Source: an uncultured Gellertiella sp.
Lineage (GTDB): Bacteria; Pseudomonadota; Alphaproteobacteria; Rhizobiales; Rhizobiaceae
Assembly (NCBI RefSeq): GCF_963457605.1
Contig: NZ_OY735139.1
Location: 1,629,501-1,693,500, forward strand
Direction of reading: 5' to 3'
DNA length: 64,000 bases
This document shows positions 1 through 64,000 of this stretch, in pieces. The translations under genes were made by a program, and so were the position numbers. The notes beneath the pieces are model-generated. The model saw only the letters and a list, made by a program, of their open reading frames with translations. It had not been told where the DNA came from and did no database searches. Within the stretch, counting starts at the first letter, position 1. Every line of letters starts with the position of its first letter.

Positions 1-975
1 GACCGGCACGGGCTGTCCTTCCGCCCCCATGTCAAGACCCACAAGATCCCGGCCCTTGCCACAGCACAGCTTGCCGCCGGGGCGAAAGGCATCAATTGCC
101 AGAAGATCACCGAAGCCGAGGCCTTTGCCGATCAGGGCTTCGACGACATTCTCATCACCTTCAATATTCTCGGCCCGGCCAAGCTCCAGCGTTTGGCGGC
201 GCTGAACGAGCGGGTCGGAACATTGAAGGTGGTCGCCGACAACACGGTGACGGTATCGGGGCTTTCCCGGCAATTCGCCACAGGCAAGCCGCTCACCGTG
301 CTGGTCGAATGCGATACCGGTGGCGGGCGCTGCGGTGTCCAGACGTCGCAGGAGGCGGTGACGCTTGCACTGGAGATCGGGAGGGCACCGGGGCTCCGGT
401 TCGGCGGTCTTCTGACCTATCCAAGAATTGGCGGTGCGGCTGAGGTCGAGGCCTTCCTGCTGGCAGCACTGGCAGGGCTGAGGGCGGCGAACATCCCCTG
501 CCCCGTCGTCAGCAATGGCGGCACGCCGAGCCTCTATGATGCCCATCTCGTGTCCTCTGCCACCGAGCACCGGGCGGGCACCTATATCTACAATGACCGC
601 GCCATGGTGCGCGCCGGCCATTGCCGCCTTGAGGATTGCGCCATGCAGGTGCTCTCAACCGTCGTCTCGCGTCCGACGGCAGACCGTGCGGTGATCGACG
701 CCGGCTCGAAGGCACTGACTTCGGACCTGCTGGGCTTTTCCGATTATGGCCATGTGACCGATTATCCCGAGGCGGTGATCTCGGTCCTGTCGGAGGAGCA
801 TGGCGTCATCGATCTCTCTGCCTGCGGGACACGGCGTCCCGAGATCGGCGAGCAGATCCGGATCGTGCCGAACCACACCTGCGTGATTTCGAACCTGTTC
901 GACACCATGGTCTTTCACCGCAATGGCATCGTCACCCGCGTCGAGCCTGTCGCGGCCCGCGGACTGGTCTGGTAG
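1..975 (+). CDS. D-threonine aldolase / D-serine dehydratase-like PLP enzyme (5' truncated by window edge)
   Basis: The reading frame is open from base 1, so the N-terminus is missing. The first residues include the motif RPHVKTHK, the alanine-racemase-type barrel segment that carries the PLP lysine in the DSD1/D-threonine aldolase family. The C-terminal part has SEEHG and PNHTC, matching the metal-binding His and Cys region of the D-serine dehydratase-like domain. The family cleaves or dehydrates D-3-hydroxy amino acids (D-threonine, D-serine, 3-hydroxyaspartate) in the cytoplasm; the substrate here cannot be read from sequence. The gene converges on the ABC ATPase with 14 bases between stop codons. 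It may belong with a dehydratase or transport operon to the left of the window. Confidence 0.85.
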   Translation, partial: DRHGLSFRPHVKTHKIPALATAQLAAGAKGINCQKITEAEAFADQGFDDILITFNILGPAKLQRLAALNERVGTLKVVADNTVTVSGLSRQFATGKPLTVLVECDTGGGRCGVQTSQEAVTLALEIGRAPGLRFGGLLTYPRIGGAAEVEAFLLAALAGLRAANIPCPVVSNGGTPSLYDAHLVSSATEHRAGTYIYNDRAMVRAGHCRLEDCAMQVLSTVVSRPTADRAVIDAGSKALTSDLLGFSDYGHVTDYPEAVISVLSEEHGVIDLSACGTRRPEIGEQIRIVPNHTCVISNLFDTMVFHRNGIVTRVEPVAARGLVW

Positions 976-989
976 GTTTCGCCATCCTT

Positions 990-2126
990 TCAGGCGGTCG
1001 CGGCGGGTGCCAGTACGGCCATGTCGATATCGGTCATCTCCACCCGTCGCTCGAAGGCGATACCCTCGGCGTCAAACAGGTGGCAATCGGCAGCATCAAG
1101 CGCAGTCGCCAATGGCTCGCCAACGCGAATGCCGACGCTGCCCGCAAGCGTCGCGCAGAAATTCTCCGTCGCGGCATCGAGCGCGGCATAGGCGACCGTC
1201 TGCGCGCCCAACCGTTCGATGACGCTCGGGGTGATCGTGAGCGCGATGTCGCCCGCCCCCATCCTCACATGTTCAGGCCGGATGCCGAGCGTCAGTTCCG
1301 TGCCTTCAGCCACCGCGCGCGGCTGAACGGGAAGCAGGACCGACTGTCCCCGGCAGTCGATTTCCACCCCGGCATCGCCGGTGGCCCTGCAGGTCACCTT
1401 GAGGAAATTCATTTTCGGATTGCCGATGAAGCCCGCGACAAACAGGTTGGCGGGCTTGTGATAGAGATCGAGCGGCGCACCGATCTGGGCGATGCCGCCG
1501 GCATTCAGCACGACGATGCGGTCGGCCATGGTCATTGCCTCGACCTGGTCATGGGTGACATAGATCATCGTCGCCTTCAACCGCTGGTGCAGCTTGGCAA
1601 GTTCGATGCGCATGTCGGCGCGAAGTGCGGCGTCAAGATTGGACAGCGGCTCGTCGAACAGGAAAATCTTCGGCTCGCGGACAATCGCCCGGCCAATCGC
1701 CACGCGCTGCCGCTGTCCGCCGGAAAGCAGTCCCGGCTTCTGCTGCAACCGTTCTTCGAGATGCAGGATCCGGGCCGCACTTTCGACTTTCTCGCGCAGC
1801 CGCGCCTCGTCCATGCCCTCGACCCGCAGCGGAAAGGCGATGTTTTCAAACACCGACATGTGGGGATAGAGCGCATAGGACTGGAACACCATGGCAATGC
1901 CGCGCCGGACCGGCGGGAGGTCGTTGACCCTGACGCCATCGATGACGATATCACCGCCGGTCGCATCCTCCAGACCGGCAATCATCCGGAGCAGGGTCGA
2001 CTTGCCGCAGCCCGACGGCCCGACAAACACGACGAATTCGCCATCCGCCACATCGAGATCGACGCCCGCGAGGACTTCGTAGCTGCCGAAGACCTTCCTG
2101 ACACTGTTGAGGTTGAGCTGTCCCAA
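990..2126 (-). CDS. ABC transporter ATP-binding protein, UgpC/MalK type
   Basis: This 378-residue ATPase energises a carbohydrate importer of the CUT1 class. Visible motifs are Walker [10 protein letters not shown] (near residue 37), the signature [14 protein letters not shown], Walker [14 protein letters not shown] and the switch His in VTHDQVEAM, followed by a C-terminal TOBE/regulatory region ([12 protein letters not shown]). The length is normal for UgpC/MalK-like proteins. It is the last gene of a minus-strand operon after the binding protein and two permeases, separated from the binding-protein gene by a strong hairpin that probably tunes its level. The substrate is presumably a sugar, polyol or glycerol-phosphate-like compound and cannot be assigned from this protein. 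Confidence 0.93.
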
Positions 2127-2176
2127 ATTCTGTCTCCAGCAACGCCCGGGGTCTGGTTGCCATACCCGGAAAAGGA

Positions 2177-2203
2177 GGGATCGCGGGGCACACCCGCGAT
2201 CCC
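2177..2203 (-). terminator. Intercistronic hairpin between binding protein and ATPase genes
   Basis: A perfect 11-base inverted repeat (GGGATCGCGGG and its complement) with a 5-base loop lies in the gap downstream of the binding-protein gene. On the minus strand it is followed by a short T-rich stretch (TCCTTTTCC). Such hairpins after binding-protein genes usually stabilise the upstream mRNA and attenuate transcription into the next gene. Confidence 0.6.
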
Positions 2204-2217
2204 TGTTGATTTCGATC

Positions 2218-3435
2218 CTACTTGAATTCGGCGATTTCGCCCGCCGCCTTTTTCAGGGCATCGGCGGGTGTTGCCTGGCCTGTCACCACCGACTGGACCA
2301 TGGTGATCATCGAATTCTGGAAGCCCTTGTAGTCGGTGAACAGCGGTTCCGGCCCACCGAAGGAGATGCCGTCGATGAACGGCTTCCAGTAGGGCTTTTC
2401 GGCCACCAGCTTGTCGACCTCGGGGCTCGGGCGCAGGGGCGTCAGGCCTTCCGACAGTTCATATTCGAACTGCGCCTTGGGGGCGGTCATGAACTTGGCG
2501 AGATCGGTCGCCTTGTCCTCGACGCCGGTGCCCTTGAACACCGCAAGGCTGTCGGTGATCAGCAGTGTGCCGGGACCCTTGGCCGACGGACCGAGCGGCA
2601 GGTTGGCGACCCCCCAGTTGAGCTTGGTATCGGCAAGCCGCACGACCGCACCGACGGAGGCATGGATCATCGCCACCTTGCCATCGAGGAAGATGGCACG
2701 GACTTCGTTTTGCTCATACGCAGTCGGGCCCTCTTCCGCATAGGCGGTGATGTCCTTCAGCGCCGTGAGTGCCGCCACATTCTCCGGACTGTCGAGGGTG
2801 ATGTTGCCATCCTTGTCGATCACCGAGCCATTGTTGGTGTAAACCCAGTGAAGGAACTGGTGCATGGTATTGTCGAAGGTCTTGGCGACCACACCGAAGC
2901 CCGCAATGCCGGTCTTTTCCTTGATTGTCTTGGCGTCAGCCAGTTCTTCCGCCCAGGTTGTCGGCGGCTTCTCGGGATCGAGGCCGGCCTGCTTGAACAG
3001 GTCCTTGTTCCAGTACAGCGCCTTGGTGGAAAAGGCGACCGGCACGCCCCACTGCTTGCCCTCGAAGGTCACGGTATCGACGATATTGGGATAATAGGCG
3101 GCTTTTTCCGCATCGGTATAGTCGATCGGCACGATCAGCTCGTTGCTGGCAAATTCCTTCAGCGTCCGCGAGCCGACATAGGCGAGCGAGACAGGCGTGC
3201 CGGCGGCGGCAAGGGTTGTCACCTTGTCCTGGCACTGGTCCCAGCCGACCACTTCGGGCTTGACCACATAGCCGGGATTCTTGGCTTCCCACTCATGCAT
3301 GGTCCGTTCCTGGACCTTGTTCATGGTGTCGCCGCAGACGATGAAGGACAGTTCCTTGTCTGCCGCCAGCCCCGGAAGGGCCGTGCTGGCCAGAAGCACG
3401 AGGCTTCCGGCGAGGAGCGAAATCTGTTTTGTCAT
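2218..3435 (-). CDS. ABC transporter extracellular solute-binding protein (family 1, sugar type)
   Basis: This 405-residue periplasmic protein begins with a clear Sec signal peptide (hydrophobic core LLAGSLVLLASTALPG, then ADKE). The body is a family 1 binding protein with features such as STKALYWNKDLFKQAGLDP and a PPTTW segment. ATG at 3435 was chosen because it gives the signal peptide; the frame continues upstream only through overlap with the permease gene in another frame. It captures the substrate for the permeases encoded just upstream in transcription (3486-5224). The substrate is unknown. Confidence 0.92.
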   Translation of the reverse strand: MTKQISLLAGSLVLLASTALPGLAADKELSFIVCGDTMNKVQERTMHEWEAKNPGYVVKPEVVGWDQCQDKVTTLAAAGTPVSLAYVGSRTLKEFASNELIVPIDYTDAEKAAYYPNIVDTVTFEGKQWGVPVAFSTKALYWNKDLFKQAGLDPEKPPTTWAEELADAKTIKEKTGIAGFGVVAKTFDNTMHQFLHWVYTNNGSVIDKDGNITLDSPENVAALTALKDITAYAEEGPTAYEQNEVRAIFLDGKVAMIHASVGAVVRLADTKLNWGVANLPLGPSAKGPGTLLITDSLAVFKGTGVEDKATDLAKFMTAPKAQFEYELSEGLTPLRPSPEVDKLVAEKPYWKPFIDGISFGGPEPLFTDYKGFQNSMITMVQSVVTGQATPADALKKAAGEIAEFK

Positions 3436-3485
3436 GGCAGTTCCCCTTGCTTTGATAGCTTTTGGTTCGGTTTTCAGTGGCGTCG

Positions 3486-4343
3486 TCACTGTTTCACGGC
3501 GCCGGCCGTCAGGCCCGCGACGAGATAGCGTTGCATCAGGAAGATCAGGATCATGGCCGGGGCAATGCCGACAAAGCTTGCCGCCATGAGTTCGTTCCAC
3601 ACGACTTCCTGGCGGCCGAAATAGGCAAACAGGCCGACAGGCAGTGGCATGTATTCGGTCTTCGAGTTGAAGGTCAGCGCGAAGATGAATTGCTGGGCAT
3701 AGGAGCCGATGAAGGTGGTGATCGCCACCACGGTGATCCCCGGCATGGCAATCGGCAGGATCACCCGCCGCAGCGTGTAGAAATAACTCGCCCCATCGAC
3801 AAAGGCCGCCTCGTCCAGTTCCTTCGGAATGCGCATCATGTAGGTGCGCAGCAGCCAGATCGCCGAGGGAATGAGAAAGGCGACGCCGGGCACGATCATC
3901 GCCAGATAGGTGTTGAGCACGCCGAGCGAGCGCATCAGCCGGAACAGCGGAATGAGCAGCACCGCCCCGGAAAACATGTTGACGGCGAGGAAGGCCCCCA
4001 GAAGCAGGCCGGCCCCGCGAAACTGGAACCGGGCAAAGGCATAGGCCGCCGGGATGACCAGCACCAGCACGATGGCGGTGACGATGGTCGAGATGAAGAA
4101 GGAGTTGAAGATATACCAGCCAAAGCCGGGGACGCTGACCCACATGGTGTAATAGGCCGTCAGCGAGCCATTCCTCGGATAGAAGCTGTAGGGCGAGGAA
4201 AAGATCAGGCTGAGCGGCTTCAGGGACACCAGGAAGCCTTCGACGAAGGGGGCGAGCACGAAAATCAGGAAGACGAGGATGCCGGCATAGATGCCGAGAA
4301 TCTCATGCCAGCGATAGCGGGCGATCATCTGCGAGCTCTTCAT
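3486..4343 (-). CDS. ABC transporter permease, MalG/UgpE type
   Basis: A 285-residue inner-membrane permease with about six hydrophobic segments and the EAA loop typical of the class (DEAAFVDGASYFYTLRRVILP). It starts with ATG at 4343, overlapping the stop of the preceding permease gene by 4 bases (ATGA), which indicates translational coupling. It forms the transmembrane dimer with the 4340-5224 product in the CUT1 importer. Confidence 0.92.
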   Translation of the reverse strand: MKSSQMIARYRWHEILGIYAGILVFLIFVLAPFVEGFLVSLKPLSLIFSSPYSFYPRNGSLTAYYTMWVSVPGFGWYIFNSFFISTIVTAIVLVLVIPAAYAFARFQFRGAGLLLGAFLAVNMFSGAVLLIPLFRLMRSLGVLNTYLAMIVPGVAFLIPSAIWLLRTYMMRIPKELDEAAFVDGASYFYTLRRVILPIAMPGITVVAITTFIGSYAQQFIFALTFNSKTEYMPLPVGLFAYFGRQEVVWNELMAASFVGIAPAMILIFLMQRYLVAGLTAGAVKQ

Positions 4344-5224
4344 GTCCGGTCTCCCCGGGTAAGACGGCTGGTGACACGGAAATAGGCAAGGCAGAAGAGC
4401 GACAGGAAAATGCAGATCAGCACGGCACGGGCTGCCCCTTCGCCATATTTCTTCGAACCGATGGCGGTGCGGTAGGTGTCGATGATCATCGTCGTCGTAT
4501 CGCCATTCGGACCGCCATGGGTGAGAATCCAGATGATGTCGAAGGAATTGAAGGTGGCGATCAGCGACAGCATCGACATGGTGATCAGCGATGGCACCAG
4601 CAGCGGCAGGGTGATGCGGCGGAAGCGGTAGAAACGCCCCGCGCCATCGGTCCAGGCGGCCTCGTAGAGGTCCTGCGGGATCGCCTGCATGGCGGCAAGC
4701 AGATAGAGCGTCACCAGCGGCACGCCGATCCAGACATCGGTGACGATGGTGGCCCAGAAGGCCGTGTTGCCATAGGCGAGAAAGGCGACGGGGCCGCTGA
4801 CCAGACCGAGATTTTGCAGGACGCCGGAAATCATCCCGAACTGGCCATTGTACATCCAGCCCCACATGAAGATGCCGATCGCCATCGGTACGATCCAGGG
4901 CGGCATGGTCAGCACCCGGAACAGCGCCCGGCCCGGCACGGCAGAATTCAGCATGGTTGCGCCGAAGGTGCCGATGATCATCTTCAGCAGCACCGAGAAG
5001 AAGGTCCAGATGAAAGTGCGGATGATCACCTCGGCAAAGGTCGAGTTGAAGATCTTGGCATAATTGACCCAGCCGACCCAGTCGGTGGTCTTCTTCAGCG
5101 AGGCATTGGTGAAGGAAAGGATGACCGTATCGACCAGCGGATAGGCGACGATGAAGGCGACATAGGCGACTGCCGGCAGCAGCAGAAGCCAGGCAAACAG
5201 GGTGGCGTTGCGCTGGACCGTCAT
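4340..5224 (-). CDS. ABC transporter permease, MalF/UgpA type
   Basis: A 294-residue permease with multiple membrane segments (first around residues 7-29) and the EAA motif (YEAAWTDGAGRFYRFRRITLP). Two ATGs sit six bases apart. The one at 5224 has AGGGAG at proper spacing, whereas the one at 5230 is too close to it, so 5224 is preferred. The next gene overlaps by 4 bases. It is the second gene of the operon, directly after the Gfo/Idh/MocA oxidoreductase. Confidence 0.92.
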   Translation of the reverse strand: MTVQRNATLFAWLLLLPAVAYVAFIVAYPLVDTVILSFTNASLKKTTDWVGWVNYAKIFNSTFAEVIIRTFIWTFFSVLLKMIIGTFGATMLNSAVPGRALFRVLTMPPWIVPMAIGIFMWGWMYNGQFGMISGVLQNLGLVSGPVAFLAYGNTAFWATIVTDVWIGVPLVTLYLLAAMQAIPQDLYEAAWTDGAGRFYRFRRITLPLLVPSLITMSMLSLIATFNSFDIIWILTHGGPNGDTTTMIIDTYRTAIGSKKYGEGAARAVLICIFLSLFCLAYFRVTSRLTRGDRT

Positions 5225-5235
5225 CCCCATCTCCC

Positions 5236-6393
5236 TCAGGCAGCCCGCGACTGAAGCGCGGTATCGAAGCGGTCCCAGACCGGGCGCAGGTCGATCACCG
5301 CACGCTTCATCCGTGCCTCGTCCATGGCCAGCGCCAGAATGCCCGCCTCCAGCGCATTCAGCGTCGAGACCGGCAGTTTCTCGCCGGTGCGGACATTGGC
5401 GAGGAGGTCCGCCGCCATCTGCTCGTCGGCACCGTAATGCTCGGACAGCGCAGTCGCGGAATAGCGGTTTTCGACCAGCTTTTTGCCGGTCAGCTGGGCG
5501 TGGACATTCAGGTAGCCACGCACGAAATCGCCCTCCGCCATGCCCCGCGATCCCATGATGGCGAAATGCCGGTACTGGTCGGGGACGTTGAGATTGGTGT
5601 GGAAATTCATGCCCGCGCCATTGGCATATTCGACGATGGCCACCTGGAAATCGATGATGTCGCCATCGCTGTCGAAAACCTTGTCGGAGCCGAGCCAGCC
5701 GGACGGCTTGCGGTGGAACAGCTCGAGATCGTTGATCCCCTCCAGCGCCGGATCGTTTTCCGGCGTGAAGCTCTTGCGCCCGCCAAAGCTTGCCACCCGC
5801 TCCGGCCTGGCACCGACGACGCCATTGTAGAGGTCGAGATCATGGCAGCATTTTTCCAGCAGGAAACTGCCGGAATAGCGCTCGTAGCGCCGCCAGTCGC
5901 GCATGAAGAAGGCGCCGTGACAGGGCTCGATATGTTCCGAGGCCTCGATGGACACGATGGAGCCCAGCTTGCCCTCGGCCTGTATGGCCCTCAGGTCGCG
6001 ATAAAGCGGCGAATAGCGCAGCACCAGGCCAACCTGCAGCTGCTCATGGCCATATTTCGCCATAAGTGCGGCAAGCGCGATGCTTTCCTCGATGGTGGTG
6101 ACGACGGGCTTTTCGCAGAAGATCTTCAGGCCCGCCTCAAGGCCGATCCGGATATGGTCGAGATGCAGGTGATTGGGCGAGCCGATCATCAGCAGATCGA
6201 GCTTTTCATGGGCAATCAGCTCTTGCGGCGTGGCATAGGCCTTGCCTGCGGAAATGCCCTTGGCAACGAGGCCGGGCAGCCCCGCCGGGTGCGGGTCCAC
6301 GTAGCCGACAATGTCGAAATCCTCATCGACGGCCTTGAACACGTAGCCGAGATAGCCGAGCCGGAATCCCAGCCCGATAATACCCACCCTCAT
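5236..6393 (-). CDS. Gfo/Idh/MocA family oxidoreductase
   Basis: A 385-residue NAD(P)-dependent oxidoreductase. The N-terminus is a Rossmann fold (MRVGIIGLGFRLGYLG), and the mid-N-terminal segment has the family EKP signature (FCEKPVVTT) preceded by GSPNHLHLDHI. Members oxidise or isomerise sugars, inositols and related compounds. ATG at 6393 was chosen because the Rossmann fold begins immediately there; a longer frame to 6471 adds an unrelated leader. It heads the ABC operon with a 11-base gap to the first permease, so it most likely acts on the imported substrate. Substrate identity is open. Confidence 0.9.
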   Translation of the reverse strand: MRVGIIGLGFRLGYLGYVFKAVDEDFDIVGYVDPHPAGLPGLVAKGISAGKAYATPQELIAHEKLDLLMIGSPNHLHLDHIRIGLEAGLKIFCEKPVVTTIEESIALAALMAKYGHEQLQVGLVLRYSPLYRDLRAIQAEGKLGSIVSIEASEHIEPCHGAFFMRDWRRYERYSGSFLLEKCCHDLDLYNGVVGARPERVASFGGRKSFTPENDPALEGINDLELFHRKPSGWLGSDKVFDSDGDIIDFQVAIVEYANGAGMNFHTNLNVPDQYRHFAIMGSRGMAEGDFVRGYLNVHAQLTGKKLVENRYSATALSEHYGADEQMAADLLANVRTGEKLPVSTLNALEAGILALAMDEARMKRAVIDLRPVWDRFDTALQSRAA

Positions 6394-6435
6394 GCCGTCC
6401 TCATCCCCATTTACGTAATTTATTTTCGTCAAACT

Positions 6436-6454
6436 GAGACAAAATTTCGGTCTC
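6436..6454. promoter_or_regulatory. Inverted repeat upstream of the sugar ABC operon
   Basis: GAGAC, nine bases, GTCTC forms an inverted repeat about 45 bases upstream of the oxidoreductase start, flanked by two direct CGTCAA copies (6427 and 6455). The position fits an operator or promoter region for the minus operon in this divergent gap. No matching regulator gene is present, so this is a weak call. Confidence 0.3.
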
Positions 6455-6642
6455 GTCAACATAATTCCCATGCAAAGTATGATCCATGAAATTCATTTTC
6501 ATAAATAGCAAAAACTTCCCCCCGAATCCGCCGTCCGGCCCGGGAATTGGTATTGTCCAATTTCAGCGGTTGAAGAGTGCTCCCGCCGGGTAGCCCGCAG
6601 GCGGGAAGACCGTTATGGTCCAGGGGGGAACAGGGATGGGGA

Positions 6643-7785
6643 ATGAGACGTGGCCGAACCGGGCGGGCAGCACTAGGGATGGGCGAGGCGGCGGCACTAT
6701 CGTCCCTGACGGAGCCGTTTCTCGGAGCCTTTGCGGGCGGGCCCGTAGCAAGCCGGATTGCCAATCTCGACACACGGCTGTTTTCGCTGGACACGCCCTG
6801 CGGGCCCCTGCCTGCCACGGCAAATGATATCGAAAAATCTCCAACCTGCTATATCTGCTGCCCGAGTGCTGCCTATGCGGACTATGCACGGGAGGAGTTG
6901 CGCAATTTCAACGCCCTGCCCGCCGTCAAATCGCTGCTGTCAGGCCTGATCGGCCTCAGCCGCCCGCTGATTTCGGCCATGCGGCTCGACCATCAGGTCC
7001 AGCCGAACAACTGGCTGTTTTCCACCAATATCTGGTGTGGTCTTGGCGCTTCCGGGCTTGCAAGCGTGACCGCCGACCTGCTTGCCGCCCATCCCGGAAG
7101 GGCCATCGTCTGGCGGTCGCTGAATGATCTTGCCGACCGCGAAACGCTTGCTGCCTTCCGGGCCCTCGGCTACCGGCTGTTTCCGGCCCGCCAGATCTAT
7201 CTCTATGATTGCCGCCGGGACCTGCCGCCGATCCGGCGCGACATGAAGAATGACCTCAAGGTTCTGGCCCGCCCCGATCTTCAGGTGACCGGGCCTGAAA
7301 GCATCGGGCCGGAGGATTTCGGGCGGATCGCCGCCCTCTATGCAGATCTCTATCTCGACAAATATACCCGCCTCAATCCCCACTATACGCCCGGTTTCAT
7401 GAGGACGATGCATGAGGCGGGGCTGGTCGAATTTCACGGCCTCAGGGACAGGGATGGCCTGTTGCAGGGGATCATCGGCTTCTTCGCCCATAGCGGGATC
7501 ATGACTGCCCCGGTGGTCGGCTATGACCGGTCGCTGCCGCAGGAGATGGGCCTTTATCGCCGCCTTGTCGTGCTCGGCATGCTGGAAGCCCGGAAAAGAC
7601 GGGCGCTCTACAACATGAGTGCCGGCGCCGCGACCTTCAAGCGCACCCGGGGCGCTATACCCGCCATCGAATATACGGCCGTCTACAACCGGCATCTGCC
7701 ACCTGGCGCGCGGGCAGCCGCGCGGGTGGTGGAGGGCCTGCTTGCCGGCATCGGCATTCCCCTGATGAGGAGGTTCAAACTGTGA
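6643..7785 (+). CDS. GNAT/FemAB-like acyltransferase family protein
   Basis: A protein of about 380 residues whose C-terminal half (near residues 180-350) resembles GNAT/FemAB-type acyltransferases, including YADLYLDKYTRLNPHYTPGF, an internal LLQGIIGFFAHSG strand and YNMSAGAATFKRTRGA near the end. The N-terminal half is not recognisable. ATG at 6643 has a good purine-rich site (GGGATGGGG); ATG 6679 is an alternative. It overlaps the Rieske oxygenase gene by 4 bases, so the two are coupled, and they converge on the five-gene operon at 8796-14045. It may transfer an acyl or amino group to the product of that operon; this is inferred from context only. Confidence 0.65.
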   Translation: MRRGRTGRAALGMGEAAALSSLTEPFLGAFAGGPVASRIANLDTRLFSLDTPCGPLPATANDIEKSPTCYICCPSAAYADYAREELRNFNALPAVKSLLSGLIGLSRPLISAMRLDHQVQPNNWLFSTNIWCGLGASGLASVTADLLAAHPGRAIVWRSLNDLADRETLAAFRALGYRLFPARQIYLYDCRRDLPPIRRDMKNDLKVLARPDLQVTGPESIGPEDFGRIAALYADLYLDKYTRLNPHYTPGFMRTMHEAGLVEFHGLRDRDGLLQGIIGFFAHSGIMTAPVVGYDRSLPQEMGLYRRLVVLGMLEARKRRALYNMSAGAATFKRTRGAIPAIEYTAVYNRHLPPGARAAARVVEGLLAGIGIPLMRRFKL

Positions 7786-8780
7786 CGCCAGACACAAGAC
7801 CTGACCGATGGGAAGCCGTGGCGCTGTCCCGGTCGCTGCGCGCAAGACCGATGCAGGTCATCTGGAACGGCAAACCGGTGGTACTGTTTCGCGGCGAGGA
7901 TGGCGTGGCGCGCGCCCTGCAGGACCGCTGTCCGCACCGGCAGGCCCCGCTCTCGGGGGGCAAGGTGGTGGGGCAGGCAATCGAATGCCCCTATCACGGC
8001 TGGCAGTTCAGAGGAGACGGCACGCTTGCCACCCTGCCCTGCCATGTCGGCGATCTCCCCCGCTACGCCGTACCCGCCCATGCCGTGAAGGAAACGGCAG
8101 GCCTCCTGTTTCTGGCCCGCGGCGAACCGCAGAAATCACCCTATATTTCCGTGCTCGACGGGCCCGACACCATCGCCATGCGGCTTGAAAACCGTGTCCG
8201 CTCAACGGTTCTCGATGTTGCCGAAAACATTCTTGACGCCACCCATACCCATTTCACCCACAAGGGCCTGCTGCGCGGGCTGAGTGCCAAACGGTACCGC
8301 GTCAATGTCACGGTGACGGCAGGCGGGGACTGGGTCGAGGCGATCTATGAAGGCGAGCCGAAGCAGGAAGGGCTGGTCAGCAAATTGCTGGAGGGCGAGC
8401 GCAGCAAGGGCGTTGCCCGCTTCCTTGCGCCGGGTATTGCCGAACTGGAATTCTGGGGCAACAACCGGCTGAACCTCGCCACCACCTTCCATCTCCGCCA
8501 GGAAACTGCCGAAACCGTACACGGCCTTGCCATCCTGTCCGGCCCGCGTCAGGGCGGGCTCGGCTATCTCAAGGCGGCGCTGCTGCGGCCGTTTTTCAAG
8601 GTCGCGCTTGGACAGGACCAGCGCATCCTGCATGCCGCGAAAGACAATGCCGCCCTGTTTGACGATCCGCAGCCGCTGATCGGGCCACTCGACATCCTGC
8701 GCCTGCCGATCAGCCAGATCCTGAAGGGCGAGCGGCCCGCCATGGCCGGGCAAAGCCTTCACCAGGTAATGGAATTGTAG
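7782..8780 (+). CDS. Rieske non-heme iron oxygenase, alpha-subunit type
   Basis: A 332-residue protein with an N-terminal Rieske [2Fe-2S] domain (C50-P-H52 and C69-P-Y-H72, sequence CPYHGWQF) and a C-terminal mononuclear-iron catalytic domain with the signature N149, D152, H155, H160 in ENILDATHTHFTH. Such enzymes hydroxylate, demethylate or desaturate aromatic rings, sterols, pigments or lipids using electrons from a separate reductase, which is not encoded nearby. It is coupled to the upstream GNAT-like gene. The neighbouring KAS III/OleD/ligase operon suggests a lipid- or polyketide-like substrate. Confidence 0.88.
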   Translation: MTPDTRPDRWEAVALSRSLRARPMQVIWNGKPVVLFRGEDGVARALQDRCPHRQAPLSGGKVVGQAIECPYHGWQFRGDGTLATLPCHVGDLPRYAVPAHAVKETAGLLFLARGEPQKSPYISVLDGPDTIAMRLENRVRSTVLDVAENILDATHTHFTHKGLLRGLSAKRYRVNVTVTAGGDWVEAIYEGEPKQEGLVSKLLEGERSKGVARFLAPGIAELEFWGNNRLNLATTFHLRQETAETVHGLAILSGPRQGGLGYLKAALLRPFFKVALGQDQRILHAAKDNAALFDDPQPLIGPLDILRLPISQILKGERPAMAGQSLHQVMEL

Positions 8781-8795
8781 GCGCTCCAGCGTCGT

Positions 8796-9947
8796 TCAGA
8801 GCGGTTCGCCGTTCCATTCCGTATCGGCGGTGGCGGCCGCCTTCAGCCCGGTGCGGTGGCGAAGGGCAAGACAGATGATTTCGGTGAGCGCCAGCATCTG
8901 GGCCTTCAGGAAGCCGCGATCCCCCGGCCAGGCGGTCAGGTCATCGCAGGCCCGGAAACTTTGCCACCACATCTTCAGACGTCGGCTTGCCGCCGCATCC
9001 GCCAGTCCATAAAGCGCCAGCGCCAGTTTCACCGTCTGCGGACGGACAATCGAGGCGCGGGCGGTTCCCTCGCCCATCAGGGCCTGGACCAGTCCGTCAC
9101 CGGGGGCAAAGAAATGCAGACCGCTGACGGCGCGCGGATTGCATTCGATCACCCGGATCGTGCCTTTGTCATCGCGGCGGAAATCGAAGGACACCTGCCC
9201 ATGCCACCGGGTCCTTTCGACGAAGGTTTCAAGGAACCGTTCTATTTCAGGCTCTTCCACCGGCGAAAACGCCACCGATGCGCCGCCGCTTGCCCGGAAC
9301 AGGCCGAGATAGGCCTGATGGGCGACCAGTCGCCCCCGATAAGCGAGCGCATAGACGCTGAGCTCTCCCCCCGGCAGCCAGGTCTGCGCCACCCAGGGGC
9401 CGCCCTGTCGCCAGTCCATGCCTTGCAGGGTGGCAGTACTCGGCCGGCGGATCACCCGGTCGCCAAACCGCGACCAGACGGGTTTCAGCACCAGTTCGTC
9501 GCGCCTCGACAGCAGGGGCTCTGCATCTTCTGCTTTTTCGATCAGCACGGTATCCGGCGGCGCGCAATCGGGGCCGAGCGTGGCGGCAAAGCGGGCGAAG
9601 GTGAACTTGTTGTGCATCCTTGCGAGAAGCGCGCTGTCGGGTGCCATCAGCGGGATCGGCACGCCATGGATATCCCGGAGGGCGGCCAGATAGAAGACCT
9701 CCTCGCAGGTCGGCAGCACCAGTTGCGGCTGCTCTTCGGCAAGCAGCTTTCGCCAGGCCGCCGCATAGGCCTGCATCGCGCCAATCGGGCGGGGCAAACG
9801 GACATAGCGGTCCTTGAAGCGGGTAAAGCGCGAGATCGGCAGGCTCTGGGTATCGGCCAGAACCACCCGCAACCCCGCCACTTTCAGAAGCCGCACCCAA
9901 TGCAGCGCCACCGGCGCGCGGGCTCCGGTGACAATGACCGTCTTCAT
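8796..9947 (-). CDS. ATP-grasp superfamily ligase
   Basis: A 383-residue protein with a Rossmann-like pre-ATP-grasp N-terminus (TVIVTGARAPVALHWVRLL), a central ATP-grasp domain (DELVLKPVWSRFGDRV) and a C-terminal metal-binding acidic region (FDFRRDDKGTIRVIECNPRA). The layout resembles carbamoyl-phosphate-synthase-like and amino-acid ligase ATP-grasp proteins, which join a carboxylate to an amine or thiol through an acyl-phosphate. It is the last gene of the five-gene operon, overlapping the adenylate-forming gene by 4 bases. The reaction is unknown. Confidence 0.85.
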   Translation of the reverse strand: MKTVIVTGARAPVALHWVRLLKVAGLRVVLADTQSLPISRFTRFKDRYVRLPRPIGAMQAYAAAWRKLLAEEQPQLVLPTCEEVFYLAALRDIHGVPIPLMAPDSALLARMHNKFTFARFAATLGPDCAPPDTVLIEKAEDAEPLLSRRDELVLKPVWSRFGDRVIRRPSTATLQGMDWRQGGPWVAQTWLPGGELSVYALAYRGRLVAHQAYLGLFRASGGASVAFSPVEEPEIERFLETFVERTRWHGQVSFDFRRDDKGTIRVIECNPRAVSGLHFFAPGDGLVQALMGEGTARASIVRPQTVKLALALYGLADAAASRRLKMWWQSFRACDDLTAWPGDRGFLKAQMLALTEIICLALRHRTGLKAAATADTEWNGEPL

Positions 9948-11239
9948 GTGCCCGCCTCCCCTGTCCAGACCCTCTGCACCCGCCGCAGCTTGACCAGCGG
10001 AATGTCGAGGCGGTCGCGCCGCACCGTCAGCCGGACGCAGAGACCAAGCCGCAGGAACAGTGCGGCGAGCCCTGCCCGCACCCGCTCTTCCACCTCCTCC
10101 GCAAGCGTTTCCGGCAGGATGACGCCGACATGGTCGCTTTCCGTCTGGACACAGCGGAAATCCTCTATCGCGGGACCGGCGTCCACGATGGCATTGCGCA
10201 GAATGTCGGGGGTGACGGGAACGGAATGCCCGTCGCAGCGTGCGGGCAGCAGCAGCACGTCATCCATCCGCCCCGCCACCGCATCGACGACCTGAAAGGG
10301 CGAGCCGCAGGGGCATTTGTTCCGTGACAGGAGCAGCAGATCATTCATCCGGTAGCGCGCCATCACCTGCAGGCGCCGGGTGAAATCCGTAATGACGGGA
10401 TTGACGAGACCGCTCCCTTCCGGACCGGGCTCGAATTCGAAGTGCATCACATCCTCGGCGAGATGCAGCCGCCCCTTGCCACAGGTTACCCCGAGCAGAC
10501 CTTCGGTCGCCATGTAGATTTCGCCGGGCCGAATGCTGAAACCCCGTTCGATATGGCCGCGGTCGACGGGGTCAAGCACCTCGGCCCCGCTGAAAAGCCG
10601 CGTCGCGCGAAAGCGCCGTGGCTGATCTGCGAGGTAGCGCAGCACCTTGGGCGGCGCCACAAGCGTATCGGGCATGAAGGCATCGAGCGCGGCGGGGAGC
10701 TGCTCCAGCCCGGCATTGAGGTCGAAGAAGCGCAGGACAAGCCGGCGGCTTCGCCCCGGCTGGCGATAGAGCGCCGCATTCTGCGGCAGGATGATCGCGA
10801 CGCGGGCTTTCTCAAAGGGAAAGCGCGGCAGCAGCTTGCCGAGCATCACCCCCAGCCATTCCGCCCGTTCGCCAGGCGAAATGACATAGTAGCCGCGATT
10901 GCCCGATGTCCCCGTGCTCGCCCCGACATGGACACCGGGTGGATGGCTCTGGGCGTGAAAATGCCGGGCTGCCTCCTGGTGGGTGAGACCCAGCGCGTTG
11001 AACTGATGGAAATTGTCCATCATCACCCGCTTGTCGATCACCGGCAGGCCGGAAAGGTCAGCCGGTGCCAATGCCCGGTAGAAGGGCCGCCGGGAAACGG
11101 TGCCGGCCAGCCAGACCTTCAGCCGCCGTGCCTGGAAAGCCTCGACATCCGCCCGGCTCTTCAGGCGACGGGCAAGCCAGCGTGTCCGCAGGAAGGCGGC
11201 AAGGGTGATCGCCATGTCCCTGACGGCAGCACTGTTCAT
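9944..11239 (-). CDS. Adenylate-forming enzyme, F390-synthetase/CapK/phenylacetate-CoA ligase type
   Basis: A 431-residue member of the ANL superfamily branch that includes coenzyme F390 synthetase-like and CapK-like proteins. The AMP-binding P-loop-like segment is VGASTGTSGNRGYYV, followed later by IYMATEGLLGVTC and RYRMNDLLLL, and CPCGSPFQVVDAVAGRMDD, which corresponds to the hinge of the family. It should activate a carboxylic acid as an adenylate. It overlaps the MBL gene and the ATP-grasp gene by 4 bases each. By position it takes the place OleC holds in olefin/beta-lactone operons, although it is a different ANL subfamily. Confidence 0.85.
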   Translation of the reverse strand: MNSAAVRDMAITLAAFLRTRWLARRLKSRADVEAFQARRLKVWLAGTVSRRPFYRALAPADLSGLPVIDKRVMMDNFHQFNALGLTHQEAARHFHAQSHPPGVHVGASTGTSGNRGYYVISPGERAEWLGVMLGKLLPRFPFEKARVAIILPQNAALYRQPGRSRRLVLRFFDLNAGLEQLPAALDAFMPDTLVAPPKVLRYLADQPRRFRATRLFSGAEVLDPVDRGHIERGFSIRPGEIYMATEGLLGVTCGKGRLHLAEDVMHFEFEPGPEGSGLVNPVITDFTRRLQVMARYRMNDLLLLSRNKCPCGSPFQVVDAVAGRMDDVLLLPARCDGHSVPVTPDILRNAIVDAGPAIEDFRCVQTESDHVGVILPETLAEEVEERVRAGLAALFLRLGLCVRLTVRRDRLDIPLVKLRRVQRVWTGEAGT

Positions 11240-12057
11240 GGTACCCGCTCCATCCGGTATGGGCCGGGGTCGGGATCGTGGCAGAGGACCACGGCACCGC
11301 CGGACCGCGCGAAGGACCGCACCACGTCCGAGCTTTGCTTCGCCGTTTCAGGATCGGCATAGACCAGCCGGGCCGGATAGCCGGGCGGACGGTCTTCCGC
11401 AATCGCCTGCCAAAGCCATTGCACGTCGGCGGCATAAAGCAGGGGAACCGGGAGCTTCGGCCAGAAAAGGCCGTGATGGCCGATGGCGTGTCCGGGAAGC
11501 GGCACCGCCAGGAGGCTGCCGTCCTCCGTCAGGGCGCGACAGCCACCGGGCAGCGGATAATCCGAAAAGGGGAAGGTCTCGAAACCCCGGAACCGGTCCT
11601 CGAAATCCTCCGGCATCAATTCGCGGAAGAAGCCCTGATGGAGCTGACCGGCGCGGGAGAGGGACCTGAGCCGCGCATAGCCCTTGCCGCAGCCGATGAT
11701 CCGGGCCTCGGGAAATTCCTTGAGCCGCGCCACGTGGTCGGCGTGGAAATGCGTGAGGATCACGGTCTTCACGTCGGACGGCAGCCGCCCGCTGCGGGCA
11801 AGCACGCTCGACGGCGCATCGGCGGGCCTGAGGGTGGGGCCGAGCAGAAAGCTGTAGAGCCGCAAGATCAGGCGGCCCCCCGGCGGTTGCGTGACCTCCG
11901 GCCCGTAGCCGGTATCGATCAGGGTCAGGCCCGGTTCCGGATGGTCCCACACGCCATAGCGCACGGCAATCGGGATGCGCCTGCGGCTACCCCCTGCAAG
12001 CACCAGCCTTTCCCTCGCCAGGATCCCGGCGCTGTTGAAGAAGAGCGGCCCCGTCAT
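11236..12057 (-). CDS. MBL-fold metallo-hydrolase
   Basis: A 273-residue metallo-beta-lactamase-fold protein with the metal motif THFHADHV and a second-metal/C-terminal histidine (LPGHAIGHHGL). It is predicted to be a cytoplasmic zinc- or iron-dependent hydrolase of an ester, thioester or lactone. ATG at 12057 overlaps the stop of the OleD-like gene by 4 bases; the longer frame to 12225 only reflects overlap with that gene. In this operon it could be the hydrolase step that OleB (an alpha/beta hydrolase) performs in ole clusters. Confidence 0.88.
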   Translation of the reverse strand: MTGPLFFNSAGILARERLVLAGGSRRRIPIAVRYGVWDHPEPGLTLIDTGYGPEVTQPPGGRLILRLYSFLLGPTLRPADAPSSVLARSGRLPSDVKTVILTHFHADHVARLKEFPEARIIGCGKGYARLRSLSRAGQLHQGFFRELMPEDFEDRFRGFETFPFSDYPLPGGCRALTEDGSLLAVPLPGHAIGHHGLFWPKLPVPLLYAADVQWLWQAIAEDRPPGYPARLVYADPETAKQSSDVVRSFARSGGAVVLCHDPDPGPYRMERVP

Positions 12058-13037
12058 CCTCCGCCCTCGCCGCCAAGACTCCGTGCCAGCCCTTCGGCAA
12101 AGGCAATGCGCGGCGTGAAGCCGAGATCGCGCGCGGCAGCGCTTGTATCGAGCACCTGGCTGAAGGCGAGAAGGCCGAGACCGTAAAGCGTCACCCGTGG
12201 TTCCGGCTGGCCGGGCGTCAGCCACGCCCTTGCTTCCGCGACATGGCCGAGCGCCCGCGCCATGGGCCAGGGCAGGCTCTGCCAGCGTACGGCAATTCCG
12301 GCGCTTGCCGCCGCCGCCTCCACCAGATCGCGGATCGGCACGGCATCGGGACCGGCGATATTGTAGATCCGGCCGCTGGCGGCCTGCGGAGCCTTCAGTG
12401 CCGACAGGATCGCGCCGCAGACATCATCGACATGGGTGAGATGGGCCAGCGCCCGCCCGCCCCGCATCAGCGGCAGCGGCCCGGTCGCAACCGCTCTCAG
12501 AAGTCTTGGCAACAGCGCGACATCCCCCCTGCCATAGATGGCGCGCGGGCGCAGGATGACCGGTGCGAGATCCCCCGCCTCCAGCACATGGCCTTCGGCG
12601 ATCTGCTTGCTTTCCGCGTAGGCATTGACCGGCTTCGGCAGCGGGTCGCTTTCGCGGATGGCGATCTGGTCGGCATAGCGAAAGGAGACGCTCGGCGAGG
12701 AGATCTGCACGAAGCGCGTGGCCCTGAGCCCCCGCGCCAGTTCCAGCGCATTCTGCGTGCCATCGACATTGGCCATGAGAAAGTTTTTTCGCGGTCCCCA
12801 TGCGGAGGAAAGGGCTGCCGCATGGACGAAACCATCGGCCCGTCCGATCCGCTTGCCGCTGTCCTCGACGCTGCCGGTAACAAGATCATGCGGGATGAAG
12901 GACATGCCGCCGGCTTCCAGCGCAGCGCCTATCTGCCGGTTGCGGCCAAGGCCCACCACATCAAAGCCCGCGTCCCTCAGCAGATGACAAAGCCGCTGGC
13001 CGAGAAATCCGGTTGCCCCTGTGACCACGACGCGCAT
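12054..13037 (-). CDS. NAD-dependent epimerase/dehydratase, OleD / 3-beta-HSD-like reductase
   Basis: A 327-residue extended short-chain dehydrogenase. It has the GxxGxxG NAD(P) motif (TGATGFLGQRLC), an active-site YAESK (Tyr-x3-Lys), a conserved SSPSV stretch and LRPRAIYGRGD, all features of the 3-beta-HSD/OleD branch that reduces 2-alkyl-3-ketoacids. ATG 13037 is preferred over the in-frame TTG 13043. It lies 9 bases after the KAS III gene and overlaps the MBL gene by 4 bases. Reduction of the beta-keto product of the KAS III enzyme is the natural role, by inference. Confidence 0.88.
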   Translation of the reverse strand: MRVVVTGATGFLGQRLCHLLRDAGFDVVGLGRNRQIGAALEAGGMSFIPHDLVTGSVEDSGKRIGRADGFVHAAALSSAWGPRKNFLMANVDGTQNALELARGLRATRFVQISSPSVSFRYADQIAIRESDPLPKPVNAYAESKQIAEGHVLEAGDLAPVILRPRAIYGRGDVALLPRLLRAVATGPLPLMRGGRALAHLTHVDDVCGAILSALKAPQAASGRIYNIAGPDAVPIRDLVEAAAASAGIAVRWQSLPWPMARALGHVAEARAWLTPGQPEPRVTLYGLGLLAFSQVLDTSAAARDLGFTPRIAFAEGLARSLGGEGGG

Positions 13038-13046
13038 CAGCAATCC

Positions 13047-14045
13047 TCAGGCGATAAACGCCAGACCGCCCAGCGACAGTCCGGCGGAGGTGCCGACCAT
13101 CAGCGCCTTCATGCCCGTTTGTAGCCGCCCGGAGCGAAAGGCGCTATCGAGAACCGTCGGCAGCGACGCGGCGATCTGGTTGCCATGGTCGGCGATGATA
13201 TTGACCACCCTCTCCCCCGCAAAGCCGCAATGGTCGACGAGATGGGAAAGCGCGGTGTCGCTTGCCTGATGCGGCAGCACCAGATCGACATCGCCGACCG
13301 CCCAGCCCGCCTCGACGAGCAACCGTGCGAGAAAGCCTTCGAAATGCTGGAACGTGTGCCGGTAGAGCGACTTTCCATCCATCTCGAACAGGCTGTTGTC
13401 GCGGAATGCATCGGGATCACGGTGAAAGTCGTAGCGCGTCCCTCCCGCTCCAAGCCTGCAGGCCTCATAGGCCTCGGGATAGGTTTCCATCCGGCTGGCG
13501 AGGAAAGCACCGGTTCCGCCATCCGGGCAGCGTCCAATGACAGCCGCTGCCGCGCCATCGCCGAACAGGGCGGCAGTCAGCGGTGCGGTCTCCCAGGGCA
13601 GCGCCCGCGAGGCGACTTCCGACGAGACGACCAGGGCGCGCCGATACTGGCCGGTGGAGATCAGCGATGCCGCGACATCGCTGGCGGTCAGAAAGCTCAG
13701 GCAGGTCGAGTTGATGTCGAAGGCCGCCACCTTGCCCGGGGGCAGGCCGAGCCGGTGCTGGATCAGGGGTGCTGTCGCCGGGATCGACTGGTAGGACACG
13801 GCGGCGGCAAACAGGAGTAGATCCACCTCTTCCGCCGCTTCGCCCGCCTCATCAAGTGCCGCGCGGGCCGCATGTACCGCCATGTCCACCTGGTCTTCGC
13901 TGGAGACAACCGGGCGGCTTGAAACCTTGGTCATGGCCTGGACGAAACCGGGCCTGCGACCGATCCTGGCATCAATATCGCGGGAGTCCAGCCGGAAAGG
14001 CGGCACGAAGGAGCCCGTGGCAAGAAAGCGAACCGGTCTGATCAT
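13047..14045 (-). CDS. 3-oxoacyl-ACP synthase III family protein (KAS III / OleA-like)
   Basis: A thiolase-fold condensing enzyme. Counting from ATG 14045 (332 residues) the catalytic triad is C115 (FDINSTCLSF), H259 (VLPHQASD) and N289 (IIADHGNQIAASLP). KAS III enzymes condense acyl-CoA with malonyl-ACP; the related OleA performs non-decarboxylative head-to-head condensation of two acyl-CoAs. The frame can extend to 14126, but 14045 gives the normal family length. It is the first gene of a minus operon followed by the OleD-like reductase, MBL hydrolase, adenylate-forming and ATP-grasp genes. Confidence 0.88.
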   Translation of the reverse strand: MIRPVRFLATGSFVPPFRLDSRDIDARIGRRPGFVQAMTKVSSRPVVSSEDQVDMAVHAARAALDEAGEAAEEVDLLLFAAAVSYQSIPATAPLIQHRLGLPPGKVAAFDINSTCLSFLTASDVAASLISTGQYRRALVVSSEVASRALPWETAPLTAALFGDGAAAAVIGRCPDGGTGAFLASRMETYPEAYEACRLGAGGTRYDFHRDPDAFRDNSLFEMDGKSLYRHTFQHFEGFLARLLVEAGWAVGDVDLVLPHQASDTALSHLVDHCGFAGERVVNIIADHGNQIAASLPTVLDSAFRSGRLQTGMKALMVGTSAGLSLGGLAFIA

Positions 14046-14172
14046 CAACACATCCGTTGTCCCATGCCTGTTCTCCACCGGGATCACCCCCGTGCCTGAT
14101 ATCATCAGGGCCTGCCGCATCCCCATACATCATCCCAGGCTAAAATCTGAGGGCGGATTTGCGCGGCAGCGA

Positions 14173-14997
14173 TCAGATTTTCAGCTTCATGTGCCGGTTG
14201 ACATCCTTGTAGAGGAGATAGCGGAACTTGCCAGGGCCACCGGCATAGCAGGCCTGCGGGCAGAAGGCGCGCAGCCACATGAAATCGCCGGCCTCGACCT
14301 CGACCCAGTCCTGGTTCAGCCGGTAGACCGCCTTGCCTTCCAGCACATAAAGCCCGTGCTCCATCACATGGGTTTCGGCAAAGGGAATGACGGCACCCGG
14401 CTCGAAGGTGACGATGGTGACATGCATGTCATGGCGCAGGTCGAGCGGATCGACGAAACGGGTGGTCGCCCATTTGTTGTCGGTATGCGCCATCGCATTC
14501 GGCACGACGTCCCGGTCATTGGTGAAGAAGGCCCCGGGCACGTCGAGCCCCTCGACCTTTTCATAGGCCTTGCGGATCCAGTGAAACCGGGCGACGGCGG
14601 CGCTGCGGTTGCGCAGCGTCCAGCGGCTTTCCGGCGGCAGGAAGGCAAAGCCGCCTTCCCCCATCACATGATCCACACCGTCGAGAGTCACGGTAATCTC
14701 GCCTTCGACCACGAAGAGAACGCCTTCGGCTGCGGCATCAAGTTCCGGCCTGTCGCTGCCACCGCCGGGCTGCACTTCCATGATATATTGGGAAAAAGTC
14801 TCGGCAAAACCGGAGAGCGGGCGCGACAGGACCCACAGCCGTGTCCCCTCCCAGAAGGGCAAAAAGCTGGTGACGATATCCATCATCACACCCTTCGGAA
14901 TGACGGCATAGGCCTCGGTGAAACAGGCCCGCCCGGTCAGAAGCTGCGTCTGCAGCGGTGCGCCACCCGTCGGCGCATAATAGGTACGATCAGCCAT
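14173..14997 (-). CDS. (S)-ureidoglycine aminohydrolase, bicupin
   Basis: A 274-residue double-cupin protein matching ureidoglycine aminohydrolase (often annotated as bifunctional allantoicase/UGHase). The first cupin includes EGVLFVVEGEITVTLDG, the second HDMHVTIVTFEPGAVIPFAE, with HVMEHGLYVLEGKAVY and metal-binding His and Glu residues. It releases ammonia from (S)-ureidoglycine to give ureidoglycolate in purine/allantoin degradation. ATG 14997 (MADRTYYAP) has an upstream GAGGACTGA; an upstream extension is unlikely. It stands alone here, divergent from the chemoreceptor gene. Other allantoin genes are absent from the window. Confidence 0.85.
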   Translation of the reverse strand: MADRTYYAPTGGAPLQTQLLTGRACFTEAYAVIPKGVMMDIVTSFLPFWEGTRLWVLSRPLSGFAETFSQYIMEVQPGGGSDRPELDAAAEGVLFVVEGEITVTLDGVDHVMGEGGFAFLPPESRWTLRNRSAAVARFHWIRKAYEKVEGLDVPGAFFTNDRDVVPNAMAHTDNKWATTRFVDPLDLRHDMHVTIVTFEPGAVIPFAETHVMEHGLYVLEGKAVYRLNQDWVEVEAGDFMWLRAFCPQACYAGGPGKFRYLLYKDVNRHMKLKI

Positions 14998-15106
14998 TTC
15001 AGTCCTCCACATTCTGGCACGCAATATTCCAGATTGCGTCGGGTAATTCCATAGGTGTCATTGGCATTGGTGCAGGGCATGGGGCATGGGGCACGTCCGG
15101 TGAGGG

Positions 15107-15116
15107 AAACGCGTTT
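15107..15116. promoter_or_regulatory. LacI-type operator candidate AAACGCGTTT
   Basis: A perfect 10-base palindrome with the central CG typical of LacI/GalR-family operators lies in the divergent gap between the ureidoglycine aminohydrolase and chemoreceptor genes. A similar site (ACGCGTTA core) lies upstream of the ribose-type ABC operon near 41737. The call rests on the palindrome alone. Confidence 0.35.
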
Positions 15117-15164
15117 ACACTTTCCTTCACTCAAGAATTTTTCATATTCAGTTTTCCAAAAATT

Positions 15165-15176
15165 AGGATGCATCCT
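15165..15176. promoter_or_regulatory. Palindrome AGGATGCATCCT before the chemoreceptor gene
   Basis: A perfect 12-base palindrome sits 35 bases before the chemoreceptor start codon, downstream of an AT-rich stretch that could hold its promoter. It could be an operator; no cognate regulator is identified. Confidence 0.3.
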
Positions 15177-15211
15177 GTATTGAGAGGAGTGAAACCAAAG
15201 AGGTTATATCG

Positions 15212-17320
15212 ATGGCACGTATTTCCAGCGGCAATATCGCAATGCGGATCCTGATGCTGGCAGGCATCGGCATCCTTGGCCTGCTGCTCGTTTCGGCCAT
15301 CTTCATCGGCCAGCGCAGCACTGAACAGCGCTATCGCGACGCGTCCCTGGACATATCCGCAGAAAAAGGCCGGTTTGTTGCTCTTGGCACGGCGGTACAT
15401 GAGGCGAGAGAGCTGGAACAGAATTTCCTGCTTTCAAAGGACATCACCTATTCAAGCCAGTTCCACGCCACGCTCGGCAAGGCGATGGCCACCTTGAGCG
15501 ATATCGGGCAGGTCGCCCCGTCCAGCCAGGCCGACCAGCTTGCACAGTTGCTGCAGGCGTTGAAAGACTATGACACCAGCGTTTCCGGTCTGGTGAAGGT
15601 CGGACAGGAACTCGGGCTCAACCCCGACAGCGGCCTCGAAGGCACCATGCGCAATTCCGTCCATTCGATCGAGGCACAGGTGGAAAAGGTTGCCAGTCCT
15701 GAACTGATGGTCAGCATGCTGATGATGCGCAGGCATGAAAAGGATTTCATCATGCGGGGCGATGCCAAGTACATTGCCAAGCATGACGAGGAGGCAACCC
15801 GGTTCATTGCATTGGTCAAGACCGCATTTCCACCCGGTGCAAAACGGATGCGGGTGATGGACGCACTGGATGTCTATCGCAATGCATTCCGCTTCTACTC
15901 GGACGCCGCACTGAAAGAAGTGGAGGCACGCAAGGCCTCGCTGTCTGCATATATGGCAATCGGCCCGATCCTGGCCTCCACGCTGGAAGAACTGGATGCG
16001 GGTGATACCATTGCCATCAAGGCGAGTGACGAGGCAAGTCGTCTGGCGCTGAAGATTGCCGCCGGCATGCTGGCGTTGGTGGCCGCAGCACTCCTCATCG
16101 GCGTACTGCTGATCGGCCGGTCGATCACCCGCCCGGTGCAGGCCCTCACCGAGGCGATGCGCAAGCTCGCCTCCGGAGAAACCGGCTTCGTTGTTCCAGG
16201 CCTCGGCCTGCGCAACGAATTTGGATCCATGGCCGGGGCACTGGACGTATTTCGAAACGCCGCCATTGCCGCCCGTCAGATGGAACAGGACGCCGCAGAG
16301 GCCCGGGAGCGGTCGCAGCGCGAACGGGCGGAACTGCAGGCCGAATCCGATCGGTTGGCACGGCAACGCCTGCTTGAGGCGACAGGTGGCATGGCTGCAG
16401 CGGTGAGGGAACTGGCGCAGGGCAATCTGGCAGTTGATCTCGACCAGCAATTTTCCGAAGACTTTGAAAGTCTGAGGCTCGACCTGAAACACGCCTTCAA
16501 GCAATTGGGTGCCGCAATGGCACAGATATCAGAGACCGGGGACCTCATCGATGCCGGCACTCAGTCCATCGCGGACTCGACGGACGAACTTGCCCGGCGA
16601 ACCGAAGTACAGGCGGCATCGCTGGAAGAAACCGCAGCCGCGCTGGACCAGATCACCGCCAATGTCACCCAATCCGTAGCACGCGCCCAGGAAGCGCGCC
16701 AGTCGGCCCGCAAGGCCGACCAGGACGCCAAGCAGACGAGTGTCATCGTCGGCCAGGCCGTGGAGGCGATGGGCCGGATCGAAGAGACATCCGGCCGCAT
16801 CTCCAACATCATCTCCCTGATCGATGGCATGGCCTTCCAGACCAATCTTCTCGCCCTGAATGCAGGCGTCGAGGCGGCCCGGGCCGGGGATTCAGGCCGG
16901 GGTTTTGCCGTCGTGGCACAGGAAGTGCGCGAACTGGCCGGCCGGTCGGCCGCCGCGGCCCGCGAGATCAAGGACCTGCTTGAGCACTCCCACAGGGAAA
17001 TCAAGACGGGAGCGAAACTGGTTCGCGAGACCGGGGCCGCCCTGACCGGCATTGCGGAAGGCATCGGCTCGATCAGCCAGGATGTCGAAGCGATTGCCGA
17101 TGGATCACGCGAACAGGCACTGGGGCTCAAGGAAGTCAACGACGCGGTCAACCTGATGGACCAGAGCACCCAGCAGAACGCCGCCATGGTCCAGGAAAAC
17201 AACACCGCAGGTGCGATGCTGAAAAACCAGGCCGCAATGCTGCGCGATCTCCTGTCGCAATTCCATTTCAAACGGGAGCCGGACGATCACGCGCTCATGC
17301 GGGATGACTACGCCGCCTGA
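15212..17320 (+). CDS. Methyl-accepting chemotaxis protein
   Basis: A 702-residue chemoreceptor. The first membrane segment is about residues 11-33 and the second about 285-308; the roughly 250-residue periplasmic region between them is helical (helical-bimodular/TarH-like) with HEARELEQNF and MMRRHEKDFIMRG. A HAMP domain follows (SITRPVQALTEAMRKLASGE), then a long signalling coiled coil with the conserved hairpin tip IISLIDGMAFQTNLLALNAGVEAARAG (key residues E, A and the Q-T-N-L-L-A-L-N core). It senses small molecules and signals to CheA/CheW at the pole. The start is supported by AAAGAGG eight bases upstream. The ligand is unknown. Confidence 0.95.
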   Translation: MARISSGNIAMRILMLAGIGILGLLLVSAIFIGQRSTEQRYRDASLDISAEKGRFVALGTAVHEARELEQNFLLSKDITYSSQFHATLGKAMATLSDIGQVAPSSQADQLAQLLQALKDYDTSVSGLVKVGQELGLNPDSGLEGTMRNSVHSIEAQVEKVASPELMVSMLMMRRHEKDFIMRGDAKYIAKHDEEATRFIALVKTAFPPGAKRMRVMDALDVYRNAFRFYSDAALKEVEARKASLSAYMAIGPILASTLEELDAGDTIAIKASDEASRLALKIAAGMLALVAAALLIGVLLIGRSITRPVQALTEAMRKLASGETGFVVPGLGLRNEFGSMAGALDVFRNAAIAARQMEQDAAEARERSQRERAELQAESDRLARQRLLEATGGMAAAVRELAQGNLAVDLDQQFSEDFESLRLDLKHAFKQLGAAMAQISETGDLIDAGTQSIADSTDELARRTEVQAASLEETAAALDQITANVTQSVARAQEARQSARKADQDAKQTSVIVGQAVEAMGRIEETSGRISNIISLIDGMAFQTNLLALNAGVEAARAGDSGRGFAVVAQEVRELAGRSAAAAREIKDLLEHSHREIKTGAKLVRETGAALTGIAEGIGSISQDVEAIADGSREQALGLKEVNDAVNLMDQSTQQNAAMVQENNTAGAMLKNQAAMLRDLLSQFHFKREPDDHALMRDDYAA

Positions 17321-17381
17321 TGGGCGGCCACAATGTAAACAGTCTGCAAGAAGACATCTGCGCACCCGCCCCGGGCAAGAA

Positions 17382-17726
17382 TCAGACGGTGGCAAGCAAT
17401 TCCGGTACGGCCTTCCTGTTTTTCTTCCTGGCCACAGGCTCCTCAACCGAATGGAGCAAATTCTGCACCGGCTCCTGTTCCTGCTCCAGATCATCCTTGC
17501 TGGCGGGATCAAGGCGATGCTTGATCGCCAGTGCATAGATGACATGCAGCACATTCGCATCCTTGATATCCGGATCCGAAAGCGCCAGAAGCGAAGCCTT
17601 GACTATTTTCTTGCTCGTTGCCTTGGGGCATTTCGCCACAACTGCGGCAAACAGCGTATTCCCGGAATGACCGGCGACCGCTCCGTCAACCAGGGCTTCA
17701 TATATTCTCTTAATCTTGTCGCTCAT
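17382..17726 (-). CDS. Hypothetical protein, 114 aa
   Basis: A small protein, mostly helical by composition, with an acidic linker (DDLEQEQE) near residue 85 and a basic tail (ARKKNRKAV). It has no membrane segment or signal peptide and no recognised domain. ATG 17726 (MSDKIKRIYEAL) begins the helical part; a start at 17741 would add five residues. It converges on the chemoreceptor gene. Confidence 0.6.
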   Translation of the reverse strand: MSDKIKRIYEALVDGAVAGHSGNTLFAAVVAKCPKATSKKIVKASLLALSDPDIKDANVLHVIYALAIKHRLDPASKDDLEQEQEPVQNLLHSVEEPVARKKNRKAVPELLATV

Positions 17727-18049
17727 CTTTGGACTCCACACGTCATCACAGAATTTTGCATATACATTCGCGTCACAAACAACATACCTATGCGAGAATA
17801 ATAGAATATAACACCCAAAGAGAGCGCAATCTAAGAGGGAATATTCCTATAAATATACATCCAACGCCGCCCCGATTCATCGTGGGCACGCCACAGTCAC
17901 CAAGCCTGACCAATCCTGCCGGGAGGGATTTTCGCGGATTGCCGTATGAATGTGCCCCAAATGGAAAAAAATCTGCCAATTTCCATGATATTTCGAAATA
18001 TCCGTGCTAAGGGCTCCTGAGAACAAAAATATTGGATCCTGATACTGCC
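17727..18049. other. Intergenic, AT-richer, divergent promoter region
   Basis: This gap separates two divergent small genes and is noticeably richer in A and T than its surroundings, so it should contain both promoters. A 10-base palindrome GGAATATTCC is at 17838-17847. No open frame with a ribosome site and no RNA gene was recognised. Confidence 0.4.
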
Positions 18050-18337
18050 ATGATTGAGCTTACGCCCTCCCAGATTGCCGGTCTGAAACTTGCCAAAGAC
18101 GGAGATCTTTATCCGCAATCGGCGAAAAAGTGGACGCATGAGAACGCCCAGGTGACCTTTGCCCGCACCGACCGCTGGAAAGAACGCCCGCAGAAGATCA
18201 AGTCGGTCAGCGCCAAGACGCTGGAAGACCTCAAGGAGCCCGGTTTTCTCGAGCGCCGCCATCTGGATGACAATGCGGAAAAGGATGTCTACGGCATCAC
18301 CATGGCTGGCAAGATGTGGTTGTTGCAGAACAAGTAA
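18050..18337 (+). CDS. Hypothetical protein, about 95 aa
   Basis: A small soluble protein beginning MIELTPSQIAGLKLAKDGDL and containing KTLEDLKEPGFLERR, then YGITMAGKMWLLQNK at the end. The helix-helix-strand pattern and the final 'TMAGK' turn look like a small winged-helix fold, but no family was recognised. ATG 18032 in the same frame is an alternative start. It is a single gene ending before a perfect inverted repeat at 18381. Confidence 0.55.
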   Translation: MIELTPSQIAGLKLAKDGDLYPQSAKKWTHENAQVTFARTDRWKERPQKIKSVSAKTLEDLKEPGFLERRHLDDNAEKDVYGITMAGKMWLLQNK

Positions 18338-18380
18338 CGCTGCGACGGCCTGCGGCTTCCTTCCCTTTTGAGACCTTGTC

Positions 18381-18403
18381 GCCGCAGGCCTCTGGCCTGC
18401 GGC
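18381..18403. terminator. Perfect hairpin between convergent genes
   Basis: GCCGCAGGCC, TCT, then GGCCTGCGGC: a 10-base stem with a 3-base loop between the convergent genes ending at 18337 and 18437. There is no T tract on either side, so it is either a bidirectional, weak terminator or a REP-like palindrome. Confidence 0.45.
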
Positions 18404-18436
18404 GCGGTTGTGCCTGGACGCTGATCGGCAAATCCG

Positions 18437-18718
18437 TCACGGGGTGACGTCGACACCTTTCCAGAAGGCAATGCGTCCCTTGATTTCGGCAGCCGCAGGC
18501 TTCGGTTCCGGATAGAACCAGGCGGCGTCAGGATTGGTTCTGCCATCAACAATCAGCGAATAATACTTCGCCTCACCCTTCCAGGGACAGCTTGATCGCG
18601 TCGTGCTCGGCAACAGAAAAACCGTGTCCACGGAAGCGGCGGGAAAATAATGATTGCCCTCCACCACCACGGTATCGCTGCTTTCGGCGATCCTGGTGCC
18701 ATTCCACAATGCTTTCAT
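18437..18718 (-). CDS. DUF427 domain protein
   Basis: A 93-residue protein that matches the DUF427 family: MKALWNGTRIAESSDTVVVEG at the start, then the conserved SSCPWKGEAKYYSL and a late YPEPKPAAAEIKGRIAFW. The fold is a compact beta structure with a conserved Cys-Pro-Trp-Lys motif. The biochemical function is not established. ATG 18718 matches the family N-terminus; the frame extends to 18802 without similarity. Confidence 0.8.
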   Translation of the reverse strand: MKALWNGTRIAESSDTVVVEGNHYFPAASVDTVFLLPSTTRSSCPWKGEAKYYSLIVDGRTNPDAAWFYPEPKPAAAEIKGRIAFWKGVDVTP

Positions 18719-19164
18719 CTCGCCATCTCCTCCGACCTCACCCGACAATACAGGCGCAGCTATGCGTCCGGCAATCCGGGCAGATTTCAGAGCGTGGCGC
18801 ATTTCGAGGGTGGCATGCGTGTCGCTTTTGCCTCTCCGCTTTCCCCATACCTGACCTCCCCGGAAACGGCCTGATGGCTCATGCCATTCTGCGCCATGCC
18901 CGGCGGCATCCTGCGGCGACCTTGTCCTCTCCGGGGCAAATGGCCGAATTTGCAGGCTTGCCCGACCCTGCGCGGTGAAATCCCGTGGAAATCCGGCCTC
19001 ACCGCTTGCGTCCGGTCCTTGTTCCCCTTGCGGTGACCGCTGGCACAGGGACCTTTGTCATGTGGTCGTGCAGTATTTGAAGAATGTCGCAGACAGGCTT
19101 CAATTCCGTCTTCTTAGGCCCTAGAGTTCGGCCTCAACATTTCAATCGGGGTTCTAAAAACCAA
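18719..19164. other. Intergenic, leader of the FAD/GcvT dehydrogenase gene
   Basis: This 446-base gap holds the divergent promoters of the DUF427 gene and the dehydrogenase. The segment 19070-19164 is the likely 5' leader of the dehydrogenase. Glycine- or SAM-riboswitch motifs were looked for by eye and not found. No convincing gene is present. Confidence 0.35.
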
Positions 19165-21726
19165 ATGGCAGAGTTTCCGCAAAAGGCAAAGGTCGTCATC
19201 ATCGGACTGGGTGGCATCGTCGGTGCCTCCATCGCGCATCACCTGATCGAGCGCGGCTGGACCGATATCGTCGGTATCGACAAGTCAGGCATCCCGACGG
19301 ACATCGGCTCGACCGCCCATGCCTCTGATTTCTGCTATGCGACCAGCCACGATTTCCTGTCCTGCTGGACGACACTCTACTCGGTCGATTTCTATGAGAA
19401 GATGGGCCATTACGCCCGTATCGGCGGTCTGGAAGTGGCCCGCACCGGCGATGACCCCCGCATGGACGAGATCCGCCGCAAGGTGACCTCCGGCAAGGCC
19501 TTCGGCACCCGCGCCCGGCTGATCGAGCCCGCCGAGATCAAGGCGAAATTCCCGCTGATCGAGGAAGAGATGGTGCAGGGCGGTCTCTGGGACCCGGATG
19601 CCGGCCTCGTCATTCCGCGCTCGCAGACGGTTGCAGGCAAGCTGGTCGACCAGGCCGAAAAGAGCGGCAAGCTCCTCTCCTTCGCCAATACGCCTGCCCA
19701 GTCGCTGGTTGTCGAGAACGGCCGCATCAAGGCGGTGGTCACCCATCGCGGCACCATCGAGGCCGATTACGTCATCGTCTGCGCCGGCCTCTGGGGCCGC
19801 CTGATTGCCGAAATGGTCGGCGAAGACCTGCCCGTCATGCCGGTCGACCATCCCTTGACCTTCTTCGGTCCCTATAACGAGTTCGAAGGCACCGGCAAGG
19901 AAATCGGCTGGCCGCTGCTGCGCGACCAGGGCAATTCCGCCTATATGCGCGATACCGGCGATCCGACCACCGCCGAAGGCGGCCAGATCGAATGGGGCTA
20001 TTACGAAGAAACCAATCCGCGCCTCTGCCATCCCCGCCACCTGCTTGAAAAGCACGAGGCCCGCCTGTCGCCGTCGCAGCGCGATCTCGAGATGGAACAG
20101 ATCATCACGCCGCTGGAACGCGCGATGGAACTGACCCCGATCCTCGGCGAGCTCGGCTATAACGAAAGCCATTCCTTCAACGGCCTGCTGCAGGTCACCA
20201 CCGATGGCGGCCCGTCGATGGGCGAGAGCCAGAAGGTGCGCGGCCTCTGGTATGCCGTTGCCATCTGGGTCAAGGACGCCCCGGGCATGGCCAAGCTGAT
20301 CGCCGACTGGATGACCGACGGGCGTACCCCGATCGACCACAACCGGATCGACTATTCGCGCTTCTATCCGCACATGATGGAAGAGAAGTTCATCGAGGGC
20401 CGCTGCACCGAGGCAGCCCAGAAGGTCTACAATCCCGCTGTCCATCCGCGCGAACCCTATGCCACCGGTCGCAACATCCGCCGCTCGCCCTTCTATGAAC
20501 GCGAAGTCGAGCTTGGCGGTTATTTCATGGAACTCGGCGGCTGGGAACGGGCCCACGGCTATGCGGCCAACGAGCATCTGCTGGAAAAATACGGCGACCG
20601 GGTTCCGGTACGTGCCAACGAGTGGGACAACCGCCATTTCTGGCGCGTCTCCAACGCCGAACATCTGGCGATGAGCGAGGATTGCGGCATCGTCAACCTC
20701 TCGCATTTCGCCATGATCGACGTCGAAGGCCCCGACCATGTGGAACTGCTGGAATGGGTGGCGGCCGCCAAGATCGGTGGCGATGCCAATATCGGCAAGG
20801 GCATCTATACCCACTTCCTCGACGAGGAAGGCATGGTGCGCGCCGACCTGACGATCATCCGCATGGCCGACCGCTGCCGCGTCATCGACGGTGCCGATGC
20901 CGGCCCGCGCGATTTCCACTATCTGCGCCGCGTTGCCGAGGACAAGGGCTTTGACGTCACCATCACCGATGTCACCGAGAAATACGTGACCATCGGCATC
21001 TGGGGCCCGAATGCCCGCGTCAACCTGCAGAAGGTGGTGGAAGATCCCGCTGGCCTTGAGCCGGAAAACTTTGCCTTCGCCGCCATCAAGCAGGTGAAGA
21101 TCGCCGGCAAGAACGTCACCGCCTTCCGCATTTCCTATGTGGGGGAACAGGGCTGGGAACTGCACATGGCCTATGGCGATGCGCTGGCCGTCTGGGATGC
21201 GCTGCGCTCCACCGGCGTAATGCCGTTCGGCGTCGAGACCTATGCCAACAGCCGCCGCATGGAAAAGAGCCTGCGGCTGCAGAATGCCGACCTGCTGACC
21301 GAGTATAACCTGATCGAATCCGATCTCGCCCGTCCGAAGGTCAAGGAAGCCGACTTCTGCGGCAAGGCCAGGCATATCGAGTACAAGGCCCGCGAGCACC
21401 AGCCCGCCATGCTCTGCACGCTTGTGATGACCGACAATGTCGATTCCAGCGGCGTCGCCCGCTATCCCGTCGGCATCATGCCGGTCATGGATCCGGCAAC
21501 CGGGGAAACGCTCGTCGACGAACTCGGCCGCCGCTCCTACACCACTTCGGTTGCCTATGGCCCGACCATCGGCAAGAACATCGCGCTTGCCTATCTCCCC
21601 TGGTCCTGGTGCCAGGAAGGCCGCAAGCTGATGGTCGAGTATTTCGGCGAGACCTATCCGGTCGAAGTCGCAGGCGTCGGCTACAAGCCGCTCTACGACC
21701 CCCAGAACCTGAAGCCGCGCACCTGA
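19165..21726 (+). CDS. FAD-dependent dehydrogenase with GcvT domain (dimethylglycine/sarcosine dehydrogenase type)
   Basis: An 853-residue fusion. The N-terminal FAD domain (residues 1 to about 390) has the dinucleotide motif VVIIGLGGIVGASIAHHL; the C-terminal half is a GcvT-like aminomethyltransferase domain (GEQGWELHMAYGDALAVWDAL, then KSLRLQNADLLTEYNLIESD). This architecture oxidatively demethylates N-methylated glycines and passes the one-carbon unit to tetrahydrofolate. ATG 19165 begins the FAD domain; an upstream start at 19084 would add 27 unrelated residues. It converges on purU across a shared terminator, consistent with disposal of the one-carbon unit as formate. The exact N-methyl substrate is open. 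Confidence 0.9.
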   Translation: MAEFPQKAKVVIIGLGGIVGASIAHHLIERGWTDIVGIDKSGIPTDIGSTAHASDFCYATSHDFLSCWTTLYSVDFYEKMGHYARIGGLEVARTGDDPRMDEIRRKVTSGKAFGTRARLIEPAEIKAKFPLIEEEMVQGGLWDPDAGLVIPRSQTVAGKLVDQAEKSGKLLSFANTPAQSLVVENGRIKAVVTHRGTIEADYVIVCAGLWGRLIAEMVGEDLPVMPVDHPLTFFGPYNEFEGTGKEIGWPLLRDQGNSAYMRDTGDPTTAEGGQIEWGYYEETNPRLCHPRHLLEKHEARLSPSQRDLEMEQIITPLERAMELTPILGELGYNESHSFNGLLQVTTDGGPSMGESQKVRGLWYAVAIWVKDAPGMAKLIADWMTDGRTPIDHNRIDYSRFYPHMMEEKFIEGRCTEAAQKVYNPAVHPREPYATGRNIRRSPFYEREVELGGYFMELGGWERAHGYAANEHLLEKYGDRVPVRANEWDNRHFWRVSNAEHLAMSEDCGIVNLSHFAMIDVEGPDHVELLEWVAAAKIGGDANIGKGIYTHFLDEEGMVRADLTIIRMADRCRVIDGADAGPRDFHYLRRVAEDKGFDVTITDVTEKYVTIGIWGPNARVNLQKVVEDPAGLEPENFAFAAIKQVKIAGKNVTAFRISYVGEQGWELHMAYGDALAVWDALRSTGVMPFGVETYANSRRMEKSLRLQNADLLTEYNLIESDLARPKVKEADFCGKARHIEYKAREHQPAMLCTLVMTDNVDSSGVARYPVGIMPVMDPATGETLVDELGRRSYTTSVAYGPTIGKNIALAYLPWSWCQEGRKLMVEYFGETYPVEVAGVGYKPLYDPQNLKPRT

Positions 21727-21744
21727 TCTTTTTCGCGCCGTCCT

Positions 21745-21793
21745 GAACCGAAAAAAGCGGGCCGCCCCATCTGGAGCGGCCTGCTTCGGTTTT
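21745..21793. terminator. Bidirectional rho-independent terminator
   Basis: A long stem (AACCGAA...AGCGGGCCGC paired with GCGGCCTGCT...TTCGGTTTT, one G-T pair) with A-rich left and T-rich right edges lies between the convergent dehydrogenase and purU genes, so it can stop transcription from both sides. Confidence 0.8.
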
Positions 21794-21831
21794 GCGTGGA
21801 TGCCGCGGGAGGCGGCAGCCGGTCCCGCAGG

Positions 21832-22716
21832 TCAGCCCATCCGCTCGGACGCATAGGAGCCGGGGCTTGCCGGGAAGACCACGGTGCGGTGGCCGTTCAT
21901 GAACACCCGGTGATGGATATGGGCATGGATGGCGCGGGCGAGAACCTGGCTTTCCACGTCCCGGCCGATGGAGACGTAATCGGCAGCCGACTGGGCATGG
22001 GTGATGCGGGCCACGTCCTGCTCGATGATCGGCCCTTCGTCGAGATCCGCCGTGACATAATGGGCCGTCGCGCCGATCAGCTTGACGCCACGCTCGAAGG
22101 CCTGCTTGTAGGGATTTGCCCCCTTGAAACTCGGCAGGAAGGAATGGTGGATATTGATGATCCGCCCGGACATCTTCTGGCAGATTTCATCCGACAGCAC
22201 CTGCATGTAGCGGGCAAGCACGATCAGTTCCGCGCCCGATGTCTCGACGATCTCCATCAGCCGGGCTTCTGCCTGCGGCTTGTTGGCCCTGGTGACATTG
22301 ACATGGTGGAACGGTATGTCGTGGTTGACGACGATCTTCTGGTAATCGAAATGGTTGGAGACGACGCCGACGATGTCGATCGGCAGCGCCCCGATCTTCC
22401 AGCGATACAGCAGGTCGTTCAGGCAATGGCCGAAGCGCGACACCATCAGCAGCACCTTCATCTTGTCGTCGCTGCCATGGAATTCGCAAGCCATGTCGAA
22501 GCGGGCCTTCACCGGTTCGAACCCAGCCACGATATCCTCGATCGGCGCGCCGTCCTGCGAGGTAAAGGTCACCCGCATGAAAAACAGCCCGGTTTCAAGA
22601 TCATCGAACTGGGAACTGTCGATGATGTAACACCCCTTGTCGGCGAGAAATCCGGAAATGGCAGCAACGATTCCCCGCTTGGATATGCAGGACACGGTCA
22701 GGACATGGCTTTTCAT
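21832..22716 (-). CDS. purU: Formyltetrahydrofolate deformylase
   Basis: A 294-residue enzyme that hydrolyses 10-formyl-THF to formate and THF. The N-terminal ACT domain is HVLTVSCISKRGIVAAISGF, and the C-terminal formyltransferase domain carries the catalytic Asn-His and Asp: NIHHSFLPSFKGANPY and GATAHYVTADLDEGPI. Both length and domain order are typical. ATG 22716 is chosen over an in-frame TTG two codons upstream. It is convergent with the N-demethylating dehydrogenase, which generates the methylene/formyl-THF that PurU drains. Confidence 0.95.
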   Translation of the reverse strand: MKSHVLTVSCISKRGIVAAISGFLADKGCYIIDSSQFDDLETGLFFMRVTFTSQDGAPIEDIVAGFEPVKARFDMACEFHGSDDKMKVLLMVSRFGHCLNDLLYRWKIGALPIDIVGVVSNHFDYQKIVVNHDIPFHHVNVTRANKPQAEARLMEIVETSGAELIVLARYMQVLSDEICQKMSGRIINIHHSFLPSFKGANPYKQAFERGVKLIGATAHYVTADLDEGPIIEQDVARITHAQSAADYVSIGRDVESQVLARAIHAHIHHRVFMNGHRTVVFPASPGSYASERMG

Positions 22717-23170
22717 CTTCAACCCTTGAAAACTGTTCTCGGCGCGACCCTAGACGCGAAAAGAGTGCGGCGCAATATCGCTGCGAAACACTTCCCGTCG
22801 CCACCCTATTCGCTTGAATAATGAACCATATCAGCTTTCCACCATATCCTATCCGGGCCGCAGCCCCCCCCGGGAAAGACATGCCGCTACGAGAACAGTC
22901 AGCTACCGGCCCAACAGGACTGGACTGATTCGCCCGCCGATGCGGCCGGATACCGCCAGACCAGCCCACCCTGCGCCCGCTTCCCTGTGGAAAACCGGCG
23001 GCACCACGTTTTTCCCGCCGCCAAACACGGAGGCACTTTGCTATTTGATGGTGCAATACCCTAAACCTCCTGATGTGACCTGTGAAAATCACTAGCGTTT
23101 TCGGAAAGGTCGCTATAAAACATCAAATATTAATATATGTTAATTCTTTCATTTATTAATTAGATTATCT
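22717..23170. other. Intergenic region upstream of purU and of a candidate RNA gene
   Basis: No coding frame is convincing in this stretch. The part near 22717-22800 should contain the purU promoter on the minus strand. From about 23085 the sequence turns strongly AT-rich, typical of a promoter zone for the RNA candidate that begins near 23186. Confidence 0.4.
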
Positions 23171-23179
23171 TGCTAATAT
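23171..23179 (+). promoter_or_regulatory. Extended -10 promoter TGCTAATAT
   Basis: TGnTAATAT is an extended -10 element within an AT-rich block; the expected start is near 23186. No good -35 hexamer is visible, which is tolerated with an extended -10. The downstream DNA is not coding but is rich in inverted repeats. Confidence 0.5.
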
Positions 23180-23185
23180 AGAGAC

Positions 23186-23416
23186 ACTGGAAACGGACGG
23201 TCCCACAACAAGCGTCCACATCGCTCCGGGTCTTGCTCGCCGCCGCAACGCAAGGCCCGCCCGTTCTCTCCGTGTCCAGTGTGTAGAGGCGTAAAAAGAA
23301 TGGGGTCGGGTTGGTGCCGCCGCTCACTGGATAAAACCAGATAACCCGACCCCCGTTCTCACCCCTCGCCCCGCCAAACCTCGCCTCCGCCAGACAGGAA
23401 GGCGCGGTTTTTGTTT
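23186..23416 (+). ncRNA. Candidate structured small RNA (about 230 nt)
   Basis: No protein-coding frame with a ribosome site occupies this stretch, but four helices are evident. ACACTGGA at 23184-23191 pairs with TCCAGTGT at 23275-23282 and the pairing extends inward (ACGGA/TCCGT). GGGTCTTGC at 23228-23236 pairs with GCAAGGCCC at 23250-23258. GGGGTCGGGTT at 23302-23312 pairs perfectly with AACCCGACCCC at 23343-23353 and encloses CTGG-ATAAAA-CCAG. The last is an intrinsic terminator at 23376-23416. Together with the extended -10 upstream this is a full transcription unit. It does not look like SRP RNA, tmRNA or RNase P, and the family is not recognised. Confidence 0.5.
23376..23416 (+). terminator. 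Rho-independent terminator of the RNA candidate
   Basis: AACCTCGCCT pairs with AGGCGCGGTT (one mismatch) and is followed directly by TTTGTTT. It ends about 230 bases after the candidate promoter and about 110 bases before the MFS gene. Confidence 0.7.
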
Positions 23417-23524
23417 CGCTTTGCCGGCAGACCTGATCTATATCCTGTCGATCAGACGATTGCCCCATGCGTCGCCCCCCAGTTCAGACACTTGTCGTGC
23501 CGTCATCAACAACAGGATTGAGCC

Positions 23525-24937
23525 ATGTCAGACGAGATCCGCCGGGCAGGTGACAGTCCTGTGGGCACGGAGGGGGAGATCAAATCCGAAGAGAATGCGG
23601 CACCCCCCGACGGTCTGCCGATGCCGCGGCGGGTGATTTCGGCGGCCGCCGTCCTGACCGCCATCGTGCTCGCGGTGCTGGACGGAGCCATTGCCAATGT
23701 GGCGCTGCCGACCATCTCGCGGGTGCTCGATGTCACGCCCTCGGCGGCCATCTGGGTGGTGAGCAGCTACCAGATGGCGCTGGTCATTGCGCTTCTGCCC
23801 TGTGCGGCGCTGGGCGAAAGCTACGGCTATCGTCGGGTCTTTACCCTTGGCGTGGTGCTTTTCACCCTTGCCTCGGCGCTCTGCGCGCTCGCCCCCTCGC
23901 TCGGCTGGCTGATTGCCGCCCGGTTGCTGCAGGGACTTGGCGGGGCCGCCATCATGGCGCTGCTCGCCGCCCTGTTGCGGCTGACCTATCCAAGGCACAT
24001 GGTGGGCCGGGCCATTGGCTGGAATGCGCTGGCGGTCGCCCTGTCGGCAGCGGCGGGACCGACGCTCGGCGCGACGATCCTCACCCTTGCAGACTGGCCC
24101 TGGCTGTTTGCCATCAATATCCCGGTCGGGCTGATCGTACTTGCCTGCGCCCGGTATCTGCCCGCCCATAAGGGCACAGGTCGCCCTGTCGACCTTATCA
24201 GCGTCGCGCTCAATGCCGGTTTTTTCGCACCGCTGGTGGTTGGAGTCGATTACCTGACCTCAAGCCCGCTGCCTGGCCTGGCCCTGCTGGCCTTCGCCGC
24301 CCTCAGCCTTATCCTGCTGATCCGGCGCGAATTCGACAGTCCCGCACCGCTGATCCCGCTCGATCTGCTGCGCGCCCGGCCCTTCCGCATTTCGGTTCTG
24401 GCATCGATCTGCTGCTTTGTCGCCCAATCCGCCGCCATCATCGCCCTGCCCTTCTATATTCAGCATACATTGGGGCAACCGGCTTTCAAAACCGGGCTTT
24501 ACATGACCGCCTGGCCGCTGACGGTGGCGCTGGTCGCGCCGGTTTCGGGCAGGCTTGCCGACCGGGTGCCGACGGGCCTGCTCTGTGCGCTCGGTGGAAC
24601 CGCTTTTGCCGCAGGGCTGATCGGCTGCGCGCTCTGGCCGCTCCAGACCCATGTCGGCGCGCTGATCCCGATGACCATGCTGGCAGGCCTCGGCTTCGGC
24701 TTCTTCCAGACACCCAACAACCGCAACATGCTGATGGCCGCCCCGCGGGCGCGGATCGGTGCGGCGGGCGGCATGCAGGGGACGGCAAGACTGACCGGCC
24801 AGACCATCGGCGCGGTGCTGATGGCGCTGCTGTTCACGCTCGCCCCCGTCGATATCGCGCCCCGCTTCGGGCTTGCAATTGCAGCGGTGCTGGCGCTTTC
24901 GGCAGGGCTGATCAGTACACTGAGGATCAGGGCGTGA
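23525..24937 (+). CDS. MFS transporter, drug:H+ antiporter (DHA2/EmrB-QacA) type
   Basis: A 470-residue inner-membrane protein with a roughly 35-residue cytoplasmic N-tail and many hydrophobic segments consistent with 14 helices. Motifs include VLDGAIANVALPTISRVL (family motif D1), WVVSSYQMALVIALLPCAALGESYGYRRVF (motif A region) and RLLQGLGGAAIMALLAALL. It probably exports toxic compounds or metabolites. AGGATTG upstream supports ATG 23525. The 3' end overlaps the convergent aconitase X gene by 11 bases. Confidence 0.92.
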   Translation: MSDEIRRAGDSPVGTEGEIKSEENAAPPDGLPMPRRVISAAAVLTAIVLAVLDGAIANVALPTISRVLDVTPSAAIWVVSSYQMALVIALLPCAALGESYGYRRVFTLGVVLFTLASALCALAPSLGWLIAARLLQGLGGAAIMALLAALLRLTYPRHMVGRAIGWNALAVALSAAAGPTLGATILTLADWPWLFAINIPVGLIVLACARYLPAHKGTGRPVDLISVALNAGFFAPLVVGVDYLTSSPLPGLALLAFAALSLILLIRREFDSPAPLIPLDLLRARPFRISVLASICCFVAQSAAIIALPFYIQHTLGQPAFKTGLYMTAWPLTVALVAPVSGRLADRVPTGLLCALGGTAFAAGLIGCALWPLQTHVGALIPMTMLAGLGFGFFQTPNNRNMLMAAPRARIGAAGGMQGTARLTGQTIGAVLMALLFTLAPVDIAPRFGLAIAAVLALSAGLISTLRIRA

Positions 24938-26663
24938 GCCAGGCCGGAAGCGCCGCGCTGGCCCGTCCGGTGCACGCCGCCTCCACGCAGCCGGCGAGGC
25001 TGGCGAAATAGAGCTTCCGGCCTGAAAGGCCGGTGCCATAATGGGCATATTTGCCGGAATTGGTGATGATCGTACGGGCGTGCGGCGGGATCACCGGCTC
25101 GACCACCATGCACCAGCAGGTATCGACGACAATCTGGACGCCGAATGCCTCGAGTTCCTCCCGGATACCCGCGCGGGTGATCGCTTCTACCGTCGCCCGG
25201 CCCGCAGTCACCACCACCGCCACATCGGGATCGCGGATGCGCCCCTTGCAAAGGGCTGAAAGCCTTGCAAATTCATCCGCCGAGAAATGTGGATTGCCGA
25301 GCGACACCAGGTCGACGCGCAACTCCGTCGCGCTGTTGAGCTTCGTCCAGCTGCCGGCGAGATCGGCGGGCCCGACCGCGACCCTTTCGACATCCATGCC
25401 ACCCGTTGCCTGTGCGAGATCGCAGGCCTCGGGCGTTACGCCGACGATATGAAACATGGGCGCCCCCGACGAGGTTGCAAAGGCCGCCCCGAAGGCCTTC
25501 AGGTCATCCGGCGTCGGATGGGCAGCCTCGAGCCCGGAAAGGACGGGTATCTCCGACGGTGAAAGCAGGCCCGCGTGATAGCCAAGCAGGGGATAGAAGG
25601 CGTCGTCGATGCCTTCAGGAACCGTCACCGCGACATGCAGCCGTGCCCGCCTCTCGCTGTCGAGATGGCAGCCCGCCAGCGGTGCGCGGCCGGTGAGCGC
25701 GATGCAGATATCGAGATAATCAGGATATTTCATCGTGCGCGCGCCGAGCACGCTGTTGGCGTAGACCACCGCATTGGATTCCGCCCAGACGATATTCTCC
25801 CCTTCCACCGGCGCTGAGGCAAGCTGGTAGGGCGCGCAGGTGAATGTGGGCTCAGCCCCCATCGCCACATAGGCATCGGCAAGCGCGCTGGCGGGTTCGC
25901 CGAGGTCAGGGTCCGTTCCCTGCTGCCGCCAGTTCAGCCGGTCGACGGAGATGGCGTTGAGCGTGGTCGGCACCCTGACCCGCGCCCCGCCGTCGCAAAG
26001 CGCCCGGGCAAAATTCAGGCTGGCCGCGCCCGTATAGATGCAGCCATCGATATGCGCCCGCGTAACGTCGATCAACGCACTTGCCCCGAGAATATTGGCA
26101 AAGCGCAGGATGATCCGCATGGCCAGGGCGGCAGCGCGGCCCTCGCCACCCGCCAGCATTCGCCGGTCCGGATCGCTCAGCCGCAGCGCGGAGCGCGGTG
26201 CCGCACCTGCGACATGCGTCTCGGCCATGTCGCCCGCGTCGAAGACCCGATTGCCGTCGATCCCGATTGAAGACTTTGACTCGAGCGCGGCAAACCCCTC
26301 CGCGCCGAGCGCGACCATCGGGATCGATACGCCAAAGACCTCTTCGGCAACGATCACGCCCAGAGACAGGATCTCCTCCTTCTGGGCGAATATCATGCCC
26401 GCCGGTCCGTGGCCATTCAGGATCAGTTCCATGATGACGCTGCTGCCGGTACAGGAGCCCCGCCCGCTCGGAATGGCAAGGATGCGGCCTTTGACATTTT
26501 TGCCGAACAGCGGATGGGTGCGGTCGATCACCTCGCCGGTTGCCGCGTCGATACCGCCCCAGAAGCTGATGGGGACATCGCTGTGCAGAAGCTCGCCTTT
26601 CGCCTTGCCATCGACAAGCACCGCGCCGGTTTCCATCCATGTTGCCTGCGTGGTTTGCGTCAC
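24927..26663 (-). CDS. Aconitase X (AcnX), fused swivel and catalytic domains (DUF521)
   Basis: A 578-residue single-chain AcnX. The small swivel domain is at the N-terminus (VLVDGKAKGELLHSDVPISFWGG, then IPSGRGSCTGSSVIMELI), followed by the large domain with NSVLGARTMKYPDYLDICIALTGRAP. Characterised bacterial AcnX proteins are cis-3-hydroxy-L-proline dehydratases, while archaeal ones act on phosphomevalonate; the fused type from agrobacteria is of the former kind. The start is non-ATG: GTG 26663 with AAAGGGA upstream is preferred to TTG 26669, and the first ATG is at 26636. It is divergent from the acylphosphatase-like gene. No other hydroxyproline genes are adjacent. Confidence 0.85.
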   Translation of the reverse strand: MTQTTQATWMETGAVLVDGKAKGELLHSDVPISFWGGIDAATGEVIDRTHPLFGKNVKGRILAIPSGRGSCTGSSVIMELILNGHGPAGMIFAQKEEILSLGVIVAEEVFGVSIPMVALGAEGFAALESKSSIGIDGNRVFDAGDMAETHVAGAAPRSALRLSDPDRRMLAGGEGRAAALAMRIILRFANILGASALIDVTRAHIDGCIYTGAASLNFARALCDGGARVRVPTTLNAISVDRLNWRQQGTDPDLGEPASALADAYVAMGAEPTFTCAPYQLASAPVEGENIVWAESNAVVYANSVLGARTMKYPDYLDICIALTGRAPLAGCHLDSERRARLHVAVTVPEGIDDAFYPLLGYHAGLLSPSEIPVLSGLEAAHPTPDDLKAFGAAFATSSGAPMFHIVGVTPEACDLAQATGGMDVERVAVGPADLAGSWTKLNSATELRVDLVSLGNPHFSADEFARLSALCKGRIRDPDVAVVVTAGRATVEAITRAGIREELEAFGVQIVVDTCWCMVVEPVIPPHARTIITNSGKYAHYGTGLSGRKLYFASLAGCVEAACTGRASAALPAWLTP

Positions 26664-26710
26664 GGTCAATCCCTTTGTCCCTTGCCATCGTTTCGAGCCC
26701 GGTCATCCTA

Positions 26711-26743
26711 ACGCGTGTCGCGTTCAATCGCACTCGATTGAAC
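26711..26743. repeat. Rhizobial-type palindromic intergenic repeat
   Basis: The block contains ACGCGTGTCGCGTTC followed by a perfect 9-base inverted repeat, GTTCAATCG-CACT-CGATTGAAC (26722-26743). Similar elements recur between genes in Rhizobiaceae. It lies in the divergent gap between AcnX and the acylphosphatase-like gene, so an operator role is possible. Confidence 0.45.
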
Positions 26744-26894
26744 AATAACGTAGATGCGCAAAACAGGAACGAAAGCGCGGCACTGTTCAACCCTGTAAAA
26801 CACGACGCGCTTTGGTCGGCCGCACCGGGAAGACAATCCACTTGACAGATCCGGGTGAATTCCTGCTTCCTGCCCGACAAGGAGCATATTGACC

Positions 26895-27215
26895 ATGGCC
26901 GACGAAGATCCCCCCATCAAGCATGAGAAACTGATCCTTCGCGGCGATATTGCTTCCGCCTCCTTCCTGCCATGGATCGACCGGCACGCACGCAAGCTCG
27001 GCCTTGCCGGCGGGATAGCGGCGCACGATGCGCTGCGGATCGAGCTCGACATGTCAGGCCCGCGCGAATTGCTGGATGCGATGGAAATGGGCTGTTCGCT
27101 CGGCCCCATCGACGTCTGGATCGAGACCATCGAACGCATTGCGATGCCGGAGCCTGCGCACGACGGTTGGTCGGCAGGCTGGACCGACAACCTCCAGGAA
27201 CAGGGTGCGATCTGA
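26895..27215 (+). CDS. Acylphosphatase-like small protein lacking the catalytic residues
   Basis: A 106-residue protein whose core (KLILRGDIASASFLPWIDRH, then ARKLGLAGGIAAHDALRIEL and a terminal GPIDVWIETIE) follows the acylphosphatase pattern of strand, GxVQGVGFR loop, helix and GxVxN strand. The catalytic Arg of the 'GFR' loop is replaced (SFL) and the Asn of 'RN' is Ala, so it is unlikely to hydrolyse acyl phosphates. ATG 26895 follows AAGGAG at good distance. It may be a binding or structural relic; the family assignment is moderate. Confidence 0.6.
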   Translation: MADEDPPIKHEKLILRGDIASASFLPWIDRHARKLGLAGGIAAHDALRIELDMSGPRELLDAMEMGCSLGPIDVWIETIERIAMPEPAHDGWSAGWTDNLQEQGAI

Positions 27216-27518
27216 TCGCGACATCGCCTCAACCCTTGGAATTTAATCGAATTTTGCCACTATTGCTATGGTCATAATTATATGCAACGTTCCCAAAAGA
27301 AGCGCTTCAATGGGCGTGGGCGCTTTGAAAAGAGACAGACCATCAGGGATGATCCGCTTGAAGTTGCACAGATTTTCACCACGCCCCGACGACTGAGGCG
27401 CAGAATTGATTGGCTGTGGGGTCAGGCGGACATTTGCAAATGAATAGATGGTCCGAAGTGACCACAATCACAGGGCGCATGTCTGCACGGAATTGCCCGG
27501 GGGAGAAAAGACTGTCTG
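27216..27518 (+). other. Upstream region of the purine-oxygenase operon, possible 53-codon frame inside
   Basis: The first 70 bases are AT-rich and could contain the operon promoter. A short frame at 27282-27443 would encode a basic 53-residue peptide (MQRSQKKRFNGRGRFEK...) but has no ribosome site, so it is not called as a gene. GGGGGAGAAAAG before 27519 is the ribosome site of the first operon gene. No operator was recognised. Confidence 0.35.
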
Positions 27519-28172
27519 ATGTTTCCTGATTCGCGTTGCGCGTGGACACCCGTCGCGTTGTCCCGGGATCTGCCCCCGGCAACCGTTGTGCCTGCCTTTA
27601 TTCCCGAAGGCAGCTTTGCCCTCTGGCGCAGCCAGAGCGGTCGCCTCTCGGTCTCTGCCGACCGTTGCCCCCATCGCGGCATGCGGCTTTCCCACGGCTT
27701 TGTGCGTGGCGAGGCCCTGTCCTGCATCTATCACGGCTGGAGCTATGGCCAGAGCGGCCAGTGCCTGCGCATTCCCGCCCATCCCGACCTGACCCCGCCT
27801 GAGGCGATCCGCGTGGTGACAGCCACGGCGTGCGAACAGGACGGGGTGATATGGGTCGCCGCCCGGGATCCGCAGATGACGCCCCCAGCCCTCGACGGGA
27901 TGGAGCCGCTGCGTACGCTGACCTCAACGGCGCGGCAGGCCGATCTCCTGCGCGCCCTTGGCCAGACGGAACCCGCCGATGGCATGGTGCGGACGCGCCT
28001 CGCCGACACGGACACAACCCTGCTGTTTGCGCCACAGGCATCAGACCAGATCCTGATCCATGTGCTGGTGGATGCCACTGCCGGGCTCGCCGCGCGCATT
28101 GCGGTGTCGCGGGCGCTGGAAGCGGTGCGGCGCGCGGCCGAGCAGGTCCACCAAAAGGATGCAGCAGCATGA
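27519..28172 (+). CDS. Free-standing Rieske [2Fe-2S] protein
   Basis: A 217-residue protein with one Rieske domain: C50-P-H52 and C69-I-Y-H72 (CIYHGWSY). The segments around it match the N-terminal half of ring-hydroxylating oxygenase alpha subunits, but the mononuclear-iron catalytic half is absent; residues 130-217 are a short helical extension. It therefore can carry electrons but not oxygenate. It overlaps the next gene, which has the complementary catalytic half, by 4 bases. The pair looks like an oxygenase split into two polypeptides. An electron-donating reductase is not encoded in the window. Confidence 0.85.
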   Translation: MFPDSRCAWTPVALSRDLPPATVVPAFIPEGSFALWRSQSGRLSVSADRCPHRGMRLSHGFVRGEALSCIYHGWSYGQSGQCLRIPAHPDLTPPEAIRVVTATACEQDGVIWVAARDPQMTPPALDGMEPLRTLTSTARQADLLRALGQTEPADGMVRTRLADTDTTLLFAPQASDQILIHVLVDATAGLAARIAVSRALEAVRRAAEQVHQKDAAA

Positions 28173-29014
28173 GCGCCGGAGCCATGAAAGACGAATGGTA
28201 TCCGGTCGGACTGGTCAGCCAGCTGAAACCCGTGCCTGCGGAAACCGCCCTTCTCGGCCAGCCGATCCGGGTCGGCCTTGGTGAGCGTGGCGCACCGCGC
28301 GTGACGACAGCCGGGGGGCGGGAACTGCCCGTCATCACCCGGTTCGGCCATGTCTGGACCTCGACCGGCGCACCGAAGAAAGACCTGTTTACCATTACCG
28401 AGGCGGACCAGCCCGGTCGGCGACTGGTCGATGTCGGGGTGGTCCGGGTCCGCTGCTCGCCGCTCCGTGCGGTCGAAAACTTCCTCGACATCGCCCATTT
28501 TCCCTTTGTCCACACGGATATCCTGGGTGCCGAGCCGCATACGGAAGTGCAGAACTATCAGGTCAATATCCGCGAGGAAGAAGACGAGGTCTGGGCGACC
28601 AAGATCTCCTTCTACCAGCCGCAGGCAGCGAAATCGGCAGCGGGCGGGATTACCACCGAATACATGTACCGGGTGGCCGCTCCCACCTCGACGGTTCTCT
28701 ACAAGACCTGCCCGCCGCGCCCCGGCGAATGGGATGTGATCACGCTCTTCGTCCAGCCGCTCGCCGAAGATCTCTGCGATGTCTGGCCATGGATGGCGCT
28801 GTTCGACGATGTGACGCCGATGACCGATCTCATCCATTTCCAGCAGACGATCTTTCTGCAGGACCGGTCGATCCTTGAAAACCAGATCCCGCGCCTGTTG
28901 CCGCTCGATCCCGGCATGGAAATCCCGACCCGGGCGGATCTCACCTCCGTTGCCTACAGGCGCTGGCTGAAGAAGCACAATTTTACCTATGGCGCGCAGC
29001 TGGTGGCCCAATGA
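28169..29014 (+). CDS. Rieske oxygenase catalytic subunit lacking the Rieske domain (NdmC-like)
   Basis: A 281-residue protein. Its N-terminus (EWYPVGLVSQLKPVPAETAL) aligns with the start of ring-hydroxylating oxygenases and then jumps to TRFGHVWTSTGAP, so the segment with the Cys/His cluster ligands is deleted. The mononuclear-iron site is intact: N104, D107, H110, H115 in ENFLDIAHFPFVH, with the later helix LQDRSILENQIPRLLP. It must receive electrons from a separate Rieske protein, evidently the upstream gene. ATG 28169 overlaps that gene by 4 bases, and the GST gene follows with another 4-base overlap. NdmC of caffeine-degrading Pseudomonas has the same architecture. Confidence 0.85.
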   Translation: MSAGAMKDEWYPVGLVSQLKPVPAETALLGQPIRVGLGERGAPRVTTAGGRELPVITRFGHVWTSTGAPKKDLFTITEADQPGRRLVDVGVVRVRCSPLRAVENFLDIAHFPFVHTDILGAEPHTEVQNYQVNIREEEDEVWATKISFYQPQAAKSAAGGITTEYMYRVAAPTSTVLYKTCPPRPGEWDVITLFVQPLAEDLCDVWPWMALFDDVTPMTDLIHFQQTIFLQDRSILENQIPRLLPLDPGMEIPTRADLTSVAYRRWLKKHNFTYGAQLVAQ

Positions 29015-29670
29015 TCCTCTACGACTACATTCTCTCGCCCAGTTGCTACAAGGCCCGGCTGCTGGCCGCGCTGACAGGCGTGAAGCTGGTGCTGCGCCCC
29101 GTCGATTTTCATCCCGGCCTCGAACATAGGGGGCCGGCACTTCTGGCCCTGAACCCGGCGGGCTCGATCCCGATCCTTGAGGACGGCGAGCTGATCCTGA
29201 CGGACTCCTCGGCGATCCTCACCTATCTCGCAAGCCTTGCCGCGCCGCAATGGCTGGGCGACGGGTCGCCCGTCGCCAATGCCCGGGTCCAGCAATGGCT
29301 GTCGTTTTCGCCGCGCCTGACCGCAAGTCTTGGCCGCGCCCGCCTGCATGACATGCTGCTGCGCCCCGGCGATATCGAGGCGCTCCGGGCCGACGGCATC
29401 GCGGCTCTGCGCGAACTTGAAGCCGCGCTCACGGAGCAGCGGCTGCGGGGCCTGACCTTCCTTGCCGGTGACAGGCCGACCATCGCCGACATCGCCTGTT
29501 TCCCCTATGTGGCGCTCGCGGGCGATGGCGGTGTTTCGCTGGATGCCTATCCGTCGATCCGCCTCTGGTCGAAGGCGCTGCGGGCGCTTGACGGTTTCAT
29601 CGAAATGCCGGGCATCCACCGGCTGCACGAGCTGAAGCCGGAACCGACCCTTGCCGAAAGCGGGGACTGA
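29011..29670 (+). CDS. Glutathione S-transferase family protein (NdmE-like position)
   Basis: A 219-residue GST-fold protein: thioredoxin-like N-terminal domain (YDYILSPSCYKARLLAAL, NPAGSIPILEDGELILTDSSAI with the cis-Pro and Asp-Ser-Ser glutathione site) and all-helical C-terminal domain (FLAGDRPTIADIACFPY). It could be catalytic or structural. In the caffeine pathway a GST homologue (NdmE) scaffolds the Rieske-less oxygenase and its Rieske donor, and this gene is coupled by overlap to just such a pair. Confidence 0.88.
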   Translation: MILYDYILSPSCYKARLLAALTGVKLVLRPVDFHPGLEHRGPALLALNPAGSIPILEDGELILTDSSAILTYLASLAAPQWLGDGSPVANARVQQWLSFSPRLTASLGRARLHDMLLRPGDIEALRADGIAALRELEAALTEQRLRGLTFLAGDRPTIADIACFPYVALAGDGGVSLDAYPSIRLWSKALRALDGFIEMPGIHRLHELKPEPTLAESGD

Positions 29671-29672
29671 GC

Positions 29673-31052
29673 ATGGCGGGCCATCTCCTCAAGGGTTGCG
29701 CGGCGGTGATTGTCGATGACGGGTCCGGACCCGTCGTTCACCGTGACGTTGATCTGCTGACGGAAGGCCCTGCCATCAAGGCCATCGGGACCGGGCTCGA
29801 CCGTATGCCGCTTGCCGACGGTACCGATATCATCGATGCCCGTGGCTGGTTCGTCTATCCCGGGCTGATCAACACCCATCACCATTTCTTCCAGTGTTTC
29901 GTGCGCAACCGCGCCGATCTCGACTGGACGAAACTGTCGATCATCGAATGGCTGGACCGGATCTACCCGATCTTTTCGCGGCTGACGGAGGATTGCTTCT
30001 ACCATTCCTCGCTGACCGCCATGGCCGAACTGATCAAGCATGGCTGCACCACCGCCTTCGACCATCAATACAATTTCCCCCGCCATGCGGGAAAGCGGCT
30101 GATCGACCGGCAGTTCGAGGCCGCCGACCTGCTCGGCATGCGCTTTCACGCCGGACGTGGCGGCAATACGCTGCCGAAATCCGAAGGGTCGACCATCCCC
30201 GACCAGATGCTCGAGACCACCGATGAATTCATCGCCGATTGCGCCCGGCTAATCGACACCTACCATGACTGCAATCCCTTCAGCATGCGACAGGTGGTGG
30301 TGGCACCCTGCCAGCCGGTCAATTGCTACCGGGAAACCTTCGTCGAATCGGTGGCCCTGGCCCGGGATCGCGGCGTGCTGCTGCATACCCATGCCGGCGA
30401 GGGCGAGAGCCCGATCATCGAAGCCCGCCACGGGATGCGCACCGTCGATTATTGTGAAGAACTGGGCTTTGCCGGGCCGGACACCTTCTACGCCCATGGC
30501 TGGGAATTGAGCCATGACGAACTGCGAAAGCTGGCCCGGTCGGGAACCGGCCTTTCCCATTGCCCGGAGCCGGTCTATCTCGTCGGTGCCGAGGTAACCG
30601 ATATCCCGGCCATGGCGGCCTTTGGCCTGCGGATCGGGCTCGGCTGCGATGGCGCGGCCTCGAATGACAATTCAAACCTGATGCACTGCATCCATTCCGC
30701 CTACATGCTGCAATGCCTGGTCGCCTCGTCGCGACAGCATCCGGTGCCCGATCCCGCCGCCTTCCTCGCCTATGCCACCAGCGGCGGCGCGAGCCTGCTC
30801 GGCCGGGCGGATCTCGGACGCCTTGCGCCCGGCATGGCCGCCGACCTCTTTGCCATCGATACCCGCCGGATGGATTATGTCGGCACCCGGCACGATCCCC
30901 TGAGCCTGATCGCCAAGCTGGGGATTGGCATGCCGACGGATTTGACGATGATCAATGGCCGGATCGTCTGGGCCCGGGGAGAATTTCCGGGTCTCGACGA
31001 GGCCCGGCTTGCCGCCGAAGCCGAAGCCGCATTTTCCACCATCGCCCCCTAA
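29673..31052 (+). CDS. Amidohydrolase, 8-oxoguanine/guanine deaminase-like
   Basis: A 459-residue amidohydrolase-superfamily enzyme of the TRZ/ATZ deaminase branch. It has the metal motif HHHFFQ (from NTHHHFFQCFVRN), HTHAGEGES for the metal/substrate His pair, YAHGWELSHDEL, and the catalytic Asp in GCDGAASND. HHHFFQ is a hallmark of the 8-oxoguanine and isoxanthopterin deaminase subgroup, so an amino-purine or pterin substrate is likely. It lies 2 bases after the GST gene and 21 bases before the transporter binding-protein gene in the same operon. Confidence 0.88.
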   Translation: MAGHLLKGCAAVIVDDGSGPVVHRDVDLLTEGPAIKAIGTGLDRMPLADGTDIIDARGWFVYPGLINTHHHFFQCFVRNRADLDWTKLSIIEWLDRIYPIFSRLTEDCFYHSSLTAMAELIKHGCTTAFDHQYNFPRHAGKRLIDRQFEAADLLGMRFHAGRGGNTLPKSEGSTIPDQMLETTDEFIADCARLIDTYHDCNPFSMRQVVVAPCQPVNCYRETFVESVALARDRGVLLHTHAGEGESPIIEARHGMRTVDYCEELGFAGPDTFYAHGWELSHDELRKLARSGTGLSHCPEPVYLVGAEVTDIPAMAAFGLRIGLGCDGAASNDNSNLMHCIHSAYMLQCLVASSRQHPVPDPAAFLAYATSGGASLLGRADLGRLAPGMAADLFAIDTRRMDYVGTRHDPLSLIAKLGIGMPTDLTMINGRIVWARGEFPGLDEARLAAEAEAAFSTIAP

Positions 31053-31073
31053 CGCCAACACAGGAAGCTTCCC

Positions 31074-32174
31074 ATGCGCACCACCATCAGCCGCAGAAAT
31101 CTCATGAAGAGCGTCGCGCTCACCGGTCTTGCCTCCGCCATCGGGGCCCGCGTCTCGCTGGCGGCAGATGAACCGCTGGGCATCACGCTGGTGCTGCCCT
31201 CGCCGCTCGGCGATGTCGGCTGGGGCCATGCGCTTGCCGCAGCACTCGATCCGATCAAGGCCGCCTATGGCGACAAGGTCAAGGTGACGGTGCTCGAAAA
31301 CATCGCCGAAGGCCCGGATGCCGACCGGATCATGAACAAGACCGTGGCAGACGGAAACAAGTTCCTGATCGCCGGATCCTTCGGCTACCAGAATGGCGCC
31401 TTGCAGATTGCCAAGCGCAATCCCGATGTGACGGTGCTGCATGCCTCCGGCTATGAGGTCGCGCCGAACTTTTCGCCCTTTGCCGCAAAATATTTCCAGG
31501 GGACCTATCTGATGGGCATGGCGGCTGCAGCGCTGTCGAAGACCGGCAAGCTCGGCTCGGTCTCGGCCTTCGCCATCCCCGAACTCATCACCTCGATCAA
31601 TGCCTTCACGCTCGGCGCGCAGGCGGTCAACCCCAATGTCGAAGTCTCGGTCGTCTGGGTCAATTCCTGGTTCGACCCGGCCAAGGAACAGGAAGCCGCC
31701 AAGGCGCTGATCGCGCAGAAATGCGACGTGATCTTCTCCAATGCGCAGGATACGCCCTCGGTGATCTCGGCTTGCGAGGCGGCAGGCGTCTATGCCTTCA
31801 ACCTCAATTCCTCGATGAAGACCTATGCGCCGAAAACCTATCTTGGCTGTGTCGCCACCGACTGGTCACCCTTCTTCAAGGCCTCCGTCGATGCCCATGT
31901 CGCGGGCACGTTCAAGGGGGCGAATGCCTTCCTCGGCGTTGCCGACAAGGTGGTCGAGGTGGTCGACTGGAGCGCCGACGTGCCTGCCGACACGATGGCC
32001 AGGATCAAGGACGCCGAGGCAAAGATTGCCAGCGGGGCCCTGTCACCCTTTGCCGGTCCGCTGACCAAGGCCGATGGCAGCGAGGGCGTTGCCAAGGGCG
32101 TGACCATGACCGATGCCGAAATCGTTGCGATGGACTGGCACGTCAAGGGCGTCACCACGCCGCTACCGAAGTAA
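31074..32174 (+). CDS. BMP-family ABC transporter substrate-binding protein
   Basis: A 366-residue periplasmic protein with a twin-arginine-like signal (SRRNLMKSVALTGLASAIGA). The body is a basic-membrane-protein (PnrA/Med-like) fold: VLPSPLGDVGWGHA, IAEGPDADRIMNKTVADG, YFQGTYLMGMAAA and VVWVNSWFDPAKEQEAA. Family members bind nucleosides, purines and related ring compounds. It follows the deaminase gene by 21 bases and precedes its ATPase by 3 bases. With a deaminase and oxygenase upstream, a modified purine or pterin ligand is a reasonable inference. Confidence 0.92.
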   Translation: MRTTISRRNLMKSVALTGLASAIGARVSLAADEPLGITLVLPSPLGDVGWGHALAAALDPIKAAYGDKVKVTVLENIAEGPDADRIMNKTVADGNKFLIAGSFGYQNGALQIAKRNPDVTVLHASGYEVAPNFSPFAAKYFQGTYLMGMAAAALSKTGKLGSVSAFAIPELITSINAFTLGAQAVNPNVEVSVVWVNSWFDPAKEQEAAKALIAQKCDVIFSNAQDTPSVISACEAAGVYAFNLNSSMKTYAPKTYLGCVATDWSPFFKASVDAHVAGTFKGANAFLGVADKVVEVVDWSADVPADTMARIKDAEAKIASGALSPFAGPLTKADGSEGVAKGVTMTDAEIVAMDWHVKGVTTPLPK

Positions 32175-32177
32175 GCC

Positions 32178-33701
32178 ATGACCGCTCCTCTTCTGTCGCT
32201 GCGCGGGATTACCAAAAGCTACGGCCAGACCCTTGCCAATTCCGGCGTCGATCTGGACGTGGCGCCGCGCAGCATTCACGCCATTCTCGGTGAAAACGGC
32301 GCCGGCAAGTCGACACTGATGAAACTCATCTATGGTGTCGAAGCGCCGGATGACGGTGAGGTGATCTGGGAAGGGGAGAAGGTCGACCTTGCCTCGCCCG
32401 CCGAGGCGCGGCGGCGCGGCATTGGCATGGTCTTCCAGCATTTCTCGCTGTTTGAGACCCTGACGGTGGTCGAAAACATCTCGCTGGTGGTGCCGGGCCG
32501 AAAACCGGCCCTGATTGCCCGCATCAAGGCACTTGGCCGGGATTTCGGCCTTGAGGTCGATCCGCTTGCCCATGTCCACCAATTGTCGGTGGGGGAGCGG
32601 CAGCGGGTGGAAATCATCCGCAGCCTGCTCACCGATCCCCGGCTGCTGATCCTTGATGAACCCACTTCCGTGCTGCCGCCGCAATCGGTCGAGCGGCTGT
32701 TCGATACCTTGCGGCGGCTGCGCGACAGCGGTGTGTCGATCCTGTTCATCTCCCACAAGCTTGAGGAAATCCGGGCGATCTGCGACCACGCCACCATTCT
32801 GCGGGCAGGCAGGGTGACCGGCAATGTCGATCCGCGGGACCACGACGCCCATGATCTCGCCCGGATGATGATCGGTCGTGACATGCCGGAACCGGTCCCC
32901 GCCGTCGTCATGCCCGAGGGCGAGCGGCGACTGGAGGTGAAATCCCTCTCCCATGTGCCGGGATCGCCCTTTGCCATGCCGCTCCGCGATGTCTCGCTGT
33001 CGGTTCGCTCGGGGGAAATCCTCGGCATTGCCGGGATATCAGGCAATGGCCAGAGCGAGCTTTCCGAGCTGATCTCCGGCGAAATCCGGCTTTCCCGGGC
33101 CGAACGGGACAACATCCGGATGATGGGCCATGCGGTGGGCGACCTCGACCCGGCAGCGCGCCGCAAGCTCGGCTTTGCCTTCGTCCCGGAGGACAGGCTG
33201 GGGCGCGGCGCGGTTCCCGAATTGTCGCTGGCCCGCAACACGTTGCTCACCGCCCACCGTTTCGGCCTCGTCAGGCACGGACTGGTCGACCAGGCGGGCG
33301 CAACCGGTTTTGCCGAGACCTGCATCCGCGATTTTGATGTCAGGACATCAGGACCGCAGGCCGAAGCGGGTGCGCTTTCGGGCGGCAATCTGCAGAAATT
33401 CATCGTCGGGCGGGAAATCATGCTGGCCCCGAAACTGCTGTTCGTCGCCCAGCCGACCTGGGGCGTCGACATCGGTGCGGCCTCGGCCATCCGCCAGCGG
33501 CTGATCAACCTGCGCAACGCGGGCATTGCCATTCTCGTCATCTCGGAGGAAATCGAAGAATTGTTCGAGCTTTGCGATCATATCCAGGTGATCCACAAGG
33601 GCCGCCTGTCGCCGCCGCTTGTCAAGCGGGAGACGAGGCCGGAGGAGATCGGCCGCTACATGATCGGTGCCGGGAATGCCAAACAGGGAGTGACCGCATG
33701 A
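32178..33701 (+). CDS. ABC transporter ATP-binding protein, tandem NBD (YufO/NupO type)
   Basis: A 507-residue protein with two nucleotide-binding domains. The first has Walker [10 protein letters not shown], signature LSVGERQRVEI and Walker B LLILDEPTSVL. The second has a changed Walker A (GISGNGQSELSE) and signature LSGGNLQKFIVG, as usual in this family and in ribose-type ATPases. It powers the BMP-type importer with the two permeases that follow, overlapping the first by 4 bases. Confidence 0.93.
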   Translation: MTAPLLSLRGITKSYGQTLANSGVDLDVAPRSIHAILGENGAGKSTLMKLIYGVEAPDDGEVIWEGEKVDLASPAEARRRGIGMVFQHFSLFETLTVVENISLVVPGRKPALIARIKALGRDFGLEVDPLAHVHQLSVGERQRVEIIRSLLTDPRLLILDEPTSVLPPQSVERLFDTLRRLRDSGVSILFISHKLEEIRAICDHATILRAGRVTGNVDPRDHDAHDLARMMIGRDMPEPVPAVVMPEGERRLEVKSLSHVPGSPFAMPLRDVSLSVRSGEILGIAGISGNGQSELSELISGEIRLSRAERDNIRMMGHAVGDLDPAARRKLGFAFVPEDRLGRGAVPELSLARNTLLTAHRFGLVRHGLVDQAGATGFAETCIRDFDVRTSGPQAEAGALSGGNLQKFIVGREIMLAPKLLFVAQPTWGVDIGAASAIRQRLINLRNAGIAILVISEEIEELFELCDHIQVIHKGRLSPPLVKRETRPEEIGRYMIGAGNAKQGVTA

Positions 33702-34792
33702 GCGCCGTCCACGCCCTGCCGCGTCTGATCCGCCGCGAAAAGTCCTCGCTGGCAATGGCCTTTCTCGCCCCCGTCATCGCGCTGGTGACCGCGACGGTGC
33801 TGAACCTCGTTCTCTACCTGCTGATGGGCAAGGACCCGGCAAGCGTCTTCTATGCGATGCTGCTCGATCCCTTCCTGTCCTGGTCGTCCTTTTCCGAAGT
33901 GCTGCTGAAAACCGGGCCGCTGCTGCTGATCGCGCAGGGGCTTGCCATCGGCTTCCGGGCAAGGGTGTTCAATATCGGTGCCGAAGGCCAGTTCATCCTC
34001 GGGGCGGTCTTCGCCTCGGCGATCCCTGTCTGGTTTCCAGGTGCCGAAGGCATGTGGATCTGGCCGCTGATGCTGCTGCTCGGCGCGCTCGGGGGTGCGC
34101 TCTGGGCCTCGATCACCGCCTTCTGGCGGGTCCGGCTCAATGCCAATGAAATCCTGGTGTCGCTGATGATGAGCCTTGTTGCCACCCAGGTGCTGAATTA
34201 CCTGCTGCTCGGGCCATGGAAAGACCCGCATGGCTTCAATTTCCCGCAATCGGTGATGTTCCAGTATGATGCGCTGGTGCCGCTCCTGATCCCGGGAACG
34301 AGGGTCAATGTCTCCCTGCTTCTGGCCGTGCTTGCCTCGGTCATCGCCTGGGTCTTCATGCAGAAGAGCTTTCGCGGCTATCAGCTGCTGGTTGGCGGAC
34401 TTGCGCCGCGCGCTGCGCGCTATGCCGGGTTTTCCGAAGCCAGTGCCATCTGGCTGGCGCTGCTGATCAGCGGGTTTGTCGCAGGTCTTGCCGGGGCTGC
34501 CGAAGTGGCGGGGCCGGTCGGCCAGCTGCAGCGGTCGATTTCGACCGGCTATGGCTATGCCGCGATCATCGTTGCCTATCTCGGTGGGCTGCATCCGCTC
34601 GGCATCATCATCGCCTCGCTGCTGATGGCCGCGCTTTATATCGGCGGCGATACAGCCATGGTTTCGGCCAATCTGCCGATTGCCGCTGTCTGGGTGTTTC
34701 AGGGCAGCCTGCTGCTGTCCTATCTGGTTGCCCAGACCTTCGTGCGCTACCGTCTCGACTGGGGCCACTCCACACGCAGGGTTCCCTCATGA
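33698..34792 (+). CDS. ABC transporter permease, YufP/NupP type
   Basis: A 364-residue BPD_transp_2 family permease with about nine membrane segments and GFRARVFNIGAEGQFILGA, the conserved cytoplasmic motif of the class. ATG 33698 overlaps the ATPase stop by 4 bases; the frame upstream of it belongs to overlap with that gene. It pairs with the next permease. Confidence 0.93.
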   Translation: MSAVHALPRLIRREKSSLAMAFLAPVIALVTATVLNLVLYLLMGKDPASVFYAMLLDPFLSWSSFSEVLLKTGPLLLIAQGLAIGFRARVFNIGAEGQFILGAVFASAIPVWFPGAEGMWIWPLMLLLGALGGALWASITAFWRVRLNANEILVSLMMSLVATQVLNYLLLGPWKDPHGFNFPQSVMFQYDALVPLLIPGTRVNVSLLLAVLASVIAWVFMQKSFRGYQLLVGGLAPRAARYAGFSEASAIWLALLISGFVAGLAGAAEVAGPVGQLQRSISTGYGYAAIIVAYLGGLHPLGIIIASLLMAALYIGGDTAMVSANLPIAAVWVFQGSLLLSYLVAQTFVRYRLDWGHSTRRVPS

Positions 34793-35700
34793 ATGCCATT
34801 GCCTTCATCTTCGCCGGCATGCTGGCCGCCGCCACGCCCTTTCTGCTGGCAGCACTCGGCGAACTCGTCGTCGAGCGCTCCGGCGTTCTCAATCTCGGGA
34901 TCGAGGGCATCATGGCGCTGGGGGCGGTCATTGCCTTCATCATCGTCCATGCGGGCGGCAGCCATGGCCTCGGCTTTGCCGCAGCCGGCCTTGGCGGCGT
35001 GGCGCTGTCGCTGATCTTTGCCTTTGTGACGCTGGGCTTCCGGGCAAACCAGGTGGCAACAGGCCTTGCCATCGGCATTCTCGGCGAGGGCCTCTCCGCC
35101 CTGTTCGGCAAGACCCATGAAAGCCAGACCATCACCGGCCTGCCGACCCTGGCGCTGCCCTACCTCTCCGATCTACCCGTCGCGGGTGGCCTCTTTCGCC
35201 AGGACCTCGTCGTCTGGCTGTCGCTGCTGGCAACCGTGGCGATCTGGTATGTCTTTCGCCATTCGAAAATCGGACTGCTGCTGCGCGCCGTCGGTGAAAA
35301 CCCGAAGGCCGCCCATGCCATCGGCTATCCCGTGATCCTGATCCGGCTTGCAGCCATTGCCTTTGGCGGCATGATGGCGGGCTTTGCCGGAGCCTATGCC
35401 TCGACGGTCTATACGCCGCTCTGGGCCGACGGGATGATTGCCGGACGCGGCTGGATCGCCATTGCGCTGGTGGTGTTCGGCACCTGGATGACGGGCCGGA
35501 TCTTTCTCGGTGCCTGCCTGTTCGGGGCGGTCTCGCTGATGGGGCTTGCCGCCCAGACCACCGGGCTCAACGTCCCCTCGCAATTGCTGGCTAGCCTGCC
35601 CTATCTCGTCACCATCATCGTGCTCGGCATCATCTCCTCGAACCGCCGCCTCCTGACCCTGAACGGCATCGCCTCGCTTGGCGAACCCTTCGAACACTGA
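34789..35700 (+). CDS. ABC transporter permease, YufQ/NupQ type
   Basis: A 303-residue permease with ERSGVLNLGIEGIMALGA, the conserved motif of the second permease of BMP-type importers, and about eight membrane helices. It overlaps the preceding gene by 4 bases and is the last gene of the eight-gene operon; no strong terminator was seen after it. Confidence 0.93.
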   Translation: MNAIAFIFAGMLAAATPFLLAALGELVVERSGVLNLGIEGIMALGAVIAFIIVHAGGSHGLGFAAAGLGGVALSLIFAFVTLGFRANQVATGLAIGILGEGLSALFGKTHESQTITGLPTLALPYLSDLPVAGGLFRQDLVVWLSLLATVAIWYVFRHSKIGLLLRAVGENPKAAHAIGYPVILIRLAAIAFGGMMAGFAGAYASTVYTPLWADGMIAGRGWIAIALVVFGTWMTGRIFLGACLFGAVSLMGLAAQTTGLNVPSQLLASLPYLVTIIVLGIISSNRRLLTLNGIASLGEPFEH

Positions 35701-35841
35701 TCCCGCCCGGGAGAATGGCAGCGATCCCGAACTGATGATTGCATCCCTTCCGTGAAGGGCGCATGATCAGGCTGCGGTCGGTCGCTTCGCCGATGCTGTT
35801 GTTCGGGCTGACATTCTGGCCCCTGATGAAAGGAGGGCCTG

Positions 35842-36081
35842 ATGTCTTCCGATTTTTATGCCAAGTGCATGTCCCGCAATCTTGTCCGCATTTCCGGTGC
35901 CGCCTATCGTGATGCCCAGATCTCGCCCGCAGAGGCGGTGCCCGGCAACTCCGGCTTGGCGAAGCCGTACCCCGAGCGGGTGCTGCGGGACTATGTCGGC
36001 CTGTCGCCGGTTCTTGCGGCTGGGGGCACAAAGGGCGCGTTCCGCGTCACGCCGCTAGAAATCCACTGGATGGGCAGTTGA
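35842..36081 (+). CDS. Small hypothetical protein, 79 aa
   Basis: A short frame preceded by AAAGGAGGGCC, a strong ribosome site eight bases from ATG. The product (MSSDFYAKCMSRNLVRISGA...) has no signal peptide, membrane segment or recognised domain. The strong site is the main support. It is followed by a rhizobial-type palindromic repeat. Confidence 0.45.
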   Translation: MSSDFYAKCMSRNLVRISGAAYRDAQISPAEAVPGNSGLAKPYPERVLRDYVGLSPVLAAGGTKGAFRVTPLEIHWMGS

Positions 36082-36100
36082 TCCCGCCGGATTCGCCCGG

Positions 36101-36202
36101 CTAGAGTTTGTCAGGGAAAAGTGGAATCCGGTTTTCCCGAAAAGACAAACGAAAACAAATTTGCTTGGAGTCTGTCAGGTTCTATCTGAACCTGACAGAC
36201 TC
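36101..36202. repeat. Composite rhizobial-type palindromic repeat with hairpin
   Basis: The left part (36101-36152) contains GGAAAAGTGGAATCCGGTTT and a facing CCCGAAAAGA, the pattern of common Rhizobiales intergenic elements. The right part is a perfect 15-base inverted repeat with a 5-base loop: 36168-36182 (GAGTCTGTCAGGTTC) against 36188-36202. A first GAGTTTGTCAG copy at 36104 partly duplicates the arm. Confidence 0.6.
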
Positions 36203-36266
36203 TAATGCCAGCGCCTCACCGCATTCGACCCCAATTTTTCATCTCAACATTCAAAGGATATCGATC

Positions 36267-36413
36267 ATGGCCAAGGGACAGGTAAGAAGCGGCAAGGAAA
36301 TCCGCAAACCGAAGAAGGACAAGACCGCGGCAGCCGCCGCGCCCGCCGCCCTGCTGGGCTCGCAGGTCAAGAATGCGACGAGCACCACCGCCACGGGCAA
36401 GAAGGCCAAGTAG
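36267..36413 (+). CDS. Small basic lysine/alanine-rich protein, 48 aa
   Basis: The product MAKGQVRSGKEIRKPKKDK... continues with an alanine run and ends KKAK. Proteins starting MAKGQxRxxxExKKPKK are widespread, uncharacterised small proteins in Rhizobiales. AAAGGAT at proper spacing precedes ATG 36267. The composition suggests a nucleic-acid-associated or unstructured protein. A hairpin follows at 36439. Confidence 0.7.
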   Translation: MAKGQVRSGKEIRKPKKDKTAAAAAPAALLGSQVKNATSTTATGKKAK

Positions 36414-36438
36414 GTCCGGATTTGCGCCCCGCGACATA

Positions 36439-36469
36439 GGGATCAGGCCGGCACGACGGGCCTGATCCC
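36439..36469. terminator. Hairpin after the small basic protein gene
   Basis: GGGATCAGGCC and GGCCTGATCCC form a perfect 11-base stem with a 9-base loop between two convergent genes. There is no T tract, so termination would be weak. Confidence 0.5.
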
Positions 36470-36503
36470 GTTCCAGCGCTTCACGCGCTAAGGTTGACTT
36501 TTG

Positions 36504-37784
36504 TCAATTTTTTCGCGCAATGATCTCGCCGAGCACCCGGTCAAACCGGGCGATTTCCTCCACCTTGTTGTAATGTACCAGCGACACCCGGAGCGCGCCG
36601 GTTTCCATGGCAAGGCCAAGCCGCTGCATCAGGCGCGGCGCGAACATGTGGCCATCGCGCAGGCCGATCCCCGCCTTGCCCATTTCGGCGGCGATATGCT
36701 GCGGCGTCAGACCGGGAATGTTGAAGCAGATCGTCGGCACACGCCGGGCAAGACGCGCCTCATCCGAAATGCCGTAGATCGTCGCGCCATGCTTTCTCAG
36801 CACCGCGATCATCCCGCGCGACAGGGTCAGTTCATAATCGCGGATTGCGCCCATGGCGGCGGCAAGGGCCGCGCGGCGGGAATGGCCGTTGCCGGTGAGA
36901 AACCGCCGACCGAGCGCTTCGAGATAGTGGATCGCCGCATTCATGCCCGCGACATTCTCATAGGTGAAGGTACCGACCTCGATCTTGTAGGGCGGCACAT
37001 CGGGGATGAAATCTTCCTTGAAGGTCGGCAACCGGCACAGCGCCTCGTAGCGCCCCCAGAGAAAACCCATATGCGGCGAGAAATTCTTGTAGCCGGAACA
37101 GACGAGATAATCGCAATTCCACGCCTGCACGTCGATCAACCCGTGCGGTCCGTAGTGAACGCTGTCGAGAAACACTTCCGCGCCCGCCGCATGCGCCAGC
37201 CTGCCGACTTCGGCGACATCGACGATGGTGCCGATCGAGTGGGCGGTGACGGTGCAGGCAACCAGCCGGGTGCGGTCATTCAACAGCGGCTGGAGATCCT
37301 GCGCATGCAGCATCCCGTCTTCCCGCATGTGCCACCAGACGATCTTTGCGCCCGCTTCCTCGAGCGCCATCCAGGTGGCGATATTGGCATCGTGATCCAT
37401 GTCGGTAACAATGATCTCGTTGCGCGCCTGAAGCATCCAGGCAATGCCGAGGCTGACCAGCCGGATGAAGGAGGTGGCATTCATGCCGAAGGAGACTTCC
37501 TCCGGACGGTAGGCATTGACCAGCAGCGCGACCGTCTCGCGGGCTTCGGCAAGATTGCGGTCGACGCCCTGGCTGTGCCGGTATTTCGCCATGCGCTGCA
37601 CGTTGAAATCGACGAGATGGGTGGCGACCGCATCGACCACCGCCTGCGGCACCTGCGCACCCCCGGCATTGTCGAGAAAGATGAAATCCCCCGCCTTGAC
37701 CAGCGCCGGAAACAGCGCACGGAGGTCGTCGACCGGGAAATCCCTGCCGTCAGCCGACGATGGGGAGGTCAATGTCTGGCTCAT
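36504..37784 (-). CDS. Cysteine-desulfurase-like class V aminotransferase fold protein
   Basis: A 426-residue PLP enzyme of the class V/NifS-like fold. It has [18 protein letters not shown] at the N-terminus, [12 protein letters not shown], the Asp/His pair [11 protein letters not shown] and the PLP lysine in [16 protein letters not shown]. The conserved catalytic Cys loop of true cysteine desulfurases (SufS/IscS) is not obvious near the C-terminus, so desulfurase activity is doubtful. It lies downstream of the ribose-type ABC operon but behind a terminator, so it is probably a separate unit. Confidence 0.8.
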
Positions 37785-37931
37785 GCGCGCTCCTGCCGTC
37801 GTCCACGATCATCAGGCCTGCCGTACCCGGAGGGGGCCGACAATCCAGCCATTAGCGCACAGGATATTTGAATGTTCAACCATTATTCGGCAGAGGGAGA
37901 TGCCGAACCGGCACCGGGCCGCCATGCCGAC

Positions 37932-37971
37932 AAAAACACCCCTCCCCGCCTTGGGAGGCTTCGGGGAGGGG
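37932..37971 (-). terminator. Rho-independent terminator of the ribose-type ABC operon
   Basis: CCCCTCCCCG (37939-37948) and CGGGGAGGGG (37962-37971) form a perfect 10-base stem; read on the minus strand it is followed by TGTTTTTG. It sits 20 bases after the binding-protein stop codon. Confidence 0.85.
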
Positions 37972-37990
37972 CGCTTGCTGGGGTCAGGTC

Positions 37991-38926
37991 TCAATCGTAG
38001 AGAACGGCAGCGACCTTGGGGTCGGTTATGTTGGTCTTGTCATACCAGTAGTAGCCGGTATCGATGCGCTTCTCGAGCTTTTCGCCCTTGAGCACCCTGG
38101 CGAGCGAATCGACGACGCATTTGCCGATGCCGACGGGGTTCTGGGTGATCGAGCCGAGCAGGGTGCCGTCGAGGATGGCGTCCTTCTGGGTCTTGCCGGA
38201 ATCGTAGCCGACGCCGACGATCTTCGCCTTCGATTCCTTGATGGCGACCGACAGACCGATGGCGGTGCCTTCGTTGGAGGCGAAGATGCCCTTGACGTCG
38301 GGATGGGCCTGCAGCATCGCCTTGATGTCGTCGGCAGCCTTCAGGGCGTCATTGGCATATTGCACGTCCACCACCTCGATCTTCGGATATTTTTCCTTGA
38401 TGCGGTTGAGGAAGCCGTCGCGGCGGCCGATGCCGGTGGCCGAGGTCTGGTCGTGGATCTCCGCGGCAACCTGGCCCTCGCCGCCAATGGCTTCGGCAAG
38501 CTTGTCGGCGGCAGCACCGGCGGCCGCGACATTGTCGGTGGCGCAGGTGGCAAGCGGCAGGTCACCTTCGACCCCGCTGTCGAAGGCGACGATCGGAATG
38601 CCGGCATCGGCAGCCTTCTGCAGCGCCGGGATCTGCGCCTGGCTGTCGAGGGCGGCAAAGCCGATGCCCTGCGGCTTCTTGGCGATGGCGGCATTCAGGA
38701 TGTCGGTCTGCTTGTCGATCTGGGCTTCGGTTTCCGGCCCCTCGAAGGTGATCTTCACGCCGTCGGCCTTGGCGGCTTCCTCGGCACCGGCCTTCACGGC
38801 CTGCCAGAACTGGTGGCTGAAGCCCTTGGCGATGATCGGGAAATAGGGTTCATCGGCCCGGGCAACGGTCGAAAACAGGGCGGCGGCGCTCAGCGCAACC
38901 ATGGTGGCAGTCATAGTCTTCTTCAT
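37991..38926 (-). CDS. Ribose-type sugar ABC transporter substrate-binding protein
   Basis: A 311-residue periplasmic protein with a signal peptide (MKKTMTATMVALSAAALFST, cleavage after ARA). The fold is periplasmic binding protein type 1 as in RbsB: GFSHQFWQAVKAGAEEAAK, ALDSQAQIPALQKAADAGIP, IVAFDSGV. It is the last gene of the operon and the expected most abundant product. The ligand is a sugar or polyol, not specified by the sequence. Confidence 0.92.
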   Translation of the reverse strand: MKKTMTATMVALSAAALFSTVARADEPYFPIIAKGFSHQFWQAVKAGAEEAAKADGVKITFEGPETEAQIDKQTDILNAAIAKKPQGIGFAALDSQAQIPALQKAADAGIPIVAFDSGVEGDLPLATCATDNVAAAGAAADKLAEAIGGEGQVAAEIHDQTSATGIGRRDGFLNRIKEKYPKIEVVDVQYANDALKAADDIKAMLQAHPDVKGIFASNEGTAIGLSVAIKESKAKIVGVGYDSGKTQKDAILDGTLLGSITQNPVGIGKCVVDSLARVLKGEKLEKRIDTGYYWYDKTNITDPKVAAVLYD

Positions 38927-39011
38927 TGTCTCACTCCCAGTGTTTGATCTTGTGCCATCCCGCGGATGGCGTTGCGGTTTTCAAAGGTTCAAGGCGGCCT
39001 CCCCCCGCCGG

Positions 39012-40016
39012 TCAGGATCTCCTTCTCAAGACGATGTCGACGAAGACGGCGACGATGATGATGACGCCGGTGACGACGATCTTCCATTCCTCCTGCACGC
39101 CCATGATGCGCAGCCCGTTGGTCAGGACGCTCATGATGAAGGCGCCGATGATGGTGCCGAGGATCGTGCCGCGCCCGCCCGACAGCGAGGTGCCGCCGAT
39201 CACCACCGCCGCAATCGCGTCGAGTTCATAGCCGAGCCCGAGCGCCGGCTGGGCCGAGTTCAGCCGCGAGGAAATCAAGAGGCCTGCAACGCCGCAGATC
39301 GCGCCCGACAGCGCATAGGTGAGGATCTTCCAGAAATCGACATTGACGCCGGAAAGCCGCGCCGCCTCCTCGTTGCTGCCAAGCGCAAAGACGAAACGCC
39401 CGAAGATGGTGCGGTTGAGCAGGACGGAGGCAAGCATGGCCACGCCGAACATGATGAACACGCCGTTCGGGATCTCGAGGCCCGGAATGACCAGCGAGAT
39501 CGAGCTTTCCGGCGAGAGATACTTGTAGGCTGGCGTCGAATTGAAATAAATCGGCCTTGTCCCGGAAAACACCAGCGCCAGCCCGCGCGAGATCTGCATC
39601 ATGCCGAGCGTGGCGATGAAGGGCGGGATCTTCAGCTTGGCAATCGTCGTGCCGGAGACAGCGCCCATCACCGCCCCCGCCAGAATGGCCCCGAGAATGC
39701 CGACGGGCAGCGGCATGCCGAGATTGGTCAGCACCAGACCGGCGGTGACCGCCGTCAGCGTCATCATCGTGCCGACCGCAAGATCGATGCCGCCGGAAAT
39801 GATCACGAAGGTCACCGCCACGCCGAGCACGCCGTTGACGGCGGTTGCCTGCATGATGTTGACCACATTGTTCCAGGCCGCGAAATTCGCGGTGAACAGC
39901 GAGAAGAACAGCAAAAGCGCGATCAGCACCACGAAGGCCACGGCCTTTTGCAGGGTGGAGGCGGACAGAAAGCCAGACTTCTTCATTCCGGCCTGTTCGA
40001 GGGCAACATCGCTCAT
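39012..40016 (-). CDS. Ribose-type sugar ABC transporter permease
   Basis: A 334-residue RbsC-like permease with about eight hydrophobic segments and the conserved VTFVIISGGIDLAVGTMMTL and ALGSNEEAARLSGVNVDFWK motifs. It lies between the ATPase (15 bases away) and the binding protein (85 bases away), as in ribose-type operons. Confidence 0.93.
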   Translation of the reverse strand: MSDVALEQAGMKKSGFLSASTLQKAVAFVVLIALLLFFSLFTANFAAWNNVVNIMQATAVNGVLGVAVTFVIISGGIDLAVGTMMTLTAVTAGLVLTNLGMPLPVGILGAILAGAVMGAVSGTTIAKLKIPPFIATLGMMQISRGLALVFSGTRPIYFNSTPAYKYLSPESSISLVIPGLEIPNGVFIMFGVAMLASVLLNRTIFGRFVFALGSNEEAARLSGVNVDFWKILTYALSGAICGVAGLLISSRLNSAQPALGLGYELDAIAAVVIGGTSLSGGRGTILGTIIGAFIMSVLTNGLRIMGVQEEWKIVVTGVIIIVAVFVDIVLRRRS

Positions 40017-40031
40017 GTCTCGTCTTCCTTA

Positions 40032-41588
40032 TTATGCCACGGCTGCCGGCCGCCGGGTGGCCAGATGCATGATCGATTCCTGGGTTGCGGTGGGGCCGTC
40101 GAGCTCGCCGGTGATCCGCCCCTCGCACATCACGAGGATGCGGTGCGACAGGCGCAGCACTTCCGGCAGTTCCGACGAGATGACGATGATGCCCTTGCCC
40201 TGCGCCGCAAGCCCCTGCAGAAGCTTGTAGATCTCGGCCTTGGCGCCGATGTCGATGCCGCGCGTCGGCTCGTCGAAGATCAGGATGTCGCAGTCGCGCA
40301 GCAGCCATTTGGCAATGACCACCTTCTGCTGGTTGCCGCCCGACAGCAGCCTTGTTTCCTGCCCGACCGACGGGGTCTTGACCTTCAGCCTTGCCACATA
40401 GTCCGTCGAGGCCCTGCTGAGCCTGGCATCGTCCATGAAAATCCGGCCCCGGGTGAAGCGCGACCAGGAGGCCATGGTGATGTTGTCGCTGACCGACATG
40501 CCCGTCACCAGCCCGAAATGCTTGCGGTCTTCGCTGAGATAGGCAAGCCCCAGCCGCACTGCATCCTTGGGGCTGGCAATTGCCTGCCTCACCCCGTGGA
40601 TCTCGATCTCGCCGCTGTCGAGCGGATCGGCGCCGAAGATGGCGCGTGCCACTTCCGTGCGCCCTGCCCCCATCAGCCCGGCAAAGCCGAGGATTTCGCC
40701 GCGCTTCAGGGCAAAGCTGACATCGCGGATGACCTTGCCGCGGTTGAGATGCGCGACCCGCAGCACGTCCTCTTCCGACCCCTTGCCCTCGGCGCGCGAA
40801 CTGTCGGCCAGTTCGCGGCCGACCATCAGCGAGATGATCGTCGCCATGCCGGTGGAGGCGGCAGGCAGCGTCGCGATATACTGGCCATCCCGGAGCACGG
40901 TCACCCGGTCGGCGATCCGCTTCACCTCGTCCATCTTGTGGGTGATGTAGACGATGCCGACGCCCTGCCGCTTGAGATCGTCGATGATGGCAAAGAGATG
41001 GTCGACCTCCGTGTCGTTCAGCGCCGAGGTCGGCTCGTCCATGATCAGCACGCGCGAATTGAAGGACAGCGCCTTGGCGATCTCCACCAGCTGCTGGCGG
41101 GCGACCGTCAGGCTGCCCACTTCCACGTCAGGATCGATCTTCACCTTCATCCGGGCAAAAAGGGCCGTGGTATCGGCGCGCATCTTCGCCTCGTCGACGA
41201 ACAGGCCGAGCCCCTTGCGCGGCTCGCGGCCGATGAAGATGTTCTGCGCTGCCGTCAGGTGGTTCATCAGGAACAGTTCCTGGTGAATGATCGAAATGCC
41301 GAGCGCCTGCGCCGCGCGCGGACCGGGAACGGACACCACCTGCCCACCCACCCGCATCTCGCCCGCATCCGGCTGGTAGACGCCGGTGATGATCTTCATC
41401 AGCGTCGACTTGCCCGCCCCGTTCTCGCCCATCACCGCATGCACTTCGCCGGGCTTCAGATCGAGACTGACACCCCTGAGGGCCTTCACGCCGGGAAAGG
41501 ATTTCTCGATGTCCTTCAGGACAAGCAAGGGTGGGCAGGCCGAAAGCGCACCTGCCGCCGCGTCGTCTTGCTGGTTGACATCCGTCAT
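40032..41588 (-). CDS. Ribose-type sugar ABC transporter ATP-binding protein, tandem NBD
   Basis: A 518-residue RbsA-like ATPase. The first domain has Walker [10 protein letters not shown] and Walker [12 protein letters not shown]. The second has the degenerate Walker [11 protein letters not shown], signature [15 protein letters not shown] and [16 protein letters not shown] 41588 was chosen; the frame upstream to 41630 is not supported. It is the first gene of the minus operon, with a LacI-type operator candidate about 150 bases upstream. Confidence 0.93.
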
Positions 41589-42093
41589 TGCTGCATTCCC
41601 CTCCGCACCGGCAACAGCTCCGTCGATCACCCCTGCCTGACAATAGGCCCAAAGCCACTCTTCAATGCCGTTCCCGGCCCCTTGAGTTCAGACCCGATCA
41701 ACCAACCGGCCCGAGTGTAGCAAAGCCCGCCGACTTGGCAAACGCGTTACATCCGCTCTTTGGAATATAGATGCATTCCGTGCCGCCCCCGGGGATATGT
41801 CGGCTGCGCATTGCACCCGACAGACCCGAGATCGACAGATCGAACCCGGCCTGCCATTCAATAAGCCAATTGATACATGCATGGCGGCATATATCAACTG
41901 CAATTATTCACTTGTGGTGATTTTGTGCATTATTAAATTCATAGCCCCACCAAACCATCCCTTACCCACCAGACAGCGACCCAATCTCCGGGCAAAAATA
42001 TATCTTGGATGGTGCCTTTTTCTTCGCACGGCTTCCGATTGCGAAAACAGGCCGGAACCCGGGCCGGGCCGCGATCGGGGAGAATCAGCAGGC
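41589..42093. other. Intergenic region upstream of the ribose-type ABC operon
   Basis: This gap of about 500 bases carries the promoter of the minus operon and becomes AT-rich at 41870-41950. Short frames are present on both strands but none has a ribosome site plus a credible protein. A LacI-type operator candidate is at 41737-41752. Confidence 0.4.
41737..41752. promoter_or_regulatory. LacI-type operator candidate
   Basis: On the minus strand ATGTAACGCGTTTGCC is an imperfect palindrome around a central CGCG, close to the consensus of LacI/GalR-family sites that control sugar ABC operons. It lies about 150 bases upstream of the ATPase start. No lacI-like gene is in the window. Confidence 0.45.
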
Positions 42094-42125
42094 ATAAAAA
42101 AAGCCCCCGGCTTGAACCGGAGGCG
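42094..42125 (-). terminator. Rho-independent terminator after the aminotransferase gene
   Basis: On the minus strand GCCTCCGG-TTCAA-GCCGGGGGC forms an 8-base stem (one T-G pair) followed by TTTTTTAT, 33 bases past the stop codon of the aminotransferase gene. Confidence 0.85.
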
Positions 42126-42157
42126 GGAAGCAATCCTGATCGTCGCGATATCAGAGG

Positions 42158-43288
42158 TCAGGCAAAGACCTGGTCGATGCCGCGCTGCAGGCGCTCGATG
42201 GTGAGGGCCGGATCCTTCAGCTTGTCAAGGCCGAACAGGCCAAGGCGGAAGGTGCGGAATTCCGGGCCTTCGCCGACCTGCAACGGCACGCCGGCGGCGA
42301 TCTGAAAACCGAGTTCGCGGAATTTCTTGCCGTTCTGGATATCCGGATCGGAGGTGAAAGAGACGACGACGCCGGGTGCGGCAAAACCATCGGCAGCGAC
42401 CGACTGGACGCCGCGCGACTTCAACAGGGCCCGGACCCCATTGCCAAGCGCCCATTGTGCATCCCGTGCCGCCTCAAAGCCGAGCGCCCGGGTCTCGAGA
42501 ATTGCATCGCGCAGGCCGAGCAGCGCATCCGTCGGCATGGTGGCGTGATAGGCATGACCGCCCGCCTCGAAGGCCGCCGTAATGCTGCGCCACTTTTTCA
42601 GGTCGAGGGCAAAGCTGCTGGAGGTGGTGGATTCCAGACGCTCGGCTGCCAGCGGCGACAACATCACGAGGCCCGCCGACGGCGAGGCCGACCAGCCCTT
42701 CTGTGGCGCGGAAATCAGCACATCGACGCCTGTCGCCGCCATGTCGACCCAGATTGCCCCGGACGCGATGCAATCCAGCACCATCAGTCCGCCGACCGCA
42801 TGGACCGCATCGGCCATTGCCTTGACATAGCTATCCGGCAGGATCATCCCGGAGGCGGTTTCCACATGCGGCGCAAAGACGATCTCCGGCTTTTCCGCAT
42901 GAATGCGGGCGACCACATCGGCAATCGGCGGCGGTGCGAAGGGCGAGACCGGCGTATTGCCCATCTGCCGGGCCGTCATCACCGCGACTTCGGCGGCAAA
43001 GCCGCCCATTTCGAGGATCTGCGACCAGCGGAACGAAAACCATCCATTGCGCACCACCAGCACGCGCTTGCCGGTGGCAAACTGCCGTGCCACCGATTCC
43101 ATCGCATAGGTGCCGCCGCCGGGAACAATGGCAATCGCCTCGGCCCTGTAGACCTCGCGCAAGTTGGCCGAAATGTCATTCACGACCGTCTGGAATTTCT
43201 GCGACATATGGTTGAGCGACCGGTCGGTGAAGACCACGGAAAACTCTTCCAGACCCTCAGGATCCACATCCCCGTAAAATCCAGCCAT
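42158..43288 (-). CDS. Class V aminotransferase, alanine-glyoxylate/serine-pyruvate type
   Basis: A 376-residue PLP aminotransferase. Features are AIAIVPGGGTYAMESVARQF (cofactor phosphate contact), DCIASGAIWVDMAATGVDV with the Asp that contacts the pyridine nitrogen, and SAPQKGWSASPSAG with the PLP lysine. The fold group includes alanine-glyoxylate, serine-glyoxylate and (S)-ureidoglycine-glyoxylate transaminases. ATG 43288 has AAAAGGAGA upstream; the longer frame is not needed. It is a monocistronic unit with its own terminator. Amino donor and acceptor are not known. Confidence 0.87.
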   Translation of the reverse strand: MAGFYGDVDPEGLEEFSVVFTDRSLNHMSQKFQTVVNDISANLREVYRAEAIAIVPGGGTYAMESVARQFATGKRVLVVRNGWFSFRWSQILEMGGFAAEVAVMTARQMGNTPVSPFAPPPIADVVARIHAEKPEIVFAPHVETASGMILPDSYVKAMADAVHAVGGLMVLDCIASGAIWVDMAATGVDVLISAPQKGWSASPSAGLVMLSPLAAERLESTTSSSFALDLKKWRSITAAFEAGGHAYHATMPTDALLGLRDAILETRALGFEAARDAQWALGNGVRALLKSRGVQSVAADGFAAPGVVVSFTSDPDIQNGKKFRELGFQIAAGVPLQVGEGPEFRTFRLGLFGLDKLKDPALTIERLQRGIDQVFA

Positions 43289-43740
43289 CCTGTCTCTCCT
43301 TTTCCTTTGTAGCGTTGGTCGCATAACATGCCGGGGGGCACCCAGACCTCATCCATCCGAAGCCTGGCCCATTCTGTCCCTGTCTTGGCGGAAAAATCCA
43401 GCGATGATCGTCCGTAAACCGAAGCGAACCGCCATACTCACGACGTCCAGCCGTTTTTTCTTCGAGTGGAGATCGCCCAAGGCAGGGCAGCCCGGATCAC
43501 GCCGCATGTCGCAGTTTTTGCTGACAGACCCAACGCGCCTCGTTTTCGTTTGTCATTTGGCGCGAACACGTTCGGGTGCGCAGACCGGATTCCAGATTTC
43601 CGCCATCACCCACCCTTGCGGGTTTCCCCCTGTGGCCCGAAGCGGATCTTGCGAATAGCAACCGCCCGGCAAATTCGAAAACGGAAGCTTCTATGCGTCA
43701 TGATCGCCCCCCGCCCGAATATCCGGCCCCCCAGTCCGTG
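43289..43740. other. Intergenic, no clear gene
   Basis: The region upstream of the aminotransferase and downstream of the unknown-protein cassette. Several short frames overlap on the plus strand (for example 43404-43658) without ribosome sites or recognisable proteins. The right side may contain remnants of the accessory-region boundary. Confidence 0.35.
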
Positions 43741-44403
43741 TCACGGGGTGACAAACTGGCAATTCAGGTCATCGAACCGGGCGGTCTGGCTGGGGTTGCT
43801 GGCGGTGAAAGTCATGAGCAGGGGGATCTGGGCGGTCACCGTAGACGCATCGACGGCTATATAATTCATTTGCGCATAGTCAGGGAAAGCCTCGTTGGGG
43901 ATCGCCATGCCCACGGCAGCACCACCCATCACCGTCAGCAGGATTTGCGTGCTGATCTGGAAGGTGGCGAGACCATTGTTCAGTACCGAAGCGGCAATGG
44001 TGACGGCCAGCGGTTGAGCCTGGTCATTGACGGTAAACACCCTGGCCAAACCTGCGGCCACCGTTCCACCGGACTGGTTTTCAATCTGCACCGTATTGGG
44101 GAGGCTGGTCGGCCCTGTCGGGGTGATCGTGCTGCCGTTGAACGTATATATCTGTCCCGTCAGGGCCTGTTGGTACGAATTTATCGACAGCACCTGATAG
44201 CTGCCAAGCACATTGGATGATGTAAATACATAAAGGGAATCAGACCATGTGACGGACATGTTGTTTGTGGCTGCCGGCAGCATGGCGACAATTTGCAGGC
44301 TGGCACCCTGTTGAGGCTGCAGGAGCGCCACGGACATTCCGGCATTGCTGATGGTCTGAAGCCCGGGATTGTCTATGGAGAGCGTCAGTTTATAGCTGGT
44401 CAT
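43741..44403 (-). CDS. Unknown beta-rich protein, 220 aa (paralogue of the 44859-45482 product)
   Basis: The protein starts MTSYKLTLSIDNPGLQTISN and is rich in Ser, Thr, Gln and Val with alternating hydrophobic residues, suggesting a beta-sandwich. The opening pattern (xSYxLxIxxDxxGLxxxxNAGxSVxxxxQ) and a following NNxxxWxxxxxVxxSxxxxxS block recur in the neighbour at 44859-45482, so the two are divergent paralogues. There is no signal peptide. Function unknown. It is the last gene of a same-strand set that begins with an AraC-type regulator. Confidence 0.65.
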   Translation of the reverse strand: MTSYKLTLSIDNPGLQTISNAGMSVALLQPQQGASLQIVAMLPAATNNMSVTWSDSLYVFTSSNVLGSYQVLSINSYQQALTGQIYTFNGSTITPTGPTSLPNTVQIENQSGGTVAAGLARVFTVNDQAQPLAVTIAASVLNNGLATFQISTQILLTVMGGAAVGMAIPNEAFPDYAQMNYIAVDASTVTAQIPLLMTFTASNPSQTARFDDLNCQFVTP

Positions 44404-44538
44404 GACCGCGCTTTCCGGCACAAGCCGTTGCATCGGGACATGTGTTCGCAGGAAATTGGCGCAATGCCTCAATGGCTTCGCCCCAACAGGCCCGCAAGCC
44501 AGTTGGGGCAGACGCCCTGTCATGCAGGCCCGGCCCGA

Positions 44539-44778
44539 TCACCATGTGAGCTGCAGGTTATCGGGTCCCGGATGGGGTGTTGTGTTGACCACAACCACAC
44601 TCTGATTGTTGACCGCATAGACATCGGGAACATTGATAGCCGCCACATGCGCCGTGGCGGCACCTCCATTTATCGAAATGGTGTAAGGCGTAGCCACACC
44701 AATTATGGTCAGATTTCCGTGGACGATACGTGCCGCGAAGCTGGCCGTTTGTCCGCGTGGAAGTGCTTGAGTTGGCAT
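44539..44778 (-). CDS. Unknown small beta-rich protein, 79 aa
   Basis: The product begins MPTQALPRGQTASFAARIVHG and contains TIIGVATPYTISINGGAATA, a pattern of short beta strands. AAAGGAT lies upstream at good distance. No signal peptide and no recognised family. It sits between the two paralogous 200-residue proteins, which suggests the three function together. Confidence 0.6.
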   Translation of the reverse strand: MPTQALPRGQTASFAARIVHGNLTIIGVATPYTISINGGAATAHVAAINVPDVYAVNNQSVVVVNTTPHPGPDNLQLTW

Positions 44779-44858
44779 TGAACATCCTTTCTGGGTTAAG
44801 GAGCAGGAAAGCTGCGCCGCCCGGGCAATGACACGTTCCGAACGGCGCAATTCACCGA

Positions 44859-45482
44859 TCACGCCATGATGAACTGGTTCTGCTGGTCGTTATACTGGAT
44901 GTCGGCAGATTGATTCGTGGTGTACTGGACCGTCAGCGCATTGCCGGCAACCTGCGAAATGACGATGCCATTGTTGGCATAGCTCGACGTATAGACCTGG
45001 ATGGTTTCGATCGGCGTGAACAGCCCCGTCTGATTGAACAGGACGCCGCTGGCGCAGATGGCGGCAGAAATGCTGCCCCCGTTGACAGTTGCCCCCTGCA
45101 GCAGGCCGGCCGTCACCATGGGAGATCCATTGATGATGAGGCTGGGATCGTTGTTGACGATCTGATACTGGGTCGGCCCCACGGAACCGGGAATGCCCTG
45201 GTCAAAAAAACCGGCCGTGTTCAGCGCATAGCTGCTGCCGCCAATCGCATTGGCCGTGGAACTGGTCTGGATTACCGCGCCGCTCGTTACGTTGGTTGTC
45301 GAGGAATAGACGGAATATTGTTCCGTCCAGGTAATGATGTTGTTCATCTGCGGGGTAAAGGAAATCCAGGCGGTGGACTTGCCGCCGGTGGCTTGCTTGA
45401 CGATGGTGACGCTTTGGCCAGCGTTCATCAGGGCGGTGAGGCCGGCCTGGTCGAAGGCGATATTGAGAGCGTAACTGGGCAT
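44859..45482 (-). CDS. Unknown beta-rich protein, 207 aa
   Basis: The product begins MPSYALNIAFDQAGLTALMN, with NAGQSVTIVKQ and WISFTPQMNNIITWTEQYSV; it is rich in Asn, Ser, Thr and Gln. It shares its N-terminal pattern with the 43741-44403 product. No export signal is visible. AAAGGAG precedes ATG 45482. It is the first gene after the AraC-type regulator gene, 170 bases away, and may be under its control. No function assigned. Confidence 0.65.
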   Translation of the reverse strand: MPSYALNIAFDQAGLTALMNAGQSVTIVKQATGGKSTAWISFTPQMNNIITWTEQYSVYSSTTNVTSGAVIQTSSTANAIGGSSYALNTAGFFDQGIPGSVGPTQYQIVNNDPSLIINGSPMVTAGLLQGATVNGGSISAAICASGVLFNQTGLFTPIETIQVYTSSYANNGIVISQVAGNALTVQYTTNQSADIQYNDQQNQFIMA

Positions 45483-45653
45483 GTCTCGTGCTCCTTTTCG
45501 GGTGACCGGACGAGCAAGATCTCATCCGGGTTTCACCCTCGTGGGTTGATCTGGTTTCAGGCATGAGGCGTTTCCTTGCATGTTCCGCCCGTTCCACTGT
45601 GTCGTCACCACCTTGAACAGGGTTAAATGACTTGAAAACAACCATATGCTTTT

Positions 45654-46508
45654 TTAGTCTATTCTTATTTTAATTCCTTTGCACGATTCACATTCGGTTT
45701 TGCGCGCTTCAGCCTTCCGGTATTGATGCGGTGTCACCCCGAAATGCCGCCGGAAGGCCGTGGCGAAATTGCTGGGCAATTCGTAGCCAAAATCGGCAGC
45801 GATGACGCTGACCGGGGCGGAGGTCATCCGCAACTGGTGCGCCGCCCCCTCCAGCCGCAGCTTGCGTTGCCATGCCGATGGAGGCAGCCCCATTTCGCGC
45901 TTGAACATCTCGTTCAACGTGTTGTGATTGGTGTGGAACATCTGTGCCAGCGCCTGTACGGCTATTGCTTCGGCGATATTGGCGGCCAGATAGCTGCAGC
46001 ATCTCTCGACCAACCCGATGCGCGAGTAAATGTAGGTCGGGCTGGTGAGTGACTGCGCCCGGCACAGGGCCAGCAGGCGCGCGTAAAGTTCGGGTGCGAG
46101 AACCGGCCAACTCAGATAATCCGCAAACCCGGTCCGGAATGCATCCTCCCGGTTGCCCGGGTCCGGTTCAATCAGCGCGATAGTCGTATAGCGGTTGCCG
46201 GAAACCGGCGGCGGCGCATGGCTGATATCCGGAAATTGGCGGCGGCAATCGAATATGACGATATGCTTGCCGATCCCCTCCAGGTCCCCGCGGGCCTCCA
46301 CGATATCGAGAGTTGCGGTATTGCGGATATTCTGCCGCAACACCCGCTCGAGCCCTCGGTCCTCTGATTGGACCATGAGCTGAAACGTCTCCAGCCCGCG
46401 ATGAGTTGGAGCGCGAAAGAAGGCGACATGGCGAGAAACGAGACCCAATTTACGACCAGCTTCAAAAGTTTGCTTTGGAATAAAACAACCTATGGTTATT
46501 GTAACCAT
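45654..46508 (-). CDS. AraC-family transcriptional regulator abutting the IS21 element
   Basis: A regulator of about 284 residues. The C-terminal two-helix-turn-helix domain is clear (EAIAVQALAQMFHTNHNTLN and PVSVIAADFGYELPSNFATA, ending RRHFGVTPHQYRK). The N-terminal part resembles a degenerate receiver (IALIEPDPGNREDAFRTGFA, then DYLSWPVLAPELYARLLALC). ATG 46508 lies only two bases from the IS boundary at 46511; a GTG at 46562 inside the IS end would add 18 IS-encoded residues. The native promoter, and perhaps the true start, has been displaced. It is upstream of three unknown genes in the same orientation. Confidence 0.75.
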   Translation of the reverse strand: MVTITIGCFIPKQTFEAGRKLGLVSRHVAFFRAPTHRGLETFQLMVQSEDRGLERVLRQNIRNTATLDIVEARGDLEGIGKHIVIFDCRRQFPDISHAPPPVSGNRYTTIALIEPDPGNREDAFRTGFADYLSWPVLAPELYARLLALCRAQSLTSPTYIYSRIGLVERCCSYLAANIAEAIAVQALAQMFHTNHNTLNEMFKREMGLPPSAWQRKLRLEGAAHQLRMTSAPVSVIAADFGYELPSNFATAFRRHFGVTPHQYRKAEARKTECESCKGIKIRID

Positions 46509-46510
46509 AT

Positions 46511-46538
46511 TGTTGGTTTTCACGCGGAACTGAGCCGG
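46511..46538. repeat. IS21 left terminal inverted repeat
   Basis: Outer copy of the end repeat, starting TGTTGG and ending GAACTGAGCCGG. It matches the reverse complement of 48985-49012 at 25 of 28 positions. A second inner copy ending GAGCC follows. Confidence 0.88.
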
Positions 46539-46582
46539 TTTTTCCACCGAGAAATGAGCCACCTCTGAGTATGGTTTTCTGA

Positions 46583-47377
46583 TCAGGGTTTGGTCAAGGG
46601 ATTGGCTTTTTCTCCTCTCTTGTGTGCTGCGGCAGCCGAGCTGGCTTTAAAGCGGAAGCTGTCGTTCCCGGTTTCCAGGATATGGCAACGATGGGTCAAA
46701 CGATCGAGCAGGGCGGTCGTCATCTTGGCGTCGCCGAAGACGGTTGCCCATTCGCTGAAGCTGAGGTTGGTGGTGATCACCACGCTGGTCCGCTCGTAGA
46801 GCTTGCTCAACAGGTGGAAGAGCAGCGCTCCGCCGGACGCGCTGAAGGGAAGATATCCCAGTTCGTCCAGGATCAGCAGATCGAGGCGAACCAGCGTCTC
46901 GGCGATCTGGCCTGCCTTGCCTTTGGCCTTCTCCTGTTCGAGAGCATTGACCAGTTCGATGGTCGAGAAGAAGCGGACCTTTCGGCGATGATGCTCGATG
47001 GCCTGGATTCCGAGAGCGGTCGCGACATGCGTTTTGCCAGTGCCAGGGCCACCGATAAGGACAACGTTCTGCGCCCCATCCATGAACTCGCATCGGTACA
47101 GTTGGCGCACGGTGGCCTCGTTGATCTCGCTGGCGGTGAAGTCGAAGCCGGAGATGTCTTTGTACGCAGGAAAGCGGGCAGCCTTCATGTGGTAGGCAAT
47201 AGAGCGTACCTCGCGCTCGGCCAATTCGGCCTTCAGCAACTGGGACAGGATGGGCACGGCCGCATCAAAAGCCGGAGCACCTTGCTCGATCAGATCCGTG
47301 ACGGCTTGGGCCATGCCATACATCTTCAGGCTCCGCAGCATGATGACGACGGCGGCGCTGGCGGGATCATGACGCAT
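46583..47377 (-). CDS. istB: IS21-family helper ATPase IstB
   Basis: A 264-residue AAA+ ATPase that loads the transposase onto target DNA. It has Walker [10 protein letters not shown], Walker [12 protein letters not shown] and a C-terminal arginine-rich sensor region ([15 protein letters not shown]). ATG 47377 overlaps the istA stop by 11 bases and suits the family N-terminus; the upstream extension is not needed. Confidence 0.93.
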
Positions 47378-48899
47378 GGCGACCTCCTGCGATCCGGGCG
47401 CGTAGGCCATCATAGCGTTCGACATTGGCTTTGGGTTCACGCAGCAAAGCCAGCGCCTGTGGCGTATCGATGTCGGGACCGTCGGTCGTCTTGCCGTCGA
47501 TCAGCCGGTGCAGCAGGTTCAGCACATGCGTTTTCGTTGCCACGCCGGCATCCAAGGCCAGTTCCACAGCCCTGAGTACGACCTGTTCGTCATGCTGAAG
47601 GACGAGGGCAAGGATGTCGGCCATCTCACGATCACCGCCGGGGCGGCGAAGCATCTGGTCTTGCAACTGCCTGAAGGCAGTCGGCAATTCCACAAACGGT
47701 GCGCCATTGCGTAAAGCGCCGGGCTTGCGCTGGATGACCGCAAGGTAATGCCGCCAGTCGTAAATCGTTCGTGGCGGTTTGTCGTGGCTGCGCTCAATGA
47801 TCCGCACATGTTCGCATAGGATATTGCCCTCGGCCGCAACGACCAGTCGGTCGGGATAGACCCGCAGGCTTACGGGCCGGTTCGCAAACGACGCAGGCAC
47901 GCTGTAACGGTTCCGCTCGAAGGTGATCAGGCAGGTGGGCGAGACGCGCTTGCTTTGCTCGACGAAGCCGTCAAAAGCGGGAGGCAGTGCCATCAACGCG
48001 GCCTGTTCTGCGACCCAGACGTCGGCGATCGAACCGGGTAATGTGTTGTGTGCAGTCTCGCGCCACAGATCCTGGCAATGCTGTTCCAGCCAGGCGTTCA
48101 GCGCTGCCAGATCAGGGAAGCTTGGCATCTGTTGCCACAGGCGTGGTCGGGCATCCTGGACGTTCTTCTCGACCTGCCCCTTCTCCCAGCCCGCAGCGGG
48201 ATTGCAGAACTCAGGCGCGAAGACGTAATGGTTCGTCATCGCGAGGAAACGGATATTGACCTGTCGCTCCTTGCCGCGGCCGACGCGATCGACCGCCGTC
48301 TTCATGTTGTCATAGATTCCCCGCGATGGCACACCGCCGAACACGCGGAATCCGTGCCAATGGGCATCGAAGAGCATCTCGTGCGTTTGCAGCAGGTATG
48401 CCCTGACCAGAAAAGCCCGACTGTGCGATAGCTTGATATGTGCGACCTGAAGCTTCGTGCGCTCGCCGCCGATCACGGCATAATCTTCACTCCAATCGAA
48501 TTGGAATGCTTCGCCTGGGCGGAATGACAGCGGAACGAATATGCCACGGCCCGTCGTCTGCTGCTCACGTTGCCGATCAACTCGCCACTCACGGGCGAAG
48601 GCGGCGACCCGACCATAGGAGCCGGTAAAGCCGAGAGCCACCAGATCGGCATGAACCTGCTTCAGCGTTCGGCGCTGCTTGCGCGACTTCCCGGCCTCGG
48701 TCTTCAGCCAGCCAGCCAGTTTGTCGGCAAAAGGATCAAGCTTGCTCCGTCGTTCCGGTACCGTGAACGTCGGCTCGATCGTGCCGGCGCTCAAATACTT
48801 CGCGATCGTGTTACGCGACAGCCCAGTGCGCCGGCTGATCTCGCGGATCGACTGCTTCTCGCGAAGCGCCATCCGACGAATAATGTTTAAAAGTCCCAT
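47367..48899 (-). CDS. istA: IS21-family transposase IstA
   Basis: A 510-residue DDE transposase with an N-terminal helix-turn-helix ([19 protein letters not shown]), an integrase-core start at [20 protein letters not shown] (first catalytic Asp), then [15 protein letters not shown] (second Asp) and [15 protein letters not shown] (Glu), and a Mu-type C-terminal beta domain ([17 protein letters not shown]). ATG 48899 ([10 protein letters not shown]) is the family start. The frame is intact, so the element may still be active. Confidence 0.93.
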
Positions 48900-48984
48900 G
48901 TGGATCACTCCGTTGCCCCCGTCGCTCACCGCGTTGGGGGGAAGGTTCACATGGCTCAGTTCTCAATGGAAATTATGCGCCTAA

Positions 48985-49012
48985 CCGGCTCAGTTCTGCG
49001 TGGAAATCAACA
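48985..49012. repeat. IS21 right terminal inverted repeat
   Basis: CCGGCTCAGTTC... ending AAATCAACA; reverse complement of the left end with three mismatches. The inner copy GGCTCAGTTCTCAATGG begins at 48953. Directly after it the frame continues into the phage tail gene. Confidence 0.88.
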
Positions 49013-49295
49013 CGTCAAGCGCTACAACCGCTCTGGCTATGAGCACGTCCGCACGATCACCAAGCCGGTTGCCGGATCGGTCACGGTGAAGATCGCCGCA
49101 AGCCCGGTCACGCCTGCCGCGATCGATACCCAGACGGGCCGGATCACCTTTGCCTCGGCGCCGGGATCAGCGCCGACCGCCTCGTTCCAGTTCGATGTTC
49201 CCGTCCGTTTCGACACGGACAGCCTGCCGGTTCAGGCGAACGCGTGGGACTTGCAGATCGTCAACAACATCGACCTCGTGGAAGTGCTGGAATGA
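49013..49295 (+). pseudogene. Phage tail protein DUF2460, 5' part removed by IS21
   Basis: The 94 residues left (KRYNRSGYEHVRTITKPVAG, then DTQTGRITFASAPGS, ending LQIVNNIDLVEVLE) match the C-terminal third of the DUF2460 tail protein found before DUF2163 in alphaproteobacterial phage and GTA tail modules (usual length about 210). Everything upstream is replaced by the IS. The IS end provides an in-frame GTG at 48900, but a functional protein is unlikely. Confidence 0.85.
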
Positions 49296-49859
49296 TCAAA
49301 GATGCAGTAGATTCGGCGGTTCATTGCCAGTCAGCGTCTCCAGATAGCAGTTGAGGTTGTCTGAAATCTTCTTGAGGACAGCGGGAAGGTAGGGAACAAA
49401 ATCCCGGAATGTTGGAGCCTCTTGAGTTGGACCTTTATGATATTGGCGGCAATGCTCGATCAAATCATCCCGTTCATTTGCCGGAAGTAGCCCAATCGGA
49501 TCGCGGTTCTCATAGTCGTGCAGTGCCGACAGGTGAATGAAAGCGCATCCGAACTTGTAGACAGATTGGGTCCAGCCATTCAGCTTCTGCGCAAGATCGA
49601 CCATTTCTTTGTCGGTGATCGTTCCTCTTGAATTTTCCCTTCGCCATCTTTCGCCCTCAACCGAAGCGGACACCAAAGCGAGACGGCGGTCGATAGGAAG
49701 GGATAGAAGATAGATGACTCTGACCATCGAATCCAATTCTTGCCGCAGGATGGCAACAACCTGTCCGTGAGCTTGTGCTGAAGAAAGCGCCTTGACTGCT
49801 CTTTGATGCTCTGCGGATCGGCTCTTTATTTGACGAACGAATACTTCCATTTGGGACAT
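49296..49859 (-). CDS. Hypothetical cargo (moron) gene inside the tail module, 187 aa
   Basis: A minus-strand gene placed between two plus-strand tail genes that are normally adjacent. The product (MSQMEVFVRQIKSRSAEHQR...) is helical and charged with no signal or membrane segment; WTQSVYKFGCAFIHLSALHD is a distinctive internal block with conserved-looking His residues. GAGGAAAC precedes ATG 49859. Base composition is less GC-rich than the tail genes, suggesting separate acquisition. Function unknown; phage cargo at such sites is often defensive or lysogenic. Confidence 0.65.
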   Translation of the reverse strand: MSQMEVFVRQIKSRSAEHQRAVKALSSAQAHGQVVAILRQELDSMVRVIYLLSLPIDRRLALVSASVEGERWRRENSRGTITDKEMVDLAQKLNGWTQSVYKFGCAFIHLSALHDYENRDPIGLLPANERDDLIEHCRQYHKGPTQEAPTFRDFVPYLPAVLKKISDNLNCYLETLTGNEPPNLLHL

Positions 49860-49937
49860 GAGTGTTTCCTCGTCTCAAGCCCTGCGAATCGGACTGTTGG
49901 TCAATTCTACCAACAGTCGCCTCCGGGTGAAATGGTC

Positions 49938-50825
49938 ATGAAAACTCTCCCTCCCGCGCTCGCAACTCACGTTGCGGGCGGGCTCACGACGCTGTGCCGC
50001 TGCTGGCGCGTGGATCGCCGCGACGGCTTGGTGATGGGCTTCACCGACTTCGACCGCGATCTCGTCTTCGATGCCGTCACCTACAAGGCAGCGTCGGGGT
50101 TCACCGCGACGGCGATCGAGGGCCAGCTTGGGTTGGCAGTCTCCAACCTCGATGTGCAGGGCGCGCTGTCGTCTGACGCGCTCACCGAGGACGATCTGCA
50201 TGGCGGGCGCTACGACGATGCCGCCGTCACAATCTATCTGGTGAACTGGGCGGATGTGGCGCAGCGCGTGGTACTGCGCGCCGGCAATCTCGGACAGGTT
50301 GCGCGCGGTAAGCTCGCCTTCTCCGCCGAATTGCGCGGCCTTGCGGCCAAGCTCGATCAACCGGCAGGCCGCATCTTCCAGCGCTCCTGCGCCTGGGACC
50401 TGGGCGATGCCCGCTGCGGGATCGATCTCAATGCAGCCGGGCGCAACGGCACTGGCGCGGTGACGCAGGTTCTGGATAGCTTCGAATTCCTCGCCTCCGG
50501 CCTCTCCGGCGTCGCGTCAGGTGTGCTCACACGCGGCAAGCTGGTCTGGACTTCGGGCGTGAACAACGGCCTCGCAGTCGAGATCAAGGCGCATTCTTCC
50601 AGCGCTGGCGTTTCGCGGATCGCCATTGCCCTGCCGATGGGCGCGCCGGTGGTGGTCGGCGACATGTTTAGCGCCACGGCGGGCTGCGACCGCACCTTTG
50701 CCACCTGCCGGGATCGCTTCGCCAACACGGTCAACTTCGGCGGCTTCCCGCACATGCCGGGCACCGACTTCGCGATGTCCTATCCGAACCAGGGCGCCGG
50801 AAACGACGGCGGCAAGATCACATGA
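49938..50825 (+). CDS. Phage tail/baseplate hub protein, DUF2163
   Basis: A 295-residue DUF2163 protein: MKTLPPALATHVAGGLTTLC at the start, FTDFDRDLVFDAVTYKAASG, GDARCGIDLN and the C-terminal CDRTFATCRDRFANTVNFGG with paired Cys and the FGGFPHMPG block. In GTA and lambda-like siphophages it is part of the distal tail hub. ATG 49938 gives the family N-terminus; ATG 49932 is equally close. It overlaps the NlpC/P60 gene by 4 bases. Confidence 0.88.
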   Translation: MKTLPPALATHVAGGLTTLCRCWRVDRRDGLVMGFTDFDRDLVFDAVTYKAASGFTATAIEGQLGLAVSNLDVQGALSSDALTEDDLHGGRYDDAAVTIYLVNWADVAQRVVLRAGNLGQVARGKLAFSAELRGLAAKLDQPAGRIFQRSCAWDLGDARCGIDLNAAGRNGTGAVTQVLDSFEFLASGLSGVASGVLTRGKLVWTSGVNNGLAVEIKAHSSSAGVSRIAIALPMGAPVVVGDMFSATAGCDRTFATCRDRFANTVNFGGFPHMPGTDFAMSYPNQGAGNDGGKIT

Positions 50826-51250
50826 CAATCCGGGAGACCATCATCGCCGAGGCGCGCTCGTGGATCGGCACGCCCTATCACCATCAGGCGGCGCTCAAGG
50901 GCGTCTGCTGCGATTGCCTCGGCCTCGTGCGTGGCGTCTGGCGGGCCGTCTATGGCGCCGATCCCGAACACCCGCCCGCCTATTCGCGCGATTGGGCCGA
51001 GACTCTGCGTGAAGAGACGTTAGCCGATGCAGCCAGCCGTCACATGATCCCGCTGGCGCTGGATGCCTTCGAACCAGGCGATCTCCTGCTCTTCGCCATC
51101 AACGACAACGCGCCCGCCAAGCATTGCGCGATCCTCGTCGCGCGTGATCGCATGATCCACGCCATCGAGTCCCATCCGGTGGCGGAGGTCTCGCTCGTGC
51201 CGTGGTGGCGCAACCGCCTGCGCTTCGTTTTCCGCTTTCCCGAGATCTGA
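50822..51250 (+). CDS. Phage cell-wall peptidase, NlpC/P60 family
   Basis: A 142-residue tail-associated peptidoglycan peptidase. The catalytic Cys is in KGVCCDCLGLVRGVW and the His in HCAILVARDRMIHAIES. It matches the single-domain phage NlpC/P60 group located between DUF2163 and the large tail protein; it opens the wall during DNA entry. It overlaps DUF2163 by 4 bases. Confidence 0.9.
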   Translation: MTIRETIIAEARSWIGTPYHHQAALKGVCCDCLGLVRGVWRAVYGADPEHPPAYSRDWAETLREETLADAASRHMIPLALDAFEPGDLLLFAINDNAPAKHCAILVARDRMIHAIESHPVAEVSLVPWWRNRLRFVFRFPEI

Positions 51251-51256
51251 TCCGCC

Positions 51257-54200
51257 ATGGCCGTTCTGCTTCTCACTGCCGCAGCCTCCGCGCTGACGGC
51301 GGGCGCATCGGCGTTTGTCCAGATCGCGGCAGCGGCGGCGGCAACCGCTGTCGGCAGCTTCATCGACAATCGGCTGTTCGGCCCGTCGATGGGCAACACG
51401 ACGCAGGAAGGGCCTCGCCTCGACAGTTTGCAGGTTCAGGCCTCAACCGAGGGCGCGGCGATCCCCGAGATCGCCGGCCGGGTTCGCATTGCCGGCCAGA
51501 TCATCTGGGCGACCAAGTTCAAGGAAGTGGCGACCACAACCACACAACGCTCAGGCGGTGGCAAGGGTGGCGGCGGTGGCGGCGGATCGGTCACGTCCAC
51601 CACCTATTCCTATTTCGCGAACTTCGCGGTCGGGCTCTGTGAAGGGCCGATCGACCGGATCGGGCGCATCTGGGCCGACGGCAAGCCGCTCTCGCTCGCT
51701 GGCATTACCATGCGGGTTTATCGCGGCACCACGAGCCAGTCGCCCGATCCGCTGATCGAGGGCGTCGAAGGATCGGGCAATGCGCCTGCCTATCGCGGCA
51801 CCGCCTATGTCGTCTTCGACAATCTCGCGCTCGAAAAATTCGGGAACCGCCTGCCGCAGCTGACCTTCGAGGTGTTCCGGCGCGTCTCCTCCACATCCGG
51901 CGACAGCCTTGAGACCATCGCGCGCGCCGTGACCATGATCCCGGGCGCGGGCGAGCGCGCCTATGACACCAAGGTCCAGAAGCGCGATCTCGGCGGCGGC
52001 TCGACCACGCCCGAGAACGACAGCGCGGGGCGCTCGACCTCGGACTGGTCGGTCGCGCTTGATGATCTGAAAGCCTCGCTGCCCAACGTCGATACAGTGT
52101 TTCTGGTGGTCGGTTGGTTTGGGGACGATCTGCGCTGCGGCTCGTGCACGATCCGCCCGAAGGTCGAAGTCGCCAACAAGGTGACGACGCCCGACGCCTG
52201 GATGGTTCACGGCCTTGCCCGTTCCGGCGCGCTTATCATGTCGCTCAATGCCGGAAAGCCCGCCTATGGCGGCACGCCCTCAGACGATACCGTTGTTCGC
52301 GCGGTTCGCGACCTAAAGGCCCGCAGCTATGCCGTGGTCTTCTATCCGTTCGTGTTCATGGACGTGCCCTCAGGCAACGCGCTGCCGAACCCCTATGGCG
52401 GCACCGGCCAACCCGTCTATCCCTGGCGCGGGCGGATCACCTGCCATCCCGCCGCTGGCCAATCCGGCACGGTGGACAAGACGGCGACGGCGGGAACCCA
52501 GGTTGCGGCCTTCTTCGGCGCCTGCCTCACCTCCCATGTTACCGTGTCGGTCAACGCCAGCACTGATGCTGTGACGACCAGCTATTCCGGTCCGGCCGAA
52601 TGGGGCCTGCGCCGGTTTATCCTTCACTATGCCAGGCTCTGCTCGGCGGTGAACGCGATCGATGCCGGGACCATCGACGCCTTCCTGATCGGATCGGAGT
52701 TCCGGGCGCTCTGTTCGGTGCGCGACACCGCCACCAACTTCCCAGCAGTGGCGCGGCTGAAGACCCTCGCCGCCGATGTGAAAAGCATTCTCGGCGGCGG
52801 CGTGAAGGTGAGCTATGCCGCCGACTGGTCGGACTACAACGGCTATCGGCCCGCCGACGGTTCGAACGATGTCTTCTTCCATCTCGATCCGCTCTGGGCC
52901 GACAGCAATATCGATTTCGTCGGCATCGACTGGTATGCGCCGCTCGCCGATTGGCGCGACGGCACCGGTCATCTTGACCGGATAGCAGGCGCGCCCTCGA
53001 TCTATGATCGCGCCTATCTCCAAGCGAACATCGAAGGCGGCGAGTTCTTTAGCTGGTTCTATGCCAGCGATACCGCGCGCAACAACCAGACCCGCACCAC
53101 CATCACCGACGGCGCCTATGGCAAGCCTTTTGTGTTTCGCTCAAAGGATCTGCGGAACTGGTGGCTGAACCGGCACTACGACCGCCCGGGTGGCGTCGAA
53201 AGCGGATCGCCGACGGCATGGCTCGCGCAGATGAAGCCGATCTGGTTCTGCGAACTCGGCGTGCCCTCGGCCGACAAGGGCGCGAACCAGCCCAACGTCT
53301 TCTATGATCCGAAATCGTCCGAGAGCTTCCTGCCGTATTTCTCGAAGGGCACGCGCGACGATCTGATCCAACGCCGCGCGCTTGAAGCGGTCTTGAGCTA
53401 TTGGGCGCCTTCAGGCGCCAATAACCCGGCTTCTGGCGTCTATAGCGGCCGGATGATCGAGGCCTTCGGCATCTGGACATGGGACGCGCGTCCCTATCCC
53501 GCCTGGCCGGGCCGCGCCGATCTCTGGTCGGACGGTGATCTCTATCCGCTCGGCCATTGGCTGAACGGCAAGGTCGGCCTCGCCGATCTTGCGGCGCTCG
53601 TGGCCGAACGCTGCCGGCGCGTCGGCTTTACCGCTTACGATGTGTCGGCCTTGGTCGGCGTCGTCACCGGATATCTGCGCGACCGGCCGATGAGCCCGCG
53701 CGCCGAGATCGAGGCACTGGCTTCCGCCTATTCCTTCGATGCTGTCGAAACAGACGGGGTGATCCGTTTCGTGCCGCGCGGGCGACCGTCGGTTGCGACG
53801 CTGACCTTGCCGGAACTCGCCGTGCCCGATCAGGGCGAAGAAATCACGCTGACGCGCGGCCAGGAAACCGAACTGCCGAACGAGGTGGCGGTCGGCTTCA
53901 CCGATGCGGTGGACGAATACAAATCCGGCGCGGTCTCGGCGACGCGCCTTGCTGGCTATTCAGAGCGCAAGAGCGATCTGCGGCTCGCACTGGTGATGGA
54001 TCAGGTTCAGGCGCAATCGATCGCCGATCGCGCGCTGGTGGAAGCATGGGTTGCCCGCGAAACCGCGCAACTGGCGCTGCCGCCGTCTCGCATCGCGCTC
54101 GATCCAGGCGACGTGATCGATCTCGTCATCAACGGCAGGGCACGGTCGTTCCGGCTGACGCGCGTGCTCGACAAGGGCGCGCGCGTAGCCGAAGCGGTGC

Positions 54201-55207
54201 GAGCCGAAGCGGCGATCTATGCGCCGCCGCTGAACGGCATCGCGCCGCCGACTCTGATACCGCCGCCGATCTATGGCGCAGCGGTCTTGCGGCTGATGGA
54301 CCTGCCGCTGCTGCGCGACACCGACGACGGCTTCTCGCCCTATGCCGCGGCATCGGCGTCGCCCTGGGGCGGCGTCGTGGTGATGGACAGCGCCACCGGG
54401 TCCGACTTTGCGCTCGACACGACGCTAGCCGTTCGGGCCACCGTTGGCGAAACCATCCAGCCACTTCCGGCCGGGCCGACGGAGTATTGGGACGAAGGCT
54501 CCGTCCTCGAGGTGAAGCTCTATGCCGGGGAACTGGCGAGCGCCACGCCCGACACGATCCTGAGCGGCGGCACGAACAGCCTCGCCCTCGGCACGCCCGA
54601 CGGCGATTGGGAGATCGTCCAGTTCGCCGATGCGGTCCTGACCGGATCGCAGACCTATCGGCTCACGAAGCTGCTGCGCGGACGCCTCGGCACCGAGCAC
54701 GCCATCCGCGCGCCGTTGGCTCTTGGCGCGCCCGTGGTTCTGTTGAACGAGGCCGTGGCGAAGATCGACGGCAAGCCCGCTGAACGCCTCGCCGCTCGCT
54801 TCTATCGGTGGGGGCCGCAGGCGCTCGGATTCGCCGATCCCGCCTGGCAGCAGACCACCTTCGCCGCGAAAGCCGTCGGCCGCATGCCGTGGTCTCCGGT
54901 CCAGATCGCGGGCGCGCGCAATGGCGGCGGCGATCTCACCATCACTTGGGTTCGGCGCACCCGCTTCGGCGGTGTCTGGGCCGATGGCGTCGATGTTCCG
55001 CTCAACGAGGAAAGCGAGCGCTACGAGGTCGATGTGATGAACGGCGCGAACGTCGTCCGCACTTTTCCCGCGACCACGCCGACCGCCAACTATTCCGCCG
55101 CCCAGCAAGTGGCGGATTTCGGATCGGCGCAAAGCGCGATCTCGATCCGCATCTACCAGCTTTCCGCCTCCGTCGGGCGCGGTTGGCCGGGCGCCGCCAT
55201 CATCTGA
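51257..55207 (+). CDS. Baseplate megatron-type tail protein with glycoside-hydrolase TIM-barrel domain (GTA gp15-like)
   Basis: A 1316-residue protein and the largest in the window. An N-terminal hydrophobic/alanine-rich stretch and Gly/Ser linker (residues 1-115) precede an N-terminal tail domain, then a TIM-barrel region (roughly residues 420-800, with VSYAADWSDYNGYRP, FHLDPLWADSNIDFVGIDWY and IWFCELGVPSADKGANQPN) and a C-terminal tail-tip domain (ITLTRGQETELPNEVAVGF). It resembles gp15 of the gene transfer agent, which forms the baseplate and host contact. It is uninterrupted, so the module was recently intact. Confidence 0.9.
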   Translation: MAVLLLTAAASALTAGASAFVQIAAAAAATAVGSFIDNRLFGPSMGNTTQEGPRLDSLQVQASTEGAAIPEIAGRVRIAGQIIWATKFKEVATTTTQRSGGGKGGGGGGGSVTSTTYSYFANFAVGLCEGPIDRIGRIWADGKPLSLAGITMRVYRGTTSQSPDPLIEGVEGSGNAPAYRGTAYVVFDNLALEKFGNRLPQLTFEVFRRVSSTSGDSLETIARAVTMIPGAGERAYDTKVQKRDLGGGSTTPENDSAGRSTSDWSVALDDLKASLPNVDTVFLVVGWFGDDLRCGSCTIRPKVEVANKVTTPDAWMVHGLARSGALIMSLNAGKPAYGGTPSDDTVVRAVRDLKARSYAVVFYPFVFMDVPSGNALPNPYGGTGQPVYPWRGRITCHPAAGQSGTVDKTATAGTQVAAFFGACLTSHVTVSVNASTDAVTTSYSGPAEWGLRRFILHYARLCSAVNAIDAGTIDAFLIGSEFRALCSVRDTATNFPAVARLKTLAADVKSILGGGVKVSYAADWSDYNGYRPADGSNDVFFHLDPLWADSNIDFVGIDWYAPLADWRDGTGHLDRIAGAPSIYDRAYLQANIEGGEFFSWFYASDTARNNQTRTTITDGAYGKPFVFRSKDLRNWWLNRHYDRPGGVESGSPTAWLAQMKPIWFCELGVPSADKGANQPNVFYDPKSSESFLPYFSKGTRDDLIQRRALEAVLSYWAPSGANNPASGVYSGRMIEAFGIWTWDARPYPAWPGRADLWSDGDLYPLGHWLNGKVGLADLAALVAERCRRVGFTAYDVSALVGVVTGYLRDRPMSPRAEIEALASAYSFDAVETDGVIRFVPRGRPSVATLTLPELAVPDQGEEITLTRGQETELPNEVAVGFTDAVDEYKSGAVSATRLAGYSERKSDLRLALVMDQVQAQSIADRALVEAWVARETAQLALPPSRIALDPGDVIDLVINGRARSFRLTRVLDKGARVAEAVRAEAAIYAPPLNGIAPPTLIPPPIYGAAVLRLMDLPLLRDTDDGFSPYAAASASPWGGVVVMDSATGSDFALDTTLAVRATVGETIQPLPAGPTEYWDEGSVLEVKLYAGELASATPDTILSGGTNSLALGTPDGDWEIVQFADAVLTGSQTYRLTKLLRGRLGTEHAIRAPLALGAPVVLLNEAVAKIDGKPAERLAARFYRWGPQALGFADPAWQQTTFAAKAVGRMPWSPVQIAGARNGGGDLTITWVRRTRFGGVWADGVDVPLNEESERYEVDVMNGANVVRTFPATTPTANYSAAQQVADFGSAQSAISIRIYQLSASVGRGWPGAAII

Positions 55208-55219
55208 AGGATAGTCAAA

Positions 55220-55918
55220 ATGCCGACGCCGAATCTCGGCCTGCCCACGCTCGCGCAAGGGCAGGCGCAGAAGGAGATTGCCCATAACGACGCGCTGCTC
55301 CGCCTCGACGCGCTTGTGCAAACCAGCGTCAAGAGCCGGGCGCTGGCAACGCCGCCGGGAAGCCCGGCCAATGGTGATCGCTGGATCGTGCCATCCGGCG
55401 CAACCGGCGTCTGGGCGGGCCAGACCGACAAGATCGCCTTCTGGCGCGAGGGCGCATGGGCCTTCTTTGTGCCCGTCGTCGGCTGGCGCGCCCATGTCGA
55501 GGACGAGCGCCTTACCGTCGTCTGGACCGATGGCGCATGGCGCGACCGGATCGTGGGCACAGCCAATGGCGGTGCGATCCGGCTTGTGGCGCTTGAGCAG
55601 GAACTGACGCTCACCGGCGCCTTCGTCGATGCCACGACCGCCGTGATTGCCGACCGCATGATCGTGCTCGCGGTCGCCTCGCGCACCACGCAGGCGATCA
55701 CAGGCGCGACCTCCTACGGCGTCGGTATAGCCGGCAACACCAGCCAATTCGGTGGTTCGCTCGGTATCGCGCTCGGCTCGAACAACATCGGCGTGATTGG
55801 GCCGTCCGCCTTCTACGCCAACACGCCGATCCGCGTCACCGCGGCCGGCGGCAACTTCACCGGCGGCAAGGTGCGCGTCGTGCTCTACGCGCTCGCCTTC
55901 ACCGCGCCGACCTCGTGA
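55220..55918 (+). CDS. DUF2793 phage tail-associated protein
   Basis: A 232-residue protein starting MPTPNLGLPTLAQGQAQKEI with HNDALLRLDALVQ, the DUF2793 signature, then PPGSPANGDRWIVPSGATGV and GQTDKIAFWREGAWAF. These proteins follow the large tail protein in many alphaproteobacterial prophages and probably decorate the tail tip or fibre. GAAGGATAG precedes ATG 55220. Confidence 0.88.
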   Translation: MPTPNLGLPTLAQGQAQKEIAHNDALLRLDALVQTSVKSRALATPPGSPANGDRWIVPSGATGVWAGQTDKIAFWREGAWAFFVPVVGWRAHVEDERLTVVWTDGAWRDRIVGTANGGAIRLVALEQELTLTGAFVDATTAVIADRMIVLAVASRTTQAITGATSYGVGIAGNTSQFGGSLGIALGSNNIGVIGPSAFYANTPIRVTAAGGNFTGGKVRVVLYALAFTAPTS

Positions 55919-55920
55919 GA

Positions 55921-55977
55921 ACCAAAGCGTTTTCCGGCGAAGTGGATGCCGGTTCGCCGCAGAAAACGCGTCAAAAG
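55921..55977. repeat. Rhizobial-type palindromic repeat
   Basis: AAGCGTTTTCCGGCGAAGTG on the left faces GCCGCAGAAAACGCGTC on the right around a GGTTCGCC centre. This is the well-known Rhizobiales short intergenic palindrome (GCGTTTTC...GAAAACGC). It sits between phage genes, so it either entered with the prophage or inserted later. Confidence 0.6.
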
Positions 55978-55989
55978 GAGCCCGCGCCC

Positions 55990-56328
55990 ATGAATCCCTC
56001 ACTACCTTCCATCGCCGTTGCACCCGAAGCGCTCACCCTCACTTGGGTGGTCGTCGGCAGCATTGTCCTCGAACTGCTTGTGCTGATCGTCTTCCTCGTT
56101 CGCGTGTCGTGGTGGCTGTCCCACCGCTTCACGATGATCGACGCCAGCTTCATGACCGTCGGCAAGGACGTGGCCCAGTTGAAAGCCGATATCGGCAACG
56201 ACATTGCAGGGCGTCGCGCCGTCGCCGATGCGCGCGGTGACATCGCCCAGATCAAGGCGACCTTGGTCGAATTCCGCGAACGCATCGACCGGATCGAAGC
56301 CAACGAGGACGGGCGCAAGCACGCCTGA
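55990..56328 (+). CDS. Small phage membrane protein with coiled coil, 112 aa
   Basis: The protein has one membrane helix (about residues 17-39, TWVVVGSIVLELLVLIVFLVR) followed by a helical, charged coiled-coil tail (KDVAQLKADIGNDIAGRRAV, ending EFRERIDRIEANEDGRK). The topology is like holin-associated or tail-anchoring phage proteins that often lie just before the endolysin gene. AAAGGAG precedes ATG 55990. No exact family recognised. Confidence 0.75.
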   Translation: MNPSLPSIAVAPEALTLTWVVVGSIVLELLVLIVFLVRVSWWLSHRFTMIDASFMTVGKDVAQLKADIGNDIAGRRAVADARGDIAQIKATLVEFRERIDRIEANEDGRKHA

Positions 56329-56365
56329 TCCGCCGCCCTCAACCCCAACCGCAACCCGACCGAAA

Positions 56366-56384
56366 GCCCGCCCCTCCGGCGGGC
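56366..56384 (+). terminator. Weak hairpin before the endolysin gene
   Basis: GCCCGCC-CCTCC-GGCGGGC, a 7-base stem followed by TTCGTCCTTT, lies between the membrane protein and the peptidase gene. It may partly terminate tail-gene transcription. Confidence 0.4.
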
Positions 56385-56406
56385 TTCGTCCTTTCAGGAG
56401 GTCGCA

Positions 56407-57006
56407 ATGCTGCCTGCCCAATACCGATGGCTCGAAGCCGAGCCCGGCCCGCGCATGATCATCGAAGCGCTGAAGCAATACGGCACGCTCGAAGCGCCAG
56501 GCGCTACCGACAATCCGAAGATCATCGGCTGGCAAGACGAACTCGAAGCCGCCGGTCTCGGGCGCGTCTATGCCGGCGTCTATCGGCACGACGCGATCCC
56601 GTGGTGCGGCCTGTTCATGGCGATTGTCGCCCTCCGCGCGAACATCGAACGCCGCCCGGAACGCAATCCACCGCGCCTCTATCTGGCAGCGCTCGAATGG
56701 GCGGCGTTCGGCACGTCGGTTCCGAAGGGCGCTGCGGCGCTTGGCGACTTGCTCGTCTTCAAGCGCAAAGGCGGTGGGCATGTCGGCCTCTATGTCGGCC
56801 ACGACGCTTCGGCCTTCCATGTTCTCGGCGGCAATCAATCCGATCGCGTCTCGATCACGCGGCTGTCGCGCAACCGGATCGTGGCGGTGCGCCGCCCGGT
56901 CTATCGCGCGCAGCCCGTGAACGTCCGCCCGATCCCTCTCGGCTCACGAGCGGAAGCCTCTCCGTCAACGAGGCCTGATCCAACCCAACCAAGGAGTTAC
57001 CCATGA
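56407..57006 (+). CDS. Phage endolysin-like CHAP/NlpC peptidase (TIGR02594 type)
   Basis: A 199-residue peptidoglycan peptidase of the group with the TIGR02594 layout. The catalytic Cys is in DAIPWCGLFMAIVAL and the His in KGGGHVGLYVGHD, with the late FHVLGGNQSDRV. It has no signal peptide, so release to the wall should depend on a holin or spanin complex. Pro/Ser-rich C-terminal tail. AGGAGG precedes ATG 56407; it overlaps the small holin-like gene by 4 bases. Confidence 0.87.
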   Translation: MLPAQYRWLEAEPGPRMIIEALKQYGTLEAPGATDNPKIIGWQDELEAAGLGRVYAGVYRHDAIPWCGLFMAIVALRANIERRPERNPPRLYLAALEWAAFGTSVPKGAAALGDLLVFKRKGGGHVGLYVGHDASAFHVLGGNQSDRVSITRLSRNRIVAVRRPVYRAQPVNVRPIPLGSRAEASPSTRPDPTQPRSYP

Positions 57007-57200
57007 ACGCCGTTCTTCAGTTCGGTGCGGGCTACCGCACCTACATCATCGCCGCCGTCCTCGTGCTGGTCGTCGTCGTCGAGAAGGGCCTCGGCATTGA
57101 TGTGCCGGGCGTCGATGTCGGTTCCGACTGGCTCACCCAGATCCTCGCCGCGCTCGGCTTGGGCACCCTGCGGGCCGGGATCACCGGGGCGAGCAAGTGA
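57003..57200 (+). CDS. Holin-like small membrane protein, 65 aa
   Basis: A short protein with one clear membrane helix (residues 11-28, RTYIIAAVLVLVVVVEKGLG) and a second amphipathic/hydrophobic helix near WLTQILAALGLGTL. The position between the endolysin and the Rz/Rz1 pair, with 4-base overlaps on both sides, strongly suggests a holin, though no holin family was recognised. Confidence 0.75.
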   Translation: MNAVLQFGAGYRTYIIAAVLVLVVVVEKGLGIDVPGVDVGSDWLTQILAALGLGTLRAGITGASK

Positions 57201-57430
57201 CCGGCTGGTTCGCCCTGGCCCTTATCGTCGCGGTGGTCGTCGCCACCGCGGCGATCTTCGCCGCTGGCCGCAAAACAGGCGCTGCCGCCGAGGCGGCGAA
57301 AGCCCGCGAGGCCGAACTCAAATCCCAGAAGGAGGCCTCAGATGCAAAGGACCGCATGCTCGAAGCGGGCACTGCCGCTCTTCGTGATCGCGACGCTCTC
57401 GCTGACCGCCTGCGCGACGGCACCTTCTAG
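57197..57430 (+). CDS. Rz-like inner-membrane spanin, 77 aa
   Basis: Translation from GTG 57197 (overlapping the previous stop) gives an N-terminal membrane helix (WFALALIVAVVVATAAIFAA) and a helical, Lys/Glu/Ala-rich periplasmic domain, the topology of Rz spanins. It spans the periplasm with the Rz1-like lipoprotein whose gene starts inside it in another frame. Confidence 0.75.
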   Translation: MTGWFALALIVAVVVATAAIFAAGRKTGAAAEAAKAREAELKSQKEASDAKDRMLEAGTAALRDRDALADRLRDGTF

Positions 57431-57602
57431 GCCGTCCGTCGTCTGCCCACCGGTGGCGGCTTACGACCGCGCGTTCCAGGCACGGCTTGCCGAGGAAATC
57501 CAGCGCCTGCCGCCCGGCGCGGCGCTGGAACGGGCGATGCTAGACTACGCCCGGCTGCGCGATCAGGCGCGGGCCTGTGGGAACCGTCCGAAGGCACCTT
57601 GA
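57342..57602 (+). CDS. Rz1-like spanin lipoprotein, 86 aa, nested in the Rz gene
   Basis: The product has a lipoprotein signal (LPLFVIATLSLTAC with the lipobox LTAC, acylated Cys near residue 24) and a proline-containing mature part. The gene begins 145 bases inside the Rz-like gene in a different frame and continues past it, the classic overlapping Rz/Rz1 arrangement. It forms the outer-membrane half of the spanin that fuses envelope membranes at lysis. Confidence 0.8.
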   Translation: MQRTACSKRALPLFVIATLSLTACATAPSRPSVVCPPVAAYDRAFQARLAEEIQRLPPGAALERAMLDYARLRDQARACGNRPKAP

Positions 57603-57610
57603 TAAAAGGG

Positions 57611-57649
57611 CCAAAATAGCCAAAATGGGCCTTGATTCGATCAAAGGCC
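57611..57649. promoter_or_regulatory. Operator candidate upstream of the Phd-like gene and hsdMSR
   Basis: Two direct CCAAAAT copies (57611 and 57620) are followed by a near-palindrome GGCCTTGAT-TCG-ATCAAAGGCC (57628-57649, one-base asymmetry) just before ATG 57655. Position and symmetry fit autoregulatory binding by the Phd/YefM-like protein it precedes. Confidence 0.5.
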
Positions 57650-57654
57650 ACGCC

Positions 57655-57876
57655 ATGCAAACAATGTCGGCGAAGGACGCGAAGGATGGCTTCGGCCGTC
57701 TTATCGATCTTGCGCGAATGGAGCCGGTCACCGTTGAAAAGCACGGTCGTCCGGTCGTCGTGGTCATGGCCGTTGAGGAGTATGAGCGATTGCGCGAGAG
57801 CGCTGGTGGTCCGGCACCCTCGGTCAAACCGAGCGCGGAAACGGCCAAAAGGCGCAAGGGATTGAAGCAGGCATGA
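57655..57876 (+). CDS. Phd/YefM-family antitoxin-like protein without a toxin gene
   Basis: A 73-residue protein with the Phd/YefM DNA-binding domain: TMSAKDAKDGFGRLIDLARM, then EPVTVEKHGRPVVVVMAVEEYERL. The C-terminal toxin-neutralising part is short and basic (KRRKGLKQA). Normally a toxin gene follows; here the stop overlaps the hsdM start by 4 bases (ATGA), so the protein is translationally coupled to the restriction-modification operon. It is probably its transcriptional regulator. ATG 57655 suits the family start; an upstream ATG at 57625 would lie within the operator-like repeats. Confidence 0.8.
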   Translation: MQTMSAKDAKDGFGRLIDLARMEPVTVEKHGRPVVVVMAVEEYERLRESAGGPAPSVKPSAETAKRRKGLKQA

Positions 57877-59855
57877 GTAACGGCGACCTCAACTGGATCA
57901 CAAACTTCATATGGGGCATCGCCGATGATGCCCTGCGCGATCTCTATGTGCGCGGCAAATATCGTGATGTTATCCTGCCGATGATGGTATTGCGCCGTCT
58001 CGATGCGGTGCTGGAGCCAACAAAAGCTGCCGTCCTTTCGATGAAGGACAACCTCGACAAGGCGGGTATCACCAATCAGGACGCGGCGCTTCGCCAAGCG
58101 GCGGGACAGGCCTTCTACAACACGTCGCGGTTTAATTTGCGCGATCTTCGCAATCGCGCGTCGCAATCCCAGCTGAAGGCTGATTTCGAGGCCTTCCTCG
58201 ATGGCTTCTCGCCGAACGTTCAAGAGATCCTCGACAACTTCGAGTTCCGCAATCAGCTTCCGAAGCTGTCCAAGGCCGACGTGCTTGGAACTCTGATCGA
58301 GAAGTTCCTCGATAGCTCGATCAATCTCGGCCCGAAGCCGGTGCTGAACGGCGACGGCTCGGTAAAGCATCCAGGTCTCGACAACCATGCGATGGGGACG
58401 ATCTTCGAGGAGCTGGTTCGCCGGTTCAACGAAGCAAACAACGAGGAAGCGGGCGAACACTGGACGCCGCGCGACGCCGTGAAGCTCATGGCGAAGCTGA
58501 TCTTCGTGCCGATCGCCGATCAGATTCAATCCGGCACTTACCTGCTATATGACGGCGCCTGCGGCACCGGCGGCATGTTGACGGTCGCCGAAGAAACGCT
58601 GAACGAACTCGCCGAACAGCACGGCAAGCAAGTCTCCACTCACCTCTTCGGACAGGAGATCAACGGCGAGACCTACGCCATCGCCAAGGCCGATCTGCTA
58701 CTGAAGGGCGAAGGCGAAGAGGCCGACAACATCGTCGGCGGACCGGAATGGTCGACGCTGGCGAACGACGCCTTTCCGTCGAAGGAATTCGACTTCATGC
58801 TGTCGAATCCGCCCTATGGGAAGAGCTGGAAATCCGATCAGGAGCGCATGGGCGGCAAGGCCGGCATGCGCGATCCGCGCTTCGTGATCGAGCACGCGGG
58901 CGATGCCGAATATAGCCTCGTCACGCGATCCAGCGACGGGCAGATGCTGTTCCTGGCGAACATGCTGTCGAAGATGAAGCACAACACGCCGCTCGGTTCG
59001 CGCATTGCCGAGGTTCACAACGGCTCGTCGCTGTTCACCGGCGATGCGGGCTCCGGCGAAAGCAATGTGCGGCGCTGGATCATCGACAACGACTGGTTGG
59101 AAGCCATCGTCGCCCTGCCGCTCAACATGTTCTACAACACCGGCATCGCCACATACGTCTGGGTTCTGTCGAACCGCAAGCCGGGCCACCGGCGCGGCAA
59201 GGTGCAATTGATTGACGCGACCGCGTGGTTCCGGCCGCTGCGCAAGAACTTGGGCAAAAAGAATTGCGAACTCGCCGACGCCGATATCGAGCGCATTCTG
59301 CAAGACTTCATCGCCTTCGAAGATACCGAGCAATCTCGCATCTTCGACAATGCCGAGTTCGGTTATTCAAAGGTCACCGTCGAACGGCCCTTGCGTGCGC
59401 GCGGAATCGATGCCGCCCGCGCCTATGCGCCCAAGGAAATCAAAGCGCTGAAGGAGGATGGCCGGATCGCCAAGGATGGTGCGCCGGTCATCCGCCGCAT
59501 TCACAAGCCGGGCAAGGTTGAGGCTGATCCATTACGCGGGCTGTTCCCGCTGACGATCGAAGGCAAGCGCTGCGTGGTCGAATACGAGCCCGACAGCGAC
59601 TTGCGCGACACCGAGACAGTGCCGTTGAAGGAACCGGGCGGCATCGAGGCCTTCATCCGCCGCGAGGTGCTGCCGCACGCGCCCGACGCCTGGATCGACG
59701 AAGCCAAGACCACCATCGGGTATGAAGTCAGCTTCACCCGCTATTTCTACAAGCCGCAGCCGCTGCGCCCGCTGGACGCCATCCGCGCCGATATTCTTGC
59801 GCTCGAGCGTGAAACCGACGGTCTGATGGCCGATATCATCGGGGCGGCGCGATGA
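57873..59855 (+). CDS. hsdM: Type I restriction-modification methyltransferase subunit HsdM
   Basis: A 660-residue N6-adenine methyltransferase. The N-terminal HsdM helical domain is followed by the SAM-binding motif I near residue 226 (YDGACGTGGML) and motif IV near residue 312 (NPPYGKSW). Two HsdM plus one HsdS form the modification complex, and HsdR is added for restriction. It overlaps the upstream Phd-like gene and downstream hsdS by 4 bases each. The length is somewhat above the common 500-550 because of a C-terminal extension after about residue 500. Confidence 0.95.
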   Translation: MSNGDLNWITNFIWGIADDALRDLYVRGKYRDVILPMMVLRRLDAVLEPTKAAVLSMKDNLDKAGITNQDAALRQAAGQAFYNTSRFNLRDLRNRASQSQLKADFEAFLDGFSPNVQEILDNFEFRNQLPKLSKADVLGTLIEKFLDSSINLGPKPVLNGDGSVKHPGLDNHAMGTIFEELVRRFNEANNEEAGEHWTPRDAVKLMAKLIFVPIADQIQSGTYLLYDGACGTGGMLTVAEETLNELAEQHGKQVSTHLFGQEINGETYAIAKADLLLKGEGEEADNIVGGPEWSTLANDAFPSKEFDFMLSNPPYGKSWKSDQERMGGKAGMRDPRFVIEHAGDAEYSLVTRSSDGQMLFLANMLSKMKHNTPLGSRIAEVHNGSSLFTGDAGSGESNVRRWIIDNDWLEAIVALPLNMFYNTGIATYVWVLSNRKPGHRRGKVQLIDATAWFRPLRKNLGKKNCELADADIERILQDFIAFEDTEQSRIFDNAEFGYSKVTVERPLRARGIDAARAYAPKEIKALKEDGRIAKDGAPVIRRIHKPGKVEADPLRGLFPLTIEGKRCVVEYEPDSDLRDTETVPLKEPGGIEAFIRREVLPHAPDAWIDEAKTTIGYEVSFTRYFYKPQPLRPLDAIRADILALERETDGLMADIIGAAR

Positions 59856-61246
59856 TCGATGGCCTGCGCCCTTATGCAGAGATGAGGCCGAGCGGAGTCG
59901 AATGGCTTCCTGCTTTGCCTCAGGGCTGGGAGATCCACAGAGCGAAGTATTCTTTCAAGGAGGCTGATGACCGTTCGGACGCAGGCAGCGAAGAACTGCT
60001 TTCCGTGTCCCACAAAACGGGCGTCACGCCACGCAGCCAGAAGAATATCACAATGTTCATGGCCGAAAGCTATGAAGGACACAAAGTCTGCCGTCCTGGC
60101 GATGTCGTCGTGAATACGATGTGGGCATGGATGGCGGCAATTGGCGTTAGTCGTCATGTCGGCATAGTGAGCCCGGCGTATGGCATCTATCGCCCACGAG
60201 TTGCCGACAGGTTTGAGCCAAAGTTTCTCGACTATTTGCTTCGCACCGAAGTCTACCGCGCTGAATATCTGCGGAGTTCACGAGGCGTCACAACGTCGCG
60301 GCTCAGGCTCTATCCGCCTGACTTTCTCAACATACCGTTCGTGCAGCCGCCACTCGATGAGCAGCGGCTGATCGTGCGGTTTCTGGATTGGCACGGGGCG
60401 CAGACGGCAAAGCTGATCCGTGCGAAGAAGAAGATCATCGCGCTTCTGAACGAGCAAAAGCAGGCAATCATCCACCGCGCCGTCACCCGCGGCCTCGATC
60501 CTAACGTCCGCCTCAAACCCTCCGGGGTTCCGTGGGTGGCTGAAATACCTGCGCATTGGCAAATGCTTTCAAATCGCGCCTTCCTCAAAAAGCGAAAGTT
60601 GCTAGTCGGCGCAGCGCATAACGAATTTCAGCTGCTTTCGCTTACCAAGCAGGGTGTAATTGTTCGCGATGTTGAGAGCGGCAAGGGAAAATTCTCTGCT
60701 GACATGGGGACGTCACAGGTCGTCAATGTCGGTGACATTATTTTTTGCCTGTTCGATATTCCAGAGACACCGAGAACGGTTGGCCTCTCTCGCCATGAAG
60801 GAATGATAACAGGTGCGTATACAGTCTTTTCTTTCAGTGGAGACGTCGATCCCAATTATGTTGAGCTTTTCTACATCGCTATGGATGACAGAAAATTGCT
60901 TGGCCCTCTCTACACGGGATTGAGAAACACGATAGCGCCGTCCCGCTTCGTCGGTATCAAAACACCTACTCCGCCTATGCCGGAACAGAGTTCAATCGTT
61001 GAAGCAGTTCAAATCGCTACTGCGGAAATGAACACCACAATCTCAAAAATTGAGAACGAGGTTTCATTGATTTTGGAATTCCGCACGCGCCTGATCGCCG
61101 ATGTCGTTACCGGCAAGCTTGATGTCCGCGCCGCTGCGGCCAGCCTTCCCGAAACCGTCGAACTTGAACCCATCGACGATCTGGTCGAGGGCGATGATCT
61201 CGACGAAGCCGTTGACGATGCCGAGAACGAGGAGGTCGCCGCCTGA
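59852..61246 (+). CDS. hsdS: Type I restriction-modification specificity subunit HsdS
   Basis: A 464-residue protein with two target-recognition domains separated by helical spacers. The first repeat begins MRPSGVEWLPALPQGWE and its spacer includes LNEQKQAIIHRAVTRGLDPN; the second begins PSGVPWVAEIPAHWQ with a helical end RTRLIADVVTGKLDVR. The paired repeats define the bipartite target site, which cannot be predicted from sequence. The first repeat region is less GC-rich (60580-61060), typical of recombining recognition domains. A stretch of acidic residues ends the protein. Confidence 0.93.
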   Translation: MIDGLRPYAEMRPSGVEWLPALPQGWEIHRAKYSFKEADDRSDAGSEELLSVSHKTGVTPRSQKNITMFMAESYEGHKVCRPGDVVVNTMWAWMAAIGVSRHVGIVSPAYGIYRPRVADRFEPKFLDYLLRTEVYRAEYLRSSRGVTTSRLRLYPPDFLNIPFVQPPLDEQRLIVRFLDWHGAQTAKLIRAKKKIIALLNEQKQAIIHRAVTRGLDPNVRLKPSGVPWVAEIPAHWQMLSNRAFLKKRKLLVGAAHNEFQLLSLTKQGVIVRDVESGKGKFSADMGTSQVVNVGDIIFCLFDIPETPRTVGLSRHEGMITGAYTVFSFSGDVDPNYVELFYIAMDDRKLLGPLYTGLRNTIAPSRFVGIKTPTPPMPEQSSIVEAVQIATAEMNTTISKIENEVSLILEFRTRLIADVVTGKLDVRAAAASLPETVELEPIDDLVEGDDLDEAVDDAENEEVAA

Positions 61247-61248
61247 CG

Positions 61249-61830
61249 ATGCCCGTTCCCGCAAGTTCTGCTACTCTGGCCAACATGGACTCAGCCAAGG
61301 CCAGTCTTGTTCTGCTCATGCACCGCTATCTCGGCGGATTGATGGACCCGTTCGTGACGCTGATCGAAGTTCAGAAACTGATGTATTTCATGCAGGAAGC
61401 GGGCGAGCCGCTGCGCCTGAACTATATCAAGCACCATTACGGCCCCTATGCCGACAACCTGCGGCACGTTTTGACCAAGATCGAAGGCCACCTCGTGTCG
61501 GGCTATCATGACGGCGGCGACGCTCCCGAAAAGCAGCTTGAACTCGTGCCCGGCGCGGTGAAGGACGCGGAGGCCTTCTTGAGCGATGACGGCGACACCA
61601 AGACCCGTTTCGACCGGGTGGGCAAGCTGGTTGAAGGCTTTGAAACTCCGTTCGGGCTGGAACTGCTTGCGACGGTCCATTGGGTCGCAAGTCGCGAGAG
61701 CTCGACAAGCACCGAGGATGCCATCGCCAAAGTTTACGCTTGGAACGACCGCAAGAAGCGCTTCTCGCCGCGCCAGATCGGCATCGCGTTCGAAACCCTT
61801 CGTGCGAAAGGGTGGCTGGCGGCTGCATGA
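61249..61830 (+). CDS. Stand-alone DarG C-terminal-domain-like protein
   Basis: A 193-residue protein without a macro domain. It contains LIEVQKLMYFMQEAGEPLRL, YIKHHYGPYADNLRHVLTKI, EGHLVSGYHDGGDAPEKQLE and LVEGFETPFGLELLATVHWV, a chain of motifs typical of the C-terminal half of DarG, the antitoxin of the DNA ADP-ribosyltransferase DarT. In DarG this part mimics single-stranded DNA and blocks DarT. Here neither DarT nor the macro domain is present; the gene sits between hsdS and hsdR (2-base gap, then 4-base overlap). Its role in restriction is unknown. ATG 61249 is the first after the hsdS stop; ATG 61285 is the family-like alternative. Confidence 0.75.
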   Translation: MPVPASSATLANMDSAKASLVLLMHRYLGGLMDPFVTLIEVQKLMYFMQEAGEPLRLNYIKHHYGPYADNLRHVLTKIEGHLVSGYHDGGDAPEKQLELVPGAVKDAEAFLSDDGDTKTRFDRVGKLVEGFETPFGLELLATVHWVASRESSTSTEDAIAKVYAWNDRKKRFSPRQIGIAFETLRAKGWLAAA

Positions 61831-64000
61831 AAACAGACACCTCGGAAAAGGGCCTCGAGGCCCTAATCGTCGCTGGCATGACGGGCCACACCTCGGCGCC
61901 GACCGGTAGCGGATTCTCCGAGGAACCCGAACCATTCGTTGGCCTGCACAATTGGCTGCTCGGCAATCCGAAGGACTACGATCGCGCCTGGACGGTTGAT
62001 CTTGTGCAACTCCGCGCCTTCATCGGCGCGACCCAACCGCACTTGGTGGAAGCGTTCGATCTCGACAACGACAGCCCCACACGACAGAAATTCCTTGCGC
62101 GGCTTCAAGGCGAGATCGGCAAGCGCGGCGTCATCGACGTGCTGCGCAACGGCGTAAAGCATGGCGCGCACGACGTTGACCTGTTCTATGGCACGCCTTC
62201 GCCGGGCAACGCCAAGGCCGCCGAACGATTTGCGCTGAACCGGTTCTCGGTCACGCGCCAGCTTCGCTACAGCCGTGACGATACCGCCCATGCGCTCGAT
62301 CTCGCGCTGTTCATCAACGGCTTGCCGATCGCAACCTTCGAACTGAAGAACAGTCTGACGAAGCAGACGGTCGAAGACGCCGTCGAGCAATATAAGCGCG
62401 ACAGAGATCCGCGTGAGAAGCTGTTCGAGTTCGGCCGGTGCATCGTGCATCTTGCGGTGGACGACGCGCAGGTGAAGTTCTGCACCCAGCTGAAGGGCAA
62501 GGCATCGTGGTTCCTGCCCTTCAACAAGGGCTGGAACGATGGCACCGGCAACCCGCCGAACCCCGCCGGCATCAAGACCGACTATCTCTGGAAGGATATC
62601 CTCACGCCGCTCGGCCTGACGGACATCATAGAGAACTATGCCCAGATCGTTGAACGCAAAGACCCGAAGACCAATCGGACAAAGCGGGATCAGCTTTTCC
62701 CGCGCTTTCATCAGCTCGACGTGGTGCGCAAGCTCCTTGCCGATGCGAAAGCCAAAGGCGCAGGCCGACGCGTGCTAGTCCAGCATTCGGCGGGATCGGG
62801 GAAATCAAATTCAATCGCCTGGTTGGCACACCAGCTCGTGCGGTTGGCGAATGGCGGAGGTCAGGTCTTCGACTCCGTGATCGTCGTCACCGACCGCCGC
62901 ATTCTCGATCAGCAAATCCGCGATACCATCAAGCAGTTCGCCCAAGTTGGCGCAACCGTCGGGCATGCCGAGCATTCCGGCGATCTTCGCCGCTTCATCG
63001 CCGACGGCAAGAAGATCATCATCACCACGGTTCAGAAATTCCCGTTCATCCTTGATGACATCGGCGCCCAGCATAAAGACCGGCGCTTTGCGATCATCAT
63101 CGACGAAGCGCATTCAAGCCAGGGCGGCAAAGCGGCGGCAGCGTTGAACGCGGCGTTGACCGGCGCGGAAGACGGCGACGAGGACGAAACCGTCGAAGAC
63201 AAGATCAATGCGATCATGGAGCAACGGAAGATGCTCCCGAACGCGAGCTATTTCGCGTTCACGGCGACGCCGAAGAACAAGACGCTTGAGATATTTGGCG
63301 AGCCGTTCCCCGAAGGCGATGTCGTCAAGCACCGCCCCTTCCACAGTTACACGATGAAGCAGGCGATCCAGGAAGGCTTCATTCTGGACGTGCTTCGCTA
63401 TTACACGCCAGTCAACAGCTACTATCGGCTGGTCAAGACGGTCGATGCCGATCCGGAGTTCGATACGAAGCGCGCAACGAAAAAGCTTCGCCGATATGTC
63501 GAGAGCAACGATCACGCGATCAAGCTCAAGGCCGAAATCATGGTCGATCACTTCCACGAGCAAGTGCTCGCGTTGAACAAGATCGGTGGCCAGGCCCGGG
63601 CGATGGTGGTGACTTCCGGCATCGAACGCGCGATCCAGTACTATCAGGCGGTGAGCGCCTATCTGGTCGAACGCAAGAGTCCTTATCGTGCAATCGTCGC
63701 CTTCTCAGGCGAGCATGAATTCCGCGGCGTGAAAGTCACCGAAGCAAGCCTCAACGGGTTTCCATCGAAGGATATCGTCGATCAGATCGAAACCGATCCA
63801 TATCGCTTCCTGATTTGCGCCGATAAGTTCCAGACCGGCTACGACCAACCGCTTCTGCATTCGATGTATGTGGACAAGGCCCTATCGGGCATCAAAGCTG
63901 TTCAAACGTTGTCACGGCTCAATCGGGCGCACCCTCAAAAGCACGACGCCTTCGTTCTCGATTTCATGAACGATACCGAGACCATCCGAGCGTCGTTCGA
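61827..64000 (+). CDS. hsdR: Type I restriction endonuclease subunit HsdR (3' truncated by window edge)
   Basis: The first 724 residues of HsdR. The N-terminal PD-(D/E)xK nuclease is at DLALFINGLPIATFELKNS (catalytic Asp, Glu and Lys). The translocase has Walker A near residue 319 (QHSAGSGKSNSIAW), the DEAH box near residue 426 (IIIDEAHSSQGG), motif III AFTATPKNKTLEIFG and later DKFQTGYDQPLLHSMYVDK with LNRAHPQKHD (helicase motifs V-VI). Subunits pump DNA and cut it at a distance from the unmodified target. The start overlaps the preceding gene by 4 bases. The rest lies past base 64000. Confidence 0.95.
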   Translation, partial: MKTDTSEKGLEALIVAGMTGHTSAPTGSGFSEEPEPFVGLHNWLLGNPKDYDRAWTVDLVQLRAFIGATQPHLVEAFDLDNDSPTRQKFLARLQGEIGKRGVIDVLRNGVKHGAHDVDLFYGTPSPGNAKAAERFALNRFSVTRQLRYSRDDTAHALDLALFINGLPIATFELKNSLTKQTVEDAVEQYKRDRDPREKLFEFGRCIVHLAVDDAQVKFCTQLKGKASWFLPFNKGWNDGTGNPPNPAGIKTDYLWKDILTPLGLTDIIENYAQIVERKDPKTNRTKRDQLFPRFHQLDVVRKLLADAKAKGAGRRVLVQHSAGSGKSNSIAWLAHQLVRLANGGGQVFDSVIVVTDRRILDQQIRDTIKQFAQVGATVGHAEHSGDLRRFIADGKKIIITTVQKFPFILDDIGAQHKDRRFAIIIDEAHSSQGGKAAAALNAALTGAEDGDEDETVEDKINAIMEQRKMLPNASYFAFTATPKNKTLEIFGEPFPEGDVVKHRPFHSYTMKQAIQEGFILDVLRYYTPVNSYYRLVKTVDADPEFDTKRATKKLRRYVESNDHAIKLKAEIMVDHFHEQVLALNKIGGQARAMVVTSGIERAIQYYQAVSAYLVERKSPYRAIVAFSGEHEFRGVKVTEASLNGFPSKDIVDQIETDPYRFLICADKFQTGYDQPLLHSMYVDKALSGIKAVQTLSRLNRAHPQKHDAFVLDFMNDTETIRASF

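Follow-up and report, generated by a model that had tools for sequence, protein, structure and literature searches.

A conserved rhizobial operon encodes a putative split Rieske oxygenase of the NdmC/NdmE family with a standalone Rieske donor

Three adjoining genes on the forward strand of the window, the 64,000-nucleotide stretch of DNA analyzed here, raise the question of how a Rieske oxygenase might be built when its two metal sites are encoded by separate genes. The first (27519-28172) encodes a 217-aa Rieske donor (PF00355, E 1e-19), the second (28169-29014) a 281-aa Rieske-less catalytic subunit of the NdmC family (VanA_C PF19112, E 5e-19), and the third (29011-29670) a 219-aa partner of the NdmE family, in which Pfam finds the GST_N and GST_C domains, as a sequence-only reading of this DNA had claimed in assigning it a GST fold. 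That reading had also described the genes at 27519-29670 as coupled by 4-base overlaps, and an ATGA does form both joints, donor/catalyst and catalyst/GST. The operon continues on the same strand with an amidohydrolase related to 8-oxoguanine deaminase (29673-31052), a BMP-type binding protein related in sequence and site residues to the guanine-binding AtzT (31074-32174), and the ATPase (32178-33701) and two permeases of an ABC importer (33698-34792, the start inferred from a 4-base overlap with the ATPase gene, and 34789-35700), where it ends at position 35700. A small acylphosphatase-like ORF (26889-27215, forward strand; PF00708, with a Pfam score just over the cut-off) is a conserved neighbor 5' of the donor.

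The arrangement is strictly conserved. A scan of genome contigs found 183 relatives of the catalyst, the best 80 of which were kept, nearly all recorded under the names of rhizobia or their close kin. The order donor-catalyst-GST-amidohydrolase is present in every one of these 80 loci, and the four transporter genes follow in 79, the exception (L019) being a contig that ends early. When the window is counted with these 80, the 4-base overlap is conserved at the donor/catalyst joint in 63 of 81 loci and at the catalyst/GST joint in 78 of 81, and 79 of the 80 relatives, all but L002, have the acylphosphatase-like ORF 5' of the donor in the same orientation. This ORF has no evident part in oxygenase chemistry. 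Because the donor-catalyst-GST order recurs in 80/80 of these best-scoring loci, the locus is far beyond chance, and a sequencing artifact or a single broken gene is ruled out by the same arrangement. At the gathering threshold, neither the window's operon nor those of four relatives matched an Rfam family, and a link to a xanthine/urate riboswitch was dropped for that reason; two Rfam matches on L031 both lie outside the operon.

Compared with the usual alpha subunit, the catalyst lacks 49 residues containing the cluster loops and retains the flanking strands of the Rieske domain. Pfam reports VanA_C as its only domain, with no Rieske match, and N104, D107, H110, and H115, along with D232, the third iron ligand, are invariant in all 81 aligned catalysts (the window and the best 80 of 183 relatives), bearing out the earlier proposal that the Rieske segment had been lost while the N104/D107/H110/H115 iron site stayed intact. 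The combination of an iron motif in the oxygenase domain with no Rieske cluster motif is the trait of the NdmC family. Identity to the window copy is 80-85% (80 compared), and the predicted structure of the catalyst has low confidence (pLDDT 48), which is probably due to a shallow alignment (mean column identity 92%). Among the catalyst-type entries from loci L082 and up, in which some loci overlap, those without a Rieske motif (116 entries) share at least 44% identity with the best query, and those with a Rieske motif (18 entries) at most 41.5%.

The donor's [2Fe-2S] site is intact (C50, H52, C69, and H72), and these ligands are invariant in 79/79 aligned donors, which share 49-59% identity with the window copy (78 compared). 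The C-terminal half is conserved as well, with E201, R204, and E208 invariant in 79/79. The sequence-only reading had taken gene 1 for a Rieske domain with no catalytic domain; a Rieske domain on a separate small protein is indeed what is found, but structure prediction gives residues 1-217 the fold of a complete oxygenase alpha subunit, with the C-terminal ~90 residues (~128-217) predicted as a stripped-down catalytic domain that lacks the iron motif. On this model, the donor appears to be an alpha subunit in degenerate form and not a bare Rieske domain. The predicted fold is the main ground for calling the C-terminus a vestigial catalytic domain, since the sequence match of this segment to the catalyst is weak (67%, 21 columns) and that to full-length oxygenases is not significant (0.3%). 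Matches to the donor profile at E 1e-25 or better separate into two groups, one of at least 198 bits over the whole length and one of at most 108 bits, nearly all over the Rieske part only; the donor threshold of 198 bits was chosen after this gap had been seen. Taken side by side, donor and catalyst look like reciprocally degenerate paralogues.

The window's GST-fold protein scores 291 bits against its profile, versus at most 193 for the other GSTs scored. Its glutathione-site motif varies across the family, being D-S-S-A in the window, D-A-Q-A in L082 and L085, and E-S-Q-A in L084, and it differs again in loci where the genes are dispersed. Such variation is in keeping with a structural function, which is also what has been postulated for NdmE.

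The likeness to NdmC/NdmD/NdmE that had been drawn from sequence proves to be one of homology. Searching the Rieske-less protein against NdmC, a check suggested earlier, gave 43% identity over residues 8-275 (95% of the query, E 1e-77) to the protein of Pseudomonas putida MT178 (locus L082), and at the same locus, the GST is 43% identical to NdmE and the donor 40% identical to the NdmD N-terminus over 118 residues. The NdmC/D/E names reflect our reading of gene order and domain make-up, as the records label these genes by family only, and L082 also carries two full-length Rieske oxygenases. Catalyst matches in annotated plasmids of P. putida, Klebsiella, and Sinorhizobium lie directly 5' of Rieske-reductase and GST genes, which is the ndmC-ndmD-ndmE layout. 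A passage of a 2015 review (PMC4408171) describes NdmC as lacking a Rieske cluster, NdmD as carrying an extra one, and NdmE as postulated to align them; it terms NdmCDE very unique among Rieske oxygenases and mentions homologues of ndmCDE in Sinorhizobium and Mesorhizobium. According to a passage of a 2026 paper, the structure of the NdmCDE complex remains unsolved. The link between rhizobia and ndmCDE is, thus, already in print; among the matches listed in searches of open-license literature for this enzyme type, none described the form with a standalone donor.

Beyond the window type, in which donor, catalyst, and GST are followed by the amidohydrolase and importer, the relatives show three other architectures. 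In Type B (L171, L172, L173, L187, and L191, with the catalyst gene of L173 fragmented), donor, catalyst, and GST are followed by a separate reductase and the importer; in the fused type, one or more catalysts precede NdmD and NdmE; and in the dispersed type (L166 and L167), donor and GST lie together with the catalyst a few kb away at the importer. On pSymA of Sinorhizobium meliloti USDA1106, three Rieske-less catalyst genes surround one BMP-type importer within 15 kb (L086, 6968-14843), the last being cut by the end of the stretch. Plasmid pPp1290 of P. putida 1290 has an NdmD-like gene annotated as three consecutive ORFs and then a GST gene (L088, 9844-11599).

Trees were built from the window copy, 9 of the 80 window-type loci, the annotated-plasmid copies, and the larger regions, leaving out the short loci L094-L153. 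In these sampled trees, catalysts form one clade and donors another, and the standalone donors and NdmD donors together form a single clade against full-length oxygenases (SH-aLRT 93). The catalysts of standalone-donor loci fall into one clade (35 rows, SH-aLRT 94) with the fused types outside it, and in the donor tree, 32 rows make up a standalone group (SH-aLRT 90) that neighbors a group of 16 rows (93) of mainly fused type; L181 is left unplaced. An AU test rejected a single clade of all 33 standalone-labeled rows (p 0.02); L160, which is among them, sits in the fused group, and its placement is taken to be the reason for the rejection. The base of the reductase tree is unresolved. The Type B loci, with their four free genes, bear on whether NdmD arose by fusion or Type B by fission.

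In a sample of 297 Rhizobiaceae genomes, the catalyst (threshold E 1e-30, with the best ~9-10 candidates per genome scored) occurs in 72 (116 genes) and the donor in the same 72 (76 genes), with no donor-level match seen among the best ~9 candidates per genome in the other 225 (Fisher p 7e-71, with genomes treated as independent though related); the absence of the Rieske domain was read from sequence for the catalysts of fetched loci only and not for all 116. The donors comprise 53 in frames of fewer than 400 codons and 23 in long, NdmD-like frames. The distance between catalyst and donor is at most 1.5 kb for 78/116 catalysts and 1.5-20 kb for 36/116, while 2/116 lie elsewhere in a donor-bearing genome. 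An NdmE-type GST (at least 226 bits, the next score being 193) lies within 2.5 kb of 75/76 donors, and a full-score one is present in 71/72 catalyst genomes; G569 has a partial GST match within 1 kb of its donor. Thus, the scenario raised earlier as damaging to the proposed partnership, a catalytic gene that regularly occurs without Rieske and GST genes, is the opposite of what was observed. At one Rhizobium grahamii locus (L091, 14.8 kb), the catalyst, importer, and amidohydrolases are present with no donor or GST within the stretch. A Lichenihabitans plasmid was considered as a case of a partnerless catalyst and discarded when pieces of donor and GST were found across the start of the record. 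Two catalysts accompany one donor in 33 genomes, one accompanies one in another 33, and 6 have other mixes; with 116 catalyst genes and 76 donors, one donor therefore probably serves several catalysts. Matches are rarer outside the family, occurring in 8/385 genomes of the class sample (the window's genome counted) and in 21/398 of the phylum sample, six of which have full-length oxygenases only. The distribution of the operon is patchy, as the family sample includes 4 further genomes of the window's genus, none of which has a catalyst.

Several other features of the window may be recorded here. A second, full-length Rieske oxygenase is encoded at 7782-8780 on the forward strand, and with the neighboring genes at 8796-14126, which encode a ketoacyl synthase III, an ATP-grasp-like protein (below cut-off), and a metallo-beta-lactamase-fold protein, it looks like a small biosynthetic cluster. 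An 880-aa fusion of an FAD-dependent oxidase and a folate-binding aminomethyltransferase, of the demethylating-dehydrogenase type, lies 6 kb 5' of the operon (19084-21726, forward strand), and a cis-3-hydroxy-L-proline dehydratase (aconitase X; 848 bits versus a cut-off of 700) is encoded on the reverse strand at 24927-26669.

The importer and amidohydrolase offer clues to the substrate. The nearest solved relatives of the binding protein by sequence are 3s99 and AtzT. A section of a paper on AtzT (PMC6834077) describes its guanine site as comprising Ser97, the Phe98 backbone, Glu165, Asn218, and Asn220, between Tyr45 and Trp194. With the numbering matched by hand on the alignment, the equivalents S102, F103, E170, N223, W50, and W199 are invariant in 80/80 binding proteins (the window and 79 relatives), and the position of Asn220 is occupied by D226 with an inserted Gln in the same 80. 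Judged from these residues, the ligand would resemble guanine but be altered along one edge. For the amidohydrolase, the nearest match is 8-oxoguanine deaminase, whose curated cut-off it does not reach (368 versus 532 bits). Among four other loci whose surroundings were searched, L177 (fused type) adjoins an 8-oxoguanine deaminase that passes its cut-off and a xanthine-dehydrogenase-like protein that scores below cut-off, and L166 adjoins an adenine-deaminase-type protein; L171 and L176 have nothing as clear. Given the guanine-type binding protein, the amidohydrolase, and the purine enzymes near L177 and L166, a purine substrate is likely, and we infer that a methylated guanine-type purine is the likely one. 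P. putida NdmC is the only family member met here with a tested reaction, and because this closest characterized relative is an N7-demethylase, N-demethylation appears more likely than C8 hydroxylation. As a guess, 7-methylguanine would fit importer, deaminase, and demethylase together.

We consider it probable that the operon encodes a heteromeric member of the NdmC/NdmE family of Rieske oxygenases, its cofactors divided between two reciprocally degenerate alpha-type subunits, with the GST as an assembly factor and an imported purine as the substrate for N-demethylation. That donor, catalyst, and GST would form one complex is suggested by their homology to NdmCDE and their co-occurrence. The usual Rieske oxygenase already passes electrons from the cluster of one subunit to the iron of its neighbor, so that a split of the two sites over interlocking subunits would preserve the electron path. 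The donor would have kept the [2Fe-2S] cluster with its catalytic domain reduced to a vestige, the catalyst would have kept the mononuclear iron site with its Rieske domain reduced to a scaffold, and the GST-fold protein would hold a non-catalytic role in assembly. Electrons would reach the donor from a reductase or ferredoxin whose gene lies elsewhere and pass to D107 and the iron of the catalyst. The operon itself contains no reductase. In the window's genome, the only relative of the NdmD reductase found (36%) lies 360 kb away in a dimethylamine-monooxygenase-type cluster, where the same gene is also the only PF00175 match found, and there are nine Fer2 matches. At the catalyst iron, the imported purine would be oxidized, with the N-methyl group most likely removed as formaldehyde; the importer may take up a guanine-like base and the amidohydrolase deaminate it, converting, for example, 7-methylguanine to xanthine overall.

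The same split enzyme could instead hydroxylate the purine ring at C8 in the manner of HpxDE, turning guanine into 8-oxoguanine, which the amidohydrolase would convert to urate. The affinity of the amidohydrolase to 8-oxoguanine deaminase and of the importer to the guanine-binding AtzT would suit such a route, the catalyst is distantly related to HpxD-annotated proteins (26-31% among the matches listed), and oxidation of hypoxanthine and xanthine by hpxDE is described in a passage of PMC7373994. We nevertheless regard C8 hydroxylation as unlikely, as NdmC (43%) is a much nearer relative of the catalyst than HpxD is, the amidohydrolase falls under the deaminase cut-off, and the guanine site is altered at the Asn220 position in all 80 binding proteins.

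Doubt could also be directed at the architecture itself. Gene 1 has a typical Rieske domain on a separate protein with no fused reductase, and it might not be a structural subunit but a plain Rieske ferredoxin that binds for a short time only, of the sort found in three-component dioxygenases. Such ferredoxins have ~100-110 aa and a Rieske domain only, however, and a protein of 217 aa rather than ~105, with the predicted fold of a full-length alpha subunit, invariant C-terminal residues, and a wide gap in profile scores, makes a simple ferredoxin quite improbable. Each subunit is degenerate when considered alone, and the glutathione motif of the GST varies across the family, as might be expected if the system were decaying or served as a non-catalytic complex for binding or sensing. 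This we consider very improbable indeed, in view of the invariance of the iron ligands (81/81) and of the aligned cluster ligands (79/79) and the strict conservation of the operon with catabolic genes.

A broader reading, to which we give about even chances, is that these enzymes are a modular class of Rieske oxygenases with a single origin by duplication of an alpha subunit and reciprocal degeneration, in which a shared donor and GST scaffold serve several interchangeable catalysts, NdmCDE is the reductase-fused branch, and the interlock of cluster-only and iron-only subunits is the architecture of the NdmCDE complex. Rhizobia could then gain purine-oxidizing specificities by adding catalysts alone. 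The family is large, its parts are often free proteins, and cluster-only and iron-only alpha subunits interlocked with one another provide a concrete model for its assembly. Small, separable components of this kind could be of use in studies of electron transfer between subunits and for oxygenases with exchangeable catalytic modules. The putative purine-salvage operon, apparently uncharacterized, is common to many Rhizobium and Mesorhizobium strains.

Among known systems, HpxD/HpxE is Rieske-type and acts on a purine, but HpxD is a full-length oxygenase that shares only the low identity noted above with the catalyst. Among solved structures, both donor and catalyst match SxtT and GxtA best in sequence. 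These two and dicamba O-demethylase share the donor's predicted fold; all three differ from the window's enzyme in carrying both cofactors in a single chain. In the chlorophyllide a oxygenase of Micromonas pusilla, reported in a 2013 paper, the cluster is said to lie on one chain and the iron on the other. Part of a separate account (PMC9615114) describes this enzyme as one Rieske oxygenase in two chains and suggests that it is heteromeric, a likeness in that a single oxygenase is split over two polypeptides, although it is an algal plastid enzyme with no GST. The Type B loci likewise encode donor, catalyst, and GST separately and in this order; they differ in that a separate NdmD-like reductase gene comes next, leaving all four parts free. 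Closest is the N7-demethylase NdmC/NdmD/NdmE of the P. putida caffeine pathway, which has a Rieske-less catalyst, a Rieske domain on another polypeptide, and a required GST-like partner, all of the same families. It differs in that NdmD is fused to an FMN/NADH/ferredoxin reductase, whereas the 217-aa donor here is a protein of its own and has no reductase domain, in an operon that includes a BMP-type ABC importer and an amidohydrolase. The window locus is, thus, a real variant on the NdmCDE theme that is strictly conserved, and it suggests a new evolutionary reading as complementary alpha subunits, along with an implied modularity around a shared donor.
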